DNA of 64,000 nt, from contig JADFZZ010000007.1 in assembly GCA_015232315.1 (NCBI GenBank), forward strand, positions 62,001 through 126,000, read 5' to 3'. Source of the stretch: SAR324 cluster bacterium. GTDB taxonomy: Bacteria > SAR324 > NAC60-12. Both the position numbers and the translations under genes were made by a program. How positions within the stretch are numbered: the first letter of the stretch is position 1; every line of letters begins with the position of its first letter. The notes beneath the pieces are model-generated. The model did no database searches. It worked only from the letters and a program-made list of their open reading frames with translations, and was not told the origin of the DNA. Below are positions 1 to 64,000 of this stretch, piece by piece.

Positions 1-1
1 A

Positions 2-1537
2 TATGTCGCTTTTCGTGAACCCAAAGCAGACATCATTCAAGGAATCAATAACAATCTGTCTCAGTATATTCCCTTGAAAAAACAGATCAATCCTGCCTTT
101 TTCAAGGTTAGTCCCAGGGTTCGTTCAGACATTTCCTTCAAAACCATGATCGGGCAATTTGGCGACATGGAAAAAAGTGGGACATTTCTGGAACAAAAAT
201 GCTTCAGACTCCTGGGCAACGTTTATATCAAGCTGATTGAACGGGGTGAGTTTGACCTTGCTTCGCTATGCGCCTCACAAATGACAATGATCGGCAAAGC
301 CGCTGTGGAAGCTGGTGATGACGCCTTGCTCGACACCATCATTATCCGGTTGAATACTATTCTACGGTTTGCGATCAAACATGGTGTGAAAAATAATGAA
401 GGAAGAAATCTTTATAATGCGGCGTTCCATTATGGCAATTTTATTGAACACCTGGTTCGCAGTTCCAAACTGGATCATGTGAAACGATGTTTCATGTATT
501 TGCGCATCTACGGTACCGAAATTTTCAAGCATGGACGCAGTGCTCCCGCCATGTATTTTATTGTGGATGTCTTCGCGTCTGAAATGAAGAAGATTCTTAT
601 TCTGGTTTATTCTCAGAAATGGGCGCCTGAAGTGCAAGAGGGTCTGCTCAAGGAAATGCTGATGGTGGACAACCCGCCCGATTTTAACAAGGAAGATCTT
701 GACCGTGGGGTTCTGATGAATAACGGGGTTCGGGTTCTGCAAATTGGTCTGGCTCTGTTTTACTTGCGTGAAGGTGTGAATGATTTTGTTCAGAAAATTG
801 TGGTAGATGTTCTGGATGATCTGAGTTTTATGGGAGAAAATGTGTTTCAACGGGTGATTGACATGACCATGAACCGGTTGAAATTTTCCGGACCAACGTT
901 TTGGGAAGACACTGACCGTGGAAACCTGAACATTTATTATACCCCTGACCAGAACCAGATCGACACGTTCAAAGAATGGTTGGGACGGGAAATGGCGTTG
1001 TCGCTCAAACGGGATGCCACTAAAAAGTATCTTCTGGAACCGGTTGAAGTGGACATGCTCTGGGAAATGGCGAACAAAGGTCCAAAGCAGGAATTAATGC
1101 AACTCGCTCAACAGCCTGTGTTGTTTGAAAAATGTCAGACTTTACTGGAAAATCTTGATGCGGACCGCATCAACGCGCTGGTGAGTTTACGCAACAAACT
1201 GTATTTCACCTCAGACAACCCGAATCTGACGATCACACATACTCGACAAATAGCCCTCCAAAGTGTGCTGGAAATCATGATGACAGACCAACTCAAACAG
1301 GTCCAACACAAACGGGCTCGTGTGATTTTCTCCTATCCGGATCATCTATTCATTGAATTTATAGAAAATAAGGAAAATCTGACAGACTTTGTTAAAGCAA
1401 AGCAATTGACCATTCAACTCAAATCACTTCGCCAGAATTTGATCTATCAATTCAAATCCCACATTGTCGGACCCTCTGTTGAAAACCTGTTCAAGATGCC
1501 TCATACAGATCACGTCAAAATCATTTCGAGTCTTTAG
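2..1537 (+). CDS. Unknown protein, 5'-truncated by the window edge
   Basis: The frame is open from base 2 with no stop, so the gene starts upstream of the window. The TTG at 74 is only an internal codon, because coding-like residues (YVAFREPKADIIQ) precede it. About 511 residues are visible, ending in the stop at 1535-1537. The visible part looks soluble, helix-rich and mixed in charge. I see no catalytic motif, signal peptide or clear membrane segment. I do not recognise the family. The missing N-terminus could hold membrane or sensor domains, so this may be the cytosolic part of a larger protein. The next gene starts 127 bp downstream on the same strand. Confidence 0.7.
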   Translation, partial: YVAFREPKADIIQGINNNLSQYIPLKKQINPAFFKVSPRVRSDISFKTMIGQFGDMEKSGTFLEQKCFRLLGNVYIKLIERGEFDLASLCASQMTMIGKAAVEAGDDALLDTIIIRLNTILRFAIKHGVKNNEGRNLYNAAFHYGNFIEHLVRSSKLDHVKRCFMYLRIYGTEIFKHGRSAPAMYFIVDVFASEMKKILILVYSQKWAPEVQEGLLKEMLMVDNPPDFNKEDLDRGVLMNNGVRVLQIGLALFYLREGVNDFVQKIVVDVLDDLSFMGENVFQRVIDMTMNRLKFSGPTFWEDTDRGNLNIYYTPDQNQIDTFKEWLGREMALSLKRDATKKYLLEPVEVDMLWEMANKGPKQELMQLAQQPVLFEKCQTLLENLDADRINALVSLRNKLYFTSDNPNLTITHTRQIALQSVLEIMMTDQLKQVQHKRARVIFSYPDHLFIEFIENKENLTDFVKAKQLTIQLKSLRQNLIYQFKSHIVGPSVENLFKMPHTDHVKIISSL

Positions 1538-1664
1538 ATTCATGGCTTGGGTTTTTGTCTCATCCCGAAGGCAAGGACTCAAAGCTTAGGATCCATACAG
1601 AAATAACCGATACACATTTATCGTCCTGACACCCCCGGGGGGAACAGTTTTAACAGGAATCCTT

Positions 1665-3251
1665 ATGAAATTTTTCAATACATCCGGACCGGTCAATCCT
1701 CAAAAGCATTATATTTTATCGCCTTTGAAACGATTTAATCTGGGGAATATTCTTTCCCTGATTGAACAGGAAAAATACTTTGTGATGCACGCTCCCCGTC
1801 AAACAGGAAAAACCTCCTGTCTGCTGGCTTTGCGGGACTATCTGAATCAGACAGGAAACTATCACTGTCTATACGTCAATGTGGAAGTCGGACAAGCTTC
1901 ACGCGAAAACGTGCAGGCGGGAATGCAGGCCATTTTGAGCCGGTTTGTTGAAAAAGCCAGGGAACTGGAAGGAAAAACCATCCTTCAAGACCAATGGGAA
2001 TCTATTCTGGACTCATCAGGACCTTATGACGCTTTCCTGAAAACGCTCTGTGTCTGGACAGAAACTCAAAAACTTCCCACCATTCTCCTGATAGATGAGA
2101 TCGACGCACTGGTGGGCGACACCCTGATTTCAGTCTTGCGCCAACTCCGTGCGGGTTATACCGACCGACCTGCGCATTTCCCACAAACCGTGGTGCTATG
2201 CGGTGTGCGGGATGTGCGGGATTACCGGATGCATTCAGACGGCAAGGACATCATCACCGGCGGCAGTGCCTTCAACATCAAGGATGAATCCCTGCGTCTG
2301 GGGAATTTCAGCCGACAGGATATGGAAGACCTCTATGCCCAGCACACGGAAACAACCGGGCAGGTTTTTGAAAGAGACGCCCTGAATCTCGCCTGGGAAC
2401 TCACGCAGGGCCAACCCTGGCTGGTCAATGCCCTGGCGTATCAAATCTGTTTCAAAATGCCCGAAGGTCAGGACCGAAGCCGGCACGTTACCGCCGAATT
2501 GATGGTTAAAGCCAAAGAGACGCTCATTATCAATCGTGTCACTCATCTGCATCAATTGGCTGACAAACTGAAAGAAGATCGTGTGCGGCGAGTCATTGAA
2601 CCCCTGTTGCAAGGGAAAGATTGGGAAAAAGATGTGAATCCTGACGATCTGGAATACCTGATAGATCTGGGATTGTTGGCTCAAACTCCCCAAGGCCTTG
2701 GTATTGCCAATGCCATTTATCGTGAGGTGATTCCACGGCAACTTTCCTGGATTATTCAGATGAATCTGGGCAGTCACTTTACTGGAAATTGGTACGTCGA
2801 TCCTCAGACCGGAAAACTCGATATGCCCAAACTGCTGACCGCGTTTCAGGCCTTTTTCCGCAAGCATTCCGAACATTGGGTGGAACGGTTTGATTACAAG
2901 GAAGCCGGACCACAATTACTGATGCAGGCCTTTCTCCAGCGAATCCTCAATGGCGGTGGACGGATTGAACGGGAATATGGACTGGGACGTGGACGCACTG
3001 ACTTGCTGGTGATCTGGAATCATGAAGGCGGAGTGCAGGAAGTCGTGATCGAACTGAAAATCCAGTATGATTCCCTGGAATCGACCATCCGTGAAGGACT
3101 TGGCCAAACCTGGGAATACATGGATCATTGCGGAACTTCAGAAGGACATCTGATCATTTTCAACCGCAGACCCAAAGTCGCGTGGAGCCGGAAAATCTTC
3201 CACAAATCCCGAAATTTTGAAGGACATCCCATTGAAGTCTGGGGGATGTGA
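1665..3251 (+). CDS. AAA-like ATPase with C-terminal PD-(D/E)XK nuclease-like domain
   Basis: This 528-residue protein opens with a P-loop ATPase domain. Walker A is APRQTGKT (residues 43-50) and Walker B is TILLIDEIDAL (139-149). The middle resembles the helical part of the AAA-like (PF14516-type) ATPases that are common in bacteria and often horizontally mobile. The C-terminus has a PD-(D/E)XK pattern: Asp446 in GRTDLLV, then Glu463-Leu-Lys465 in VIELKI. Proteins of this build are abundant but mostly uncharacterised; roles in DNA processing or element conflict have been suggested. It stands alone, convergent with the yedK gene, with 34 bp between the stops. The ATPase assignment is firm, the nuclease fold is likely, and the biological role is unknown. 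Confidence 0.82.
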   Translation: MKFFNTSGPVNPQKHYILSPLKRFNLGNILSLIEQEKYFVMHAPRQTGKTSCLLALRDYLNQTGNYHCLYVNVEVGQASRENVQAGMQAILSRFVEKARELEGKTILQDQWESILDSSGPYDAFLKTLCVWTETQKLPTILLIDEIDALVGDTLISVLRQLRAGYTDRPAHFPQTVVLCGVRDVRDYRMHSDGKDIITGGSAFNIKDESLRLGNFSRQDMEDLYAQHTETTGQVFERDALNLAWELTQGQPWLVNALAYQICFKMPEGQDRSRHVTAELMVKAKETLIINRVTHLHQLADKLKEDRVRRVIEPLLQGKDWEKDVNPDDLEYLIDLGLLAQTPQGLGIANAIYREVIPRQLSWIIQMNLGSHFTGNWYVDPQTGKLDMPKLLTAFQAFFRKHSEHWVERFDYKEAGPQLLMQAFLQRILNGGGRIEREYGLGRGRTDLLVIWNHEGGVQEVVIELKIQYDSLESTIREGLGQTWEYMDHCGTSEGHLIIFNRRPKVAWSRKIFHKSRNFEGHPIEVWGM

Positions 3252-3285
3252 GGGGGAAAAGAGGCCGCGTGAGTCTATCTGGTGT

Positions 3286-3984
3286 TCAAAATAGCGACAT
3301 CTGCGGATCTTCAGATTTTTTCATCTGGACCGGACGGATGCAGTCCACTGAATCATTGGATGTTTGATTGATCAGGGGACGGACTTCCTCGGCCTGCATC
3401 CAATCTTGTGGGCATGGTTTCAAAATATCAATCAATTCAGAAGGCTGATGAACGCCAAGCCACTGCTTCGTCGCTGAAGGCAGGACAATCGCGGGCATCC
3501 GGTTATGGATGATTTCCATGAAAGGATTTGGTGGAACGGTGATGATGGTGCAGGTGATCAGCGTTTTTCCTTCAGGATTTTTCCATTCTTCCCACAGGCC
3601 TGCCATTGAAAATAAGGGTGTGTTTTTTAAGCGGATGTACAGGGGAGTTTTTTGTTTTCCGGAAGATTTCCATTCAAAAAAACCACTGGCGGGAATCAGG
3701 CAGCGCCTACGGGTTAACGCCTGACGGAAGGATGGTTTCTCAGCCAATGTTTCTGCCCGGGCATTGATGAGCTTATTGCCGATTGCGGGATCTTTGGCCC
3801 AGAAGGGAACAAGGCCCCACTTCATGGTCCGTAACACAGGAAAGGAGTTTTCCTGCACAATCACAGGTATTTCCTGAGATGGCGCAATGTTATAGCGACT
3901 GGCTGTGAAGCCCTTGGCATATTTCAGGTCAAATGTCTGTTTCAGTTTTTCAGGAGATGAATCCAGCGCGAATCTTCCACACAT
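3286..3984 (-). CDS. yedK: SOS response-associated peptidase-like protein (YedK/HMCES family)
   Basis: 232 residues beginning MCGRF. Cys2 becomes the N-terminal catalytic cysteine after Met removal. Family members crosslink to abasic sites in single-stranded DNA and form a protective thiazolidine adduct. Other family signatures are visible: NARAET (substrate pocket), IPASGFFEWK (the conserved Glu) and HNRMPAI (the conserved His). Length matches the family (about 220-230). It lies 34 bp downstream of tyrS on the same strand and is probably co-transcribed with it; this pairing is not functionally obvious. No LexA box was identified upstream. Confidence 0.93.
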   Translation of the reverse strand: MCGRFALDSSPEKLKQTFDLKYAKGFTASRYNIAPSQEIPVIVQENSFPVLRTMKWGLVPFWAKDPAIGNKLINARAETLAEKPSFRQALTRRRCLIPASGFFEWKSSGKQKTPLYIRLKNTPLFSMAGLWEEWKNPEGKTLITCTIITVPPNPFMEIIHNRMPAIVLPSATKQWLGVHQPSELIDILKPCPQDWMQAEEVRPLINQTSNDSVDCIRPVQMKKSEDPQMSLF

Positions 3985-4018
3985 AGGTCGTTTTACCAGA
4001 AATCTGAAGTTCTATGCG

Positions 4019-5239
4019 TTATCGCACGAGCAATCGATGATAACGTTTTTTACCAGCACGAAGCATGATGGACTGATCTTCGATATGGATTGCTGTGAGT
4101 TGAAAGAATTCATCTTCAATTCTGTGCTGGTTGACATAAAGGCCTCCTTGGTCCAAAAGTCTGCGCGCCTCGCTCCTGGATTTTGTCAAACCGATTTCCT
4201 GATAAATTTCAAACAGCGAAACGCCCTGTTCCAGCCGGTTCATGGAAATTTCTGAAGAAGGAACATTGTCGATGTTTCCTGAACCACTAAATAACGCCGC
4301 CGCGGCAGATTGGGCTTTTTCGGCTTCTTCCCTGCCATGAACCAGAGCGGTGGTTTCATAAGCCAGCACTTTTTTGGCTTCGCGAATTTCCGCGTCTTTC
4401 AACGCACCCAAACGATTGACCTCCTCCATCGGCAGGAAGGTGAACATGGCCAGAAAACGTTTCACATCACCATCTTCCGTATTGATCCAGTATTGATAAT
4501 AGTCATAAGGCGATGTTTTTGACGCCTCCAGCCAGACAGCGCCTTTTTCAGTTTTACCCATTTTTTTGCCGGAGGATGTGGTCAGCAAGGGATAGGTCCA
4601 GCCATAAACTTCTTTCTGCTCCATCCTGCGGATCAGATCCAATCCGGACAGAATATTGGCCCACTGATCATCACCGCCCATTTGCAGAACACAGCCATAA
4701 CGACGGTATAACTCCAGAAAATCATACGCCTGCAGAAGTTGGTAATTGAACTCCAGAAAGGATAAGCCTGTTTCCAGGCGAACTTTGTAGGTTTCAAAAG
4801 ACAGCATACGATTGACAGAAAAGTGCCTTCCAATATCTCTGAGAAAATCAATGTAATTCAACGATCTCAACCAATCGGCGTTGTTCACCAGAAGAGCGCC
4901 TTGTTCAAAATCAAGAAATCTTGAAAATTGAGGTTGCATGGCATCAATGTTTTGCTGGAGGTTTTCTTCAGAAAGCATTTTGCGCATTTCTGTCTTACCG
5001 CTGGGGTCTCCGATCATGGCGGTTCCACCACCCACCAGTGCAATGACACGGTGTCCGGCACGCTGCATGTGAGCCAATCCCATGATGGGAATAAGATGTC
5101 CTACATGCAATGAATCCGCTGTGGGATCAAAGCCTGTATAACAACAGATTTGCCCTTGTTTAACCTGTTTCTCAAGCATGTCAGGATGTGTTACCTGCTG
5201 GGAAAATCCTCGTTCACGAAAAATATCCAGAATACTCAC
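4019..5239 (-). CDS. tyrS: Tyrosyl-tRNA synthetase
   Basis: Class I aminoacyl-tRNA synthetase that charges tRNA-Tyr with tyrosine in the cytoplasm. The 406-residue length is normal. The HIGH signature appears as HVGHL (residues 45-49) just after the tyrosine-pocket sequence YTGFDPTADS. The KMSKS loop is KKMGKTEKG, around residue 232. The C-terminus has an S4-like RNA-binding domain (SRSEARRLLDQGGLYVNQ). It is the middle gene of a leftward group: APS reductase 69 bp upstream, yedK 34 bp downstream. No T-box leader is recognisable in the short upstream gap. Confidence 0.97.
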   Translation of the reverse strand: MSILDIFRERGFSQQVTHPDMLEKQVKQGQICCYTGFDPTADSLHVGHLIPIMGLAHMQRAGHRVIALVGGGTAMIGDPSGKTEMRKMLSEENLQQNIDAMQPQFSRFLDFEQGALLVNNADWLRSLNYIDFLRDIGRHFSVNRMLSFETYKVRLETGLSFLEFNYQLLQAYDFLELYRRYGCVLQMGGDDQWANILSGLDLIRRMEQKEVYGWTYPLLTTSSGKKMGKTEKGAVWLEASKTSPYDYYQYWINTEDGDVKRFLAMFTFLPMEEVNRLGALKDAEIREAKKVLAYETTALVHGREEAEKAQSAAAALFSGSGNIDNVPSSEISMNRLEQGVSLFEIYQEIGLTKSRSEARRLLDQGGLYVNQHRIEDEFFQLTAIHIEDQSIMLRAGKKRYHRLLVR

Positions 5240-5308
5240 GGTGCCTCTTGCAATGAATCAATGATGTTATGATAACAGAGCGGGAAGAGTTTTGTCTCTG
5301 CCCGGTGT

Positions 5309-6097
5309 TCAGATAGCGGACAAAACCGTTTGCCTAAGGCGCAGAACGATTGCTTCCTCAATGGAAATGGTCTGGGATTGATGAGACACATCCGTGGGGT
5401 TTATTCCGCAATAATCCACTCCTGACAGGTGTCTCCACCGACCTGCCCGTGGGCGTTCATCCGGACGCACCGGCGTGGTGCAACGATTACAGCCGATGGT
5501 GGGAAAACCCTGCTCATGAAGGGGATTGATGATGGTGTCCTGTTCAAGGGCCAATGTTTCATAGTCCTCATTGGAAATAGTGGCCATAGGATTGATCCTG
5601 ATCAACTTCATGGAGGTGTCCATGCTGACAATCGGTACTTTGGATCGTGCGCCGCCTTCCCCACGACGAAGTGGTCCCAGCAGGGCATCATAATCCTGAT
5701 GTAACTCCAGCAAGGGTTCCACTTTTCTCATATGACAGCATTTTTCCTGTCCCGCATGGCTGATGTACAGCACTCCATGAAGTCGGGTTTGTTCTTCCAT
5801 GGAAAGTTTCGGGGCGTAACGTTTTAGCGGTAATCCGTAGGAATTCCTGATCTGTTCCATCGTGTCGTAGGTTTCCTGAAACAGCACACCGGTATCCGAA
5901 AAAACCAGATCCAGCTTATGGCCTGATTTATACACCAGTTTGCACAGAATGGAGCCTGCTTTTTGCCCTGAAGTCAAAATACCGATACGCGGAAACACCT
6001 TGATACTCCATTCCAGGATTTCATAGGGGGTTCTGGATTCGAGGTATTGATTGACGGGCTGAAGGTCCTGTTCAGAAAGAGTCACCAGATTTGCCAC
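5309..6097 (-). CDS. cysH: Assimilatory APS/PAPS reductase, CysH family
   Basis: 262 residues of the adenine nucleotide alpha-hydrolase fold (phosphoadenylyl-sulfate reductase family), which makes sulfite in sulfate assimilation. The paired cysteines Cys120-Cys121 and the Cys203-x-x-Cys206 pair are the ligand pattern of the [4Fe-4S] cluster. That pattern marks the APS-reducing subtype rather than the cluster-free PAPS reductases. Cys230, in VDYCGIN, sits where the catalytic ECGLH cysteine is expected, but Glu and His are replaced. The usual LRR-x-QS-x-R stretch is altered to LRRGEGGARS. These changes could tune specificity. The first gene of a leftward cluster with tyrS and yedK. Confidence 0.85.
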   Translation of the reverse strand: MANLVTLSEQDLQPVNQYLESRTPYEILEWSIKVFPRIGILTSGQKAGSILCKLVYKSGHKLDLVFSDTGVLFQETYDTMEQIRNSYGLPLKRYAPKLSMEEQTRLHGVLYISHAGQEKCCHMRKVEPLLELHQDYDALLGPLRRGEGGARSKVPIVSMDTSMKLIRINPMATISNEDYETLALEQDTIINPLHEQGFPTIGCNRCTTPVRPDERPRAGRWRHLSGVDYCGINPTDVSHQSQTISIEEAIVLRLRQTVLSAI

Positions 6098-6276
6098 GAT
6101 GTGTCCTCTCGGGGAATACTAGGTCTAAAGGATGAAATACAATGTTCAAAGAAGCCAAAATATTGAATTAAGATATGACAAGCAAGTTTTTTGGGGGGGT
6201 GAAACAGCCCTTACGGAATGGTCTGATTTTTGTTATGGATGGATTGATCATCAATGGAATCAAACAGTTTTGCCTG

Positions 6277-6305
6277 TTGACAGACCCTTCGCTCCTGTTT
6301 GAAAA
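6277..6305 (+). promoter_or_regulatory. Candidate sigma70 promoter for the rightward cluster
   Basis: TTGACA at 6277-6282 is a perfect -35 hexamer. Seventeen bases later comes TGAAAA, a weak -10. This lies in the 309-bp divergent region between the APS reductase gene and the small membrane protein gene. A short hairpin (GGGCGA...TCGCCC, about 6361-6386) follows close to the start of the downstream gene. Pattern only; unproven. Confidence 0.3.
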
Positions 6306-6406
6306 ATATCGACAATATGATGTTGTGGTCTAATAGAATTTAGAGTATTCAAACCGTATTTGGGCGAAACGATGACTATCGCCCTTAAACTTGAGAAGGA
6401 GTTTTT

Positions 6407-6661
6407 ATGCCTCAGATTTCTGTTCCAGTCTGGAAAATTATTTTTAAGGATCAATATGTGCGTTATGGTGCCTTGGCAGGCGTTCTTGCAGGATTATTTT
6501 TTCAGCAATTTGTGATTCTTCCTTTATTTCTTGATCCTGATTATTTATGGATCAATCAGGCACTCACTGTTTGCGGAATGGGAATGATCGGTTGGGGCAC
6601 CGGAGTTTATACCGGTTACTACAAACCGGGCAAACGTCCGCATTTGAAGGTTTATCGTTGA
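6407..6661 (+). CDS. Small membrane protein of unknown function
   Basis: 84 residues with two hydrophobic stretches, roughly residues 21-40 (GALAGVLAGLFFQQFVILPL) and 48-68. It ends in a short basic tail, consistent with an inner-membrane protein with two segments. The ATG is preceded by GAGAAGGAG at good spacing, which supports the start. The DUF445 membrane protein gene follows 13 bp later, so the two are probably co-expressed. I do not recognise the family. Confidence 0.72.
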   Translation: MPQISVPVWKIIFKDQYVRYGALAGVLAGLFFQQFVILPLFLDPDYLWINQALTVCGMGMIGWGTGVYTGYYKPGKRPHLKVYR

Positions 6662-6674
6662 AAAAAGGAAGTTT

Positions 6675-8024
6675 ATGAAAATGACCATGGAGCAAATTGA
6701 TCAGCGTTTCCGTTGGATACTGTTAATCATCACTCTGTTTCTGGGAGCCATACGATGGTTTCTGGAAGAAGAAAACATCTGGATACATGGCAGTTTTATT
6801 ATATGCATGGCTGGTATTGTCGGTTATTTCACCAACTTTCTTGCCATCCGGATGCTGTTTCAACCCAAACGGGGTACAGTTCTGGGATGGGAAGGCCTGG
6901 TTCCCAAAAACAAACCTGATATTGCCCGGAGTCTCGGTGAAAGCATCCAGACCCAGCTTTTGGCTCCTGAAATCATTCTCGAATACATCCAGCAACACCA
7001 GCTCATTGAAAAAAGCACAGAAAACCTTGTGCTCTGGATCGACCAGATGCTTCAAAACGAAACCATTCGTGGCAACATCACAGATCAGATCATTTCCATT
7101 CTCAAGACCCGTGGACCGGAATATGTAGAAACCCTATTCAATCATTCAGAATCCGCCATTCAGTCTCTCGCTCGTGATCCTGAAACCATCAAAAAATACT
7201 GGATGATGATCCGTAAGGAAATCCAGACTTATACAGACTCTTTGGAGAACAGAAACAAAATCGCGGAATTCATCCGTAAAGTTGTGCAAGAAAAAATTCC
7301 GCAGATTGCCGAGGTCGTTGATAGCGCAATGGACCGTTATCTTACAGAACATCAGGGAATTGGGACTATTGGTATTGGCTTGAAAAAGCTTATTTCGTTT
7401 GACAGCAGTGCGATCCATTCCCTGCTGGAGCGATTCATTGCTGATCCCGAAACCAGCCAGCGTCTGGTTGGCGTGCTGGATATTCTGGTGGCGGAAATTT
7501 CAGAAAAAATAAACTCTCCTGAAACCCAGCATCTGTTGGTAACCAAAATTGAACAATGGGTCGATTTGAGTGCTGATTTTGCCAGAAGGAATATTCTTCC
7601 ACAAAGCATTGAACAATTACAGATCTGGCTGGATGATCCAAAAAGCTGGCAACAGATTGATTACTCATTTCTCAAACTCATGGAGCAGGTAAAATCTTTT
7701 GTGCTTCAGTTCGCAAATTCAAGTGATGGCAAAACACTGCTTAAAAACTGGATTGGAAAAGCGGTTCACAAAATCAATGTCACGGATCTTGTGGAAGAAC
7801 AGGTGATGAAGCTGGATACCGATGAACTGGAAAAAATGATTCTCAATAATACCGGAGGCAATCTGGTGGTGATTCAGTTCATCGGCGGCGTTCTGGGGTT
7901 GATCGCAGGCCTGGTTCAGGTCCACATCGGCTTTGCTTTTCCGTTGATCATTCTCATTGTCATTGTCTGGATCGCTCATGAACATAACAGACGCTATTAT
8001 GAACGGATCGGCGCAAAACAATGA
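6675..8024 (+). CDS. DUF445 family membrane protein
   Basis: 449 residues. The N-terminus has two membrane segments followed by GYFTNFLAIRMLFQP and GLVPKNKPDIARSLGE, the characteristic start of DUF445 proteins (YjiN and related). A long helical region follows and a hydrophobic hairpin lies near the C-terminus (about residues 400-440). The family is membrane-associated with no settled biochemical function. Start supported by GGAAG upstream. It follows the small membrane protein gene by 13 bp and precedes a methyltransferase gene. Confidence 0.88.
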   Translation: MKMTMEQIDQRFRWILLIITLFLGAIRWFLEEENIWIHGSFIICMAGIVGYFTNFLAIRMLFQPKRGTVLGWEGLVPKNKPDIARSLGESIQTQLLAPEIILEYIQQHQLIEKSTENLVLWIDQMLQNETIRGNITDQIISILKTRGPEYVETLFNHSESAIQSLARDPETIKKYWMMIRKEIQTYTDSLENRNKIAEFIRKVVQEKIPQIAEVVDSAMDRYLTEHQGIGTIGIGLKKLISFDSSAIHSLLERFIADPETSQRLVGVLDILVAEISEKINSPETQHLLVTKIEQWVDLSADFARRNILPQSIEQLQIWLDDPKSWQQIDYSFLKLMEQVKSFVLQFANSSDGKTLLKNWIGKAVHKINVTDLVEEQVMKLDTDELEKMILNNTGGNLVVIQFIGGVLGLIAGLVQVHIGFAFPLIILIVIVWIAHEHNRRYYERIGAKQ

Positions 8025-8100
8025 TTAAGACGGTTCATTTCACCCGGGAAACAGCGGCATGGTTATCCCGCACATCATCCACAAACAGGAGCAAATATAT

Positions 8101-8940
8101 ATGAGCAGCAAAAAGAAAATCGGAACCCACGAAATCGGCCTGGACATTGGTGTGGTGCTGGCAAAGTATTTTTTCAAGACAGAATACATGCATTACGGAT
8201 ACTGGAAAAAGGGCGTGGCCATCAACGTTGATAATCTTCCCCAGGCACAGGAAGAATACGCAAATCTGCTTCTGTCCAATATTCCAGAAGGCACAAAAAC
8301 CATTCTGGATGTTGGTTGCGGAATCGGTACAGTTGCAGAAAAACTGCTCAATGCGGGATATGAAGTCGATTGTGTTTCACCGAGTCCCCAACTGACACAA
8401 TACACACGCAATCGTCTGGGTTCAAGGAGCCATATTTATGAAAGCCTGTATCAGGAGGCTCAAATTCCAAAGCGTTATGACATGGTCCTGTTCAGCGAAA
8501 GCTTTCAGTATATTCCTCTGGAAGAGGCCCTGAAAAAAACATTGAGTTTACTAAATCCCGGAGGACACCTGCTGATTTGTGATTTTTTCCGCAAGGAGGT
8601 GCAGGGCGAAAGCCCCATCAGCGGTGGACACAAGCTTGCACGTTTTTATGAAATTCTTCCTCAATATCCGCTAAAAACCATTGTTGATTTGGACATCACC
8701 CGCGAAACAGCCCCAAGCCTGGACATCATGGATGATATTCTCACCAATGTCGTCCACCCCATCTGGAATGCCGTAGCCTATTACATGAATGTCAATCATC
8801 CGGCTGTTTCAAAATTGTTTGTGTGGAAAAACAGGGAGAAAATAGAAAAGGCGCATCGTAAATATTTCACGCATCGAACCAATGGAACCCATTTTCAACA
8901 GTTCAAATCATACCGGTTGATGGTTTTTCAGCAAAAATGA
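8101..8940 (+). CDS. SAM-dependent class I methyltransferase
   Basis: I place the start at ATG 8101 (279 aa), with AGGAG nine bases upstream, rather than at ATG 8059, which has no ribosome site. The SAM-binding motif I, ILDVGCGIGTVAEKL, lies near residue 65. Post motifs include MVLFSESFQYI and LLNPGGHLLICDFF. The N-terminal MHYGYW resembles small-molecule or lipid methyltransferases of the tocopherol and cyclopropane-synthase kind. Substrate unknown. It sits between a DUF445 gene and a TPR protein gene on the same strand. Confidence 0.82.
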   Translation: MSSKKKIGTHEIGLDIGVVLAKYFFKTEYMHYGYWKKGVAINVDNLPQAQEEYANLLLSNIPEGTKTILDVGCGIGTVAEKLLNAGYEVDCVSPSPQLTQYTRNRLGSRSHIYESLYQEAQIPKRYDMVLFSESFQYIPLEEALKKTLSLLNPGGHLLICDFFRKEVQGESPISGGHKLARFYEILPQYPLKTIVDLDITRETAPSLDIMDDILTNVVHPIWNAVAYYMNVNHPAVSKLFVWKNREKIEKAHRKYFTHRTNGTHFQQFKSYRLMVFQQK

Positions 8941-8963
8941 CAAAAAATCATTGAGGTAAAACT

Positions 8964-9755
8964 ATGATGAATTACACCACTGGAACTCTCGGGATTATCC
9001 TTTGGGCGGGCATTGTCCTGGCGGAACCCTGCTATCTCAATATTGAGCAGGCGGAAGGAATGGATCAACACCAGATTTATCCGATTGCCGAAGCCATCAT
9101 GAATCAATATGTCGCACCAATCCAACCCATGCCTGAAGCAGGGATTCGGTCTGATGACTGTCATTACCGGTTGAGCATCATTCCGTCAGGCAACAGCATT
9201 ACAGCCACATTCTCTGGAAAAGTCAGTGCTTTGGGCAATTCAGGAAAATCCGGAATGGATGGTGTGGCTCAGGCTATTCTCAGGGCCGTGTATGGAATTT
9301 CCACTGATTCAACCAGAGCATCTATTTGCAAAGCCTATCCGGAATATTTTGATACACGATGTTCTGCAACCGCTTTAACACCTGAACATCAGGAAATCAA
9401 GATTCCCCCGGAACCAGCCAGCGTCATTGTGGTTCCCCGGGAGGACCCACAGCATTTTCGCCGGAGAGACAATCCTTCCCCGCTCATGATGGATCGTCCC
9501 AAACAAAATGAAATTCCACCGCAAGTGGAGAAACACCTTCGGCAACTTGTAAAAAAAGGGAGACTGGATGAGGCTTTGAACAAAATTGATGAAAAGTTAA
9601 AGGAACATCCTGATCATCCCGGTTTGCTGTTTGGTAGAGCGGAAGTGTTGTATCAGATGAATCGTCCCAGACAAGCCAGAGACAGTGCCCAGCGTGCCTG
9701 CGAACTGGGCAACAAGAGGGCCTGTGATGCCCTTCAGAAAATCAGAAACCGCTAG
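8964..9755 (+). CDS. Exported protein with C-terminal TPR-like repeats
   Basis: 263 residues. An N-terminal hydrophobic stretch (GIILWAGIVLA, cleavage probably just before EPC) indicates export to the periplasm. The central part, with scattered cysteines, has no family I recognise. After a proline-rich linker, residues about 205-260 form one or two TPR units (LDEALNKIDEKLKEHPDHPG). GAGG precedes the ATG. Its stop overlaps the stop of the convergent MscS-like gene: both use the same CTAG, 9752-9755. Confidence 0.72.
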   Translation: MMNYTTGTLGIILWAGIVLAEPCYLNIEQAEGMDQHQIYPIAEAIMNQYVAPIQPMPEAGIRSDDCHYRLSIIPSGNSITATFSGKVSALGNSGKSGMDGVAQAILRAVYGISTDSTRASICKAYPEYFDTRCSATALTPEHQEIKIPPEPASVIVVPREDPQHFRRRDNPSPLMMDRPKQNEIPPQVEKHLRQLVKKGRLDEALNKIDEKLKEHPDHPGLLFGRAEVLYQMNRPRQARDSAQRACELGNKRACDALQKIRNR

Positions 9756-10390
9756 TTGTCTGTAATATTCTGGGTTCTGGCGACCTTGTTGACCATCATT
9801 TGAGTTTCGAGGCTGACGGTCACCTTGCCTGATTTACGGCGAATTCCCTTCTGGAAAAATATGTTGTTCGGAATGATCACCAGTGACGGTTCTTCATCCT
9901 GTTGTTGATGTTCCAGTGTGGTGTAGATCAGATTCAGATCAACCACTTTTCCCCGGATGCCCGCATTGGTACTGGTGGGTTCAATCACCTCAATTTCATC
10001 GCCAATCCTGAAAGGTTTTACTACCAGCAGAATAAACGTGCACAGCACATTGCTCAAAACACTCCATACAGCTACAAATCCGACCGCGACCATTGCCAGA
10101 ACAGCAGAAATCACTGTCCAAATGCTGACAATACTCACACCGTATTGTTGAAGGATGAGTAGCATGAATATTAAGATTATCAGCCATTTTCCAACTCGTT
10201 GCAGGATTTGATTCACCAGTGCTGTTAGCAGTTTCTGTTTTTCCAGAGAATTCATGCCTTTTCGAAAAAATTTCAGCAACACCATTCCTGCCGCTAACAG
10301 AATTATTGAAGAAATCGTCGCGTACATTAGTTCCCACGCGGGTGTTGAATCTTTAATCCAGTCCAGACTGACCCAATGTTGCATAATCAC
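9752..10390 (-). CDS. Short MscS-family mechanosensitive channel
   Basis: 212 residues against about 286 for E. coli MscS. Two or three N-terminal membrane segments are followed by the pore-lining Ala/Gly-rich helix (AVLAMVAVGFVAVWSVLSN) and the beta domain (VKPFRIGDEIEV...GIRGKVVDLNLIYT). The C-terminal alpha/beta cage domain is nearly absent; the protein ends soon after the beta domain. It probably forms a small-conductance, membrane-tension-gated channel that releases osmolytes. Its upstream region holds a palindromic element (10439-10583) and GC-rich repeats. Confidence 0.85.
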   Translation of the reverse strand: MIMQHWVSLDWIKDSTPAWELMYATISSIILLAAGMVLLKFFRKGMNSLEKQKLLTALVNQILQRVGKWLIILIFMLLILQQYGVSIVSIWTVISAVLAMVAVGFVAVWSVLSNVLCTFILLVVKPFRIGDEIEVIEPTSTNAGIRGKVVDLNLIYTTLEHQQQDEEPSLVIIPNNIFFQKGIRRKSGKVTVSLETQMMVNKVARTQNITDN

Positions 10391-10438
10391 CTTTTGAAAA
10401 ACTGGTTTTGGAAGATACTGTTAAATACTCAACATTGG

Positions 10439-10583
10439 TAAGGAATCGCACAAAAACAACTTACCCAATTGGAATAACTCTGTAATTCCAATTGGGTAGA
10501 TAGTCATCAAACAGAAGTGTCATGCTCTCTTTGAAGTCATCTGCTACTGTTCTTCCTGTCAGAAATACGTGTGCGATTCCTTA
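10439..10583. repeat. 145-bp MITE-like element with 13-bp terminal inverted repeats
   Basis: TAAGGAATCGCAC at 10439-10451 is perfectly repeated in inverse orientation at 10571-10583. Inside it, 10462-10475 and 10485-10498 form a second perfect 14-bp inverted repeat (TACCCAATTGGAAT) with a 9-nt loop. There is no open reading frame of note. Such nested palindromes suggest a non-autonomous transposable element or a large RNA/DNA hairpin. It lies between the mscS-like start and the trkH stop. No target-site duplication is obvious. Confidence 0.55.
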
Positions 10584-10601
10584 AGGCGTTCTTCGCCGGG
10601 G

Positions 10602-10681
10602 AATCCCCCTTTTCAAAGGGGGCATGGGGGATTTAACGCTCAGAATTACATCCCCCAAACCCCTTGAACCACGGGGGAATT
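10602..10681. repeat. GC-rich palindromic repeat (CCCCC/GGGGG type)
   Basis: CCCCCTTT (10605-10612) and AAAGGGGG (10615-10622) form a perfect 8-bp hairpin with a 2-nt loop. An outer pair, AATCCCCC (10602-10609) with GGGGGATT (10626-10633), offers an alternative fold. A related C-run/G-run pair follows at about 10650-10679. Repeats of this look occur dispersed in many bacterial genomes. It may also terminate or stabilise the trkH transcript, but there is no U-run. Confidence 0.5.
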
Positions 10682-10811
10682 GAAACACAGCACCATTCAG
10701 AATGCTTAAGTTGATGACATTGGGATCACGGCGAACACACAGGCTCACCCCTACGATTTGTGTCCGAAAATATGACCGGCATATGGTTTCATGCGATATC
10801 CGTTCCAGGAA

Positions 10812-12290
10812 CTATGGTTTCCAGAGTTTGTTATGGAACAACGCAAGCAGAACAAAAAATTCCAGACGCCCAAGCAACATCATTACGCATAGAGCCAGTT
10901 TGGACGGATCATCGAAATGCGCGAAATTTTCCATGGGTCCAACGGTACCAAATCCGGGACCAGTGCCAGACAGACAGGTCATTACCGCGGTAAGCGAGGT
11001 CAACAGATCATTATCCCGATAAGCCAGAAACAGCGAACCCAAAGCCAGGGATGTCATATAAACACAGAAAAAGCCTAAAACAGAATGCAGTAGGTCATTA
11101 TGGATTAGGGTGGTACCCACTCTCAATTTAGTCACAAGCGATGGTGTAAACCCCAACCTGATGTTGTTCGCTATAATTTTGAACATCAAAAACACCCTGA
11201 ATTGCTTCAGTCCTCCGGCAGTGGAACCAGCCATGCCGCCCATCAACAAACATAAAAAAATCATGAACTGTGGTCCATACGCATAAAGTTCATAGTCATC
11301 TGAGGCAAACCCGGTCGTGCTGATGATCGACATCAACTGGAAGGTCGCTGACCGCAAAGCATGGAGAAAATCATAGTCAGTGCGGAGCCAAAGGGATATG
11401 GTGCTGACTGAACAGAAAATAATGATTACCGTAATAAAAAACCGCAGTTCCGCATCCTTCAAAACGGCTTTCCAACGGCCTTTGACCAGCAGATAATACA
11501 ATCCAAAATTCACGGCGGCAAAAAACATGAATACAATAATGATCCATTCAATCATTGGAGAATGAAAATCCGCGACACTGCCATTTTTTGTAGAAAATCC
11601 CCCACTGGCCATGGTTGAAAAACTATGCACAATCGCATCCAGTGGCGCCATGCCGGCCAACCAGAGAAGCGTGGCTTCCAGTGCTGTCAGAAACGCGTAG
11701 GTGTACCAGAGATTTCGGGAAGTATCTCTGATTCTGGGGGTGACTTCACCTGAGGTCGGGCCCACTGATTCTGTTTTGAACAGCATCTTGGAACCAACAC
11801 CGAGATTGGGGAATACGCTGACAAACAACACAACAACGCCCAAACCGCCAATCCAGTGAGTGAGACCGCGCCAGAACTGTAATGCGGGAGGCAAAGCTTC
11901 AATATTGTTCAAAATGGAGGAACCGGTAGTGGTGAAGCCTGAAACCGATTCGAACAACGCATCCACAAACCGGGGAATGGCGTTGCTTTCCCAGTAAGGC
12001 AACGCGCCGACAATTCCGAGTGCCAGCCAGGCATAAGCCACAATAAGAATAGCGGTTCTTGGAAAAAATATTTCATTGCTGCCTTTTCCATAACGACGCA
12101 GAACGATTCCTGTCAGGGCAATAAATAAAGATGTTCCCAAAAACAGTTTTCCCAAATAAGGATCCCATTCAAAATAGAAACACCAGGGAAGCGGGAGCAA
12201 TAAGAATGTTGCCAATAACAAATGCAGCAAACCCACAATTTTACAGAAAGTTTTCTTTGTGTCATAGGCATACATGGATTTGAGATTCAT
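10812..12290 (-). CDS. trkH: TrkH/KtrB-family potassium uptake channel subunit
   Basis: 492-residue integral membrane protein that moves K+ inward. All four pore-loop signatures are visible in order: GFTTTGSS, SGGFSTKNG, ISTTGFAS and LSGTGPGFGTVGP. This is the four-repeat architecture of Trk/Ktr channels. AAAGGAGT sits just before ATG 12290. It lies 69 bp downstream of a KdpE-like regulator gene on the same strand, so kinase, regulator and channel probably form one operon. No trkA/ktrA gating subunit is nearby; it could lie elsewhere. K+ or osmotic control is an inference from this context. Confidence 0.93.
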   Translation of the reverse strand: MNLKSMYAYDTKKTFCKIVGLLHLLLATFLLLPLPWCFYFEWDPYLGKLFLGTSLFIALTGIVLRRYGKGSNEIFFPRTAILIVAYAWLALGIVGALPYWESNAIPRFVDALFESVSGFTTTGSSILNNIEALPPALQFWRGLTHWIGGLGVVVLFVSVFPNLGVGSKMLFKTESVGPTSGEVTPRIRDTSRNLWYTYAFLTALEATLLWLAGMAPLDAIVHSFSTMASGGFSTKNGSVADFHSPMIEWIIIVFMFFAAVNFGLYYLLVKGRWKAVLKDAELRFFITVIIIFCSVSTISLWLRTDYDFLHALRSATFQLMSIISTTGFASDDYELYAYGPQFMIFLCLLMGGMAGSTAGGLKQFRVFLMFKIIANNIRLGFTPSLVTKLRVGTTLIHNDLLHSVLGFFCVYMTSLALGSLFLAYRDNDLLTSLTAVMTCLSGTGPGFGTVGPMENFAHFDDPSKLALCVMMLLGRLEFFVLLALFHNKLWKP

Positions 12291-12359
12291 GGGACTCCTT
12301 TACTATGGATAAAATCATTCATTTTGTTCTACATCCCCTTCAGTCTGTGGATTGATGGT

Positions 12360-13052
12360 TCAATAGATTTTAAGACGATATCCGACACCCGGTTCGGTGA
12401 GAATATGCCTGGGCCGGGTTGAGTCTGTTTCGATTTTTCGGCGGAGATTGCTGATGTTGACTCTCAACAAATGCGACTCTGACGCATCATGCCGTTGCCA
12501 GACCTGTTGCAGAATCTGCTGGTGGGTCATGACCTTTCCCGCATGTGTTACCAGCAACCGCAATACATCATATTCAGTTGGTGTGAGCTGGATTTCCCTG
12601 CCCTCCACCGTGACCAGCCTACGGGTTAAATCAACCACAAGATTGTCTGATTGAAAGATGGCTTCTGTTTCAGGATGGGCGGCTCTTCTCAGGGCGGCCC
12701 GGACTCTGGCCATGAGTTCACCCATGCTGAAGGGTTTGGTCAGATAATCATCAGCGCCGGCGTCCAGTGCGGCAATCTTATCGGTTTCCTGCTCCCGTAC
12801 AGAAAGGATGATGATGGGAATTCTGGTCCATTCCCGCAATCGGCGTGTCACTTCAATGCCATCCATCCTGGGCAGTCCGAGGTCCAGAAAGATGATATCC
12901 GGTCGATGATTGATCACTTCCTGAAGTGCGGCCTCACCGCAGTCAGCTTCAAAAACCATGTAGTTGTTTGCTTGTAAGGCTGTGTTGAGAAAACGCCTGA
13001 TGGCATAATCATCATCAACAACCAACACTCTTAGTTGTGTTTCCATAAGCAT
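12360..13052 (-). CDS. kdpE: KdpE-like OmpR-family response regulator
   Basis: 230 residues: a receiver domain (acidic Asp13-14-15, phospho-acceptor Asp57 in FLDLGLP, Lys107 in YLTKPF) followed by an OmpR-type winged helix. The sequence around ADDYLTKPF and the C-terminal ILTEPGVGYRL closely resembles KdpE. It overlaps the kinase gene: the start lies 38 bp before the kinase stop, so translation is probably coupled. An internal ATG at 13046 is an alternative start. Probable target: the trkH gene immediately downstream, rather than kdpFABC, which is not in the window. Confidence 0.88.
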   Translation of the reverse strand: MLMETQLRVLVVDDDYAIRRFLNTALQANNYMVFEADCGEAALQEVINHRPDIIFLDLGLPRMDGIEVTRRLREWTRIPIIILSVREQETDKIAALDAGADDYLTKPFSMGELMARVRAALRRAAHPETEAIFQSDNLVVDLTRRLVTVEGREIQLTPTEYDVLRLLVTHAGKVMTHQQILQQVWQRHDASESHLLRVNISNLRRKIETDSTRPRHILTEPGVGYRLKIY

Positions 13053-14520
13053 TTTTTACCGGTAAAATGATGGTCATAATGGTCCCGCCGCCAGAGCGTC
13101 CATGAACAGTAATTTTTCCATGATGGGCTTCCACCAAACCTTTACAGATGGATAGCCCCAGACCGGTACCCGCGACATTGTCCCGGCGATGAATCCGGTA
13201 GAATTTATTAAAAATGAAGGGAATTTCATCTGCGGGAATTCCAATCCCCTGATCAATCACATCCAGTTCAATCGAAGATTCCTTGACTGTCACAGTCACT
13301 TCAATCGGGGTGTTTTCGGGGGAATATTTCAACGCATTATCAAGCAGATTGACCAGCACCTGCATCATCAGCATGAAATCCATCGGAATCAATGGGATAT
13401 CTAAGGGAATGCTGGTTTTTATGAGACGATTTCCAATCTGGGTTTCAAGATGACTCAGAGCAACCCCAATCACATCCTGAATATCCCCCGGTTCGTAACG
13501 AACCTTGATGGATCCTGCTTCAAGCCGAGTCATCTCCAGTAGATTGCTGACAATGCGATTCAAGCGGGTCGCCTGCTGCCAGGCCGTGTTGATCAGTATT
13601 TTGCGTGAATTTTCATCCAGATGCGTTTCATCCTCAATCAGGCTGCTCAAAGACCCGGTGATGGTGACGAGAGGTGTGCGAAGATCGTGAGAAATTGAAT
13701 TCAATAAGGCTGTCTGAAATCGGTCGGTTTCTTTCAGAAGTTGTGCTTCCTGTGCCTTTGTCGCCAGTTGCAGACGTTCAATTGCCTGGGCGCCCTGGTT
13801 GGCAATGGATTCCAGAAATTGTAACTGGGATTTATTGAGCGAATTGACCGCTACGGGAATTTTCAGAACACCCACTGGTGTTTTTGAGGATCTTAACGGG
13901 AAATAGACCGCCGTGAGTTCTGGAAAAATCGGGGTTCCCGCTCCAGTAGTACAGTCCCGGTCAAACGCCGTTTTAGCCGCCTGTTGATCCGTGTTTGACC
14001 ATTTTTCTGAATCCTCGGGGATTGAAACCAAACGGTTATTCTGATTGAGCCAAACCACGCCTCTCTCGCCATAAAGCGTTTCAACGTGAATTGATATGAT
14101 TTCCAACACCCTGTCCAGTTCACTGGCACCCACAAGATCACGACTTAAATGATAGAGTGCCTCCATTTGCAAGGCACGTTGCTCGGCTTCTTTGGTTTGT
14201 TTCCGAGACTGGGCCGCAAGTGTGCTGATGATAATACCCACCAGCAACAGGCCCATGAATGTCAGCAGATATTGTGCATCATGAACAACATAAGTGTAAT
14301 ACGGAGGGATAAAGATCAGATTGAACACCAACACACTCAGGCAGGAGGCCAGAATCGCGGGTTTCAATCCATAGCGCAGTGCAGCGACAATAACCGCTGT
14401 GAGGTAGAGCATGACCAGATTGGTTGGCTCCACATAAGGACGAACAGGGTAGCCCAGCAAGGAAACCAGCAACACCAACAACAAACTGAAACCATAATTT
14501 TTGAAAACCATGACAGTCAC
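13015..14520 (-). CDS. Short KdpD-like sensor histidine kinase lacking the N-terminal sensor domains
   Basis: 501 residues, compared with about 900 for full KdpD. It begins directly with four membrane segments of the DUF4118 type (about residues 8-105), then a GAF-like region. The kinase core follows: SISHDLRTPLV (phospho-His), LVNLLDNALKYS (N box), DQGIGIP (G1) and GTGLGLSICKG (G2). The cytosolic KdpD and UspA-like domains that bind cyclic-di-AMP and other signals in full-length KdpD are absent. It is translationally linked to the KdpE-like gene and upstream of trkH. ATG 14520 is preceded by a GGGGAG ribosome site. Confidence 0.86.
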   Translation of the reverse strand: MTVMVFKNYGFSLLLVLLVSLLGYPVRPYVEPTNLVMLYLTAVIVAALRYGLKPAILASCLSVLVFNLIFIPPYYTYVVHDAQYLLTFMGLLLVGIIISTLAAQSRKQTKEAEQRALQMEALYHLSRDLVGASELDRVLEIISIHVETLYGERGVVWLNQNNRLVSIPEDSEKWSNTDQQAAKTAFDRDCTTGAGTPIFPELTAVYFPLRSSKTPVGVLKIPVAVNSLNKSQLQFLESIANQGAQAIERLQLATKAQEAQLLKETDRFQTALLNSISHDLRTPLVTITGSLSSLIEDETHLDENSRKILINTAWQQATRLNRIVSNLLEMTRLEAGSIKVRYEPGDIQDVIGVALSHLETQIGNRLIKTSIPLDIPLIPMDFMLMMQVLVNLLDNALKYSPENTPIEVTVTVKESSIELDVIDQGIGIPADEIPFIFNKFYRIHRRDNVAGTGLGLSICKGLVEAHHGKITVHGRSGGGTIMTIILPVKNAYGNTTKSVGC

Positions 14521-14560
14521 TCCCCTGATTTAAATACACATGATTGATACACGTTTTACT

Positions 14561-14590
14561 TTAACAGATTACGTATCTCGATAGTGTCAA
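14561..14590 (-). promoter_or_regulatory. Candidate promoter of the KdpD/KdpE/TrkH operon
   Basis: On the minus strand TTGACA (14590-14585) is a perfect -35 hexamer. TGTTAA (14566-14561) follows after 18 bases as a moderate -10. It sits about 40 bp upstream of the kinase start, at a plausible distance for a leader. Pattern only. Confidence 0.4.
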
Positions 14591-14742
14591 ATTTTGAGGA
14601 ATGTATGTCAAGAAAGTGTAAAGACGGCCGGGATCAAGGGGAAATTTGAGGAGCGAACTTGATGGGAGGGTTAATAAGGAACGTTCAAAAAATAACATGG
14701 AAACTTTGACGTGTGATCACCCCTTACATAGATACAAACGCT

Positions 14743-14805
14743 GGTAGCGTCGGGTTACGTCCCGACGTTCTCCGGAAAGGCATCGGGACGTAACCCGATG
14801 CTACC
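14743..14805. repeat. REP-like inverted repeat, 25-bp arms
   Basis: The arm at 14743-14767 (GGTAGCGTCGGGTTACGTCC, continuing to CGACG) pairs with 14781-14805 with two mismatches, leaving a 13-nt loop. It lies in the 362-bp gap between the kinase start and the end of dcd, where nothing else is coding. The imperfect arms and G+C-rich content match a dispersed intergenic palindrome. It would also form a strong hairpin in transcripts from either side. Confidence 0.65.
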
Positions 14806-14882
14806 GTTTTCGCCCCGGGATTCACCGTATAATACGAAAAAGTTTACAACTTATTCTTTTGCCGTTCCTATATTGCAGAAAG

Positions 14883-15992
14883 TCAATCCTGCATGAAATG
14901 TTTGGAAAGCCTGAGTCCCTGATGTTGATAATGCGACTGGATACCTGAGCCATACAACTGCACAGGGGATTCATCGTTGGTTTCAAACAGAATCCGGCAA
15001 AGCACCTGTCCATGCTCAATCAAAAAAGGCACATCATGTGGTCTGATTTCAAGAACAGCCTTTGCGCCAATCTTGCCCTGGGAGGAAAAACCAAATCCTG
15101 AATCAAAAAAACCTGCGTAATGCACCCGTAATTCTCCGCTGTCCGGATCATAGGCAATCATTTCACCACAGATGTCTTCAGGAATTGCGATTCTCTCCCG
15201 CGACGCAAAAATGTAAAATTCTTCAGGCTCCAGAATGATATGTCCATTTTTGAGCGAAATTGGTTCCCAGAAGGCATGAACCGGGTAATGATTCACTTTG
15301 CGGATATCAATCACTTCGCTGTTCTTTTTAGAGCGGTACCCCACGATGCCTGAATGCAACGATTGAGACAGGTCAATGCTGAGAAACAAACCATCATCAC
15401 CAATATCCACATTATTTTCGGGCACAGCGTTTCCATGATCGTCATACAACAAGGGAAATTTTTTGTAATATTCCCTGATTTCGTTTTCATCAAGCCGTAA
15501 GGAGTGTTCATTGACCAGTCTCAATTGATTCAGACTGTCGCCGGAATGCACTTCAATGGTGAAGGACATCGGCGAAACTTCGACATATAATTTTCCATGA
15601 TATCCGGGCGCGACATAATTGAAACGGTAATCATAGTCCGAAATAACTCTGGTGAAGATGTCCAGACGACCGGTTGAGCTTTTCGGATTTGTTCTGCCGT
15701 GAATGTGTTCCGGCAGATTCATCATTTCCTGAAGCGGAATGATATAAACACAGCCTTTTTCGAGAATGGCCCCCTGGCGCAGATCCAGTTCATACATCAG
15801 CAATTCATTGATTTTATCCTCAACCCTGGCGGTTCTGGTCAGAAAACTGCTGCGTACCCGATAGCACACAGCACCCAATCTCAAATCAAGGGTATTGGGT
15901 TGGATCTGTCCTGAGGTGAAGGGAGTTTGTGATCCAATCATTCCCTGCTGGATCAAGGTCTGAATTTGACGAGAACTGAGTACGCCTGCCAT
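14883..15992 (-). CDS. dcd: 2'-deoxycytidine 5'-triphosphate deaminase, two-domain form
   Basis: 369 residues, roughly twice the length of E. coli Dcd, matching the longer two-domain dCTP deaminase group. It converts dCTP to dUTP for thymidylate synthesis. The first half contains RTNPKSSTGRLDIFTRV, a dUTPase/Dcd-fold motif with the SSxGR substrate loop. The second half has PEEFYIFASRERIAIPEDICGEM and HYAGFFDSGFGF, the second copy of the fold. It stands alone, divergent from the acyl-CoA dehydrogenase gene, with 248 bp between starts. Confidence 0.92.
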   Translation of the reverse strand: MAGVLSSRQIQTLIQQGMIGSQTPFTSGQIQPNTLDLRLGAVCYRVRSSFLTRTARVEDKINELLMYELDLRQGAILEKGCVYIIPLQEMMNLPEHIHGRTNPKSSTGRLDIFTRVISDYDYRFNYVAPGYHGKLYVEVSPMSFTIEVHSGDSLNQLRLVNEHSLRLDENEIREYYKKFPLLYDDHGNAVPENNVDIGDDGLFLSIDLSQSLHSGIVGYRSKKNSEVIDIRKVNHYPVHAFWEPISLKNGHIILEPEEFYIFASRERIAIPEDICGEMIAYDPDSGELRVHYAGFFDSGFGFSSQGKIGAKAVLEIRPHDVPFLIEHGQVLCRILFETNDESPVQLYGSGIQSHYQHQGLRLSKHFMQD

Positions 15993-16240
15993 GAGGATTT
16001 TTTCTTAAAGGTGGAGAAATGCTGATTCTTTAGTTTAGACAACGATAATCCCAAAGAAATCAGGTCATAAAAACAATATGGACGAAGGTTCTAAAGATAT
16101 CATGAAATAATTACAAGTGATTAAAGCACTGACCCCAGCTTTCATCTTGAATCGAGCACCTACTATGGCTATGATGCCCGTCTTTCGCGTATTTCCGGTG
16201 TGTCCGGAACAATCCTATCACTCCCTCCACAGGATGATTT

Positions 16241-18052
16241 ATGAGCAGTACTGAATACAAAGTCGACCGTAGAGATATTTTATTCACTATCAATGAAGTG
16301 TTTCAGGCATCCAAACTTTGCGAACTTCCAGAATATTCTGAAATGGATCAGGATTTGTTCAACATGACGATCAACGAATCAGCTAATTTTGCTGAGAAAG
16401 TTATTGCTCCAATAAATGCCACAGGAGACAAACAGGGGTGTGTGGTTCAGAATGGAACGGTCAAAACACCTGAGGGTTTTGCGGCCGCCTGGAAAAAAAT
16501 GGGCGAAGATGGCTGGATTGGCATGAACATGCCCGTTGAAGTGGGTGGACAGGGAATGCCCAATCTGATCACCGCCGCGTCAAGAGACATTCTGATGGGA
16601 GCAAATCCCGCGTTTTTTCTGACCTGCACATTGACAAGCGGTTCAGCCAATCTGATTCGTTCTTTTGGCAATGCGGAACTGATTGAACAATATTGCGAAA
16701 AAATGTTTTCCGGTGAATGGACCGGGTCCATGTGTCTGACGGAACCCTCCTCCGGAAGTTTTCTGGGAGACATCACCACCACAGCCATCAAAGAGGGCGA
16801 TCATTACCAGATCAAAGGCACAAAACAGTTCATCACCAGTGGTGAACATGACATGGCCGACAATATCATCCACCTGTTGCTCGCACGCACACCCAATGCC
16901 CCACTGGGAACCAAGGGCATCAGTCTGTTTGTTGTGCCAAAAATCCGCTTGGATGGAACCCCCAATGATGTGCATATCGTCAATATCGAACACAAAATGG
17001 GAATCATGGGTTCACCCACCTGTGTCCTGTCTTTTGGCGACAATGGCAACTGTCATGGTTATCTGCTTCAGGAAGAAAACAAGGGTATGGCACAGATGTT
17101 TCAAATGATGAATGAAGCCCGGTTGTTTGTGGCTATTCAGGGATTGAGTGCCTCTGCCGCCGCCCTGGGATTTGCGCAGTCTTATGCCAACGAACGGCTT
17201 CAGGGAGCCGCGATTGAAGAAGGCAAAAACCCCAACGCGCCTAAAATTCCGATTGTTCAGCATCCTGATGTCCGACGGATGTTGATGCGGATGAAAGCCA
17301 CCACAGAAGGACTTCGCGGGTTGGTCTATGCCTGTGGATATTATGATGACATGGCCGAACACGCACCGGAAGAATTGAAGGAACATTATCAAAATCTTCT
17401 GGACATCCATATTCCAATTGCCAAATCGTTTGCCACCGATCAGGGCTTCGAAAGCGCATGCACCGGAATTCAGGTTTTGGGTGGTGTCGGTTTTACCAAG
17501 GATTTTCCACTCGAACAGAATGCCCGTGATTTGAAAATCGCTTCCATTTATGAAGGAACCAACGGAATTCAGGCGCTGGATCTGGTTGGACGTAAATTTC
17601 AGATCAAAAACGGAGCTCTGGTAGCCTCACTCAAACAAGAATTGGAAACCCTGGGCCAAATCAAAAATATTCCAGCCAATGTTCAGAAACTGATTGCAGA
17701 ATGGAAAAAATATGAGGGTTTGATGTTTGATGCCATCATGAATCTTCAGAAAATGTCACAAACCCACGGACCTCGAGGATATTTTCTGTATGCGGTCAAC
17801 ATGCAGTCCCTGATGGGTGATGTCATGTGCGCCTATTATTTGCTCAAGCAGGCAATTGTCGCGCAAAATAAATTTGACGCAATGGTGAAAGGTGATCCGA
17901 AACAGTTTGCTGCCGAAAACCTGGATGGCCAGTTTTACTGGAATAAAGTACGAACCACCGAGTTTTATATTTACAGTATCTTGCCTCGTGCACTGGAAAA
18001 TGCCCGTGTGATTGAAAACGGCCACATTTCTCCCTTGGAAGCCTACCTGTAA
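16241..18052 (+). CDS. Acyl-CoA dehydrogenase, DmdC-like long form
   Basis: 603 residues, the length of the DmdC/AcdH subgroup, which carries an extra C-terminal domain after the usual dehydrogenase fold. It oxidises an acyl-CoA with FAD; DmdC proper acts on 3-methylmercaptopropionyl-CoA from DMSP. Family motifs: CLTEPSSGSFLGD (FAD/substrate loop, near residue 167), KQFITSGEHD, and IYEGTNGIQALDLVGRK near residue 445. Substrate cannot be decided from sequence. Monocistronic by appearance, with a hairpin downstream at 18061-18094. Confidence 0.9.
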   Translation: MSSTEYKVDRRDILFTINEVFQASKLCELPEYSEMDQDLFNMTINESANFAEKVIAPINATGDKQGCVVQNGTVKTPEGFAAAWKKMGEDGWIGMNMPVEVGGQGMPNLITAASRDILMGANPAFFLTCTLTSGSANLIRSFGNAELIEQYCEKMFSGEWTGSMCLTEPSSGSFLGDITTTAIKEGDHYQIKGTKQFITSGEHDMADNIIHLLLARTPNAPLGTKGISLFVVPKIRLDGTPNDVHIVNIEHKMGIMGSPTCVLSFGDNGNCHGYLLQEENKGMAQMFQMMNEARLFVAIQGLSASAAALGFAQSYANERLQGAAIEEGKNPNAPKIPIVQHPDVRRMLMRMKATTEGLRGLVYACGYYDDMAEHAPEELKEHYQNLLDIHIPIAKSFATDQGFESACTGIQVLGGVGFTKDFPLEQNARDLKIASIYEGTNGIQALDLVGRKFQIKNGALVASLKQELETLGQIKNIPANVQKLIAEWKKYEGLMFDAIMNLQKMSQTHGPRGYFLYAVNMQSLMGDVMCAYYLLKQAIVAQNKFDAMVKGDPKQFAAENLDGQFYWNKVRTTEFYIYSILPRALENARVIENGHISPLEAYL

Positions 18053-18060
18053 TAGTCTGA

Positions 18061-18094
18061 AAAGAGGGGGTAATTCCATGCCCCCCTTTCTTTC
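18061..18094 (+). terminator. Candidate terminator after the acyl-CoA dehydrogenase gene
   Basis: A G-run (AAAGAGGGGG) and a C-run (CCCCCCTTTC) nine bases apart form a strong stem, followed by TTTCTTTCC. This starts nine bases after the stop. The U-tract is broken by cytosines, so termination may be partial. Confidence 0.5.
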
Positions 18095-18213
18095 CTATGA
18101 AAGAACTTTTTCCTGTCAGGGTTGATCACATTTTCGATCGAAATATGCTCAATCCCTCTGTCGATCCATGTATCAGAAGGTCTATCGGGTTTGCTGATTT
18201 GTGAGGAGGAATC

Positions 18214-18999
18214 TTGATTTTTGGAATTCCATTATTGGTCTTTTTGGTTGGGATCATTTTCTTGATCCAGTGGATTGCTTTCATTCCGGCTTTTATCTTT
18301 CAAACGGAAAAGTTCTTCGATTTAATCGGCAGCATGACTTATGTTTTGATAATGAGTCTTGCCGTATTTCTAAGCGCTGAGATGGATGGCCGATCCATGC
18401 TCCTGCTTGTTCTGGTCATGATCTGGGCCATACGCTTAGGACTATTTCTGTTCAGTCGCATCCAAAAAACTGGAAAAGATTCTCGTTTTGACAAAATAAA
18501 GCCATTCTTTCTGCCATTCCTGCTCACATGGACGATCCAGGGACTATGGGTAACCTTCACTTTGGCGGCCGCACTTTCCGCAATCACGACCACCCACCGC
18601 AAGGACATGGGCTTTCCAGCCCTGATTGGTTTAATCCTCTGGATTTCCGGATTTTTTTTTGAAGTGGTGGCAGACCACCAGAAACGCGCTTTCAGGGCAA
18701 ATCCTGACAACCAAGGTAAATTCATTGACTCTGGCTTATGGGCACTGTCTCGTCACCCCAATTACTTCGGTGAGATTGTTCTCTGGATTGGAATTGCCGT
18801 GATTGCAATCCCCGTGTTGCAGGGCTGGCTGTGGTTGAGTTTGATCTCTCCTGTTTTTGTAATTATTCTGCTCACTCGCATCAGTGGTATCCCCTTACTG
18901 GAAAAAGCCGCCGATAAACAATGGCTTGAGCAAGAAGCCTATCAAGCCTATAAGGAACGCACTCCGCTTCTTATTCCCAAACTCTGGATCCATCAATAA
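18214..18999 (+). CDS. DUF1295 membrane protein, steroid 5-alpha-reductase-like
   Basis: 261 residues with six or seven membrane segments. The start is TTG at 18214, preceded by GAGGAGG at good spacing. The conserved motif SGLWALSRHPNYFGEIVLW (about residues 171-189) is the hallmark of DUF1295 and isoprenylcysteine-methyltransferase-like folds. Family members are inferred to be NADPH-dependent reductases or small-molecule methyltransferases in the membrane. The function here is undetermined. The acyltransferase gene starts 72 bp downstream, so a lipid role is plausible. Confidence 0.85.
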   Translation: MIFGIPLLVFLVGIIFLIQWIAFIPAFIFQTEKFFDLIGSMTYVLIMSLAVFLSAEMDGRSMLLLVLVMIWAIRLGLFLFSRIQKTGKDSRFDKIKPFFLPFLLTWTIQGLWVTFTLAAALSAITTTHRKDMGFPALIGLILWISGFFFEVVADHQKRAFRANPDNQGKFIDSGLWALSRHPNYFGEIVLWIGIAVIAIPVLQGWLWLSLISPVFVIILLTRISGIPLLEKAADKQWLEQEAYQAYKERTPLLIPKLWIHQ

Positions 19000-19071
19000 C
19001 GGTTCATTTCGTCAAGTCTGCTTGTCAGAAATGGATTTCACTCGAATCAAGACACTTCTGAGCTATGCATT

Positions 19072-19932
19072 ATGTCACATTTCAAAGGAATGATTGTTCT
19101 GAGTTACATCATGCTCAATCTGTTGATTGCCAGCATTCCGCTTATGATTCTGGTGTTCTGTAAGGCGTTGATCCCCTTCAATCCCGTCCAACGCGGAACT
19201 TATTATTTGATGACCCGACTCTATGGAATCGCGACCTGGATTGATGATCTGCTGTTCTGGAATTTTCTTGGTACCGAATTGGAGATCCGGGGAACCATAG
19301 ACAAGTCCAAAGAGGAGACCCATCTCATCATCGCAAATCACCGCTCCTGGACGGACATTTTAATATTGCAGAGTATATTTAATGATAAAACTCCTGTACT
19401 CAAATTTTTGATTAAAAAAGCACTCAGATATGTTCCCTTTGTGGGTTGGATCTGCTGGGCTTATGAATATCCGTTCATTCCCTTAAAACTGGAAAATGGA
19501 CATCCGGTGGGACAAAGCCATGCCAAAGAAAAACTGAAGCAGGATCTGACCAAACTCAAACATTCACCAGCCACTATCGTGAATTTTGCGGAAGGTACCC
19601 GGTTCACCAACATCAAATGGCAAAAGCAAAATTCACCTTATTCTTACTTGCTGAAACCCAAAACAGGCGGATTCAAAATCATTCTTGATGAATTTGGAAA
19701 CCTCATTCATTCAATTTATGATGTCACCATCGTTTATGATTCCCTGAATCATACTTTTTGGGATTTTCTATGCGGAAATTGTAAAAAAATTATTGTTGTC
19801 CTTCAGAAAATACCTCTTGATGATGCCTCATTTCCTCCTGAACCTTATGAAAAAGAGGCACTACAACAATGGATCAACAAACAATGGCAACAAAAAGATC
19901 ACATCATTCAGAATGTGCTCAATGAATCATGA
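19072..19932 (+). CDS. PlsC-like 1-acylglycerol-phosphate acyltransferase
   Basis: 286 residues. The acyltransferase box NHRSWTD (H-x4-D, about residue 90) and the block-III motif FAEGTRFT (about 178-185) place it in the LPLAT/YihG-like group. One N-terminal membrane segment precedes the catalytic domain. It should transfer an acyl chain to lysophosphatidate or a similar acceptor at the inner membrane. ATG 19072 is used; ATG 19090 is an alternative, although neither has an ideal ribosome site. Confidence 0.87.
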   Translation: MSHFKGMIVLSYIMLNLLIASIPLMILVFCKALIPFNPVQRGTYYLMTRLYGIATWIDDLLFWNFLGTELEIRGTIDKSKEETHLIIANHRSWTDILILQSIFNDKTPVLKFLIKKALRYVPFVGWICWAYEYPFIPLKLENGHPVGQSHAKEKLKQDLTKLKHSPATIVNFAEGTRFTNIKWQKQNSPYSYLLKPKTGGFKIILDEFGNLIHSIYDVTIVYDSLNHTFWDFLCGNCKKIIVVLQKIPLDDASFPPEPYEKEALQQWINKQWQQKDHIIQNVLNES

Positions 19933-20007
19933 ATGCGTTAGAATACTGACTACCAACGTTAATAAGTACCCGACCTTGATCGTGTATTTAACATTCTGAG
20001 GAACAAA

Positions 20008-20454
20008 ATGAGATTATGGTCATTACACCCTAAATACCTGGATGCTAAAGGGCTTGTTGCACTTTGGCGAGAAGGATTGCTGGCACAAAAAGTATTAGAG
20101 GGAAAAACAACGGGCTATCGGCACCACCCTCAATTGCAACGATTTCGAGAACAGGCTTATCCTTTAGTGGCCATAGGAACCTACCTCCTATCTGTTCATG
20201 ATGAAGCAACTTTTCGAAATTATTCGTTTGACAGATCGAAAATCTCAATTTTTGACAACAGCATACAACTTTCAGTAACCAAAGGGCAAATCCTGTACGA
20301 GTGGAAACACTTGTTAACCAAACTATATCAGCGCAACGCTGCACAATACGGAAAAATCCAGGTGATTCTGGAACCGGAATGTCACCCAATATTTCGGGAA
20401 ATGCCAGGTGATATCGAACAATGGGAGATCCGATTTCGGAGACTGGACAAATGA
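20008..20454 (+). CDS. Pyrimidine dimer DNA glycosylase/endonuclease V-like protein (PF03013 type)
   Basis: 148 residues. The N-terminus (MRLWSLHPKYLDAKGLVALW) and GYRHHPQLQRF match the bacterial family related to T4 endonuclease V. That enzyme removes UV-induced cyclobutane dimers and cuts the abasic strand. GAGGAACAAA before the ATG supports the start. It is the last host gene before the phage junction, followed by a candidate terminator at 20546-20572. Homologues occur in both bacteria and phages, so a past phage origin is possible, but it lies outside the inferred integration site. Confidence 0.88.
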   Translation: MRLWSLHPKYLDAKGLVALWREGLLAQKVLEGKTTGYRHHPQLQRFREQAYPLVAIGTYLLSVHDEATFRNYSFDRSKISIFDNSIQLSVTKGQILYEWKHLLTKLYQRNAAQYGKIQVILEPECHPIFREMPGDIEQWEIRFRRLDK

Positions 20455-20480
20455 CTTCTGTGATGCCTCAAATATTTTCT

Positions 20481-20509
20481 CATTCCGGATTCATTCCGGA
20501 TTCAAGGGT
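20481..20509. repeat. 29-bp direct repeat, copy 1
   Basis: Two tandem CATTCCGGATT units followed by CAAGGGT. An identical 29-bp copy lies at 20764-20792. The pair flanks the terminator and the tRNA-Arg remnant. Confidence 0.85.
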
Positions 20510-20545
20510 TATCGACTATTTTGGACAAAAGAACAGCTATGCCAG

Positions 20546-20572
20546 AAACCGGCAAATCTAGCGGTTTTTTTT
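20546..20572 (+). terminator. Candidate rho-independent terminator
   Basis: AAACCG (20546-20551) pairs with CGGTTT (20562-20567), and the T-run extends to 20572. The stem is only 6 bp, but the U-tract is good. It would end the transcript of the endonuclease V-like gene. Confidence 0.5.
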
Positions 20573-20657
20573 CATTGTTCATTATTGTTCATTCGTTTTG
20601 CTGTTCTTCTTTCGAGAGAGAAAACCATGAAAGCTAGTGTTTATCAGGGTTTGCTGT

Positions 20658-20703
20658 TGGTGCGTCCGGAAGGACTCGAACCTTCGACCAACGGATTAGA
20701 AAG
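20658..20703 (-). pseudogene. 3' half of tRNA-Arg(TCT): displaced phage attachment site
   Basis: On the minus strand this reads from the anticodon loop (CTTTCTAA; anticodon TCT at 20700-20698) through CCGTTGG, a perfect T-arm (GAAGG-TTCGAGT-CCTTC), the 3' acceptor strand CGGACGC, discriminator A and encoded CCA. Where the 5' half should be, the sequence has no D-arm and no GCGTCCG acceptor strand. The junction falls in the anticodon stem-loop. There the flanking CAACGG still pairs with CCGTTG, as expected for the paired core-binding arms of a tyrosine integrase site. The intact tRNA should be at the far end of the element, beyond the window. Confidence 0.85.
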
Positions 20704-20763
20704 CCGTTGACGTATGACTGCAACATATTGTTTTTATTATATTTTTAACAAAGTGTCATTTTT

Positions 20764-20792
20764 CATTCCGGATTCATTCCGGATTCAAGGGT
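20764..20792. repeat. 29-bp direct repeat, copy 2
   Basis: Identical to 20481-20509, 283 bp away. This copy lies on the phage side of the tRNA remnant, while the first lies on the host side. Confidence 0.85.
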
Positions 20793-20876
20793 GAGTAACC
20801 CCCCCTGAAATTGACAAAAAACGGTTTCGGTTGACGGTGGAACAGGATTCATTTTTAACTTATTTTTAACGCATTT

Positions 20877-21146
20877 TTGAGTGGAGGTTTTATGCAAGCC
20901 ATTCGCTATTTCGAGCATCATGGGCAAACCATACAAAACAACAAAACCGTCCATCATGACAAGTTCTACAAAATAAAGCTGGAACAAGTCAATGGCATCT
21001 GGGTTGTCGAAACTTGGCGGGGCCGGTGCGGAAAACAAGGGCGGTTGATCCCGTTCGGTTATCCCACTCAGGAGCAAGCCCTGGACAAAATCGGGTACCT
21101 GGCCTATGCCAAAGCTCGCAAGGGATACCAAGAGGTGAGTATCTAA
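20877..21146 (+). CDS. Small WGR-domain protein
   Basis: I take ATG 20892 as the likely start (84 aa), with GGAGG eight bases upstream; an upstream in-frame codon at 20877 is less likely. Nearly the whole protein is one WGR domain: KFYKIKLEQVNGIWVVETWRGRCGKQGR, then a GYPTQEQALDKIGYL repeat-end. WGR domains bind nucleic acid in PARPs and in bacterial regulators and helicases. As a stand-alone protein its role is unknown. It is the first gene inside the phage boundary and runs opposite to the late genes. Confidence 0.78.
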   Translation: MSGGFMQAIRYFEHHGQTIQNNKTVHHDKFYKIKLEQVNGIWVVETWRGRCGKQGRLIPFGYPTQEQALDKIGYLAYAKARKGYQEVSI

Positions 21147-21257
21147 CAATTTCAACAGGGGCCAGCTCAAAATAAAATATTTTTGCGATTTTGCTTTAAC
21201 TGTTCTATCTAATGCGGATTGCCTTCAATTATTCAACAACATAACTCCAGAGGACTT

Positions 21258-21947
21258 ATGCTTGATACTCAACTCATCGAACTAAACAACCAAATCCTGA
21301 TCGACAGTACCCATACGCCCGAAGAACTCGAAGACCTCCCAACCCTCTCCACGCTCATCCAGGGCTACCAATACCTTGAACAGCAGACACACGGCCTGAA
21401 ACGCAACGGGCTTAAAATCCTGCTCTTTATCCATCACTACCGGACACTGTACTTCCAGGATCCTATTTTTGAGCGGTACCGAGACAAACCGTTTGTGGAT
21501 TTTGTTTGTGAGGTGGTCATGCAGCAATCGAAAGCCACCGCCTATGATGATGTGGCCATCATTAAAATGCTCGACAAGCATAGTGCCTGGCATGTGCTGG
21601 ATTCCAAACGTTCAAACCTCATCCGTTACCTGCGGGAAGTGGTTTCAGTCCGACTGTTGTCCGTCCAGAGGGATCTGCTGGATGCCGTGGATCATATCAG
21701 CAATGAGGAGCTGCTCCGCATTAAAGAGGCCGATACCGACAACCAGAAAAAACAATTGGTGGAGCGGGATAGAACTTACAGGTTTGTGGCTTACCCGAAC
21801 CTGCCCGTAAAACGCCGGATAGACGAAAAAAACAAACGCTATGAAATCAAGGGTGCATTGAGCTTTCTCCGTGCGCTGGATGATTTACTGGCCTCAGTGA
21901 CAGAAGAAGACTTTCAACGCATCGTTGCCGAATACAAGAAATACTGA
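21258..21947 (+). CDS. Unknown helical protein near the phage end
   Basis: Start chosen at ATG 21258 (229 aa), preceded by AGAGGA; a TTG at 21219 gives a longer form without a ribosome site. The protein is helix-rich and charged, with no signal peptide or membrane segment and no motif I can name. It lies 111 bp after the WGR gene on the same strand and converges with the leftward genes. Its position at the element's end suggests an accessory or regulatory gene. Confidence 0.7.
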   Translation: MLDTQLIELNNQILIDSTHTPEELEDLPTLSTLIQGYQYLEQQTHGLKRNGLKILLFIHHYRTLYFQDPIFERYRDKPFVDFVCEVVMQQSKATAYDDVAIIKMLDKHSAWHVLDSKRSNLIRYLREVVSVRLLSVQRDLLDAVDHISNEELLRIKEADTDNQKKQLVERDRTYRFVAYPNLPVKRRIDEKNKRYEIKGALSFLRALDDLLASVTEEDFQRIVAEYKKY

Positions 21948-21962
21948 TTTAATCATTTGATT

Positions 21963-22172
21963 TTATTCAGTTTTTAACTCAAGACAGTAATCACAGCACT
22001 CACGGAAGTGCTGCGCTTCCTGTCTCGCCCAGAAATCGTGGAACGATTCGTGTTTTTCTGGCGGGAGCTGTTTCAAAAACTCTTTGATTATCAAATACTG
22101 CATCCTTAAAAAATGCCGTTGCAAAACCTCTATGTCTTCAACTTCTCTGGTGCTATTTTCAGTCTTACTCAT
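21963..22172 (-). CDS. Small unknown protein coupled to the cyclic-nucleotide-binding gene
   Basis: 69 residues, helical, with many Glu and His residues and a Cys-Cys pair near the end (RECCDYCLEL), perhaps a metal site. Its start overlaps the end of the upstream gene by 8 bp, so it is probably translated by coupling. It is the last gene of the lipase cassette and of the leftward phage transcript. Confidence 0.62.
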   Translation of the reverse strand: MSKTENSTREVEDIEVLQRHFLRMQYLIIKEFLKQLPPEKHESFHDFWARQEAQHFRECCDYCLELKTE

Positions 22173-22767
22173 GGTCTCCTGCCTTTCTCATGGCTAACAA
22201 CAAATCTTTGATGTGCAGATAAAATTCGCAATCAGCATGTTTGTGCTTCGAGTCAAAATATTCAAACAGTGACATGCCTTCCTCCCTGGCAATATCACTC
22301 AAAGTGACATTTACCCGCTGTGCCTGACTCACAAATTCTCGAAAACATTCAATTTTGGCGGTGGTTAATCGGAGCTTGTCCGAAAGAATCATGCTCATCA
22401 CCTTGAACAGTAGCACAGACTCGTACTGGAAATTCGCCATTTCAAAATCCAACTTCAAAAACGACACATCTGTCTCAGCAAAAATATCCGCTGATACTGG
22501 TTGCCGGTTGAGGCATGACATCTCTCCGAAAACATCTCCACACCGGCATAACTGGTAAAGGGGATTTCCATTCACCTGTACGGTTACAGACCCGGAAAGC
22601 AAAAAATAAATATAATAATTGACCTCGCCTTGAATCATGAGCCTTGTCCCAGCTTTACAACTACCCAGCACTGCCATGTCGCCCATATCGTCCAGCATTT
22701 CTTGCGTAAACCCTGAAAAGAGCCGCGATTCTTGACGTAAAATCTGGGTTGCTTCATCGAACGTCAT
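22165..22767 (-). CDS. Cyclic nucleotide-binding domain protein
   Basis: Start set at ATG 22767 (200 aa), because it overlaps the lipase stop as ATGA and has AAGGA upstream; a longer frame to 22893 is open but would run inside the lipase gene. Residues about 15-120 form a cNMP-binding (CAP_ED) beta-roll: GTRLMIQGEVNYYIYFLLSGSVTV, then GDVFGEMSCLNRQPVSADIFAETD, with the conserved GE of the phosphate cassette. The usual Arg is not clearly placed, so nucleotide binding may be altered. There is no HTH like that of Crp. The C-terminal helical part is unique. Confidence 0.8.
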   Translation of the reverse strand: MTFDEATQILRQESRLFSGFTQEMLDDMGDMAVLGSCKAGTRLMIQGEVNYYIYFLLSGSVTVQVNGNPLYQLCRCGDVFGEMSCLNRQPVSADIFAETDVSFLKLDFEMANFQYESVLLFKVMSMILSDKLRLTTAKIECFREFVSQAQRVNVTLSDIAREEGMSLFEYFDSKHKHADCEFYLHIKDLLLAMRKAGDHE

Positions 22768-23546
22768 TGTTTCCTTGCCAGTTTTTCGAGTTGTTCGACA
22801 TATTCCGAAATGAGATGATCTTTCAGGCCATTCGTCAGTAGGAGTTTGTGTTGCCATGTTCCTTGAAACCGCCCAAGAAATTGCTCCCACCACAACTTAT
22901 CAAAATGAATTTCGCAATCACCATCAATATACACGATACGCTCATTCAAAGCGTGATACCCCATTATCCGTGGCGGTATCCTGGTCACAACATCCAAGTG
23001 ATTGACCACATGAAATACGGAATACGCAAACGTCCTGGAAATATATTTCACAAAATTCGAGTCACCAACCCTGGGACAGCCGAACGTGTACGTGCTTTGA
23101 TAACAGGCGGTAAACTGATTGTTGATGTGCAGGTGATAGGTGAGTAACAACGCCAGGGCACCACCAAGACTGTGCCCTGTGATCCAGATGCTTTTACCTG
23201 TGGAAATGCGGGAAAGTATCTCGATAATTTGCGGATACACCACATTGAGCATATAGCTGAAGCCCGAATGTATCCCGCCATGGGGAGTGTATAGCTTGTC
23301 TACTTTAATGTCAGACATGGCATCATACCAGGACTCTGTGCCTGTGAATGCCACAATGATTTGATCATTGCCATTATGGGCGATGACGCATTCCGATTCT
23401 GTTTCAAAGAGTAAAAAACATTCGCTGAAACCATATTCTGTGAATAAGGAAATGACTTTTTTTCGGTCTGTCTCATACGCCGCTGCACTCAGCTTGCAGC
23501 AAATCAACGCATTCCATGCGTCATACGCTTTTGTCTTCCGTAACAT
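22764..23546 (-). CDS. Class 3 lipase (alpha/beta hydrolase)
   Basis: 260 residues of the lipase_3 family. The nucleophile elbow is GHSLGGA with Ser126. Asp185 (NHLDVVTRIPP) and His244 (LKDHLISEY) complete the expected triad. The oxyanion-side sequence IVAFTGTESW is present. There is no signal peptide or membrane segment, so it stays cytosolic unless released at lysis. GAGGGGAGA precedes the ATG. It overlaps the cyclic-nucleotide-binding gene by 4 bp. Possible roles include membrane lipid attack during lysis, or an effector gated by the neighbouring binding protein; neither is shown. Confidence 0.87.
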   Translation of the reverse strand: MLRKTKAYDAWNALICCKLSAAAYETDRKKVISLFTEYGFSECFLLFETESECVIAHNGNDQIIVAFTGTESWYDAMSDIKVDKLYTPHGGIHSGFSYMLNVVYPQIIEILSRISTGKSIWITGHSLGGALALLLTYHLHINNQFTACYQSTYTFGCPRVGDSNFVKYISRTFAYSVFHVVNHLDVVTRIPPRIMGYHALNERIVYIDGDCEIHFDKLWWEQFLGRFQGTWQHKLLLTNGLKDHLISEYVEQLEKLARKQ

Positions 23547-23566
23547 TCTCCCCTCTTTTGCTGGTG

Positions 23567-24043
23567 TTATACCATCCGTGAACTCCGGTCAAAATCAATC
23601 ACAGCAACGCTCACCGCATTTCCCAGCTTGAGTTCCCGGCTGACCTTTTCATAAAATATGGTGTACGCAGATTTGGACGAAAGCACCGTGTGACTGTAAT
23701 AGGAACCATTGAACGTTTCAGTGTAGCCATCGCCTAACAGGATGCAGCCATCTGTGTCCGTGTGGTAGTTCCCGATGTGAAAATATATCCACTCAAACCC
23801 AGGCACATCTTTTATCCATAAAATCGGATGCTCCCCATTGAACATCTTGCAATACTTGGCATAGAATCCCCCTTCTTTACGAAAGGCTAGAGGGTAAACG
23901 CCACCAGGGATCCTGGTCTCACCAGCTTTCTTTTCTTTCCGATACTCGTCCTCCAGCGAAAAACACTGGAACTCACCATCCACATACACCTTCCCCAAGG
24001 TGCTATTGTGACCACGTTTTTCTCGAATTACCGAAATAATCAT
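23567..24043 (-). CDS. DUF5675-like phage protein
   Basis: Start at ATG 24043 (158 aa); the in-frame ATG at 24055 lies inside the ribosome site GGGGGGTGAT. The sequence (TLGKVYVDGEFQCFSLED...GETRIPGGVYPL...GCILLGD) matches the DUF5675 family, common in phages and prophages, with a fold resembling peptidoglycan-modifying L,D-transpeptidase-like proteins. The function is unproven; its place beside small membrane proteins suits a role in lysis. Confidence 0.78.
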   Translation of the reverse strand: MIISVIREKRGHNSTLGKVYVDGEFQCFSLEDEYRKEKKAGETRIPGGVYPLAFRKEGGFYAKYCKMFNGEHPILWIKDVPGFEWIYFHIGNYHTDTDGCILLGDGYTETFNGSYYSHTVLSSKSAYTIFYEKVSRELKLGNAVSVAVIDFDRSSRMV

Positions 24044-24044
24044 A

Positions 24045-24179
24045 TCACCCCCCATTAAATGTGCCCAGGATTAACCAGTGTGACGCAAACACCAGAAAGA
24101 CCTGGATGCCAAGTTTATATAGAACAAGAGTGTCCTTCCGTGGACTTGTCTCAACGTCCTTGTTGTCCGATTTTTTCAT
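24045..24179 (-). CDS. 44-residue single-pass membrane protein, candidate lysis accessory
   Basis: A short frame hidden between two larger genes. It starts at ATG 24179, inside the end of the 318-aa gene (whose stop is at 24151), with GGAG eleven bases upstream. It ends with a TGA at 24047-24045 immediately before the DUF5675 start. The product has a charged N-terminus (KKSDNKDVETSPRKD) and one hydrophobic segment (LGIQVFLVFASHWLILGTF). Overlap with the previous gene and abutment with the next fit a real coupled gene. One-segment proteins of this size include some holins, but this is only a suggestion. Confidence 0.62.
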   Translation of the reverse strand: MKKSDNKDVETSPRKDTLVLYKLGIQVFLVFASHWLILGTFNGG

Positions 24180-25107
24180 ACTCTTCAACTCCTACAAATT
24201 TCGTTTCTGTGGTCATTAAAAACTGATTGATGGTCTGGAAAATAAAGCTGTGAAGCCCCTTGTAAAAATCCTCGACCACTTCTAGCTGGTTCGGGTGTTG
24301 CTCAATGCCTGCATACCTGGTATTGATAACCGCCTTGACCGATTCCACAACAATATCCAAATCTTTCCTGAGTAGGTGTATCAGCATAATCAGCTCACCG
24401 TCTTCAGGATGTCTCACGGGGATATTGTCCAACGAGGTGAGCGCACTCATTTCAGCTTCATGGATAAGACCATCCACCGCTTCATGACGATTCGTTGTAC
24501 CCAACAAAAGATACTTCCGTTCCATGCACCGTTCCACCACCTCATACCCAAACAACCGCAACGTGAGCCTCAGCAGAAGAACAACATCATGCTGGCTCAA
24601 AACCCGTTGCTTGTCCTTCAGATAAAAAAATTCGTGGTCAATCTTACGTTTTATATCAACCGTGGCCCTCTCCAACTGAGCTTGCAGGTCTTTGACTTTT
24701 GCGGAAATCTTTTCGGAAATGTGGTTGACTGAGGTCACAGAGAGGCTCTGTAATCTGTCATCAAGCGTCAGCAACTCGATCAGCTTTTCGTTGATGTTGT
24801 CAATTTCCTGGGAGATTACCCTCAATAATGTGGCTTGCGCATCCGCTGACTGGTCTTTGGATGTCAAATATCGGTAGGCATAGGATAGGGGGATCTTGAA
24901 CAGATAAATGAAGGTGAAGAGAATTGCTAAATAAACAATTGTGACCAGAAAAGGGCCATATTCGCCCGAATGCTCAAGGTGCGAAATCGCTGATGTGAAG
25001 TTCTGCAAAAAAGGAATCACTTCTTTTATCTGCGACTCAGACATGTCTTCAGCAAAGGCTGAAGTGTGGACAAACTGCGCCATTATAATGAACCATCCCT
25101 TGTTCAT
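24151..25107 (-). CDS. Membrane-anchored coiled-coil protein of unknown function
   Basis: 318 residues. An N-terminal signal-like stretch (IIMAQFVHTSAFA, cleavage before ED) is followed by a membrane segment at about 52-75 (FLVTIVYLAILFTFIYLF). A coiled-coil region runs from about 88 to 150 with regular Leu/Ile spacing, and a soluble helical C-terminus follows. GGGGAGG precedes the ATG. It begins the candidate lysis group with the 44-aa membrane protein and DUF5675. It could be a lysis inhibitor or regulator, or a superinfection-exclusion protein; no family is recognised. Confidence 0.7.
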   Translation of the reverse strand: MNKGWFIIMAQFVHTSAFAEDMSESQIKEVIPFLQNFTSAISHLEHSGEYGPFLVTIVYLAILFTFIYLFKIPLSYAYRYLTSKDQSADAQATLLRVISQEIDNINEKLIELLTLDDRLQSLSVTSVNHISEKISAKVKDLQAQLERATVDIKRKIDHEFFYLKDKQRVLSQHDVVLLLRLTLRLFGYEVVERCMERKYLLLGTTNRHEAVDGLIHEAEMSALTSLDNIPVRHPEDGELIMLIHLLRKDLDIVVESVKAVINTRYAGIEQHPNQLEVVEDFYKGLHSFIFQTINQFLMTTETKFVGVEEYEKIGQQGR

Positions 25108-25171
25108 ACGTCCTCCCCTTGTATGTCAGCATCATGCTGAGAGTATAAAACAGCGCCAATCTCTTTTTTAT

Positions 25172-25453
25172 TTACATAGTTGCCTGTTCGTTATCGTTGC
25201 CATCTTCTGCACCTGCCATACCCCTCAAAAGAGCATCCACTTCTGCCTCAGTGAGGACATGGTATCCTTCAGGGAGGAACTCCCTTTGATACTTTTTATA
25301 CGGTAATTCTCCAGCTTTTGTTCTCAATAATGAGACTGCTCGTCTGACAACGCCAAGAAGTTGACTGTAGCAATCAATGCAGAGACGGAGGTTCCCAAAT
25401 TTCTCAAGTTTTTGGTCATGAGCATTACAGGTATCACATATTTCAATAATCAT
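25172..25453 (-). CDS. Small protein with N-terminal zinc-binding knuckles
   Basis: 93 residues. Two Cys-x-x-Cys pairs (CDTC at residues 6-9 and CIDC near 27-30) can bind one Zn2+. The rest is helical with an acidic tail. It follows the other zinc-ribbon gene by 6 bp. Phage late regions often carry such small zinc proteins of unknown function. Confidence 0.65.
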   Translation of the reverse strand: MIIEICDTCNAHDQKLEKFGNLRLCIDCYSQLLGVVRRAVSLLRTKAGELPYKKYQREFLPEGYHVLTEAEVDALLRGMAGAEDGNDNEQATM

Positions 25454-25459
25454 GGTTAT

Positions 25460-25666
25460 CTATCCAAAAAGTAAATCATTACCAGTCATTCTTTCCCGTT
25501 TGCTACCACATACAGAGCAGAAGATTTTATTCCCCTCAATCTTTGCATAGGTCAGAGAATGAAGTTTAAGGTCACAATCATGACATCGTGGTGTCTGTTC
25601 CATTCGATACCATTTTGTCCAAGGACTTTCATGAATAGACCAGCCTCCTTGTCTTTCAGTCTCCAT
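25460..25666 (-). CDS. Small zinc-ribbon protein
   Basis: 68 residues. The motif PRCHDCDLKLH followed by FCSVCGSK gives a four-cysteine zinc ribbon. It has an ungapped relative in the overlapping frame at 26238-26477 (12 of 34 aligned positions identical, including all four Cys). It abuts the stop of the 232-aa gene, so it is probably translated by coupling. Confidence 0.65.
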   Translation of the reverse strand: METERQGGWSIHESPWTKWYRMEQTPRCHDCDLKLHSLTYAKIEGNKIFCSVCGSKRERMTGNDLLFG

Positions 25667-26365
25667 TTATCTCGTCAAAGCATATGCAATCAAGAAGTCA
25701 ATTCCTGTATAGTCTCTTGACGCACCAGAGCATTCTTCATACGGTGTGCGCTGCCAAATAAAATCTGAGCAACCCCATTGATATACAGCATTAGTCTCAT
25801 TTGTTTCATCAGGGAATCCCACAAGCAGGTAGAGACTTACTACATCTGTGGATTGGCCTGTCAGTTTCCAATACGCTCCAAGATAGAGATGATTCTCATA
25901 GTGATCCTCAACACCAGAGGAGGCAATGTATCCTAGATATTCGAGTGTTTGACTTACAGTATATTGAGGATTTTGATTCAGTCTTGCATCAACATTGGCA
26001 ATGTAGTTGGTCAAGAAAGTGAGATGATTTACAAACGAATCTGTGACAGCAACTTTACAAGCATCATTATTACCAGCTTTACAGTGCAGATTGTACTTGA
26101 AAATTGTAGGAGCAATCTTTGCTGAATATTCAAGATCGTGAGCAGAGGTCTTGAAGTCGATTCCTTCAGTTGACAGACCGTATAACTTCATCACCATCCT
26201 GAGAACGTGACGATCTGATAAATAGGTCACAGATGGATCAGTATGTCCGATCCCCATTTCGTAACTGTTTGCCACTACATATTTTGCAAAGAGTTCTAAC
26301 GTTTTTTGGTATTGTGTATAAATCTGCGTGCAATCCGATTCCGCAATCACTGCACCGAGGAACAT
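25667..26365 (-). CDS. Unknown, possibly exported protein; start uncertain
   Basis: 232 residues from ATG 26365, the first usable start. The N-terminus looks like the tail of a signal peptide (MFLGAVIA then ESDC), and the frame stays open upstream through GIVGF. The true start may therefore be non-standard: an ATA four bases after AAGGACGGA is suggestive. The body is helix-rich with scattered cysteines (six in the mature part), consistent with export. The family is not recognised. Its first 128 bases overlap the zinc-ribbon frame 26238-26477. Confidence 0.6.
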   Translation of the reverse strand: MFLGAVIAESDCTQIYTQYQKTLELFAKYVVANSYEMGIGHTDPSVTYLSDRHVLRMVMKLYGLSTEGIDFKTSAHDLEYSAKIAPTIFKYNLHCKAGNNDACKVAVTDSFVNHLTFLTNYIANVDARLNQNPQYTVSQTLEYLGYIASSGVEDHYENHLYLGAYWKLTGQSTDVVSLYLLVGFPDETNETNAVYQWGCSDFIWQRTPYEECSGASRDYTGIDFLIAYALTR

Positions 26366-26477
26366 GAATCCAACTATTCCGTCCTTGCTGATTGAAGTTG
26401 TCTGCTTTCCATCTGCAAGTTCCGGATGGCGGAATAGCCTCCCGTTCGTGTCCTGTAACTGTTTGTATCCTTCCCAT
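26238..26477 (-). CDS. Zinc-ribbon paralogue in an overlapping frame
   Basis: 79 residues from ATG 26477. The C-terminal half reads PRCSDCGIGLHADLY, then LCKICSGK, matching the 68-aa zinc-ribbon gene at 25460 without gaps. Differences between the two at conserved residues fall mainly in third codon positions of this frame (Pro, Arg, Cys, Cys, His, Tyr). This indicates that the frame has been under protein-level selection. It overlaps the lipoprotein frame upstream and the 232-aa gene downstream. The start is uncertain; GGAG lies 11 bases before ATG 26477. Confidence 0.5.
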   Translation of the reverse strand: MGRIQTVTGHEREAIPPSGTCRWKADNFNQQGRNSWIHVPRCSDCGIGLHADLYTIPKNVRTLCKICSGKQLRNGDRTY

Positions 26478-26580
26478 AACTCAACAATCTCCTCTGTTCG
26501 ATATGCTTCTTCCCTTCTGGAATGAATGGATTGTCAGCACAGGATGTAATGAATAATGCAATGATGAGTAGGTATTTCAT
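26374..26580 (-). CDS. Small lipoprotein, possibly Rz1-like
   Basis: 68 residues from ATG 26580, with GGGGA six bases upstream. The signal sequence MKYLLIIALFITSC has a lipobox (I-T-S-C), so the protein should be lipidated at Cys14. The remainder is polar and lacks any family match. A small phage lipoprotein near candidate lysis genes could be an outer-membrane spanin, although it is not proline-rich. The C-terminal half overlaps the zinc-ribbon frame, and its coding nature there is doubtful. Confidence 0.5.
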   Translation of the reverse strand: MKYLLIIALFITSCADNPFIPEGKKHIEQRRLLSYGKDTNSYRTRTGGYSAIRNLQMESRQLQSARTE

Positions 26581-26635
26581 ATTTTTCCCCTTAAAATATC
26601 GAAAATTCCAAATACAGAATGGCAATATCTGACAT

Positions 26636-27700
26636 TTAATAATTAGTGTTCACCTTGTATGTGCCAGTAACTTGAATATGATACCCATCTGAATACGCAT
26701 AATAAGCAACAGTTTGACCTCTGTTGACATCAGTTGCTACTACCCTTCCAGTCCCCTGTGGATTGTTGTTTGTAGTTGCAGGAATCATTTGGATAACTCC
26801 AATCAATGCGGTGTACGCTGGACTACTGCCAGGGTAATCACAAGGAGTTGGAAGTATAAAATTAAAGCCATTCACGCCGGACCCACCACTTACATTGGAA
26901 GCAAAATATTTAGCACTGAAGTTAATACTGCCACCAACTCTAATAAATTTCCCAAGACCATCCAAAGCTAAAGATGAATTGAAACCGCCACCTATATCAG
27001 ATAGGTCGGGTTCCCAAAGCCCAGATGTAGAATCTCCTTCTTGTTGATGGACGAATTGTCTAATGATAACATCACTTGCATTACCCTGACAATAAAATGC
27101 TGTCCCTACTTGTCGTCCGAATGTGTAGCCTGAAGGCATAGCAATTCCGGAATTGACAGCACTTCCATCATTAAGACCACCAAACGTCTTTTTACTTTTT
27201 GATGCTACACAGGAGGTTCCAGATGTGCCATATATGACGTGCATGTAATACCAGCCATTTGCAAAATCTCCTGTGTCAATAGAATTTGCTCCTGCCACGG
27301 CACTGCTGTCCATCAACTCATTCACTGAACTTAGAACCAACGCCAAACCAGAGGCATTATAAACAGTCACATAATCTGCTGTAACAACAACATCGTCATC
27401 TGGGCTATTGGGCACTTGATAAACTGCAATATTTTCATCACGTTTATTAGGTGTGAATGAGCTTCCAATAGCAATACCAGAACCAGGAACTTTCTCAGTG
27501 ATTGTATTGAACTTAACTGTATCCACGACTTCCAGATTTCGTCCAGTAGGGATTACAACATCATCCCCTACATCAAGACCAAGAGCATTCTTAACATTAT
27601 CAATCTGAGACTGGAATGTGGACAAAGCTGGCGAAGTCTGCTCATCTCCAGACATTTCTTTACTGAAACGATGGTCACTTACTTTTTTAATAATGGGCAT
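26636..27700 (-). CDS. Tail fibre-like protein, partial paralogue of the large fibre
   Basis: 354 residues. Residues about 60-200 (ITEKVPGSGIAIGSSFTPNKRDE, then TVYNASGLALVLSSVNE, WYYMHVI, MPSGYTFGRQVG) align with the C-terminal part of the 1367-aa fibre upstream. The DNA is also similar: 27435-27460 is identical to 28495-28520. The last 150 residues differ, suggesting a swapped tip or receptor-binding end. It is probably a virion fibre component or an alternative fibre end. Confidence 0.72.
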   Translation of the reverse strand: MPIIKKVSDHRFSKEMSGDEQTSPALSTFQSQIDNVKNALGLDVGDDVVIPTGRNLEVVDTVKFNTITEKVPGSGIAIGSSFTPNKRDENIAVYQVPNSPDDDVVVTADYVTVYNASGLALVLSSVNELMDSSAVAGANSIDTGDFANGWYYMHVIYGTSGTSCVASKSKKTFGGLNDGSAVNSGIAMPSGYTFGRQVGTAFYCQGNASDVIIRQFVHQQEGDSTSGLWEPDLSDIGGGFNSSLALDGLGKFIRVGGSINFSAKYFASNVSGGSGVNGFNFILPTPCDYPGSSPAYTALIGVIQMIPATTNNNPQGTGRVVATDVNRGQTVAYYAYSDGYHIQVTGTYKVNTNY

Positions 27701-27737
27701 AAATTCCTTTGTGTCTGAGACAATGTTGTAAATTTTT

Positions 27738-27768
27738 TGTGCTTAACGCTGTGGAAGTGTTAAGCACA
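27738..27768. repeat. Perfect 10-bp inverted repeat between fibre genes
   Basis: TGTGCTTAAC (27738-27747) and GTTAAGCACA (27759-27768) form a perfect hairpin with an 11-nt loop. It lies between the large fibre gene and its paralogue. On the minus strand no U-run follows, so it looks more like a processing or stabilising element than a terminator. Confidence 0.55.
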
Positions 27769-27813
27769 GGATGTTATTGATGATGCGATGATTGGAGGTA
27801 TTTCATAAAAACC

Positions 27814-30800
27814 TTAAAAAAGTTTATACACATATCCACGCAAATAAATAGACCCTGAATCCACAGTCCCTCCTGTATAGTATTTTAAGTAATCGCTATA
27901 AACTATAATTTCACCACTCGTTTGTACTTCGGAACTTGTCCCCACAGACAATGCCGTAATAGAATTAAGACAATTACCAGCGGTTGTTGAATCGTTATCA
28001 GTTGTTACATCTAAACCACCATTATCAGCGTTAAGATAAACACTTATTTTTATTGAGTGTGTGATACTTTGTGGAGTGAATTCACTTGAAAAAGAAACAG
28101 ACCCCGCTGCTGTGATACCGGATTTTACAGTGACTGATTCCATACCAACATGATTCCCAATTTGATGAAAACGAATGAAATTGCTCGAAGTATTTCTAAC
28201 AGCCCCCACAAGACGTTTAAAAAGGTACCCTGATGGCATTGTGGGTGCTGTTGATGAAATAGACAAAAGTGAAGCCGTGGTTGTTCCATTCCAAATCACC
28301 CAGATGTAATACCAACTATTAACCGCTTCAGCTCCAGTATCCAATCCATTTACGCCTGAAACTGTAATATCAGCAGTTAGATTTACAGCAGATAAAACCT
28401 GAGCCAAGCCAGCAGTATTATAAACAGTCAAGAAATCCGCATCAATATCCACCTGATAAAGTGGATTTGTTGCATTCACCTTAACAACAACGCCTTCATC
28501 ACGTTTATTAGGTGTGAATGCACTGCCGATAGCAATACCAGAACCGGGATTCTTCTCGGTGATTGTATCAGTGTATGAATCATTCACAGTAACACTGTTA
28601 AAGGCCACGTCTGATGTTGGAGAAACATCCTGATCCGACAATCCAGTATATCCAAATTGCTCTCTGAAGGTCAGAACCTCACCTGCCAGCAAAGCACCAG
28701 CAGCAGTCAATGTGATGCTGTTGGCATTGGTTTCAGTATAGTGATTACCTAAAAGGTATCTCAACCCAGAGCTGTGATACACTTCCAATGATTTTCCATC
28801 TTTTGTGTAAGCTCCACTGTGAGGAATCACTATGACATCTCCTGCTCCTTTATTACTTGGAGCTACATAATCCTCATACAAATGGGTGTTGGATGTGTAT
28901 GTCACTAAACCTAAATAATCATACAATACTCCAAAGCTGTTCAGACTATCTTCCGCAGTTTGTGACGTGATTTTGATCTTCAATCCATAAAACCCGCCAG
29001 AAAGATAAATAGTTTCACCCGCATTGCAGTTGGTGAAAGATCCTGAATATGCACCTTCAGACACCACAGCAACATCATAGCTGACCTGAAAGTTTGCATC
29101 ACTGAGTAAGGTATCCAAGTGAACATAAAACTTGTAGTCTATGGCTGTGCCTGGAACTACAATTTCTTTGATTATGTACTGCCCCACCTGAAAATCGTAT
29201 CGTTTTTCAGCAGAATTATAACTGGCAGTACCATCCAAAATAGTCCCAATGGCGTTGAAAATATCAAAATACAACTCATTGTACGGAGTTGATCCTAACA
29301 ACGTGGCATAAATTCCATCATCGGAAAACGAATCTCCTGTGCCACTGCCACCACCGCCGAAGCTGGCGAGTTGCGCTGCGACACCCTGAAACTTCGTGAT
29401 CTCTTCTTTCAAATCTTTTTGTGGAACGTCAATATAAACTGATGTCCCAGATCCCATGACGGTGGTTCTTTGTGCCAGCGCAATGGTCTCCAACGATTGA
29501 TACGCCACATCCGCATAAACGGACAACACCGCACAACCTTTGAGAATTGAAAGCCCTGCTGATGTGGAAACATACAACTGCTGGGTCGAATCGTCAAAGT
29601 CCATCGCCGTGATGTCATTGCCCAGAATTCCAGCCTTAGAATTCAAACTGAACAAGTATTTTTCCATGAGGAAGATCAACGCCGCCTGTTCTTCGGTAAT
29701 CGTGGTTTTTCCAATTCGGAGTAGAGACAGGGTTCCATTGCTCAACGCATTGGACACCGTGTGTTCCAGGCCGATAAGAATCGTCGCAGATCCGTTTGTG
29801 AGCGTTCCCGCAGCATTGGTGATAGTCACATCTGCCGTTTCCAAGGCGCCATTGATGAACATTTTCAACACACCTGCTTTCCTGGTCAAAACGACACTGA
29901 TCCATTCGTTTGTCCTGACCAACCTTGATGAACTGATTTTGTCTGAGGTTGAAAACCCATCATTTGTGATCTCAAAATGCAATTTACCGTCTGTTCCTAC
30001 ATACACTTTCCACCCTGAATTTTGATATGAGGAGGTGTAATAGGCATAAATCGCAATCGTTTCTAACGAGGATTGTCCTGTGTGTTCTTTGAGCCAAAAC
30101 TGGATGGCAAAATCATCTGTTCCAAGATCAAAATCCGTATCATATGCCTTATTCATGAAGTTCAACGAGTTGAAACCCTTATAGGCAACCAGAGTGCATC
30201 CGGTGTTCACCACTTCCTTGGTGATCGTCCCATTGCTGGTAAAATTATTGGTTTTTCCTGATCTGTCCGTAACCCCCAAATCAGCCACATCCGTCATGTT
30301 CATGATCGCTAATATCGGATCGCCAACCATCCATCCCGTCTGGTATTCTTGCGTGATCCAGTCCGCCATTTCTTTGTTGAACAATGCCAATCCGGATGCC
30401 GAGGCCATCGCACGGAAAGTATCCAGGCTTCTCAATGCTGAACTTTTAGAGGATGCGGAGGGATTGGATAATACGGGTGGAGTTGATGCCGTACTGATGG
30501 AATAATCGGTACCGCCGAACGTTCTGGTGGTATAGGGATAAGCAAACCCGTCAATTCGGGCTGAGGTAGCATTCCCTGCCAGGATTTCCTCATCGGGGCC
30601 GGTTGTGACAAAATAATAGTCGTCTCCTGCCGTGGTTTTCATGTTGACCACGGTACCGTCTGGGAGCAACACATCCACGCCGCTCAAGGTTGCCATTGCA
30701 ACAGTCGGTTGAGACAGGTTCCGTGTGGGATCATCCTCTGTTCCTGATTTGATAAAAACGTGCATCCCGTTGATGGAGGGGCTTGTCAACTTGTTGACCG

Positions 30801-31917
30801 TAGACAGTTGTCGCCAGCCTGTGACTGTTTGGTTCCTTAACGAAATCAAGGCTTCTGAAGCATACGAAGCTGTGGTGTTGTACCTGTACGAAGTGTCTTT
30901 GACGAAATCAATCACAAACAACTCACCCACCAATCCAGAGCATCCCACATACAAGAACCCGTTTTTTGCTCTCACAGAGGAAACCACTGAATCCACAGTC
31001 GAGCCGATCATCGTATCGTCTGCGGCTTTGGTGAATTTCATCCACAGATTGACAGTCGATCCATCCAGATCATAGATGTGGACAAAATCATCTCCCGCAA
31101 CCAGCAAGGCCGTAGAGGGGAATCGGTCTTTTGCGCCACGATTCAAAGCCACACCCGCATATTCCTTGAACCATGACTTTTCGCCACCTAATTCCCGCCA
31201 TGCTCCACCATCTGAATCCAAAGACGTTTCGTAAAGAAAAACGTCATTCACCGAAGTCACCGCCAGGGTGGAAAGTAAACGGGTGATCAAGGAGGGGTTC
31301 GATTCGCTCAGAATTTCCCAGCGTCCATCACCTGCATTATCATTGGGCCTGAGAACCGAGGCTCCGTCATCTGCCACGGTTGAGGTAGGAATGTACCGAT
31401 ACTCTGCACCCAACCCTGAAACGTACCGGATTGCAAAGTCACCAATATTGGCAGTAGGAATGGCTTTCAGAGTCGCTGCGTCTGGCACCGAAGCTCCGTA
31501 TGCCGCATGTTCAACACTGGATTCTGTGGCAAATTTGTTGGCGTTGTTTGCACCTGCAACATCTAATGCCAGGATTTGATCGTTGGTCAGGTTGGAATAT
31601 TTCCTCCACCGTCCTGTGCCTGTGTCTGGAACCAGTACAGTGTCATCGTCCCCATTGCTGACATCACTGGCATGGAACCGATAAGCCGTGTACGGCGTGG
31701 AGTTGGTCAATAACACCATCATACCGTTTGTTCGATTGGCTGCGGTAATCGCCTTGATCGCAACCACAGAAGCGTATGCCCCACCAATGCGCCGGTTGAG
31801 GATACTCACTGCCGTGTCAATATTGTCCTTGTTTGAATCTTCAATGGGTTTCCAAACGGTCGTTCCTGCTTCCGGTTTTTCAAGACTGAGATCCCCTGTT
31901 GTGAATGTGCTTGGCAT
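27814..31917 (-). CDS. Large tail fibre/tail spike protein with LamG-like domain
   Basis: 1367 residues. The N-terminal part contains beta-rich phage fibre repeats (VAIKAITAANRTNGMMVLL, LKAIPTANIGDFAIRYV). A concanavalin/LamG-like domain at about 620-750 has FAIQFWLKEH, GTDGKLHFEI and WISVVLTRKAGVLKMFINGA. This fold often binds carbohydrate. The C-terminal region shares the ITEKNPGSGIAIGSAFTPNKRDE module with the downstream paralogue. It follows the collar-type protein gene and is probably the main receptor-binding fibre. Confidence 0.8.
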   Translation of the reverse strand: MPSTFTTGDLSLEKPEAGTTVWKPIEDSNKDNIDTAVSILNRRIGGAYASVVAIKAITAANRTNGMMVLLTNSTPYTAYRFHASDVSNGDDDTVLVPDTGTGRWRKYSNLTNDQILALDVAGANNANKFATESSVEHAAYGASVPDAATLKAIPTANIGDFAIRYVSGLGAEYRYIPTSTVADDGASVLRPNDNAGDGRWEILSESNPSLITRLLSTLAVTSVNDVFLYETSLDSDGGAWRELGGEKSWFKEYAGVALNRGAKDRFPSTALLVAGDDFVHIYDLDGSTVNLWMKFTKAADDTMIGSTVDSVVSSVRAKNGFLYVGCSGLVGELFVIDFVKDTSYRYNTTASYASEALISLRNQTVTGWRQLSTVNKLTSPSINGMHVFIKSGTEDDPTRNLSQPTVAMATLSGVDVLLPDGTVVNMKTTAGDDYYFVTTGPDEEILAGNATSARIDGFAYPYTTRTFGGTDYSISTASTPPVLSNPSASSKSSALRSLDTFRAMASASGLALFNKEMADWITQEYQTGWMVGDPILAIMNMTDVADLGVTDRSGKTNNFTSNGTITKEVVNTGCTLVAYKGFNSLNFMNKAYDTDFDLGTDDFAIQFWLKEHTGQSSLETIAIYAYYTSSYQNSGWKVYVGTDGKLHFEITNDGFSTSDKISSSRLVRTNEWISVVLTRKAGVLKMFINGALETADVTITNAAGTLTNGSATILIGLEHTVSNALSNGTLSLLRIGKTTITEEQAALIFLMEKYLFSLNSKAGILGNDITAMDFDDSTQQLYVSTSAGLSILKGCAVLSVYADVAYQSLETIALAQRTTVMGSGTSVYIDVPQKDLKEEITKFQGVAAQLASFGGGGSGTGDSFSDDGIYATLLGSTPYNELYFDIFNAIGTILDGTASYNSAEKRYDFQVGQYIIKEIVVPGTAIDYKFYVHLDTLLSDANFQVSYDVAVVSEGAYSGSFTNCNAGETIYLSGGFYGLKIKITSQTAEDSLNSFGVLYDYLGLVTYTSNTHLYEDYVAPSNKGAGDVIVIPHSGAYTKDGKSLEVYHSSGLRYLLGNHYTETNANSITLTAAGALLAGEVLTFREQFGYTGLSDQDVSPTSDVAFNSVTVNDSYTDTITEKNPGSGIAIGSAFTPNKRDEGVVVKVNATNPLYQVDIDADFLTVYNTAGLAQVLSAVNLTADITVSGVNGLDTGAEAVNSWYYIWVIWNGTTTASLLSISSTAPTMPSGYLFKRLVGAVRNTSSNFIRFHQIGNHVGMESVTVKSGITAAGSVSFSSEFTPQSITHSIKISVYLNADNGGLDVTTDNDSTTAGNCLNSITALSVGTSSEVQTSGEIIVYSDYLKYYTGGTVDSGSIYLRGYVYKLF

Positions 31918-31932
31918 ATCGCTCCTTGCGTC

Positions 31933-33102
31933 CTAATTTTTAATGAGATAGAAAAAAACACTATACTTCGGGGTCACATCAAATGGATGAGTGTGGCCCC
32001 CTAGCGAGACGGTATTTCCTGAACCGGATTGTACCTGAACAGTTGCCGTTTCTGGATCGGTCTGAACTTCCTGTTGTCCAGACACGCCGAAATTTGTCGG
32101 GTTTGCAGTGTGTGCCTCCCATCCCATCGGGAAGGCATTGCTCATGTTGTAATCTCCCATGTGACCATCAAGCACACGCCATCCTTCCCAGTAGCACCCA
32201 ACTCTCCCGAACCACTTATCAACACCAGATGCAGGAAAACCAGTGGAAGTCGTGGTCAGTTCAAAGGCGTGTTGAAACTCCCTGAAAGAATGTGGTCTCC
32301 AGAGCATGACGCTGCCCTTGGGCGCAAAAAGCTGAGGGTGTGACCGTTCGGGGTGCTGATAATCTCGAATGTCCTTGATGTAGAACTGATATTTTTCCTG
32401 AGTCTGCCCTCCGGTATAGACGTTTTGCTCCTTAAAAAATAACTCATCATACTTGATCAACACCCACCTCAAGGAAAACAACAGGATCTCGTCCGAATCC
32501 AGAAACACGGAGGGATCCGAATTGCTCAACCGAAAATAGGCTCTCAGTTTAAGCTTTCCGTCCACAACGTTTTCCCTGGCTGCGACAAACACCCAGCATT
32601 CTCTATCCGTTGGCCCTGTGATCCCGCTTTCGTCTGTGTACTCAACTGTGATGTTGCCACCGCCATTGACTTCTGTGACATATGTATCCTGGGTGAGAAT
32701 GACAGGCCGCCCCTTTAACATCATCCGGAGCGGAGATGCCACGGAAGCAGAAAGACCAATCCGGTTGACCAGCTCATCATTCGTGGGCTGGGAATTATTC
32801 AGAGACGTTTTCCAAATAAACCGCAACCTGTCACTGTACTGATGCAGGATACTTGATTCACCTGAGAGTCCAATCAACGGATGGATGATCTGCTGGAATG
32901 CTTGGGAGGATGGATTGAAACCCAGATCCTTGAACCTCTGATCCAGGGCTTCTATGCTTCTCTGGAGTGACGCAGCGGCAGCGTTCATACCGTTGATGTC
33001 AATGTCTAACTGACTGTCACCCGTGGATGTACTCCAACCGCCTTCGGGATACCAAAGGACTTCGTTTCGTTCAAATACTTTTCTGTCGTCTGATCCAGCC
33101 AT
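31933..33102 (-). CDS. Tail protein with C-terminal collar-like domain
   Basis: 389 residues. The C-terminus has GCYWEGWRVLDGHMGD and ends in GGHTHPFDVTPKYSVFFYLIKN, the His-x-His and Pro-x-Tyr ending typical of phage tail-collar/fibre-tip domains. The N-terminal part (FERNEVLWYPEGGW) is probably the attachment end. It lies between the tail hub-like gene and the large fibre gene, so it may link fibre to tail tip. Confidence 0.75.
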   Translation of the reverse strand: MAGSDDRKVFERNEVLWYPEGGWSTSTGDSQLDIDINGMNAAAASLQRSIEALDQRFKDLGFNPSSQAFQQIIHPLIGLSGESSILHQYSDRLRFIWKTSLNNSQPTNDELVNRIGLSASVASPLRMMLKGRPVILTQDTYVTEVNGGGNITVEYTDESGITGPTDRECWVFVAARENVVDGKLKLRAYFRLSNSDPSVFLDSDEILLFSLRWVLIKYDELFFKEQNVYTGGQTQEKYQFYIKDIRDYQHPERSHPQLFAPKGSVMLWRPHSFREFQHAFELTTTSTGFPASGVDKWFGRVGCYWEGWRVLDGHMGDYNMSNAFPMGWEAHTANPTNFGVSGQQEVQTDPETATVQVQSGSGNTVSLGGHTHPFDVTPKYSVFFYLIKN

Positions 33103-33103
33103 A

Positions 33104-34510
33104 TCAATACTGTATAATTACGGTTTCTTCTATCTCGCCACCTAACTGATAATTTCGCCTGCCTAAAAATACCAGATCTGGACTTGTAGAACAATAGGCT
33201 TTTTCACCAACTTTTGGAGTGGTGTCAAAAGCCTGTTTCATGAACACTGTATCTCCTTCAACCCGAAGCACAATTCCGTACCCCACGCCGAACTCGGAAG
33301 ACACATAAATATAAAAATTTTCGGTCAACCCTGTGACGTTATCCAACACAATCTCTGTCAGGGAAGTAACCCCCGTGATCGTAGAAATAAATATGCGTTG
33401 GCCCAGCTTTCGGTATCGCCGAACAAAGGAGTTCTCAAAAAACAACTTGTACTTCACTTTGGACTGCGAGGTTGAGAGCTGGGCGTACCGTACTGAACAG
33501 AAAGCGTTTTTGAACGGGAATCCTGATAAATGTGGCAACTCATCGCTGGTAATCGTCACCAGATCGCCATACCGCAAATTGGATAAATAATGCCGGTACG
33601 TTTCTCCCTCAATGATAAACTGAGGATCTTTGAGCCGCTTCAGGAACCTGGATGCAATATCAATTGACAAACTCTCTGAACGTCCCCATTTCCAGGGAAT
33701 ATTGAACAACTTCTCCCCGTAGGAATTGACGGAATCCTGATCCGCAAGGTCTTCGGATTGCGTGTCATAGCGTTTGGTACTCCAGTTCAGGTTGTACTGT
33801 ACCGTAATGAGGTTTGAAATGTTTTTGAGCGTTGCCGTTGCGGAAAGCGTGGTCAACTCGTTATTGGCGTTGATATGCGCCACAGGAAACCTGGAACGCC
33901 CACCCGTCTCAGAGTGAAATGTGATCCGGCCTGTCTCAATCTCTGTAAAAAAAAGATACTCTAACATCTCCGCAAACCACTCTGCAAACGAGTTATCACG
34001 GTTGATGATGCCTGAAATGTAGAGTCCTTGGGTCACACACGCTTTGATGAGTCCGTACCAGGTGCTTTTGTCCACCACATCAAACAGTTCATTGCCATAA
34101 AACTGGATCAAATAGGCCATGATGTGATCCGGCCTTGTGAGTGCCTTGCCGTTTCCCGAAATTCCCTGATCCACAATCCCACGCATCTTGGCTGCCAGTT
34201 TCGCCGTCTTGTTGTATGAAAACTCAATGTAGGTGTAAACCTTTCCGTCAATCGTATCAATTCCGGTGGTAAACACTTCCAGCAATTCATAAGAGCCTTC
34301 ATAGACGGCTTCAATGCCCAGGCATTCACCCCAGCTCACAAAATACCGTTTGGTCGTAATCCTGACAAGAGGAACGATCCCGTCAATACCCACCACAAAA
34401 TCGCCAAACACGAACTGGAGGAACGCAAACGGATCTTCTGTATCATTGCCAAAAAGCGCAGCTCGGTGGACAACACGCACAATCGAAGCTTTTGTCAGTG
34501 AAGATGGCAT
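33104..34510 (-). CDS. Putative tail-tip/baseplate hub protein
   Basis: 468 residues, no signal peptide or membrane segment. Mixed alpha/beta content, with phage hub-like features such as LSNLRYGDLVTITSDELPHLSGFPF. It sits after two other tail-tip genes and before the collar gene, the position of hub or tail-tip lysin proteins in siphophages. No catalytic motif is visible. Role inferred from position. Confidence 0.62.
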   Translation of the reverse strand: MPSSLTKASIVRVVHRAALFGNDTEDPFAFLQFVFGDFVVGIDGIVPLVRITTKRYFVSWGECLGIEAVYEGSYELLEVFTTGIDTIDGKVYTYIEFSYNKTAKLAAKMRGIVDQGISGNGKALTRPDHIMAYLIQFYGNELFDVVDKSTWYGLIKACVTQGLYISGIINRDNSFAEWFAEMLEYLFFTEIETGRITFHSETGGRSRFPVAHINANNELTTLSATATLKNISNLITVQYNLNWSTKRYDTQSEDLADQDSVNSYGEKLFNIPWKWGRSESLSIDIASRFLKRLKDPQFIIEGETYRHYLSNLRYGDLVTITSDELPHLSGFPFKNAFCSVRYAQLSTSQSKVKYKLFFENSFVRRYRKLGQRIFISTITGVTSLTEIVLDNVTGLTENFYIYVSSEFGVGYGIVLRVEGDTVFMKQAFDTTPKVGEKAYCSTSPDLVFLGRRNYQLGGEIEETVIIQY

Positions 34511-34511
34511 A

Positions 34512-35006
34512 TCAACCCAAAGAAAGAATTACCTTGTTTTTCGCATACTGTACGGTCTCGATAACGCCCCTGTTTACTTCAGCATAGTAAATGTATGCGA
34601 GACCAATAAAACCGAACCTGACGATGACTTCACGCCCCAATAAAGGCTCTTTTGACCATAATGAGGATATGGAATAATCGTGATTTGACAGTGTGACCGA
34701 TCCTGACCCGGAAGAACTCCGTTTTGACCGTTTCATGGACAAATTATCCTGAACACCGTCTGCAATCGTCACGTCTGTGACCTTGACCAGACGCTCCTCC
34801 TTCAAAATCAGGATGTCTGTGCGCTCATCAAACGTTAAGTCATAATCCTCTGGGAGAAAATCCTCCATGGGCAACCCGCTTTGCAGTTCTTCCGCAGCTC
34901 GACTGTCCTGAATAAACAATAACCCTCCACTGTCCATCCTCAAATACGCAGTGAATGCCGGAATACTGTCAAACCTGCGCCTGAATCTCTCAAATTCGTG
35001 GTTCAT
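34512..35006 (-). CDS. Small putative tail-tip protein
   Basis: 164 residues from ATG 35006, which overlaps the upstream stop (TGATG) and has AAGGAGG upstream; the longer frame to 35033 is unlikely. Contains FERFRRRFDSIPAFTAYLRMD at the start and a C-terminal beta-rich segment. Family not recognised; a tail role is inferred from gene order. Confidence 0.62.
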   Translation of the reverse strand: MNHEFERFRRRFDSIPAFTAYLRMDSGGLLFIQDSRAAEELQSGLPMEDFLPEDYDLTFDERTDILILKEERLVKVTDVTIADGVQDNLSMKRSKRSSSGSGSVTLSNHDYSISSLWSKEPLLGREVIVRFGFIGLAYIYYAEVNRGVIETVQYAKNKVILSLG

Positions 35007-36277
35007 CACGCCTCCTTGAGATTGATCTGCCACTGAAGTCGGTCTCGCCGGATATAATCCACAGAAACCTTCTCCTGGTTAAACAGAGAGTACAAATAAT
35101 CGGAGGGATAGGAAGGGAGGTTGATTGTGTAAAACGCCCTGGACGGTAGTCCTACCTGGTTGCAGGCATACCAAATATCAATGATGGTGTTGCGGTCGGC
35201 TTCGGTCAAATTGGAAAATCCCGCCTGATAAAACTTTCTTAATCCATGGATGGAGGTAAAGGACTGCCCTGTTCTGAACTCCGTATCTTCAGTGTAACGT
35301 CTGGTCTCAAACCCGTAATTCTTGTTAATGTCACGGCTCAATTGGGTGGCCTTCCCTAAAAATATATGCCCTGCCTCCGGTTTGACCGGATGTGCCTGGT
35401 GCGTGATAAGCTCTATCCGCCAATACCGATACTGCTGTAACCCATCCCTGAATAAATAGGCACAATGCTTTTTGGTAAAACCAATCTCTGCTCCAATATC
35501 CACCTCAAGCGGAACGGTACCCCAGGCATTCGGGATGGGTTCGCCATTGCTTGTTTGGCTCTCATTGGTGGCCTTGATAATAATTTTATCGCCCAGGGCT
35601 TGATCAAGATTATGGTCATGGAGCGCAAAGGCGTTCAACATCCAGGAACCTGAACCAAAATCCACATCAATATACGCCAGTGTGTCATTTGCCTTCCAGC
35701 GCATGTTCTTATCCCAGTTGAGCAAATGCTCTGGCAAATAACTACGGTACCCGATAAACGAAAACTCGTCACTCACCTCAAACGGATCCATGCCTGCTGT
35801 AACCGCATCACTGAACGATATTTCAACGCCAAGTGAACGAAGATATTCTGGAGTGTCAGAAGGATTTGATGATGTCAGGTACCCTTCAAGACCGTTGGTG
35901 TGGTAGCTTGCTCCTCCATCGGTCGAATAATAGTAACGTGCGCCACCAACTTTGCCATAGGTCGGCAAGGACGCATCGCCCTTGGACTTGATCCTGACAA
36001 TGATGGTTTTCTGGTCTTCTGCGATATAATCCCCCTGCACTTGCACGGTGCCAGAACCCGCATGGGACGCTCTAACGTTGCTGAAAAATCCTGGGTATGT
36101 TGAGGATGTCTGAAACGAAAACTGCGCAAGATCAGCCTCTTTTGCTGCTTCCAGTTCACTAAAAACGAGAAAGGTGATCCGTTCAATGATTTTTACTGGA
36201 GTCCCGCCTGATCCACCGTAATAAGTATCTCCGTATGGTGTAACCCCATACTCTCCAGTCGTTAAAAATACAGGCAT
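35006..36277 (-). CDS. Putative distal tail protein
   Basis: Start preferred at ATG 36277 (423 aa), because the ribosome site AAGGGG overlaps the ATG at 36286. The N-terminus is rich in Tyr-Gly (GEYGVTPYGDTYYGGSGG), a feature also found in the 157-aa virion gene at 58129. The C-terminus resembles distal tail (Dit-like) proteins in position only, directly after the tape measure gene. Beta-rich, no membrane segments. Confidence 0.65.
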   Translation of the reverse strand: MPVFLTTGEYGVTPYGDTYYGGSGGTPVKIIERITFLVFSELEAAKEADLAQFSFQTSSTYPGFFSNVRASHAGSGTVQVQGDYIAEDQKTIIVRIKSKGDASLPTYGKVGGARYYYSTDGGASYHTNGLEGYLTSSNPSDTPEYLRSLGVEISFSDAVTAGMDPFEVSDEFSFIGYRSYLPEHLLNWDKNMRWKANDTLAYIDVDFGSGSWMLNAFALHDHNLDQALGDKIIIKATNESQTSNGEPIPNAWGTVPLEVDIGAEIGFTKKHCAYLFRDGLQQYRYWRIELITHQAHPVKPEAGHIFLGKATQLSRDINKNYGFETRRYTEDTEFRTGQSFTSIHGLRKFYQAGFSNLTEADRNTIIDIWYACNQVGLPSRAFYTINLPSYPSDYLYSLFNQEKVSVDYIRRDRLQWQINLKEA

Positions 36278-36300
36278 AATACCCATCCCCTTAATTTTAA

Positions 36301-39300
36301 TTAACGATAAACTTCCTGTCCTTCTGTAATAGATCGAACATCCTCAAACACATCCACGCCAAACACATTCCCCAGTCCAAGGCTTTGTAGTTTGGGGATA
36401 ATAGCCTGAACAATCTCGTCTGCGCCGCCGTCACCACTCACTTTGAACGTGGTGAATTCTCCATTGTTGTTGATTGCCACAGTCAGGTTATTGACCACAT
36501 TATAATCCACCGATGTCGTGCCTGCGCCACCAGTATCTCCGTTGGCTACAATACCACCAGCCGCATATTTTTTGGGAACCCTGCCGGTATTATTCATGAA
36601 ATCGAGATTCTCAACTCCCAATCTGGAAACAGCCGACTTTCTGAGTATGTACTCACCGCCTTCCAGTTCGACAGAATTGCCCGCAATCGGGCCACCCATC
36701 GCCATTTTTATCGGAATGATCCCGCCTTCGCCAAACGGCAAGTATTTTTGAAAGTCCTTGGGAACAACGTCTTTCACAATATCCCTGCCAATCTTGCCTA
36801 GATCAATGCCACCGCCCACATTACTGAAATTGGCTATAAATGAATCAGTCGCTTTCCTGGCCACTGCTCCAAAATCTGGGAAGGTAGACGCATCAAACGA
36901 CAACTTCCCGAATATGTCGTTTAAGGCTTTAGACGCTTGTTCCTGTATGTTAGAAAAAGTGGAGGAATCAAACGACAGCAATGCGCCCACTTTATCGAAC
37001 GATGCAGAAAAGTTTTCAGTAAAGTTGCTAAAGGTTGACGGATCAAAACTCAACTTCCCAAACACGCTATCAAGAACGTTTCTTACAGTAGCTTCCAGAT
37101 TATATTGTTCACTCACTCCCTGCAAAAATGTAGCTGCTGCATTGAATGGAGCCATTAACACGTCAAAAACGCCCTGTACCGCACCTGTAATATCTGGCGT
37201 GGTCACTGATACGCTCCCAATATTCGCTGCGCCACCACCACCGCCGGTAAATAAACCAAACAGACTCGAAATTGATCCAATCACCAACTGGAACGCATCA
37301 TTTGCCGCATTCACCACTGCAATCACTGTTGCCGAAGATGCCTGCATTTGCGTCAATGGTGCAGACAATGATGCCAAAAATCCTGGAATCACACCTGATC
37401 CCCCTGCGGAGGCTTCCGCAGGAACACCACCTCCCTCCTCAAATTTCGGAATCAAGCCTCCATCGGCAAAAGTTCCCGTTTTGTTTAGCCGCCCCAGCCT
37501 GGATGCTCCGATCCGGTTGACGGTAGCTTTTTTGATGATGTACTCACCACCCTCCAGCTCCACCATTCCTCTGGAAGCTTTTACATACGCTGGGATTCCT
37601 CCATGCTTATGCGAAGGCCCAACGAGCAACCCCCCAGTCTGATAGGTGTCAATCGGGCCACCTTCCGCCTTCTCTTCACCGCCACCACCACCAAAAATAC
37701 TGGAGATTATATTCCCGAATGTGCTGAATACCGATCCCACGTTTCGCCCTAGCAATTGCATCGCTTGCGACGCCTGTGTCAATGTCGGAAAGTCCATCAT
37801 TGCTCCCAAATCACCAATGGATGTACCTATCCCTGAAATCCAGTTGCCAAGCTCTTTAATCCAGTCTTCTGGGCCACCAAATTGGCTCAGATCCGGCATT
37901 TCAAAATCAAATTCGGTGATGGTATCTTTCAAGGGGTTCAACGCCACATCCAGGTCTGATAACATTTTGCCGAAGTTCTCCAAGTTGACCGTCAGCGCAT
38001 TGAGTACGTCTATATCTGCTTGTGAAAACACGTCCTTCAAGGGGTTCAGCCCCACATCCAGGTCTGATAACGCTTCTCCAAAATTCCCCAGATTGACCGT
38101 CAATGCGTTGACATAATCAAATTCAAGCACAAAATCTTTCAAGGGGTTCAACGCAACATCTATGTCTGAAAAAAATGATTCAAGCCCTTTCAAATTGGAT
38201 GTAATGATGTTCAGCACATCAAAATCAAACTCAAAGCTCAGATCAACACCCTCAATCAACTCCTTCAAGGGGTTCAACCCTACATCTATGTCTGAAAAGA
38301 ATGATTCTAGCCCTTTCAAATTGGATGTAATGATGTTCAGCACATCAAAATCAATGTCCTTGAACGCATCTGGATTCGGCATCAATGATCCGATAACCTT
38401 GGCTATCAGTTTATCAATCTCTTCCTGAATCGTGTCGAATGTCGGGCTTTTCTGGGCAATGTCCAGAGCCAATGCCAGCGGTGCCAAAGGCAACAGCAAA
38501 ATGAACAGGAATAATTTTTTTATGTCTTCTTCATGTGCGCTGAACTCTCGCTCAATGTCCTGCATGATCTTTTCAGGGTCATTATTCGCAAAAATCATTC
38601 CGACTATTAATGCAGCAGCAGCCACCATCCAGCCACCGGCAACAAAGGCTATGGCAGTGGCAATTCCAACCGCAATGGCTTCTTCATCCGTGGCATTGTC
38701 GCCTAACAGTGCCTTGGTAATCAATGCGCCACCTACCAGGAACCCTATGGCAAGCCCGAATGTACCGCCTACTACGACCGCAATCGCAGAAGCCAACGCT
38801 AACGCATTACTGGCTTCAGGCTCAAACCCTGCCATATCCGCCAAGGCCGCCGTGAACATTGCCGCTGCTCCTGCCATCAGAATACTGCTTAACATTTCAG
38901 GGGCACCAGGAGGCAGATTGGCTGCTGCGCCCGCTAACGTTCCCGCACCTGAAATCAATGCCAGTGGGTCTGTTTTTGGTGGAGGATTGTCGTTTAGATT
39001 TGGATCCGGTGGGTCTGTGTCCGGCAAATCATATTTAGGGATCGTTATTGTTGACCCTGTGTCCGATGGGCCTGTACCGGAACTTGTATCGCCCGAAGTA
39101 TCCACCGTGACTTTGATCCCAGGATCAACGAGCTTTTCCAGTGCAGACTGGGTCTCCTTGTCCATCGAAATATCGAGGGACGTTGGGACGCTACTCGCAT
39201 CCATTTTGACGGTGAAGGTTTTATCGGCTGTATTGAAGGTTTTTAACTGACCTGCCAGGCCGTTAAACGCACTCTGAGACTCTCCCTCTAATGAACTAAT

Positions 39301-42300
39301 CACTTTCTGGGTCAGGGTAAAATCCGGCCCTATCTGCTCTGCCGTTTCCACTGAACTAACAAGGACAGCCCTCAATTCCAGGGCATCGTCTACCGACTGT
39401 CTTAACTGGGCATCATCAATAGCGATGGTGAGACCTTGATCAAGAAATTCAGCCTGACTCACTGCGTCAACCAACGGCTGAAAGCTCACAATCTGGGACT
39501 CGTCAAATGTCTCCACAAAGCCTTTTATCTTAGCCCGCATGGTTGCAAGTTCATCATCCTGCGTCTTCCTGAAGGATGAAGCAACCCTGTCAAAAGTGGA
39601 AGCCAATGCGTCCAGTTCCTCAACCGTCTTTGCTACAGAAATTGCGCTCAGGAGATCCGAGCTGATCGCTTGATCTGCCGTCATGCCTCCGGTTGCCAAT
39701 TTTTGCAGAGCTTTCCCCAGAATACCGCCTTGCTCAAACTTTCCTTCCTGTTGAGATTGGCTGAAGTTCTTTCCATGAGAGGCCAGCAATTGCAGGAAAA
39801 ACTCCTGGAATCCAGGCAGTTTCATAATATCTTTCGGGATAACTCCCTCACCGCCTTCCACTTCCGCAATATACACCCCATCTTTGTTCTGCACCTTGAT
39901 GCCCCCCTGTGCGTGGCTTGGGCCTTCCAGAATTCCACCCACTGCATGAGAGGGAAGTATCATGCCTTTTGCCCCGAAACCAAACCCTTTGAACACATCA
40001 ACAATGGGTTTCAAGATACTGCCTTCCCAGGGGTCATGTTCTTCATCTTCATCCTTCTCATTTTTTTTCTCATCTGCAAGCGAGGTTTGATAGCCTGTCA
40101 TGATGTTCAGGATTGCCTGGATACCGTTCGTGGCGTTGCTTCTTACCGTATCAATCGCATCTGTGATCGTGGTATCAGCTTCGTTTCCAGAAATGGTCTG
40201 TATCAGTGGTGTCATATTGGCGTTGAGCGTATCCAAGGCTGCATTGGTCTGAGCTTGCAGGTCAAACAACTTCTGGTCTCTGGCCTTCTGTAAATCTTCC
40301 TTGATTTTTTCCAGTAGTTCTCGCCGCTCTTCCTGGGATTTCATCAAATCAATGAGATCCTTCTCAAATTGCGCCTCCGCAGTTTTCAGACCGTCCAAGA
40401 TGGTATTCTGGGCACCCAGCAATCGCTGGAGTTCAGTGTTTTGTGCTTCCATGGCTGCGGTTTGTCCCGCAATTGCGAGGTTTGTCAAATCTGTTTGCTG
40501 TTGCAGGAGGGCGTTTTGCTGTTCCACCTGCTTATCAATCCTGATTTTTGCCAGTTCATTGTTCTTGGTATCACGGGCTACATCATACTCTCGGTTTTTT
40601 GCTGCCAGTTCTGCATCGGCCTGTATTTGTTGCTCCAGCAACGCAATATTCTGTTCCCGTCTGAGTGACTCCATTTGATCGTTTGCAGCAGTGAGCTGCG
40701 CTGCGATGTCTTCGCCCAGCGAGCCGAGAAGATTAAACAACGGGCCTGACTCCCCAAGCGAACCCACTAAACCGTCACGGACTTCAACCAATAAGGAACT
40801 GATCGGGCCATCGGCAGACAACAAATCTGTCAAAGAGGCGTCTCCGTCCACCTGGTTTGCCACCAGGTTCCCGATTTCGCCCTGCAATTGCTGAAGCTGA
40901 AACACATATTGGTCTGTGGAAATAAACCCTTGCTCATATTGCTGCTCCAATACGTCAACCTGCCGGTTGAGCAGGATGTTTGCCTGTTCCCGATTACCTG
41001 AAAGGCTGGTGTCCAGAGAGGCGTATTGCGCTTGCAAATCTGATAAAGATGAGGCCAGTGACTCCGCCGAAACGGAACCTGTTGAATCGTTCAGGCTTGC
41101 TTCAAAAATCTTTTCCTCAATGGATTTGTTGAGGTCAAACATGCTGTCCACAAAGTCTCTAAAATTATTCAGAGTCTCTGACTGGGAATCTGACTGTTCT
41201 TGTATCGCTTTCATCTGGGCATCAAACTCAGCATTGATATTCGCCACCTGAAGGTCGTGCAATATGTCCAGATATTCCAGCTCGATCCCTCTTTTCTCCT
41301 CGATTGCGTTCAACTCCTCCTGGGCCTGTTTTTCCAGTAGGTCGAGCTGATAAGCGTTGTACCGCTCTGTGGTTTTCCTGGCGTTATCAACATCTTCCGT
41401 GGTCAACGCTGCCAAAGATTCAATCCTGGCCATTTCCTGGAGATGTTCGTCCTCTTTGAACTCTGCGCCTTCAATGTTTGCTCTGACTGCTTCTTTGTAT
41501 GCTTTGCTGTCCAACTGAGCCTGAACGTCAGCGGCTTTGGTCATAATACCCGCCAGTTCAGCGGCCATCCTTGTTTCTAATGTGGATTGTATGTCTGTGC
41601 CTTTTACTTTTGACAATTCCAACCGTGCATCAACGGCAGCAAGTCTGGCCGCCATGTTATCTCCGGCAGCGTTGAATTTCGCCTGTTCGATGCTCAAATC
41701 CTCCGAGGCTCTCAGATTTTCAATCATGGTGGCATTGTAGGCGGCCAAAATAGATGCTTCTTCATTCCGCAAGATGGCCATTTGGTTTACATAGCCCTGC
41801 TCTATTTCGATCAAGGCTCTTGTCGTGTTGAGGTCGGATATGGTGGAGAGGACTGAACTAGATAAACTCTCTAGCCCCTCTCTGAGTGAGCTGATAGTGG
41901 ATTCTGTACTGGAGATGGATTCTCTCACACCGTAGATTGCGTCATTCAAACCGAGTTTTGCTTCTGAGACCAGCATACCTGCGGTGTTATAAACTGCTTC
42001 TGCGCCGTCCATGATGAGACTGACCTGTTCTTTCAACTGATTGAGTTCTTCCAGACGGCTTCCGGCTTTGACTTCACCATATTGATTGGCCTGGAAATTC
42101 AATAACTCGGCTTCAAACCCGTCACCGACTATCCCTGTAATCTGCTCTGCGAAGTCACCAAACACGCTCTCCATAGTGGAGCCTTCTCCGAATATCTCTT
42201 CCAGTTGTGTCTGGTCGATTCCAGTAGTCAGCGCAGCGTCCAGGAATGATTTTTGACTTTCCAACATCAGATTCAGGTACTCCACCTGAGCGTCAAAATT

Positions 42301-45300
42301 GCTTTTAATCGCTACTGCCAGACTGTCATGCAACTGGATAAGGCTTTCCAGGTCAGGCATTAAATCGGCCACATTTTCCTGCTGGCTTGCGAGGGCGGCG
42401 TTGTATTTTTCCATTCCCTTGGTAATGAGCGCCGTGGTGGTACTGATGGCGATGCCCATATCCTCAAAACCTGCTGCGCCCTGGTTGATCAATGTTTCTG
42501 CCAACACACCGTCTGTTGTACCAGGATCAAAATCACCCGCAGACACCAACCCTTCAAACTTCTTCCCAATCTGAGTAACAAGATCCGCAATGTCCGCCTG
42601 GGTACTCTCTATCGCTGACTGGGCGGCTTTCAGTGGCGACTTGGTGAGAGTATCAACAATCGAATTAATATCCTTGGTGATGCTGCTGATGTTCTCCAGA
42701 ACAGATTTAATATTGTTCAAGAGTTCCATCTGTAACTTATAGTTTTCCATGATGGCATCTGAAACCAGTTCGGAGTTTTTCACAACCGCATTGGCAAACG
42801 CTTCGCTATCATAATCAAGACCCTCGAATCCCGTAGTAATCAGCGAGGAAAAGTCTGCGAAACCGTTTGCTCCCGCTTTGATAACACCCTTGAGCTGAGA
42901 ATTAAGGTCATCAATTGCGCCTCCAGCTCCGATTCGCAAATTGTTCTGTGCCTCAAGCATTCTATCAGAGATGGATGAACCGGCCTCTTTGATGGACTGG
43001 AATTTCCCTTCCAAATCACCAATGGCTGCCGAAAAGGTGTCCATTATTCTGTTGATCCTGTCCATGGTCTCTTGATATTTGCGCTCCCGCTCTTCCTCTT
43101 TGGCTTGCTGTACGCCATACGCTGCGCCTGCCAACGCAAACACCGCACCGACTGGGCCTGCATAAGCTGAAGCTCCAGCAACACCCGCAAATTCTGCGGC
43201 CTGTATGCCAGCCGCCCCTAGAGCCAACCCTTGCTGTGATCCTTGCAATCCTGCATCGAACCCGTCCACGTTGCGCTTGAAGGCATCCGCAATCAATTTA
43301 CCGGCTTCCGACCATCCCTGTTCTGATAGCTGATCCCATTGACCAGTGATGAGCAGCCCTGTGTTTCCTGCGCCAGCTCCCGAAAATGCCGACATGATCG
43401 CAGCCCGTTCTTTCTGCTTCTTGAGGATCTCGTCTTCCAGCTCATACATTTGTTCCAGCAAACCCAGTTGCGTTTCGTATTCTGTGGAAATTTCTGGCAA
43501 TCCTGCGCTCTTGGCTACACCAATCGCTTTGCTGGCTTCTTCCAGTTGCAGTTCCCGCTCCTTGTTTTTTGCGGCCTTCTCTCCTCCTTCGATAAACGAT
43601 TCCTGAATGATCAGATTTTTCTGGAGCTGGTAGTTTTGCGTCTGCAATTGCTCCTGAAACCTCTTCAACTGCTCATTGCGTTGCTTGTCAGTTTCCGACA
43701 GTTTCTCGTTGGCTGCCATTTCTGTCTGCACATCGTGGATCTCGGTCACAAGTCTCTTTTGTTCCTCCAGTCCTGCAATCAGGTCTGCTTTCCCTGCCTT
43801 CCGAGCGGCTTCTAGCTTTTCGTCAATATTCTTCAACTCAATGCGGTATTCGGTCTCACGTTGCAATAGGCCCAGTTGGTCTCTTCTGGTCTGTTCCTTC
43901 CGTTCCTCGATGTCTGCGAGGTTGCGTTCAATCTCGGTCTGTTCCCTGGAACCCTGGAGTTGATTTTCAGAGGTTTTTCCGAGTTCTTTGGACTTTTCCA
44001 GCATTTTAATACTAAGCGATAGCTGGTCACTAAGCCCCTTGTTCTGTTCCGCAACTTCTCTTGTCTGCGTTTTCAGCTCGTCTGTGATTTCTTGCTGATT
44101 GTTAAATTCTTCAAGCAGTTGTGCCGCAGTTTTGTTGGCCTTGTTGGGTGCCAAAGTGTCCAGTACCTTCAATTGGGCATCAATTTGCTGCAACTCTGAA
44201 GTCATCTGGGAGATGTAGGTTTTTTCCTGTGCGACACCAGCCTGTAAATCATCAAGTTTATTCTGATAAATTTTTACACTGTTGCTGGCGAATCTTTCGC
44301 CAAGCTTGCCCCTGTTCGCATTCACATCATCAATCAATTTTTGAGTATTGGAAATGGCCAAATTTGACTTTTCGATGCGTCTGTCTGCATCATCCATTTC
44401 TGATCTAATCACTGACGCATAATCGCCCCAGTATTTTTTCAAGTCTTTTGCAAATGCAGCGTTTTTTGCGTCAATCCTCAGCCCTTTTGCCTTGGCCGCA
44501 TTGAATTCTTTCACTGTCGCAGTGTTCCCCGCATAGGTCTGGATCAAAAGATCATTGGCCTGTTTTTCTGCGATCAACCCCTTCAAATACCTGTCACTCA
44601 GTGCCATGAGGAGGTTGTATTTGTTCACGGCAACTCCTCCCACACTGGCGGCGGTGGAGGTACTCTCTGTCAATTCTTTGATCAAGTCCCTGATTTCTCC
44701 CAGTGCTTTCTTGTCGATAAAGTCTTTAATCACCAGAGCTTCACCACTGCCTTCTGCTTGTTTACGCAAATTGGCGATGGCTGCCGTCATCGTGGCCATC
44801 ATGCGATCCAACGCTCCACTGAAATTAAATGAAAACACATCCGTCATCAATTGCAGTAAACCAATGGCCAAAATCTTGATTCCTTCAAGCATCTTGGAGA
44901 TTTTATCCAGGCTTGACTCTAGCTCCTCCATGCCGGTTGGACTTTTTTTGATCTGCTGGAAGGTCTCATAAATAGCATAGCCCACGGCCAGAATACCGGA
45001 CGCAAGCAGTGCCATTTTACCGGCGGTCAATCCCACCAAAGCCACTTTCAGCGCATTGGCTGCGATCACCGCCTGACTCATCCCGACCTGGAATAACAAA
45101 ATAGCTTTGTCTACACGCTCCACCACCGCAAGGTAGGCGACTTTTGCCAGCACCAGGGTCTTGTATGCGGTGGTTAGCAATACAATCGTACCGGTCAAGG
45201 ACAGCATCATTTCACCAAGCCCTCGCAACAACACGATGGAATTATCCGTGGACTCAAAAAAGTCCCTGATGGAATTCGCCAGATCCTCAACGTGCCTCAA

Positions 45301-46704
45301 TACTGCCATCACTGCCGGTCTCAACTTCTGGAACAACGCTTCATACATCGCATCCAGTGCCGATAGCGTAATGGACATTTGCCCTGCGGTGTTGTCCAGG
45401 GCGGCCTTATACGATTCCTCGGCTGAGATGGCGTAACGCTGCGCTCTGGCGTAATCCTCAATGCCTTTGGTCGTTTCTTTTACGGAGTTCAGCAAAACCA
45501 TGGCCGAGGCCACATTCTCCCGTCCGAAAATCCGCCCCATGATGGATTGGATGTCCACATCGTTCAGTCCTTCCACGCTTTGCCGAATCAGCCCGAAAAT
45601 TTCTGGAAGAGTCTTGAGCTTTCCTGTGGATTCATCCGTAAAACTATTGACGGAGAGCTTTAGACGGCCAAAGGCTTCAACGGTTTCAGGGGTGATAGAT
45701 GTGAGTATGGACAGGATGCCTTTGAGTTGATTACCGGCTTTTGAACCGTCTATGGCATTGTCATTGAACAGGGACAGGGTAGCTGCCGTGTTTTCCAGGC
45801 TCATCCCGACAGCGTTGGCAATCGGGCCGACTTCAGCTAATCCTTCAGCCAGTCGTTCCACATTGGCAGCACTCGTAGTCCAAGCCCCGACAAACACATC
45901 GGAAACCCTGTCTGCCTGATCTGCCATCAAGCCAAATTGGTTTAAGGTAGCAACTATGACTTCACCCACCCGCTCGATGTTCGTGCTGGTTGCTCCTGCG
46001 AGATTGAGGGCGGCGGTAATGGCGTTGAGCGAATCCACGGCTTTGAGTCCGCCAGCGATTAAATTGGCAAACGCATTGGCCACTTGACCTGCGGTGAAGG
46101 CGGTTGTCGAACCCAATGCCTTGGCTTTTTCGGTAATTTCGGAAAATAACTCACTCGTTTTTTGGAGATTTCCAACCTGGGCGACTTTAGACAGTGACTT
46201 TTCCAGCTCAATGCCACTAGCGGTTAAAGTACGGATAGTGCCAACCGTCAACATCCCGACCGCCTGGATCGCAAACAAGCCGGAAGCAATTTCATTGAGA
46301 GTTGTGTTTTTGTGCCGCAGTCCAGCCAACGCCTGATCAAGCTTTTTTGTGCTGTCCACAGTTCGGTTGAAACTATTTCTGACAGCCTCAGAACTCTGGA
46401 CAAGCGTCTGGATTGACCTTCCCGCAATCACGATGTCTTTGGCGGCCATTCCCCACTTTTTTGCAGCAACCTCCGCAGCTTTGCCGCTCTCTCGTCCCGC
46501 TTTGCTGAAGGATGCCGCCAGTTGTTCCGCAGTCCTGGTTCCACCAGACGCAATGGCCTGATGGCTTTTCTGGTAAGTATCGGCTGTTTGTTTGGAGGAG
46601 GTTTTAAGGGCTTTGTCAGTTTGCTCTGCGGTGCGCTGGAACGCTCTGAGTTTTGGGGTTCCGTCATCCTCTACGGTGATCTTACTGCGTAAATCGAAAG
46701 TCAT
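36301..46704 (-). CDS. Giant tail tape measure protein
   Basis: 3467 residues. The N-terminus carries a TP901-type tape measure core at about 150-350 (EITEKAKALGSTTAFTAGQVANAF, then NAVGMSLENTAATLSLFNDNAI). Long coiled coils fill about 780-2200. Hydrophobic helices at about 2590-2705 may insert into the host membrane during DNA entry. Four related repeats lie at about 2780-2935, and Gly-rich GPSHxxGG motifs at about 2258, 3028 and 3348. The length implies a tail near half a micrometre (about 0.15 nm per residue). Its ATG overlaps the upstream stop (ATGA). Confidence 0.93.
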   Translation of the reverse strand: MTFDLRSKITVEDDGTPKLRAFQRTAEQTDKALKTSSKQTADTYQKSHQAIASGGTRTAEQLAASFSKAGRESGKAAEVAAKKWGMAAKDIVIAGRSIQTLVQSSEAVRNSFNRTVDSTKKLDQALAGLRHKNTTLNEIASGLFAIQAVGMLTVGTIRTLTASGIELEKSLSKVAQVGNLQKTSELFSEITEKAKALGSTTAFTAGQVANAFANLIAGGLKAVDSLNAITAALNLAGATSTNIERVGEVIVATLNQFGLMADQADRVSDVFVGAWTTSAANVERLAEGLAEVGPIANAVGMSLENTAATLSLFNDNAIDGSKAGNQLKGILSILTSITPETVEAFGRLKLSVNSFTDESTGKLKTLPEIFGLIRQSVEGLNDVDIQSIMGRIFGRENVASAMVLLNSVKETTKGIEDYARAQRYAISAEESYKAALDNTAGQMSITLSALDAMYEALFQKLRPAVMAVLRHVEDLANSIRDFFESTDNSIVLLRGLGEMMLSLTGTIVLLTTAYKTLVLAKVAYLAVVERVDKAILLFQVGMSQAVIAANALKVALVGLTAGKMALLASGILAVGYAIYETFQQIKKSPTGMEELESSLDKISKMLEGIKILAIGLLQLMTDVFSFNFSGALDRMMATMTAAIANLRKQAEGSGEALVIKDFIDKKALGEIRDLIKELTESTSTAASVGGVAVNKYNLLMALSDRYLKGLIAEKQANDLLIQTYAGNTATVKEFNAAKAKGLRIDAKNAAFAKDLKKYWGDYASVIRSEMDDADRRIEKSNLAISNTQKLIDDVNANRGKLGERFASNSVKIYQNKLDDLQAGVAQEKTYISQMTSELQQIDAQLKVLDTLAPNKANKTAAQLLEEFNNQQEITDELKTQTREVAEQNKGLSDQLSLSIKMLEKSKELGKTSENQLQGSREQTEIERNLADIEERKEQTRRDQLGLLQRETEYRIELKNIDEKLEAARKAGKADLIAGLEEQKRLVTEIHDVQTEMAANEKLSETDKQRNEQLKRFQEQLQTQNYQLQKNLIIQESFIEGGEKAAKNKERELQLEEASKAIGVAKSAGLPEISTEYETQLGLLEQMYELEDEILKKQKERAAIMSAFSGAGAGNTGLLITGQWDQLSEQGWSEAGKLIADAFKRNVDGFDAGLQGSQQGLALGAAGIQAAEFAGVAGASAYAGPVGAVFALAGAAYGVQQAKEEERERKYQETMDRINRIMDTFSAAIGDLEGKFQSIKEAGSSISDRMLEAQNNLRIGAGGAIDDLNSQLKGVIKAGANGFADFSSLITTGFEGLDYDSEAFANAVVKNSELVSDAIMENYKLQMELLNNIKSVLENISSITKDINSIVDTLTKSPLKAAQSAIESTQADIADLVTQIGKKFEGLVSAGDFDPGTTDGVLAETLINQGAAGFEDMGIAISTTTALITKGMEKYNAALASQQENVADLMPDLESLIQLHDSLAVAIKSNFDAQVEYLNLMLESQKSFLDAALTTGIDQTQLEEIFGEGSTMESVFGDFAEQITGIVGDGFEAELLNFQANQYGEVKAGSRLEELNQLKEQVSLIMDGAEAVYNTAGMLVSEAKLGLNDAIYGVRESISSTESTISSLREGLESLSSSVLSTISDLNTTRALIEIEQGYVNQMAILRNEEASILAAYNATMIENLRASEDLSIEQAKFNAAGDNMAARLAAVDARLELSKVKGTDIQSTLETRMAAELAGIMTKAADVQAQLDSKAYKEAVRANIEGAEFKEDEHLQEMARIESLAALTTEDVDNARKTTERYNAYQLDLLEKQAQEELNAIEEKRGIELEYLDILHDLQVANINAEFDAQMKAIQEQSDSQSETLNNFRDFVDSMFDLNKSIEEKIFEASLNDSTGSVSAESLASSLSDLQAQYASLDTSLSGNREQANILLNRQVDVLEQQYEQGFISTDQYVFQLQQLQGEIGNLVANQVDGDASLTDLLSADGPISSLLVEVRDGLVGSLGESGPLFNLLGSLGEDIAAQLTAANDQMESLRREQNIALLEQQIQADAELAAKNREYDVARDTKNNELAKIRIDKQVEQQNALLQQQTDLTNLAIAGQTAAMEAQNTELQRLLGAQNTILDGLKTAEAQFEKDLIDLMKSQEERRELLEKIKEDLQKARDQKLFDLQAQTNAALDTLNANMTPLIQTISGNEADTTITDAIDTVRSNATNGIQAILNIMTGYQTSLADEKKNEKDEDEEHDPWEGSILKPIVDVFKGFGFGAKGMILPSHAVGGILEGPSHAQGGIKVQNKDGVYIAEVEGGEGVIPKDIMKLPGFQEFFLQLLASHGKNFSQSQQEGKFEQGGILGKALQKLATGGMTADQAISSDLLSAISVAKTVEELDALASTFDRVASSFRKTQDDELATMRAKIKGFVETFDESQIVSFQPLVDAVSQAEFLDQGLTIAIDDAQLRQSVDDALELRAVLVSSVETAEQIGPDFTLTQKVISSLEGESQSAFNGLAGQLKTFNTADKTFTVKMDASSVPTSLDISMDKETQSALEKLVDPGIKVTVDTSGDTSSGTGPSDTGSTITIPKYDLPDTDPPDPNLNDNPPPKTDPLALISGAGTLAGAAANLPPGAPEMLSSILMAGAAAMFTAALADMAGFEPEASNALALASAIAVVVGGTFGLAIGFLVGGALITKALLGDNATDEEAIAVGIATAIAFVAGGWMVAAAALIVGMIFANNDPEKIMQDIEREFSAHEEDIKKLFLFILLLPLAPLALALDIAQKSPTFDTIQEEIDKLIAKVIGSLMPNPDAFKDIDFDVLNIITSNLKGLESFFSDIDVGLNPLKELIEGVDLSFEFDFDVLNIITSNLKGLESFFSDIDVALNPLKDFVLEFDYVNALTVNLGNFGEALSDLDVGLNPLKDVFSQADIDVLNALTVNLENFGKMLSDLDVALNPLKDTITEFDFEMPDLSQFGGPEDWIKELGNWISGIGTSIGDLGAMMDFPTLTQASQAMQLLGRNVGSVFSTFGNIISSIFGGGGGEEKAEGGPIDTYQTGGLLVGPSHKHGGIPAYVKASRGMVELEGGEYIIKKATVNRIGASRLGRLNKTGTFADGGLIPKFEEGGGVPAEASAGGSGVIPGFLASLSAPLTQMQASSATVIAVVNAANDAFQLVIGSISSLFGLFTGGGGGAANIGSVSVTTPDITGAVQGVFDVLMAPFNAAATFLQGVSEQYNLEATVRNVLDSVFGKLSFDPSTFSNFTENFSASFDKVGALLSFDSSTFSNIQEQASKALNDIFGKLSFDASTFPDFGAVARKATDSFIANFSNVGGGIDLGKIGRDIVKDVVPKDFQKYLPFGEGGIIPIKMAMGGPIAGNSVELEGGEYILRKSAVSRLGVENLDFMNNTGRVPKKYAAGGIVANGDTGGAGTTSVDYNVVNNLTVAINNNGEFTTFKVSGDGGADEIVQAIIPKLQSLGLGNVFGVDVFEDVRSITEGQEVYR
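37905..38363 (-). repeat. Four tandem repeats inside the tape measure gene
   Basis: Four units, spaced about 102-126 bp, each encode a version of L(N/T)xxxNLxxLExFFSDIDVxLNPLK or its variant LxNFGxxLSDLDVxLNPLK. The DNA of units near 38138 and 38264 is almost identical over 90 bp. Two subtypes alternate as pairs, suggesting duplication of a duplicate. The repeats could have changed tail length in steps. Confidence 0.8.
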
Positions 46705-47210
46705 GTTGCCTTTGTACGCTGCTGGTCGTGTTTCTGATGATTCCGTTTCTGGTTTTCGCTCTGCGCTTTGGAGTAACCGCTATAATAAGAGGCCACCAGA
46801 CGCTTCACGAACAACAATTCCTGCGGATTTTCTGGGTCTAATTCATATTCGGCCATCATCATCTTCAAATCATCGGTGTCATAAAGCTTGAACTCACTTT
46901 GTGCCCCACAGATGAAAGTCATAATGACGCTCAGATGTCGTTTCAGATCATGCAACAGTCTGTTCTGTAGCCCCAATCTGCAATTTCCAAAGCAATAATA
47001 CTGATTTTTGTTAAGGAGTGATTCACCAAATAACTTGGTGGCTAGAATCCTGTATTCCATTTCTGAATAAACGGAATCTCTGGGATCGGGGTGGCCTTGT
47101 TCTGTCCAAAGTTGGAAGGTCGTTTTTTCGTCTGGCTGGAGTTTGTCAGCCTTGAATCTGCGGAGAAAATCGTCCAGTTCTTCCTCATCATAGTATAATC
47201 CCTGAAACAT
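46701..47210 (-). CDS. Tail assembly chaperone, frameshifted C-terminal part (T-like)
   Basis: 169 residues from its internal ATG, but probably made only as the C-terminal part of a fusion. A -1 slip at the A9 run (47341-47349) enters this frame 44 codons before the ATG with no stop between. The ribosome site for the ATG is poor (GGAG two bases before). The sequence has acidic helices (YYDEEELDDFLRRF) and a basic tail rich in Gln and Lys. It ends overlapping the tape measure start by 4 bp. This is the position of gpG-T of lambda-like phages. Confidence 0.83.
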   Translation of the reverse strand: MFQGLYYDEEELDDFLRRFKADKLQPDEKTTFQLWTEQGHPDPRDSVYSEMEYRILATKLFGESLLNKNQYYCFGNCRLGLQNRLLHDLKRHLSVIMTFICGAQSEFKLYDTDDLKMMMAEYELDPENPQELLFVKRLVASYYSGYSKAQSENQKRNHQKHDQQRTKAT

Positions 47211-47323
47211 ATCTCCGTAGTCCTCAGTAGAACCCGAAACATTGCAATGGCCCCCATAATTTTTACAGACGGGGGCATTGTCCAGATTAACTTGATAACC
47301 GAACTCTCTGATTTTTCTGGTTG

Positions 47324-48103
47324 CTATTCTTGACGGAAAATTTTTTTTTCTTTCCTGAGCATTGCACGAAAGTTTCTGGCAAATTCCATCAAATCCTGGA
47401 ACACCAGTGGATTGCGGTCAATGAACTCATGAAGAACTTCCATGTCTTGAGACTCAGAATCCCCTTGATATACCAACTCCTTACCTTCTGCATCATACAG
47501 CCCCTCAAACGACTTGATAGCTCGTTTGGCAATGGCCTGATAATACCGTTTTTCGTTGACCCCTTCATGGCCTGGTAACGTCCCAGGATCGTATTCATTG
47601 CGAGGCATCAAATGCCGGTGAAGTATCTCCTGCTCAACCATCTGTGGCAGAAACCGGACAACACACTTGAACGGTTTCATGCCTGTCTGATCAGGGTTTG
47701 TTATCTCTTTTGCTCCAAGCAACTCCTGATACGATTCGAGAATCTGCTCAAACAGTCGTGGGTCTTCATCAAGCAGTTGTTCCAAGGAACTGTCAAAGCC
47801 CGAAATGGACTCTACAATCAACTTGGCTTTCATCTGCTTGACCCTCGACAGCTTTTCTGGGTTTCTGGAAGTGCTTTTCTCTTTTTTGTCCCATGCGTAT
47901 TGAATCTCAATGATACGCAAATCCTGATTCCCAATCAATTTCACCCCAGAGCCTTCTGACTTTGAAATGCGAACCACGATGGTTTTGTCATCGCCGTCTG
48001 GATTGAGTTCTTTTTTTGCGTTCCTTGGCCCATACTTCAAGGAATGTAACGGAGCATACACCGCCGTCACGGGTTTGTCTTGTGTCGCTTCTGCCATTGC
48101 CAT
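47324..48103 (-). CDS. Tail assembly chaperone (G-like), with programmed -1 frameshift
   Basis: Start chosen at ATG 48103 (259 aa), with GAGGA upstream, rather than 48133. In the zero frame it ends a few codons after the A9 run (GAA AAA AAA ATT). Slippage on A AAA AAA gives a 467-residue fusion into the 46701 frame. An AGGA just before the slippery site may stimulate the slip. In siphophages both the short and fused proteins chaperone the tape measure and tail tube. The order tail tube, chaperone, tape measure is the canonical one. Confidence 0.82.
   Translation of the reverse strand: MAMAEATQDKPVTAVYAPLHSLKYGPRNAKKELNPDGDDKTIVVRISKSEGSGVKLIGNQDLRIIEIQYAWDKKEKSTSRNPEKLSRVKQMKAKLIVESISGFDSSLEQLLDEDPRLFEQILESYQELLGAKEITNPDQTGMKPFKCVVRFLPQMVEQEILHRHLMPRNEYDPGTLPGHEGVNEKRYYQAIAKRAIKSFEGLYDAEGKELVYQGDSESQDMEVLHEFIDRNPLVFQDLMEFARNFRAMLRKEKKIFRQE
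47342..47348 (-). promoter_or_regulatory. Slippery heptamer A AAA AAA for -1 frameshifting
   Basis: On the minus strand the codons are GAA AAA AAA ATT, so A-AAA-AAA fits the X XXY YYZ rule. The -1 frame continues without a stop into the 169-aa frame, while the zero frame stops five codons later. No clear downstream hairpin is visible; an upstream AGGAAAG could act as an internal Shine-Dalgarno stimulator. Confidence 0.78.
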
Positions 48104-48150
48104 GTTATCCTCGAAAGAAATGAATAGCCCCATATTGCAGGGGCGGTTTA

Positions 48151-50142
48151 TTAGCAGTACGCCAGATAAAAAGCTGGAACGTCTGCATCCTGGTATACAT
48201 TGGCCCTGATGGTCGATGTCGCTTTCTTGTCACCTGCGTCACGGGTGGGTTGCGCCATCGTCATCTTGGGAACGTACACCGACACTCGTCTGCCTTTTAC
48301 AGCGCCAACGGTAGTCTGGAGACTGGTTGGAGCTTTTGCCAGAGATGCGTATTGCATCGCAAAAAATGAAGGCTTGTAATTCGCTTCCACTTCCAGCGTG
48401 AACTCCCGCACATCGTCCTCTGGAAGACCTGCAAAATCATCAAGAGATCGTTCTTCAGCATCAAATGCGATGTTCTTATTGACACCAATTCGCACGGTCT
48501 TGGTAGTGAGTTTCGTATCCCCAATCAAGGTCACTACGTCCTTTCTGGCTTGGATAGGAGATGCGTCTGAACCTGTAGGAGTAGGGAAATACAGATCGCA
48601 GTCGTCATGATCCAGAATGGCTTTGATTCCACTTCCGGCCATGCCTCGCCATACATTTGCGATGGTGTTGACCGCACTGGTTGTATCCCAATTGTTATAA
48701 CCATAAACCCCAGGGGACTTCTCCACAAATCCACCGCTTTCACCCACCATGATGATTTCGCTGGTGGTTGGATTTTTAACCGTGATGTAGGGGTTGAGTC
48801 TGGTACAATCCAGTAATCCGATGGTTCCCTTGGTGGCAAAATACGCATTTGCGCTCGCTGGAGAAGTAATCAACGGCGTGGTGAGTACCAGACTGTCAAC
48901 GGTACAATTGGCGTCTGTCCAGTATTGGTTCCCGTCAATATAAACCGGAATTCCTGCTGCTGGTGCGGATGCCAGTGAAGCCAAAGCGGAGTCTGTTACA
49001 GCAACGGAGTATTCACCTGCGGTTCCAGTCGCCAGAATCACACCATCGGCTTCGGCTACAGTGAATTTCCAGTTTCCAATGCCGTAAACTGTAATAACAG
49101 CATTGTCCAGGACTGGAAGTGCCAAAGGCTCTGCCAGGTTCAATGCGGATACGCTTCCGGCTGCGGTCACATAATAACGATCACCACCTGCATGAGCAAT
49201 TTTCACAATCAACCCTGCGGGAATTGCCACGGTAAGATCACCTGCTGCGCCATCATCGACACCGACCGTCATATCACCTGCGGATGCGGCAGTATCGGCT
49301 GCAATCGTTCCCCCGGCAATGAACACAGTGTTGATGCTCGCATAATCAGAAGCAATCGGGTTCAGCCGGTTGCCCATGAAATTTGCCTGAATCCCAGAGA
49401 ACACACCCAACGCACCAATCTCAAAACTGTGCTGGAGGTATCCATCGTTGCCTGCTTCCATGTTCCAGGACTGCACAGCCATAGACGTTACCAGGTCGGC
49501 TGCGATGTCGGACTGTGACAAAAAGTTTGCCAACGGGGTACGGACAGAATCGTTGAACGTATAAACCACTGGGCCTGCTTCCACCACATCTCCATTCTGC
49601 GGAGTGCTGTCCAGATTGGCATTCAGGGTAATCGTGTTTCCACTGATGGCTGCGATATGTCGGACTGAGGAAGAAGACGTGCCCACATAAACCGGCATCC
49701 CTACAGCCAAACCTGTTGCGCTGGCCACCACGAATTCCTTGTCGCTGGTCACTGAAGAAATCGTGGTTGTCCCCACTGGGCGTACCGCTTTTTCGGTAAA
49801 GAACATGCTCAGAAGCTTGTCCTCAATAGGCAACGAACCTGATGCTAAACCTGTGGGCTTGGCATAGATTGGGGCAGTTTGGGTCAATGGCGTAAAACTC
49901 CCGTAATCTTTTTTACGAGGGTCTTTGGACGCACTGGCTTCGTTATTTTCCAGCTCTGCCTGTTCTTGTGAAAATGCGTTCAAGTCACGCAAAAATTTGA
50001 TGGCATCCCCACCTCTGGGGAACATCGTTTCGACTTCAAACCTACGGGTCGGGTCGTATTGTGGTCTTAAATAAAACTGTTGTCGTTTGACGTTGATCGT
50101 TGCTGATGATCGTTGAGCCGATAAAGCCGGTGTTCCCATCAT
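48151..50142 (-). CDS. Probable major tail (tube) protein
   Basis: 663 residues, beta-rich, with an inserted region of Ala/Gly/Val-rich repeats (about 120-450) that probably forms surface domains. It has a leader GTPALSAQRSSATINVKRQQF and the C-terminus ends in VYQDADVPAFYLAYC. It lies directly before the chaperone and tape measure genes, after the tail terminator genes, the standard location of the tube protein. Much longer than typical tube proteins (about 150-400), implying decorated tail surfaces. Assigned by position and composition. Confidence 0.72.
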   Translation of the reverse strand: MMGTPALSAQRSSATINVKRQQFYLRPQYDPTRRFEVETMFPRGGDAIKFLRDLNAFSQEQAELENNEASASKDPRKKDYGSFTPLTQTAPIYAKPTGLASGSLPIEDKLLSMFFTEKAVRPVGTTTISSVTSDKEFVVASATGLAVGMPVYVGTSSSSVRHIAAISGNTITLNANLDSTPQNGDVVEAGPVVYTFNDSVRTPLANFLSQSDIAADLVTSMAVQSWNMEAGNDGYLQHSFEIGALGVFSGIQANFMGNRLNPIASDYASINTVFIAGGTIAADTAASAGDMTVGVDDGAAGDLTVAIPAGLIVKIAHAGGDRYYVTAAGSVSALNLAEPLALPVLDNAVITVYGIGNWKFTVAEADGVILATGTAGEYSVAVTDSALASLASAPAAGIPVYIDGNQYWTDANCTVDSLVLTTPLITSPASANAYFATKGTIGLLDCTRLNPYITVKNPTTSEIIMVGESGGFVEKSPGVYGYNNWDTTSAVNTIANVWRGMAGSGIKAILDHDDCDLYFPTPTGSDASPIQARKDVVTLIGDTKLTTKTVRIGVNKNIAFDAEERSLDDFAGLPEDDVREFTLEVEANYKPSFFAMQYASLAKAPTSLQTTVGAVKGRRVSVYVPKMTMAQPTRDAGDKKATSTIRANVYQDADVPAFYLAYC

Positions 50143-50148
50143 TACCCC

Positions 50149-50565
50149 CTAAAGATATATATTGAGGTTATACAAAAATGCCCGATGTTCTATCGGGTTC
50201 CGCCCTGTGAAAGGGACGAAGCTTTTAAGTTCCAAGACAAATTCTTTATCGAGATCAAACCCGTACAATAACTGGTTGAACTCATCAAAAGATGACAGCC
50301 AATCTATTTCTGCCAAAGCAGGGTTGTATATCATTAACAGCACAGCGTTTTCCACGTTCGCATACGGTGCCGACCTGCTCTCCGCACTGTTGAATGATAT
50401 TGTTCCAGGGTAACAATAGGCTGTTGCTACCGACCCAAGCGTTTCAACCCCAACATTGGTGATGTCAATATAGGGATACGCCAACTTTGAAACAGCCTTA
50501 TAACCTGTAAGACTGTTGATAAAGTCTACCAATGACACAAGCACATCGAACGGGTTCATACGCAC
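50149..50565 (-). CDS. Putative tail completion protein
   Basis: 138 residues, mixed alpha/beta, no membrane segment. Between the tail terminator-like gene and the tail tube gene, where small tail completion or connector proteins are found. Family not recognised. Confidence 0.62.
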   Translation of the reverse strand: MRMNPFDVLVSLVDFINSLTGYKAVSKLAYPYIDITNVGVETLGSVATAYCYPGTISFNSAESRSAPYANVENAVLLMIYNPALAEIDWLSSFDEFNQLLYGFDLDKEFVLELKSFVPFTGRNPIEHRAFLYNLNIYL

Positions 50566-50571
50566 ACTCCG

Positions 50572-50961
50572 TTATTTTTCTTCATAATATACTATAAAAG
50601 TCGTTATGAAAGCAAATACCTTTTTCCCATTGATGGTAACAACCTCCGGTTGCTTGATTGGCCCTGACTCACAAATCACATAATTTACCCTGTAATTGGT
50701 CAAAACGTCTTGCTTCAGATGATGCAACTCTGAGGCTATAGCTCTGCTGTTTGCATGGGCGTTAGTGAGTGATTCGTTTCTGGTTGTGATGTAAATACGG
50801 GAGAAAATAAGCTCTGGGGCGATGCCTTTACTCATGATTTCGGTAATCATGGTACAATTGGAAACATCCTCTGGAAATAAATCCGCAAATAAGTTCATCC
50901 CCAGTACCGTTCCGGCAATTTTGGTGCTGATGTAGTCTGCAATTTCTTTGATCAAAGTCAT
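50572..50961 (-). CDS. Tail terminator-like protein
   Basis: 129 residues resembling the phage minor capsid/tail terminator group (PF12691-type): FADLFPEDVSNCTMI, IYITTRNESLTNAHANSRAIASELHHL, NYRVNYVICESGPI. Terminators cap the tail tube and join it to the head. Its ATG overlaps the upstream gene as ATGA. The following gene starts six bases after its stop. Confidence 0.7.
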   Translation of the reverse strand: MTLIKEIADYISTKIAGTVLGMNLFADLFPEDVSNCTMITEIMSKGIAPELIFSRIYITTRNESLTNAHANSRAIASELHHLKQDVLTNYRVNYVICESGPIKQPEVVTINGKKVFAFITTFIVYYEEK

Positions 50962-51461
50962 AATGAGAACGCTGAAAAGGTGTCATCAAATATTTCTTGA
51001 ATGTCTTTTTCGTTTTCTTCAATCGCTCTGGCGAGAAATTTACCACCCACTCGAATGCCTTGTGCCTTGACGGATCTATCCTTTTCTACGGACAGTTTTC
51101 CAAGTCTTCTCACACCATCAATCGCAAAGTTTGTCCTGGCTTCTCCGGTCTGCGGATCTGCTGAATAACCCGATTCTCCAATTTCAAGAGTCTCATGCTG
51201 GAGATAGGCGTAATCGCTGGCCTTTCCACCGAACTCTACCATTGCCGTTGTGTCGAGTCCCTGCCTATGTGCAGGCGTCACCTCATAATCGTACATCAAT
51301 GTGGGAGCCAATTCAGGATTCACAGGTGCCCGCCTTGATGCTTGATCCCCAATATATTCGGCGACCGTTTCCACCGCTTTCACAATAGCGTTTTCATGCG
51401 CTCGGATGATTTCATCCATGTGGGCCACATACTTTGCTAAGTTGGTGAAAGCAATAGACAT
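50958..51461 (-). CDS. HK97 gp10-like head-tail protein
   Basis: Start at ATG 51461 (167 aa), with GAGGATCAAT upstream; the extra 35 residues of the longer frame lie inside the preceding gene. The helical N-terminus with VAEYIGDQASRRAPVNPE and YDYEVTPAHRQG, and an HxxYAYLQHE-like stretch, match HK97 gp10-type connector proteins. These proteins join head to tail or help tail completion. It overlaps the next gene by 4 bp. Confidence 0.75.
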   Translation of the reverse strand: MSIAFTNLAKYVAHMDEIIRAHENAIVKAVETVAEYIGDQASRRAPVNPELAPTLMYDYEVTPAHRQGLDTTAMVEFGGKASDYAYLQHETLEIGESGYSADPQTGEARTNFAIDGVRRLGKLSVEKDRSVKAQGIRVGGKFLARAIEENEKDIQEIFDDTFSAFSL

Positions 51462-51474
51462 ATTGATCCTCGGA

Positions 51475-51825
51475 TTATCCGAAACCTGGACGATAAATAA
51501 AAAACTTACCTGATGGCTCGTATATTTTTCGGAATATTTGCGGTTTACAAGGGTATCTTTCCGCATTACTCGTGGTTATGATCCAATCCCCTGGACACAC
51601 CACATGGCCTCCATCATTGGTATCTATCCACCCATGTTTTATACTAGGATGGTCACATATTAGACAAATATCTGCATGTTGGCGTGGTATTCTGAAATAG
51701 CGAACCACTGCTCCTTCTGATAGGAAGAGTTCGCCATGTTCATCCTGAATCCATTGAGACCCGTCTTGCGGATGATCACCATTTTCAAACCATTGATGCG
51801 CTTCAAATAAGACCATTTTATCCAA
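51475..51825 (-). CDS. Conserved small phage protein (CxxC, PGDWIIT motif)
   Basis: 116 residues. The stretch CLICDHPSIKHGWIDTNDGGHVVCPGDWIIT, then YPCKPQIFRKIYE, is a motif seen across many unrelated phages, with no settled function. Four Cys residues could bind a metal. It lies between head and tail genes but may be non-structural. Confidence 0.68.
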   Translation of the reverse strand: MDKMVLFEAHQWFENGDHPQDGSQWIQDEHGELFLSEGAVVRYFRIPRQHADICLICDHPSIKHGWIDTNDGGHVVCPGDWIITTSNAERYPCKPQIFRKIYEPSGKFFIYRPGFG

Positions 51826-51849
51826 GTCGTTGATATGGTTTACTTTTAA

Positions 51850-52224
51850 TTAAACATTTATCATAAACCCAGTGAGTCTCTGTCGGCGTTCCTCGGAAAG
51901 GCTTGCTAAATAAGCTTGCCATCTCTCCCATTTGGCCACCAGTTCTTTGTCTTGTTCCTCTATTTCTACCACATAAATCTTCTCACCTGAACTTAATTTT
52001 AACTGATAAGAAATTTTATTCAGTTTGGTCAACTCCTCCACCTCACTGCAATGTGTGTGCTGATGCTCTGTGCCGAACGCTTCACCCCAGCAAAAGAGAT
52101 TGCCTTCCAGGAAGTCACCCATGCCGATTATCATAGGAAAATTGTCCACATGGAACAACATTCCCTTCGTATTACATTTTTCCACAAATTCACTCTTCAG
52201 TTCTTCACCTTTGAACGCTGCCAT
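51850..52224 (-). CDS. Unknown phage protein
   Basis: 124 residues, acidic, with a Cys/His-rich patch (FCWGEAFGTEHQHTHCSE) that might bind metal. It follows the large minor head protein gene by 11 bp. Family not recognised. Confidence 0.58.
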   Translation of the reverse strand: MAAFKGEELKSEFVEKCNTKGMLFHVDNFPMIIGMGDFLEGNLFCWGEAFGTEHQHTHCSEVEELTKLNKISYQLKLSSGEKIYVVEIEEQDKELVAKWERWQAYLASLSEERRQRLTGFMINV

Positions 52225-52235
52225 CGTCCTCCGCT

Positions 52236-55200
52236 TTATAAGGGTTTATTATTTCCATAAAAGATCATGGATTTTACAGGTCTGCCATCTGGCATTTCAG
52301 TTATGCCATGGTTTTTGAAAACTTTTAACAATTCTTCTGCTTCATACTGTGAAAGACACACAAACGCTTCCACTTCGTCAAAAATACTAAGCGCATTCTT
52401 AACCATGAACTCGTTACGCCGTGAATTTTGCTTGTATTTCTCCCATTTTTCGGGCTTAAAATCCTGTTCATAATGAGAAGCACCCTCATACATCCGACCA
52501 TAATTGTCACCAGAATAGGCCACCAAGTCCATGCGGGATAATACTGACTTTTTTAGTCTTATCTGTGATCGCCCATTATCAACCTTGTATTGATTCTGCA
52601 TCGTAAAAAACACATAATTCGCTCCACCCGTGTGCATATCTGTTTCTGGGGATTCTCCACCGCTCAAGGGGATTCCTTTACGGAGCCGTTCCATCGTGCA
52701 GGTAAAATCTCCACCCTGGTCAAGGAAATAACCAACCAACTGGTCTAGTTTGGTTTCGGTGTAATGACTAAGACTTTGATCCTTGAAACGCTCCTCTGCG
52801 TCCTTTTTGGTGAAATCCCACCTGTACCGTTTATTCCACCCGTCGCCAAAGTGGTTCACCTCTCCTTCTGGGTTATACCACTCAGGATAGGGCTCATTGG
52901 ATGGCAAGTCAATCATGTGTGTTAAAGCCACGTAGCCTTTCAGCTCTGCAACCTTTTTCTGGTATGACCAGTCAGAGTTGTTAATCTCAGTGATCACGGG
53001 GTGCTTATCACCAAGTTTGTGTAACCCTTGCATCAAATACAACCACTCCTTGAACTCTTTTGGCGTTTGGCTCATGTCAATACCCATCTCGCCCATGAAT
53101 CCAACAATTTCCTTGTAAGCGTTGTCGTTGAATTCTCCATTATATTTCAGCTCAACTTGCCCCTCAAAAGCGTAAAACTTGTGTTCCCCTCGTCCCTCTG
53201 TATCTATGCTAAAGTCTTTCCCGTGATACTTACCATAGTAAGTGGCTTCAACAGCCCCTTTTGTCAGGACAACTACTTTTTTATTTTTGTTCAGCCGGAA
53301 AGCATTTGTTTCTGTTTCCTTTGCATAGCCTTTTATTATCTCTTTAGCTTTGACCTCTTTAACCTCCGTTTTCACCTGAATGGTTTTTACACCATTAGGT
53401 GCTTCCATGCTTTCCTTCCGCAAATAGGCGGAGTAGATCCCCATCATAGCCCCATCCTCCAGTTCTCGTAAAATACTCAAGTAATAAGTAGCCATTGCAG
53501 AGACTTCTTTAGGCAGATCGGGATTCCTGGACAATCTTGTCAAGTCGGAGGTAAGCTCTAACGCTGCGTTTATTTTGGCCATTGATGCGGAATCTCTGCC
53601 TTTACTTAAAGTTTCCATTGCGGCAGAGATGGTCGGCCAGAAAACATCTTCTTCCAATAGTGTTTTAGGGTCATACGGCTTGTTTCTCTGAGCCTCAACA
53701 AAGTCTGACACACGCTCCGCACCTTTCTTGGTCAACTTGAGCTTAATCTTCGTTACAACTTTATTGTCCATCGTCTTTTCTTCCCACCAAAGAGTATTGG
53801 TGTCCTCAACCAAATCAAGGTCACTGCGCACGTTCTTACCCACAATACGGGCCTTCTTTACTTCGGCAACAATACCCTTGATGTCAGACGACTCGATTTT
53901 CTGCATCACATCGCTTGGGGTGGCTTGTTTCATCACCACATACGAGCCTAGCATTGCAATCAGTTTGTGTTTACGGGCAATCAGGTTATTTATGAGTTCA
54001 GTATCCGTCCCGAAACCGGCTTCTTTGCATAATGCTTTCAGTTTGGTGTCTGTCAATTTGGTGAGTTGATTGACATACTGCTTGGCGTTTTTTTTGGTGA
54101 ATTCGTTGAACACCGGCCCAAACACACTCGCAGACTGGTGGTTCATTGAGAGGTTCAGTAAGGTATCAAACGCCGAAGGATCAGGCCCATACGCTTTGGG
54201 GCCACCCTGCGCTCTGAACCGGAACGAACCGCCTGAATCAATCACAATAAATTTGCCATCTTTGTTCTGAAGCAGGTTATCCATCGACAACCCGACTACA
54301 TCCCAGTTTTCCACCAGTCCTGCAACAATGTGGTGCTTGGCCAGCTCATTGTTCTGGTTCCATGTCTTCTTTCCACGGAGGTCAATGGAGGTCAGCCCCT
54401 CCTCATAATCCGTCAGCAATAACATCCGTCTTCCTGTCCCTGCGTTATGGATCAGTCCTGGCGGTGGCATGACTGAGATAATCCTGGATTTCGGAGCTTC
54501 CAATCCAAATGCGGACGCAATGTTCTGGGCCAGTATTTCCGATTTTGCCTGCATGGTGTTGGCGTAAAATTTTCCGTAATAGACTTTCCCAGTGTATTTG
54601 TTGATGAATTTCCCGCCTGGATTGCTGCCTCCCTGGGAGCCTGGCACAAATTCCAGAGAATCTGCCAGGTGGTAACGTTCAATATAATCGTTGAGCAATT
54701 TGTGATCTATTTCCATGTTCAGAAAGTCCTTGAGTCTTTCCTTGGGAACAAGTTTCACCCTGGCTGCTTCCCAGTGGGCATCGGCGGGGTCGCCTCCTGT
54801 ACGAACCGCCTTGTAATACCTGGTTTTGGTTGTTCCACGTTCATAATCACCCACAAATCCCGTGATTTTGACATTGAGACCAGACTCTTCATACGCCTCT
54901 TTCATAGCGTTTTGCTGCATCGTCAGATTAGGCTCCAGTTGCCCCTTGGGGAAGGTATGCTCAATGCCGCCATAATGATCTTTTGGCTCAAAAATCCATA
55001 TCCGTCCATCCGGTTCCTCAATAATAACCCCTGTGGAGGTTTTCTTTTCGGGATGTGGCACAAATTTCGGTTCGTCAATCTTGTCCAGGATATTGCGAAA
55101 GTCTTGAGGCTCTTCATGCCCAAACGGGATACCATTGAGACTGATGGAGGAATGCTCCTGAAGCTTGCTGAACGACACAAACACAGTGGGGTCATTCAGA

Positions 55201-56231
55201 CGTTCCTGCATGGAGTTCTTGTATTGCAAATCTTTCTCGATTTTTTCTTCGGCCTGCGTTTTTAAGCGTTCCTTGATTACCTCGTCCGGTCTGTCGGTGA
55301 CAGTGCTTCCTCCCGACTTTGGCATTTTGGGAGGTTTGTTCGCAGCCATATCTCTGACGGCCTTATTCCTGTCCTGGATGATCTCTTTTGTCATACCAAT
55401 AGAGTGATGACAGTTCGGGTGAAAAATCTCGTTACTGGGCAATGCGTTGAACATGGGCAACCCGAATTGTTTGGCTGCGTCTTCTGTTAGTGCCACCCTT
55501 TTGCCCTCCCAGAACTGGCATTCATCCTTGGCCCCTGTGAAGGTAATCTGTCCTACATCAAACCCACGCTCCAAAAACCGTTGTGTTTTTGCTTCCCGAT
55601 TGATCCTGGCATGATACGTATTGACCGCCATCTTGGTATAAGTTTTAAGATCCCACCGCTTGCCGTTTCGGTCTACAAACTCAAACCCATCCTGGCTTTT
55701 AAGCTTCTTGTATAACTCCTGGATGATTTTTTGCTGAGGTTGGCCCAGTGCTGTTCCTTCCCGAATCGCCTTGGCGAATTCTTCACGCAGAAATTTGACG
55801 GCACTCTCTTTCATCTGCATGGTTCGCCCTGCTATGTCAGTAAACACTTCCTCCGATATGAGCTTGAGCTGGCGCACCATCACTTGCGTCATGGGGATAG
55901 GTTTCCCTTCTCCCAATTCCTGCAAATTCATGTCAGCCCACTCCACACCCATGTTGAAGCTTTCTGGAACGAAGGAATGTACCCAACGTGTCAATTCTGG
56001 ATAGGTCTTGGTAAGGGCTTGCTCCAGGTACTTGAATTTCCCGAAGGCAATGCCTTTTTGGTACGAGGTGAGTTTTTCCTGGGTGAGAGCGATACTCAAC
56101 CGCTCATAGGCTTTCTGGAGGATTGCTTGCAGGCTTTCGGTATGCGCTTGAATCGAGGCCATGCCCTGCGACCAAGACTCTTTTTTCCATTTTTTCCAAA
56201 CTGGAGACTCGTTGATCTGTTGTTCAGCCAT
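52236..56231 (-). CDS. Minor head (MuF-like) protein fused to Nudix-like and kinase-like domains
   Basis: 1331 residues, a polyvalent architecture. Residues about 1-290 resemble the phage minor capsid protein 2/MuF group (GKRWDLKTYTKMAVNTYHARINREA, CQFWEGKRVAL, IFHPNCHHSI). Residues about 398-510 are Nudix-like: G430 to L452 with KEAYEESGL, but Leu replaces the first box Glu. Residues about 525-740 are kinase-like: KYTGKVYYGKFYAN, then WDVVGLSMDNLL and VIDSGG, a D...DN...D pattern as in HipA/PI3K-type folds. The last 200 residues carry LSHYTE and TGGANYVFFTM, possibly a second enzyme. AAAGGA precedes the ATG. Confidence 0.8.
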   Translation of the reverse strand: MAEQQINESPVWKKWKKESWSQGMASIQAHTESLQAILQKAYERLSIALTQEKLTSYQKGIAFGKFKYLEQALTKTYPELTRWVHSFVPESFNMGVEWADMNLQELGEGKPIPMTQVMVRQLKLISEEVFTDIAGRTMQMKESAVKFLREEFAKAIREGTALGQPQQKIIQELYKKLKSQDGFEFVDRNGKRWDLKTYTKMAVNTYHARINREAKTQRFLERGFDVGQITFTGAKDECQFWEGKRVALTEDAAKQFGLPMFNALPSNEIFHPNCHHSIGMTKEIIQDRNKAVRDMAANKPPKMPKSGGSTVTDRPDEVIKERLKTQAEEKIEKDLQYKNSMQERLNDPTVFVSFSKLQEHSSISLNGIPFGHEEPQDFRNILDKIDEPKFVPHPEKKTSTGVIIEEPDGRIWIFEPKDHYGGIEHTFPKGQLEPNLTMQQNAMKEAYEESGLNVKITGFVGDYERGTTKTRYYKAVRTGGDPADAHWEAARVKLVPKERLKDFLNMEIDHKLLNDYIERYHLADSLEFVPGSQGGSNPGGKFINKYTGKVYYGKFYANTMQAKSEILAQNIASAFGLEAPKSRIISVMPPPGLIHNAGTGRRMLLLTDYEEGLTSIDLRGKKTWNQNNELAKHHIVAGLVENWDVVGLSMDNLLQNKDGKFIVIDSGGSFRFRAQGGPKAYGPDPSAFDTLLNLSMNHQSASVFGPVFNEFTKKNAKQYVNQLTKLTDTKLKALCKEAGFGTDTELINNLIARKHKLIAMLGSYVVMKQATPSDVMQKIESSDIKGIVAEVKKARIVGKNVRSDLDLVEDTNTLWWEEKTMDNKVVTKIKLKLTKKGAERVSDFVEAQRNKPYDPKTLLEEDVFWPTISAAMETLSKGRDSASMAKINAALELTSDLTRLSRNPDLPKEVSAMATYYLSILRELEDGAMMGIYSAYLRKESMEAPNGVKTIQVKTEVKEVKAKEIIKGYAKETETNAFRLNKNKKVVVLTKGAVEATYYGKYHGKDFSIDTEGRGEHKFYAFEGQVELKYNGEFNDNAYKEIVGFMGEMGIDMSQTPKEFKEWLYLMQGLHKLGDKHPVITEINNSDWSYQKKVAELKGYVALTHMIDLPSNEPYPEWYNPEGEVNHFGDGWNKRYRWDFTKKDAEERFKDQSLSHYTETKLDQLVGYFLDQGGDFTCTMERLRKGIPLSGGESPETDMHTGGANYVFFTMQNQYKVDNGRSQIRLKKSVLSRMDLVAYSGDNYGRMYEGASHYEQDFKPEKWEKYKQNSRRNEFMVKNALSIFDEVEAFVCLSQYEAEELLKVFKNHGITEMPDGRPVKSMIFYGNNKPL

Positions 56232-56270
56232 TATCCAGTCCTTTCATTATTCCGTTGCAGGTTCATTTGC

Positions 56271-56567
56271 TCAATACGCACATTCGATCTTGTATCCAAT
56301 GATACGCTCCCCATTACTGACAGGGGTCACGGAGTTGACTTGATAAGTTTTTGTGTTATGGATGACCTGATATTTTTTTTCAATATCCAGCTCGCTGATC
56401 AACTTCTCGGTAATGAACAGAACCACACCTTGCGAATGCAGAAACACGCATTTCACATTGGATTGGACGACTGCAAATGTTTCATCCCCCTCATAAAACG
56501 ACTTCACACGCTCTTGTATTTCCAGTTTTGAATTCAACTGGAATCCGTTTTTAATATCGGAAATCAT
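56271..56567 (-). CDS. Small head closure-like protein
   Basis: 98 residues, beta-rich, with an SH3-like feel (VVLFITEKLISELDIEKKYQVIHNTKTYQVNSVTPV) typical of head completion or stopper proteins. Its start overlaps the preceding connector gene as ATGA. Assigned by position and size. Confidence 0.6.
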   Translation of the reverse strand: MISDIKNGFQLNSKLEIQERVKSFYEGDETFAVVQSNVKCVFLHSQGVVLFITEKLISELDIEKKYQVIHNTKTYQVNSVTPVSNGERIIGYKIECAY

Positions 56568-57070
56568 ACTCGGCTCAAGCGGTTTGACGTGGTAAATACT
56601 GCCAGTGAAAACACTTCACTGCTCCTCTCCAGAATTTTGACGGCAAAGGGGCTGGTATTGTCCATTTCATCTATCAGACTTTCCACGTCCACCGTGGTAG
56701 ACAGATCGCCTATGGTCTGAGTTCTGGTGTGTTTTTGCGATCCGTAAAACTGACTATACTCCAATATATGCAATGCCTGGATAAACACAGCTTCTTTCAC
56801 CGCTTCGGGATAGGCGCCATTCCTCGGATATTCCAGGGGTTGGTTGTAAACGTCTTTGTAAGATTGGAGGGATTGCCGTTTAAGGTAGCTATTGATGGTC
56901 GCTGAGGCTCGTATCAGCATATAAGACTTCTGATAGGTAGTGGATGGATCGTCCTCAATCAACTCCTCATACGCAGTGACACCTGGCATGTTGAAATACT
57001 GACTGACGTACTCACTCACCTCATCGACAGTGGCTAAAGAATTCACTCCTAAAATCAACGGGGATGGCAT
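56564..57070 (-). CDS. Head-tail connector protein (gp6/DnaT-like fold)
   Basis: 168 residues. VDEVSEYVSQYF, then MLIRASATINSYLKRQ and EYPRNGAYPEAVKEAVFIQALHIL, match the adaptor protein group with the DnaT-like/gp6 helical fold. Such rings sit below the portal. It overlaps the next gene by 4 bp. Confidence 0.78.
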   Translation of the reverse strand: MPSPLILGVNSLATVDEVSEYVSQYFNMPGVTAYEELIEDDPSTTYQKSYMLIRASATINSYLKRQSLQSYKDVYNQPLEYPRNGAYPEAVKEAVFIQALHILEYSQFYGSQKHTRTQTIGDLSTTVDVESLIDEMDNTSPFAVKILERSSEVFSLAVFTTSNRLSRV

Positions 57071-57089
57071 ACGCTCTCATAAGCAAATG

Positions 57090-57584
57090 TTACACGATGA
57101 CTGCCTCAAATTCTCCAGAGAATTGAACCAGTTTATAATCTTCAGGATGCAGTTTAATTCGGGTTGTACCCAATGGCAGATCCAGTTTGTCAAATACAAC
57201 CGTCCCTTCTCCGGCCACCATGTTGATATACGTTCCAAATATGTCCATTCCAGACCTGTTCCGAACTATGACATAAAACTCGCCCTCAAATGCTGGGACG
57301 ATGGGGTCTGTATCAACTGGCCCTGTGCGGATTTTTAACGAAAACGTGACTGGGGTCTCTCCAATCCACCATGTGCCATCCGGCTTTATGTGTTCCGCAG
57401 GCACAGTGATGTGCAAATAGGGTCTGGAATCTACAGGAATTGTTTTCAGAATATAGTTATTGCCCTGCCCGTCCACCGCAATGCTGTCGTATGGTTCTTT
57501 GGGGACACTCCTGATCGTGGCACCGTCTACAATACTGAAATAATCTTTACCGTTTTCCTGGTACTCTGTGATGGTGATTCCCAT
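57090..57584 (-). CDS. Unknown virion protein
   Basis: 164 residues from ATG 57584, which overlaps the upstream stop (TAATG) and has GGAG before it; the longer frame to 57617 is unlikely. Beta-rich (DPIVPAFEGEFYVIVRNRSG, then FDKLDLPLGTTRIKLHPED). Shares the tail of a three-gene block of small structural genes. Confidence 0.6.
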   Translation of the reverse strand: MGITITEYQENGKDYFSIVDGATIRSVPKEPYDSIAVDGQGNNYILKTIPVDSRPYLHITVPAEHIKPDGTWWIGETPVTFSLKIRTGPVDTDPIVPAFEGEFYVIVRNRSGMDIFGTYINMVAGEGTVVFDKLDLPLGTTRIKLHPEDYKLVQFSGEFEAVIV

Positions 57585-58132
57585 TACACGCTCCATTCGG
57601 CATACATCAACGCCCAATCCGTTTTATTTTTTGAACCCATGACCTCTAATTTACAGTAAAACTTAAAATGGGCTGGCAAGGTTATTTTACATAACCCGCA
57701 ATCCATCATATGACTGTCTGCTTTCATAATAACGGTTACAGGACTCAGCCCGTCAATCGTGACACGGTATTCGATGTCTCCTGATCGTGACGCCACGGTT
57801 AATTCAACCAGATCCCCTGTCACGTTGTTCAATTCAATAAGTGTCACCCAGACATCTTTGTCTACGTCTGACAGACTGACGACTTTTGGTATTTTTGCCG
57901 GATAAATTTTTGCCATAAGCTGCTCTGGATTCCCATAATTCAACCAATCCGTGTTATTCGCTCCTGTCTTGAACCAAATTCCTGTACTGCACAGGATAAT
58001 GGACGGAAACGGGAGGTCTAATTCCTCTGTTTCGGGATCTATAACATCTTCCAGAAAATGCAACAGGTTGTTTTCTGATCGCCCTAACGCGATTCCTCTC
58101 TCAAATTGACTGGCACGGGTAGTTAAACTCAT
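57584..58132 (-). CDS. Virion protein with the GIxxKTGxxNTxW motif
   Basis: 182 residues. PSIILCSTGIWFKTGANNTDW is shared with the next two genes upstream. The C-terminal half is beta-rich. Such motifs are frequent at the base of phage fibres and surface proteins. Its start overlaps the upstream gene by 4 bp. Confidence 0.65.
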   Translation of the reverse strand: MSLTTRASQFERGIALGRSENNLLHFLEDVIDPETEELDLPFPSIILCSTGIWFKTGANNTDWLNYGNPEQLMAKIYPAKIPKVVSLSDVDKDVWVTLIELNNVTGDLVELTVASRSGDIEYRVTIDGLSPVTVIMKADSHMMDCGLCKITLPAHFKFYCKLEVMGSKNKTDWALMYAEWSV

Positions 58133-58602
58133 GAGGCAAACCGTTGCATCGTTTCATTGATCCATGCGGAAGGATCACTACCGCCATACGGACTTATTCC
58201 ATACTGTTGCAGTCCATAGCCGTATATACCTCCAGCCCAGGATTCTTCTGTGCGTGAGTGTTCCACTTTATAATCGCTTTTGTGGATCCGTTTAATGATC
58301 CAGACTCCGGTATCTCTGACACCCACCAGGAAATAATTCAGATTGCCGAAAATGATTCCGAACCGGACAACCCAATTATTATTTTTGACTTCGATCACAT
58401 CCACTGGACTCACCTTCGTCCACTCCGTGTTTCCGCTCCCTGTTTTGACATAAATGCCTGTGGCATTCATCAACACGGACGGAATAAGAGCTGAATAACC
58501 CAAGCCATCTCTGGGATCGCCTGGGGCTTCAGTATAGTGCATCTTCGGGTTAATATACTCATTGTTCAGCGCAAATGAATCTGCTACAAGGATTGTTTCC
58601 AT
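58129..58602 (-). CDS. Virion protein with the GIxxKTGxxNTxW motif and Tyr-Gly-rich end
   Basis: 157 residues. Motif PSVLMNATGIYVKTGSGNTEW near residue 40. The C-terminal Tyr-Gly-rich stretch (GIYGYGLQQYGISPYGGS) resembles the N-terminus of the distal tail-like protein at 35006. Probably a surface or adaptor protein. Confidence 0.65.
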   Translation of the reverse strand: METILVADSFALNNEYINPKMHYTEAPGDPRDGLGYSALIPSVLMNATGIYVKTGSGNTEWTKVSPVDVIEVKNNNWVVRFGIIFGNLNYFLVGVRDTGVWIIKRIHKSDYKVEHSRTEESWAGGIYGYGLQQYGISPYGGSDPSAWINETMQRFAS

Positions 58603-58647
58603 AAAAGTCCCATCGTAAAGCCCTCCCGAAAGAGGGCTGATAAGGAT

Positions 58648-60414
58648 TTACAGCAATTTAACCGCCGTAACGGAAACATCAGTGCCCGTTTCAGCCGCAG
58701 TAATGCTCAGATTGACCGCCTGGGCGTCACCTGTTCCTGACAAAGCACACGATACCGCAGACAATAGCTTTGTCCCAGCGCTGAAAACAGTCGCATACAA
58801 CGTGTCATCAATGACGGTAGCAATGGTCGTACCCGCACGGTTATGGGACACCAGAATTTTGGTGGCATAAAATTTACCGGAGGTTGAGTTATGCGCTGCA
58901 AGGGTGAACTCCATGGCCCTGTAGTCCTTTGTCAAAAAGGAGAACACGGTGGTTGGAGTGTCCGCAGCAATTCCGGTCACATTGTCCCGTTCCAAGCGGT
59001 CTTTGATACCTGCATCCAATGCGCTCAAATTCTGGTTCACGCTATTGGATGTTGAAACGAACTCCGTAGAACCAATATGGGCATTGGTACCGATAGCTCT
59101 ATCCAATGCTTCCAGGTTTGCCCCTACATCATTGGCTGCGACTAACGCACCAACGGTTCTGGTGGTTGGAACAACATCGTCACCCAGGTAGGTATCCAGT
59201 TTGCCCAACTTCGCAGAAACGGAGGAGTTGACAACCATTACACCAGTTGTTCGTCCCTTGGGGGTGCCCAGTTCGGTGTTTGTCCCGATTGCAGCATCCA
59301 GTTTCTCGATATTGGAGTTCACATCCTGGTCACTGATCGGGTTATTGGTACGGGTTACAGGAACTACTGCATCCCCAATCTCATCACCCAACTTAATCAA
59401 TGCCGATTTGACGGTTTCTGTGTCGGAAAGAATATCATCCGCACCAGCAGTCCCGCCAATGGTGCCAAGACTTGTAGCACCTTGAGCGGTTCCCAAAGAT
59501 GTGTTCACAGCATCAATGTTGCCGTCCAATTTTTCAATGGCTGATTCTACGTCGTCTGTATCAGCAACATCTCCTGAAGCAGCAGCGTAGACAGAAGACA
59601 GACCAATCTCATCAGCAACCCTTGGATTGAATGGAACAGCTTTTACAGTTCCAGCAGCCACATTCGTGACGACCACTTGATAAGTATCTTCACCCTGATC
59701 TGGACTTGCAGGAAGATAATTATTGATTACAAAAACATCTCCAGATCCCAATGCATCTACAGCAAGTTCATACTCACTGGAACTGTTGATTTGCCACAGT
59801 TTCAGACCTGCTGCATTGCCAATACCAGACAACACATATTCCCCAATTTGAGGAGCCGTGACGGTTGTATTGTCATCATCGGAAAATTCAATCGTGCTTA
59901 CCGCTGTTCCTTCAACTGAATCAGAAGCGGCGGGTTCCGCACTCAAAGCAGAGGACAGAGTGATGAAAGACGTTCCTGAGTTAATGGATTCGATGATTTT
60001 GGCTGCTTCCACTCCAACCACCACACTCATACCCACTTTCAAATCACTTACATCAGCAACTTTGAAAGTGGTGTCGGTGTTCGCCGCATCATCAACAACT
60101 GTTGTACTTGGAGAAGCAACAATATCATCTCCAGTTCCGATAACTACAATTTCAGCTCGCCAACGTGTTCCTGAAGAAAGGTTTGCTACCGCACTGTCAA
60201 CATAGTCCTCTGTCGCTTCTCTACGCCATGCGGTATCACCAGCAGCATATTTTATCCAAATTTCCCCATTTGTGCCTTGCCGATGGTACACGGAACCGAT
60301 TGGAGCTGCGAGACCTGCGCCCTGACTTGGATCAACCGATCCAACAAGGGATTGCGTGTATAACAGACCATTTTCAATTTCCAGTCCATATCTTATTCTG
60401 AATGGTGCGCCCAT
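58648..60414 (-). CDS. Fibrous virion protein with repeated KLD units
   Basis: 588 residues. The N-terminal APIGSVYHRQGTNGEIWIKYAAGDTAW is a diverged copy of the motif shared with the two downstream genes. From about 280 to 480 the protein has seven or so repeats of VxxxIxKLDxxIG alternating with short TSLGT or VPTTRT loops, typical of trimeric coiled-coil fibres. The C-terminal domain is beta-rich. Probably a head or neck fibre rather than the tail fibre, given its location near the coat gene. Confidence 0.75.
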   Translation of the reverse strand: MGAPFRIRYGLEIENGLLYTQSLVGSVDPSQGAGLAAPIGSVYHRQGTNGEIWIKYAAGDTAWRREATEDYVDSAVANLSSGTRWRAEIVVIGTGDDIVASPSTTVVDDAANTDTTFKVADVSDLKVGMSVVVGVEAAKIIESINSGTSFITLSSALSAEPAASDSVEGTAVSTIEFSDDDNTTVTAPQIGEYVLSGIGNAAGLKLWQINSSSEYELAVDALGSGDVFVINNYLPASPDQGEDTYQVVVTNVAAGTVKAVPFNPRVADEIGLSSVYAAASGDVADTDDVESAIEKLDGNIDAVNTSLGTAQGATSLGTIGGTAGADDILSDTETVKSALIKLGDEIGDAVVPVTRTNNPISDQDVNSNIEKLDAAIGTNTELGTPKGRTTGVMVVNSSVSAKLGKLDTYLGDDVVPTTRTVGALVAANDVGANLEALDRAIGTNAHIGSTEFVSTSNSVNQNLSALDAGIKDRLERDNVTGIAADTPTTVFSFLTKDYRAMEFTLAAHNSTSGKFYATKILVSHNRAGTTIATVIDDTLYATVFSAGTKLLSAVSCALSGTGDAQAVNLSITAAETGTDVSVTAVKLL

Positions 60415-60488
60415 AATATCCCCTTATCCATAAGGTGTTGTTAAAAAAACGCCAATCCTTGCGTTAAAACAATTCTGCCAACCTTATT

Positions 60489-60956
60489 TCATTGCATGGT
60501 TAATATTCTAGCAAACTTTACGACCAAAGGCCAACTGGAATAATTTCTGAAATACACATTCGTCATGCTCCCTTCCAACTCAGCATATACCTCATATTCC
60601 ATGATCTCACCAAGGATTCCATACTCGCTAATGAGGATAGAATCCATGTTTTTGAAGCTTCTTACCGAAGTGAACCTGTTATAAACGGTCTCGCCGGTTT
60701 CATCGGTCACAGTCTGTTGCAGGACAGCATTCCACTCGACCAGCAAAAAACGGGATTCAATTGAATCTACGAGGGCAATTAGTCCAGGCAACACATAAGA
60801 ATTATAGGTCAGTAACCCCTGAACTACTATATCCTCTGTTGGTATCTCACCTGGAGTAAAAACCTCAGAACGGTACGCTTTACCGCCAACACCAAACGAC
60901 CTGACCATTCCCACCAATCTTAAAAAGTGTGCCTCTGTCGGTACAGTGGGACGCAA
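60489..60956 (-). CDS. Unknown virion-region protein; start uncertain
   Basis: Up to 155 residues from TTG 60956; ATG 60908 gives 139. Neither has a strong ribosome site, although GGTGGGA precedes the ATG closely. The upstream in-frame stop lies about 30 bases before the TTG. The sequence (SEVFTPGEIPTEDIVVQGLLTYNSYVLPGL) is unrecognised. Small structural role inferred from position. Confidence 0.6.
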   Translation of the reverse strand: MRPTVPTEAHFLRLVGMVRSFGVGGKAYRSEVFTPGEIPTEDIVVQGLLTYNSYVLPGLIALVDSIESRFLLVEWNAVLQQTVTDETGETVYNRFTSVRSFKNMDSILISEYGILGEIMEYEVYAELEGSMTNVYFRNYSSWPLVVKFARILTMQ

Positions 60957-60994
60957 AGATTGGCAGAAGCAATCCCACCGAACCTAAGAGGCAG

Positions 60995-61981
60995 CTATTG
61001 TATATAATTTTCATCGGGAACCCATGCGCCAATGCCTTTGGCCACAAACAGGCCACCACCGACTGACATGATTTCGAGGTGGAAAAATAAAGCTGTGGCG
61101 TCTGTGGAGTAGGTACCACCAGGCTGCGTTTCATTGATTTTGTCCGTTCCCACTGTTTTTATCGTAATGAATTTGGAACTTGTTTTGACAATTGTGATCT
61201 TTTTACCCGTCACCAAATTTGCGCTGGGTAGAGTAAACGCAATATGGTTCTCAGCCCCCGTGGTTGTCAATATTTTGTGGTCAAAATCTTCGGGCAATAT
61301 GGTATAATCTGTGACGAGATTATCCACAATCAATGGCTTACGCACGTCCTGGAGTAATATTCCTGAAACACTTGCGGGAATGCGACCTGACCCGTCAAGA
61401 ACCACGATTCCATTTGGGTTATTTGCCACGGCATTTGTTCCTGTCCCACCCTGGTCTTGAGAGAGCGGAACCAAGAGACCGAGTAAAGAGGTAATGTCTG
61501 AGTTTATGCCACTCTTTGCTCTGGAATAATCTGTGGGGAGGTTTTGTAATTGGCTGCCATCGCCATCAGGTTCCAGGAAAACGGAACCGGCATCTGTGGT
61601 TTTTAACACTCCCACCAGGTTTTCACCGGATAATATCGGCAATTTACCTGCTCCATCGGTTTTTACCAGTTGGGAGATGCCGTTGAATTGCTCTAGCAAT
61701 GCACCTATGGTATCCAGACTGATCGGAATGGTGATGGTGATATGGGTTAGTTTCTGACGTTCTGAGGCAGTGATACCAATGCCACCAGCAGGCGGTTGAA
61801 TCATGTCGGAATGCGCTGTAACCAAGCCTGTGCCATGTCCGGCTCCCGCACTCTCATCAATATTGGCTTTATCGCCTTCTATGGACGTGATTGCGCCATC
61901 TTGAAACCGCAATTCAGTAACGAGCGTCTTGCCAGTTTGGGTTTGGTCGGAAATATATATTCCTGCACGTCTAGTCCCCAT
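60995..61981 (-). CDS. Fibre-like virion protein
   Basis: 328 residues. Contains PLSQDQGGTGTNAV, the PLSxGGTGA-type motif common in phage fibres, and a triple repeat-like LVGVLKTTDAGSVFLEPDGDG segment. The C-terminal half is beta-rich. Together with the 588-aa protein it suggests head or neck fibres. Confidence 0.7.
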   Translation of the reverse strand: MGTRRAGIYISDQTQTGKTLVTELRFQDGAITSIEGDKANIDESAGAGHGTGLVTAHSDMIQPPAGGIGITASERQKLTHITITIPISLDTIGALLEQFNGISQLVKTDGAGKLPILSGENLVGVLKTTDAGSVFLEPDGDGSQLQNLPTDYSRAKSGINSDITSLLGLLVPLSQDQGGTGTNAVANNPNGIVVLDGSGRIPASVSGILLQDVRKPLIVDNLVTDYTILPEDFDHKILTTTGAENHIAFTLPSANLVTGKKITIVKTSSKFITIKTVGTDKINETQPGGTYSTDATALFFHLEIMSVGGGLFVAKGIGAWVPDENYIQ

Positions 61982-61991
61982 GAGTGCTGTC

Positions 61992-62273
61992 TCAGTAAAT
62001 GATTAACTGTAAAGTTCTGGAAGGCTCAATAGACCTGGCATAAAACATGGTTTCGCCTTTGCTGACGAGGGGCTTTTTGTCAAAACCACGATACTCGAAC
62101 GCACCCACCACCACATAAGGATCTGAACCTGCATTCGCTTTCAATTCCCAGGACGTGTTATCCTGTAATCCTGCTTCAAACCCCAGTGCGTAGTCAACTC
62201 CCTCCGGCAAAACAATCGGATAAAATTGGTCATTGCTCACTGCATAGGTTTTCGTTTGTCTGAATACATACAT
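61992..62273 (-). CDS. Small virion-region protein, possible decoration protein
   Basis: 93 residues, beta-rich (FYPIVLPEGVDYALGFEAG), no charged coiled coil. It lies two genes downstream of the coat protein gene, a place where head decoration proteins are often encoded. Family not recognised. Confidence 0.6.
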   Translation of the reverse strand: MYVFRQTKTYAVSNDQFYPIVLPEGVDYALGFEAGLQDNTSWELKANAGSDPYVVVGAFEYRGFDKKPLVSKGETMFYARSIEPSRTLQLIIY

Positions 62274-62363
62274 TTTTATCCTTTGATAAATGCCTTATAC
62301 TGAATGCCAACAAGTACAGCAAAACTTCACCAAAAAACACACCAACAATGACGATTAAAATGT

Positions 62364-62612
62364 TCACTGTTCACTGTTTGATTGGGAAGATGGCAGGATT
62401 TGTTCAGACTCGTCCTTTTTCTTCTTTTTATTCTGCTGTTCCCGCTCCTTTTCGGCAATTTCCTTTTCTCTGCGAGCAACTTCCAACTCTCTCGCCTTCA
62501 GTCTGTCATCCCATAAAATATGCTTTCCTGGGATAAAATCCCTCTCATTGATAACACTGAACTCATCAGGGTTTCTGGGATTGACAATTTTCAATACACT
62601 CATGGATGCCAT
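62364..62612 (-). CDS. Small protein with basic/acidic helical tail
   Basis: Start at ATG 62612 (82 aa) with CAGGAG nine bases upstream; the frame to 62639 is longer but lacks a site. The C-terminal half is a continuous charged helix (KARELEVARREKEIAEKERE) followed by a Lys run. It directly follows the coat gene; could be a head accessory or scaffold-like protein. Confidence 0.65.
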   Translation of the reverse strand: MASMSVLKIVNPRNPDEFSVINERDFIPGKHILWDDRLKARELEVARREKEIAEKEREQQNKKKKKDESEQILPSSQSNSEQ

Positions 62613-62653
62613 TGTAACTCCTGCATGAAAAAGGGGCATTTAGCCCCATTTTG

Positions 62654-63829
62654 TTAAACGTCTCGGCGCAGCAAACATGCCAGATTTGGCTCAACACACT
62701 TTGTCCCAAACAGGACATCGAGGGTCACAACCACTTTGGCACTTGAGTCATTATAACTCAAACGTGAGCGGATAGAGAGGTTGGTTTGTGGGTCGGTAAT
62801 GACACTCATGCGAGCGCCAGCACCGTCACCGATTTCGGGAAGGGGTGCCATTGCCAAAGCAAAAGCGTTGCGGTGGAACATCATATTTGCATAAAAGCTG
62901 TCCGCATTAGTGGATGCACCTGGGTCAAATGTCACCACAGCATTGTCCAGATGATTTTGCACCAGATTGGGGAAGATACCGATTGTTCCAGCACCACCCG
63001 TCAAGGTCACATTGGATGTCACAACATAGCGTTGTGAATTCCCTGCGATCACGAAGGAATCACCGGCTTTCAGCGTTTCACCACCCACAGCGAATCCGTC
63101 CACGGCAATGGAAGAAGCACCTTTGGTTGCAGCACCAACTAACGCACCCGTGTTGGTTCCTGAGATCACAGTACCAGAGGTGTGTTGCTTGATGTTCTGG
63201 TTGCGGAATAACTGAACGCCAAAGCGTTGCGCCAGGGTACCACGTAACAACGCATCCAGGTTCTGCCCGTTTCCGCTCACGCTGGCGTTCGACATCCAGC
63301 TTTGCGGTAAATATGCAGCCTCAAGAAACGAATCAATCGCAAAATGAACCATGTTTGTTTGTGCGTCAATCAACGCACCCGCATTGTCCACCAGGACTTT
63401 ACGGCAATTCACAACATCTTGTTCGTCAGGAGATGCTTGCCCGTCAATTTGCCATGGTACGTCAATATAACGGCCCATCAATGCGGAATCGATATAGTTT
63501 GCCAGCGCATACGCAGCAGGGGCGATATGCTCCTGAATCACTTGATCAGTTGTGTAGGAAAGCTCAAGGTCAGTCAACCCGAATTTCACTTCTTTCCACT
63601 GGTCAAGGGTCACGTCAATCATGTCTGTTTCAAGATCCTGAATCGTTCCTGATCCACCCTCGTTTACATCGAAGCTTCCTGGTTTGCGGATCTGGATTGT
63701 TTTCCCTTTTTGCCCTGTAGCCTTGTCATAACCTCGGTACACACGGTTGGCCATGCCAAGCGATTTGTACAAAATCATCAATGCTTCTTGTGCGTAAAAC
63801 GTGGGGTTGTATGCGTCAATCTGGTTCAT
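62654..63829 (-). CDS. Major coat protein, P22 gp5-like
   Basis: 391 residues, near the 430 of P22 gp5. The start (ITEALMILYKSLGMANRV-type sequence) and ETDMIDVTLDQWKEVKFGLTDLELSYT fit the P22 coat family with the HK97 fold. An inserted beta domain at about 215-275 (SGTNTGALVGAATKGASSIAVDG) resembles the telokin-like I domain. Assembles the icosahedral capsid. GAGGCAAT precedes the ATG. Confidence 0.88.
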   Translation of the reverse strand: MNQIDAYNPTFYAQEALMILYKSLGMANRVYRGYDKATGQKGKTIQIRKPGSFDVNEGGSGTIQDLETDMIDVTLDQWKEVKFGLTDLELSYTTDQVIQEHIAPAAYALANYIDSALMGRYIDVPWQIDGQASPDEQDVVNCRKVLVDNAGALIDAQTNMVHFAIDSFLEAAYLPQSWMSNASVSGNGQNLDALLRGTLAQRFGVQLFRNQNIKQHTSGTVISGTNTGALVGAATKGASSIAVDGFAVGGETLKAGDSFVIAGNSQRYVVTSNVTLTGGAGTIGIFPNLVQNHLDNAVVTFDPGASTNADSFYANMMFHRNAFALAMAPLPEIGDGAGARMSVITDPQTNLSIRSRLSYNDSSAKVVVTLDVLFGTKCVEPNLACLLRRDV

Positions 63830-63877
63830 ATTGCCTCTATTGAAAGGAATTAATTAAATTGAATGTAATTTATCAAG

Positions 63878-63894
63878 TCCTCTCTCCGAGAGGA
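63878..63894. repeat. Short perfect hairpin upstream of the coat gene
   Basis: TCCTCTC and GAGAGGA pair perfectly with a 3-nt loop. It lies 49 bp upstream of the coat start in the untranslated region and lacks a U-run. A nearby imperfect palindrome at about 63897-63915 could pair too. Might stabilise or process the abundant coat message. Confidence 0.45.
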
Positions 63895-63917
63895 AGGAAT
63901 CTCACTGAGAATCCGAA

Positions 63918-64000
63918 TCAAGAGCCTAAGATGACTCTTGTGCCTGCTTTCTGGGCCTGCTCTTTGGCCGCCCAGTATTTTACTGGATTCTTAGCGTCTT
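63918..64000 (-). CDS. C-terminal end of an unknown gene, truncated by the window edge
   Basis: On the minus strand a frame is open from the right edge to a TGA at 63920-63918. The last 26 residues read DAKNPVKYWAAKEQAQKAGT and end in RVILGS. The other two frames stop within the first 21 bases. This should be the gene just before the coat protein, where a scaffold or head-related gene is expected, but 26 residues are too few to identify it. Confidence 0.45.
   Translation of the reverse strand, partial: DAKNPVKYWAAKEQAQKAGTRVILGS

Follow-up and report, generated by a model that had tools for sequence, protein, structure and literature searches.

A probable -1 frameshifted tail assembly chaperone with a nine-A slip site in a SAR324 prophage

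The prophage tail module carried in the window (the whole stretch of 64,000 nucleotides of SAR324 cluster bacterium DNA that was analysed) very probably encodes a frameshifted tail assembly chaperone resembling lambda G/G-T, in which a -1 slip at a run of nine A's joins a 259-aa ORF into a 467-aa fusion. An earlier note had read the locus as two tail assembly chaperone frames fused by a -1 shift, and this reading is supported by the adjacent tape measure gene, by a weak though specific profile match of the zero-frame protein and by the presence of the same architecture in relatives.

Results

The zero-frame ORF (47324..48103, minus strand) is predicted to encode a gpG-like tail assembly chaperone of 259 aa, to which the profile match described below refers. 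It begins at ATG 48103, which has GAGGATAAC upstream with GAGG at an aligned spacing of 5, and ends at TAG 47326-47324. Close to this end the minus strand carries a G-A9-T4 run at 47350-47337 (G at 47350, A9 at 47349-47341 and T4 at 47340-47337), in a context where the zero frame reads ...AGG AAA GAA AAA AAA ATT TTC CGT CAA GAA TAG. The A9 slip site (47341..47349, minus strand) is read as GAA AAA AAA ATT, the register required for a tandem -1 slip, and holds the heptamer A AAA AAA in frame at 47348-47342. An X XXY YYZ heptamer of the kind found in the lambda G/G-T class is therefore present near the zero-frame stop. The distance from heptamer to TAG is 15 nt, which is of the same order as the mean slip-to-stop distances of 26 and 36 nt reported for phage sets (PMC10885494).

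The -1 frame is free of stops from 47419 to TGA 46703-46701 and after the slip would read KK-NFPSR.... It consists of a linker of 44 codons (NFPSRIATRK...EDYGD; 47211..47342, minus strand), open from the slip site to the first -1-frame ATG, followed by an ATG-started part of 169 aa (46701..47210, minus strand) which, by its position, would be the gpT-like C-terminal half of the fusion. Its TGA and the tape measure ATG share bases as ATGA, and the overlapping 0 and -1 ORFs lie directly upstream of the tape measure gene, as in the lambda G/G-T class. The run and its zero-frame reading had been given in the earlier note with every letter exact; its 44 stop-free -1 codons up to the ATG of the 169-aa frame (47342 to ATG 47210) were likewise exact, and recomputing the fusion returned the 467 residues claimed.

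Within this single genome, the chance figures for the slip site and open linker are modest, and we regard them as suggestive and not as proof. Across the prophage module, which offers 12,506 codon positions, A_AAA_AAA occurs in frame 4 times, 2 of them in the chaperone ORF, and eight efficient-type heptamers pooled account for ~0.12% of codon positions in prophage genes. The chance of meeting an in-frame A_AAA_AAA is ~1% per 31-codon overlap, and that of meeting any of the eight is 3.7%. The second in-frame A AAA AAA of the zero-frame chaperone ORF (48011-48017) lies early in it, far upstream of the opening of the long -1 frame, and so the heptamer by itself is no mark of a used site. Only 3.9% of base shuffles gave a stop-free linker, and the third frame of the linker contains three stops. 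Codon usage in the linker lay above the 99th percentile for wrong frames read within genes, yet gave p = 0.14 against stop-free shuffles. Two tests for RNA structure downstream of the slip site found none above chance (z 0.14 and z -0.49), a result that is not decisive against a ribosomal shift because several relatives are without such a structure as well.

Profile comparison suggests a link between the C-terminus of the zero-frame protein and the tail-assembly-chaperone family, on good but not conclusive evidence. Residues 184-249, a segment adjoining the slip site, aligned with a 14-member zero-frame profile at E 0.0006, and none of 400 shuffled sequences scored as high (28.6 compared with 20.8 for the best shuffle). 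Comparison with a 17-member chaperone profile gave E 0.001 with 0/200 shuffles as high, and the zero-frame protein was the top scorer among the 28 window proteins tested against the chaperone profile. The two comparisons together span residues 184-251 at E 0.0006-0.001, with 0/600 shuffles as high; the hhalign probability was only 21-28%, and the link is short of conclusive for that reason. An hmmscan of the zero-frame protein gave no match to PHROG or Pfam chaperone models. The -1 frame protein scored 11.5-11.9 against a T-domain profile, within the range of shuffles, and had no Pfam or PHROG match. A likeness of its tail (YDTDDLKMMMAEYELDPENPQELLF) to a T-domain motif, seen by eye, proved no better than shuffles and was withdrawn.

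Direct homologues of the zero-frame protein, the -1 protein or the fusion were not found by tblastn against phages and plasmids, or in IMG/VR, GTDB contigs or 52 genomes of the same phylum. IMG/VR likewise returned no matches to the N-terminus of the tape measure, a 426-aa protein or the 663-aa protein described below, and single-sequence AlphaFold models were of low confidence (mean pLDDT 39 and 37).

The gene order tube, chaperone, tape measure proposed in the earlier note is supported for two of its three members: the tape measure through PF10145 and PHROG matches and the chaperone through its profile match, with the tube called from position only. The tape measure protein (36301..46704, minus strand; 3467 aa) matched PF10145 at E 1.8e-40 and several tape-measure PHROGs, the best at 1.6e-52. 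The 663-aa protein in the position of the major tail tube (48151..50142, minus strand) was marginal in profile comparison with the tube proteins of relatives, scoring 26.3 against 25.4 for the best shuffle. Tape measures usually scale at 0.15 nm per residue, and one of 3467 aa would imply an unusually long tail of ~0.5 micrometre.

Several other genes of the region were recorded alongside. At 52236-56231 lies a gene for a 1331-aa minor capsid protein in which Phage_min_cap2 (residues 73-277) is fused to NUDIX (397-503); some 800 further residues are without a Pfam match, and the protein is reminiscent of polyvalent proteins that accompany the head. Two adjacent tail-end genes at 26636-31917 both match phrog_17105 and share stretches of 72-88% identity (27320-27507 compared with 28381-28568). 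The larger of the two carries Laminin_G_3 and an Mtd-like domain, and together these features suggest paralogous receptor-binding proteins; Pfam scans of nearby ORFs detected no reverse transcriptase. At the end of the prophage region, beside a DUF5675 gene, 22165-23546 holds a gene with a class 3 lipase domain, overlapped by an ORF that carries a cyclic-nucleotide-binding domain.

Related loci were located using the major capsid protein as an anchor. This protein (62654..63829, minus strand) is P22 coat-like (phrog_283 at E 1.7e-62; PF11651 at E 5e-16) and had 34 relatives in IMG/VR, the best of them 47% identical; the capsid proteins of the IMG/VR family members are 41-47% identical to that of the window. 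Among the capsid-related IMG/VR loci, a chaperone pair could be read in nine, and in each of these (9/9) the two ORFs overlap in the -1 frame with a heptamer in register. In six of the nine, the pair lies upstream of the tape measure and consists of a first ORF of 131-205 aa whose end is overlapped by a -1 ORF, with GGGAAAC as the heptamer in L028, L032 and L033, GGGAAAA in L005, AAAAAAC in L024 and AAATTTT in L038. The heptamer is AAAAAAC in L008 and L018 and GGGAAAC in L030, and L018 and L030 were recognized from the pair alone, without the next gene. A further locus, L027 (15880-16447), carries AAAAAAC in a short ORF before the tape measure and was excluded from the count because its frames are ambiguous (-1 or +1).

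A phage search with the T half of L028 returned 28 records, eight of which were read (L047-L054, L053 being an unannotated record). All eight isolated phages have the -1 slip site, as GGGAAAC in seven and AAAAAAC in one. In all of the 17 relatives but L032, the heptamer is no more than 3-12 nt away from the end of the zero-frame stop; the sequences used across the 17 are GGGAAAC, GGGAAAA, AAAAAAC or AAATTTT. Five scanned pairs matched PHROG 313, 8233 and 3817 (tail assembly chaperone, tail chaperonin) and Pfam Phage_TAC_18. The -1 frame reaches the start of the tape measure in the window (ATGA) and runs into it by short overlaps in L005, L032, L033, L047, L049 and L050; one small gene separates the two in L051 and L052. 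Two prophages of the same phylum (L042 and L043) have unrelated chaperones that nevertheless show a -1 overlap before the tape measure, with heptamers TTTTTTC and GGGAAAG.

Our conviction in the frameshift comes from these relatives, in which the association is specific: among 175 open -1 continuations over all loci, 18 carry an efficient heptamer, and 17 of these 18 are the chaperone pair. The earlier note had expected relatives to conserve both the slippery run and the linking frame. A -1 pair with an in-frame heptamer is indeed present in every readable relative of the wider family; the sites there are not A9, and no true orthologues were found. The refuting condition named in the note, a stop in the -1 linker or two separate frames without the run, was applied to this wider family, and the fusion reading withstood it.

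The same comparison bears on the alternative that no shift takes place and that ATG 47210 serves as a separate start for the 169-aa protein. The ATG has AGGA upstream at an aligned spacing of 8, which is acceptable, four-base matches precede several true starts here, and a clear coding signal appears only from around the ATG onward. A match of at least four bases, however, also precedes 23% of out-of-frame ATGs (112/495), and separate translation would demand that an open -1 frame (~4%) and an in-frame slippery run (1-4%) had both arisen by chance. It would also leave a gap of 113 nt in a module where most gaps are <50 nt, and every readable relative has the fused architecture; given that conserved architecture and the gap, we consider an independent start very unlikely. 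Homopolymers are prone to misassembly, and the assembly is a draft in 88 contigs; were the true run ten A's, or the gene otherwise continuous, there would be a single 467-aa gene. Such an error would have to coincide with the programmed break of the relatives, falling 15 nt before the zero-frame stop and in the right slip register, and we find this scarcely credible.

How the -1 frame would be entered is a separate matter. RNA polymerase could slip on the run, with A10 transcripts bringing the frames into register for normal translation, with or without ribosomal slippage in addition. In vivo, runs of nine A's or T's make the polymerase slip efficiently, and Thermus dnaX relies on this (PMC5009743); the A9 run is longer than the seven bases needed by a ribosomal site, and the stimulatory RNA structure was not found at the window's site. 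Pointing instead to ribosomes are the heptamers of the 17 family relatives, with their short A runs, and a gene for tRNA-Lys(UUU), the tRNA prone to slip at A AAA AAA, which is present in the genome among the matches listed. On balance, a part for polymerase slippage appears somewhat unlikely though worth serious consideration. The classical ribosomal heptamers of the relatives make it most likely that ribosomes carry out at least part of the shift, to which the A9 run could add polymerase slippage; as runs of nine A's are also known sites of transcriptional slippage, the preference for ribosomes over polymerase is one of likelihood. The sites of the relatives argue for ribosomal slippage as the ancestral mode, and the window's own sequence would allow either or both.

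Discussion

We infer the occurrence of the shift, its efficiency and the roles of both proteins, with lambda as the guide to the last. At the proposed site most ribosomes would stop at TAG to give the 259-aa G-like protein, and a minority would slip back one base at A AAA AAA to give the 467-aa G-T-like fusion. On the lambda model, the G part would coat the tape measure of 3467 aa, tail tube subunits would be brought in by the rare T extension, and both the G-like protein and the fusion would be absent from the finished virion. Since the -1 frame ends on the tape measure ATG, the shifted ribosomes could be those that re-initiate on the tape measure. Lambda makes gpG and gpGT in a 30:1 ratio, its T domain connecting the tape measure with the tail tube, and the G/GT frameshift is widely conserved in long-tailed phages despite low sequence similarity (PMC5009743). 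In HK97-like chaperones, the measured shift is 6-7% (PMC3711429).

The presence of a -1 pair in all readable relatives, together with the family profile link, places the window's pair with the known lambda G/G-T class. As in lambda gpG/gpG-T, two ORFs precede the tape measure, a -1 shift with a slippery heptamer lies near the end of the first, and the proposed products are a G-only protein and a fusion. The window differs from lambda in its A9 run and its proteins of 259 and 467 aa, and no direct sequence similarity was found between the two. Lambda slips at its own heptamer, which is other than A9. The closer comparison is with the family of PHROG 313, 8233 and 3817 and Phage_TAC_18, which includes Xanthomonas phage Xp15 gp17/gp18, Pseudanabaena phage Pan1 and Stenotrophomonas phage Bhz58. 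The window shares with this family the order (putative) tube, chaperone, -1 frame, tape measure, the heptamer just before the stop and, judging by the profile match, probably the C-terminal segment of the zero-frame protein. Unlike the family, the window has a zero-frame protein of roughly double length whose N-terminal part finds no match, a T half of ~213 aa (compared with ~115) that cannot be aligned, and AAAAAAA as its heptamer in place of GGGAAAC or AAAAAAC; phages of the Bhz58 and Langgrundblatt1 type also differ from the window in that one small gene follows the T frame and precedes the tape measure. Thermus thermophilus dnaX similarly joins two frames at a nine-A run (A9/T9), in an unrelated gene for which polymerase slippage has been shown.

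The window's pair is thus ordinary for the lambda G/G-T class and well supported, but very divergent and about twice the usual size. Its mildly unusual points are limited to the A9 run and the large proteins, within an arrangement that is standard for long-tailed phages. A more speculative proposal, which we think unlikely, is that this lineage has swapped the conserved ribosomal G-T site for a run of nine A's on which RNA polymerase slips, either by itself or in combination with the ribosome. If polymerase slippage were the true mode, the chaperone ratio would be fixed at transcription, and the enlarged chaperone halves would accompany an unusually long tape measure of 3467 aa. The A9 run may make this a suitable case in which to ask if ribosomal and transcriptional slippage can interchange in one conserved gene. 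For annotation, the two ORFs, which are called separately, should be merged. With this locus the frameshifted tail chaperones gain a very divergent member, from a phylum of bacteria in which few species have been sequenced; it suggests that frame architecture and slip site outlast sequence similarity that has nearly vanished.
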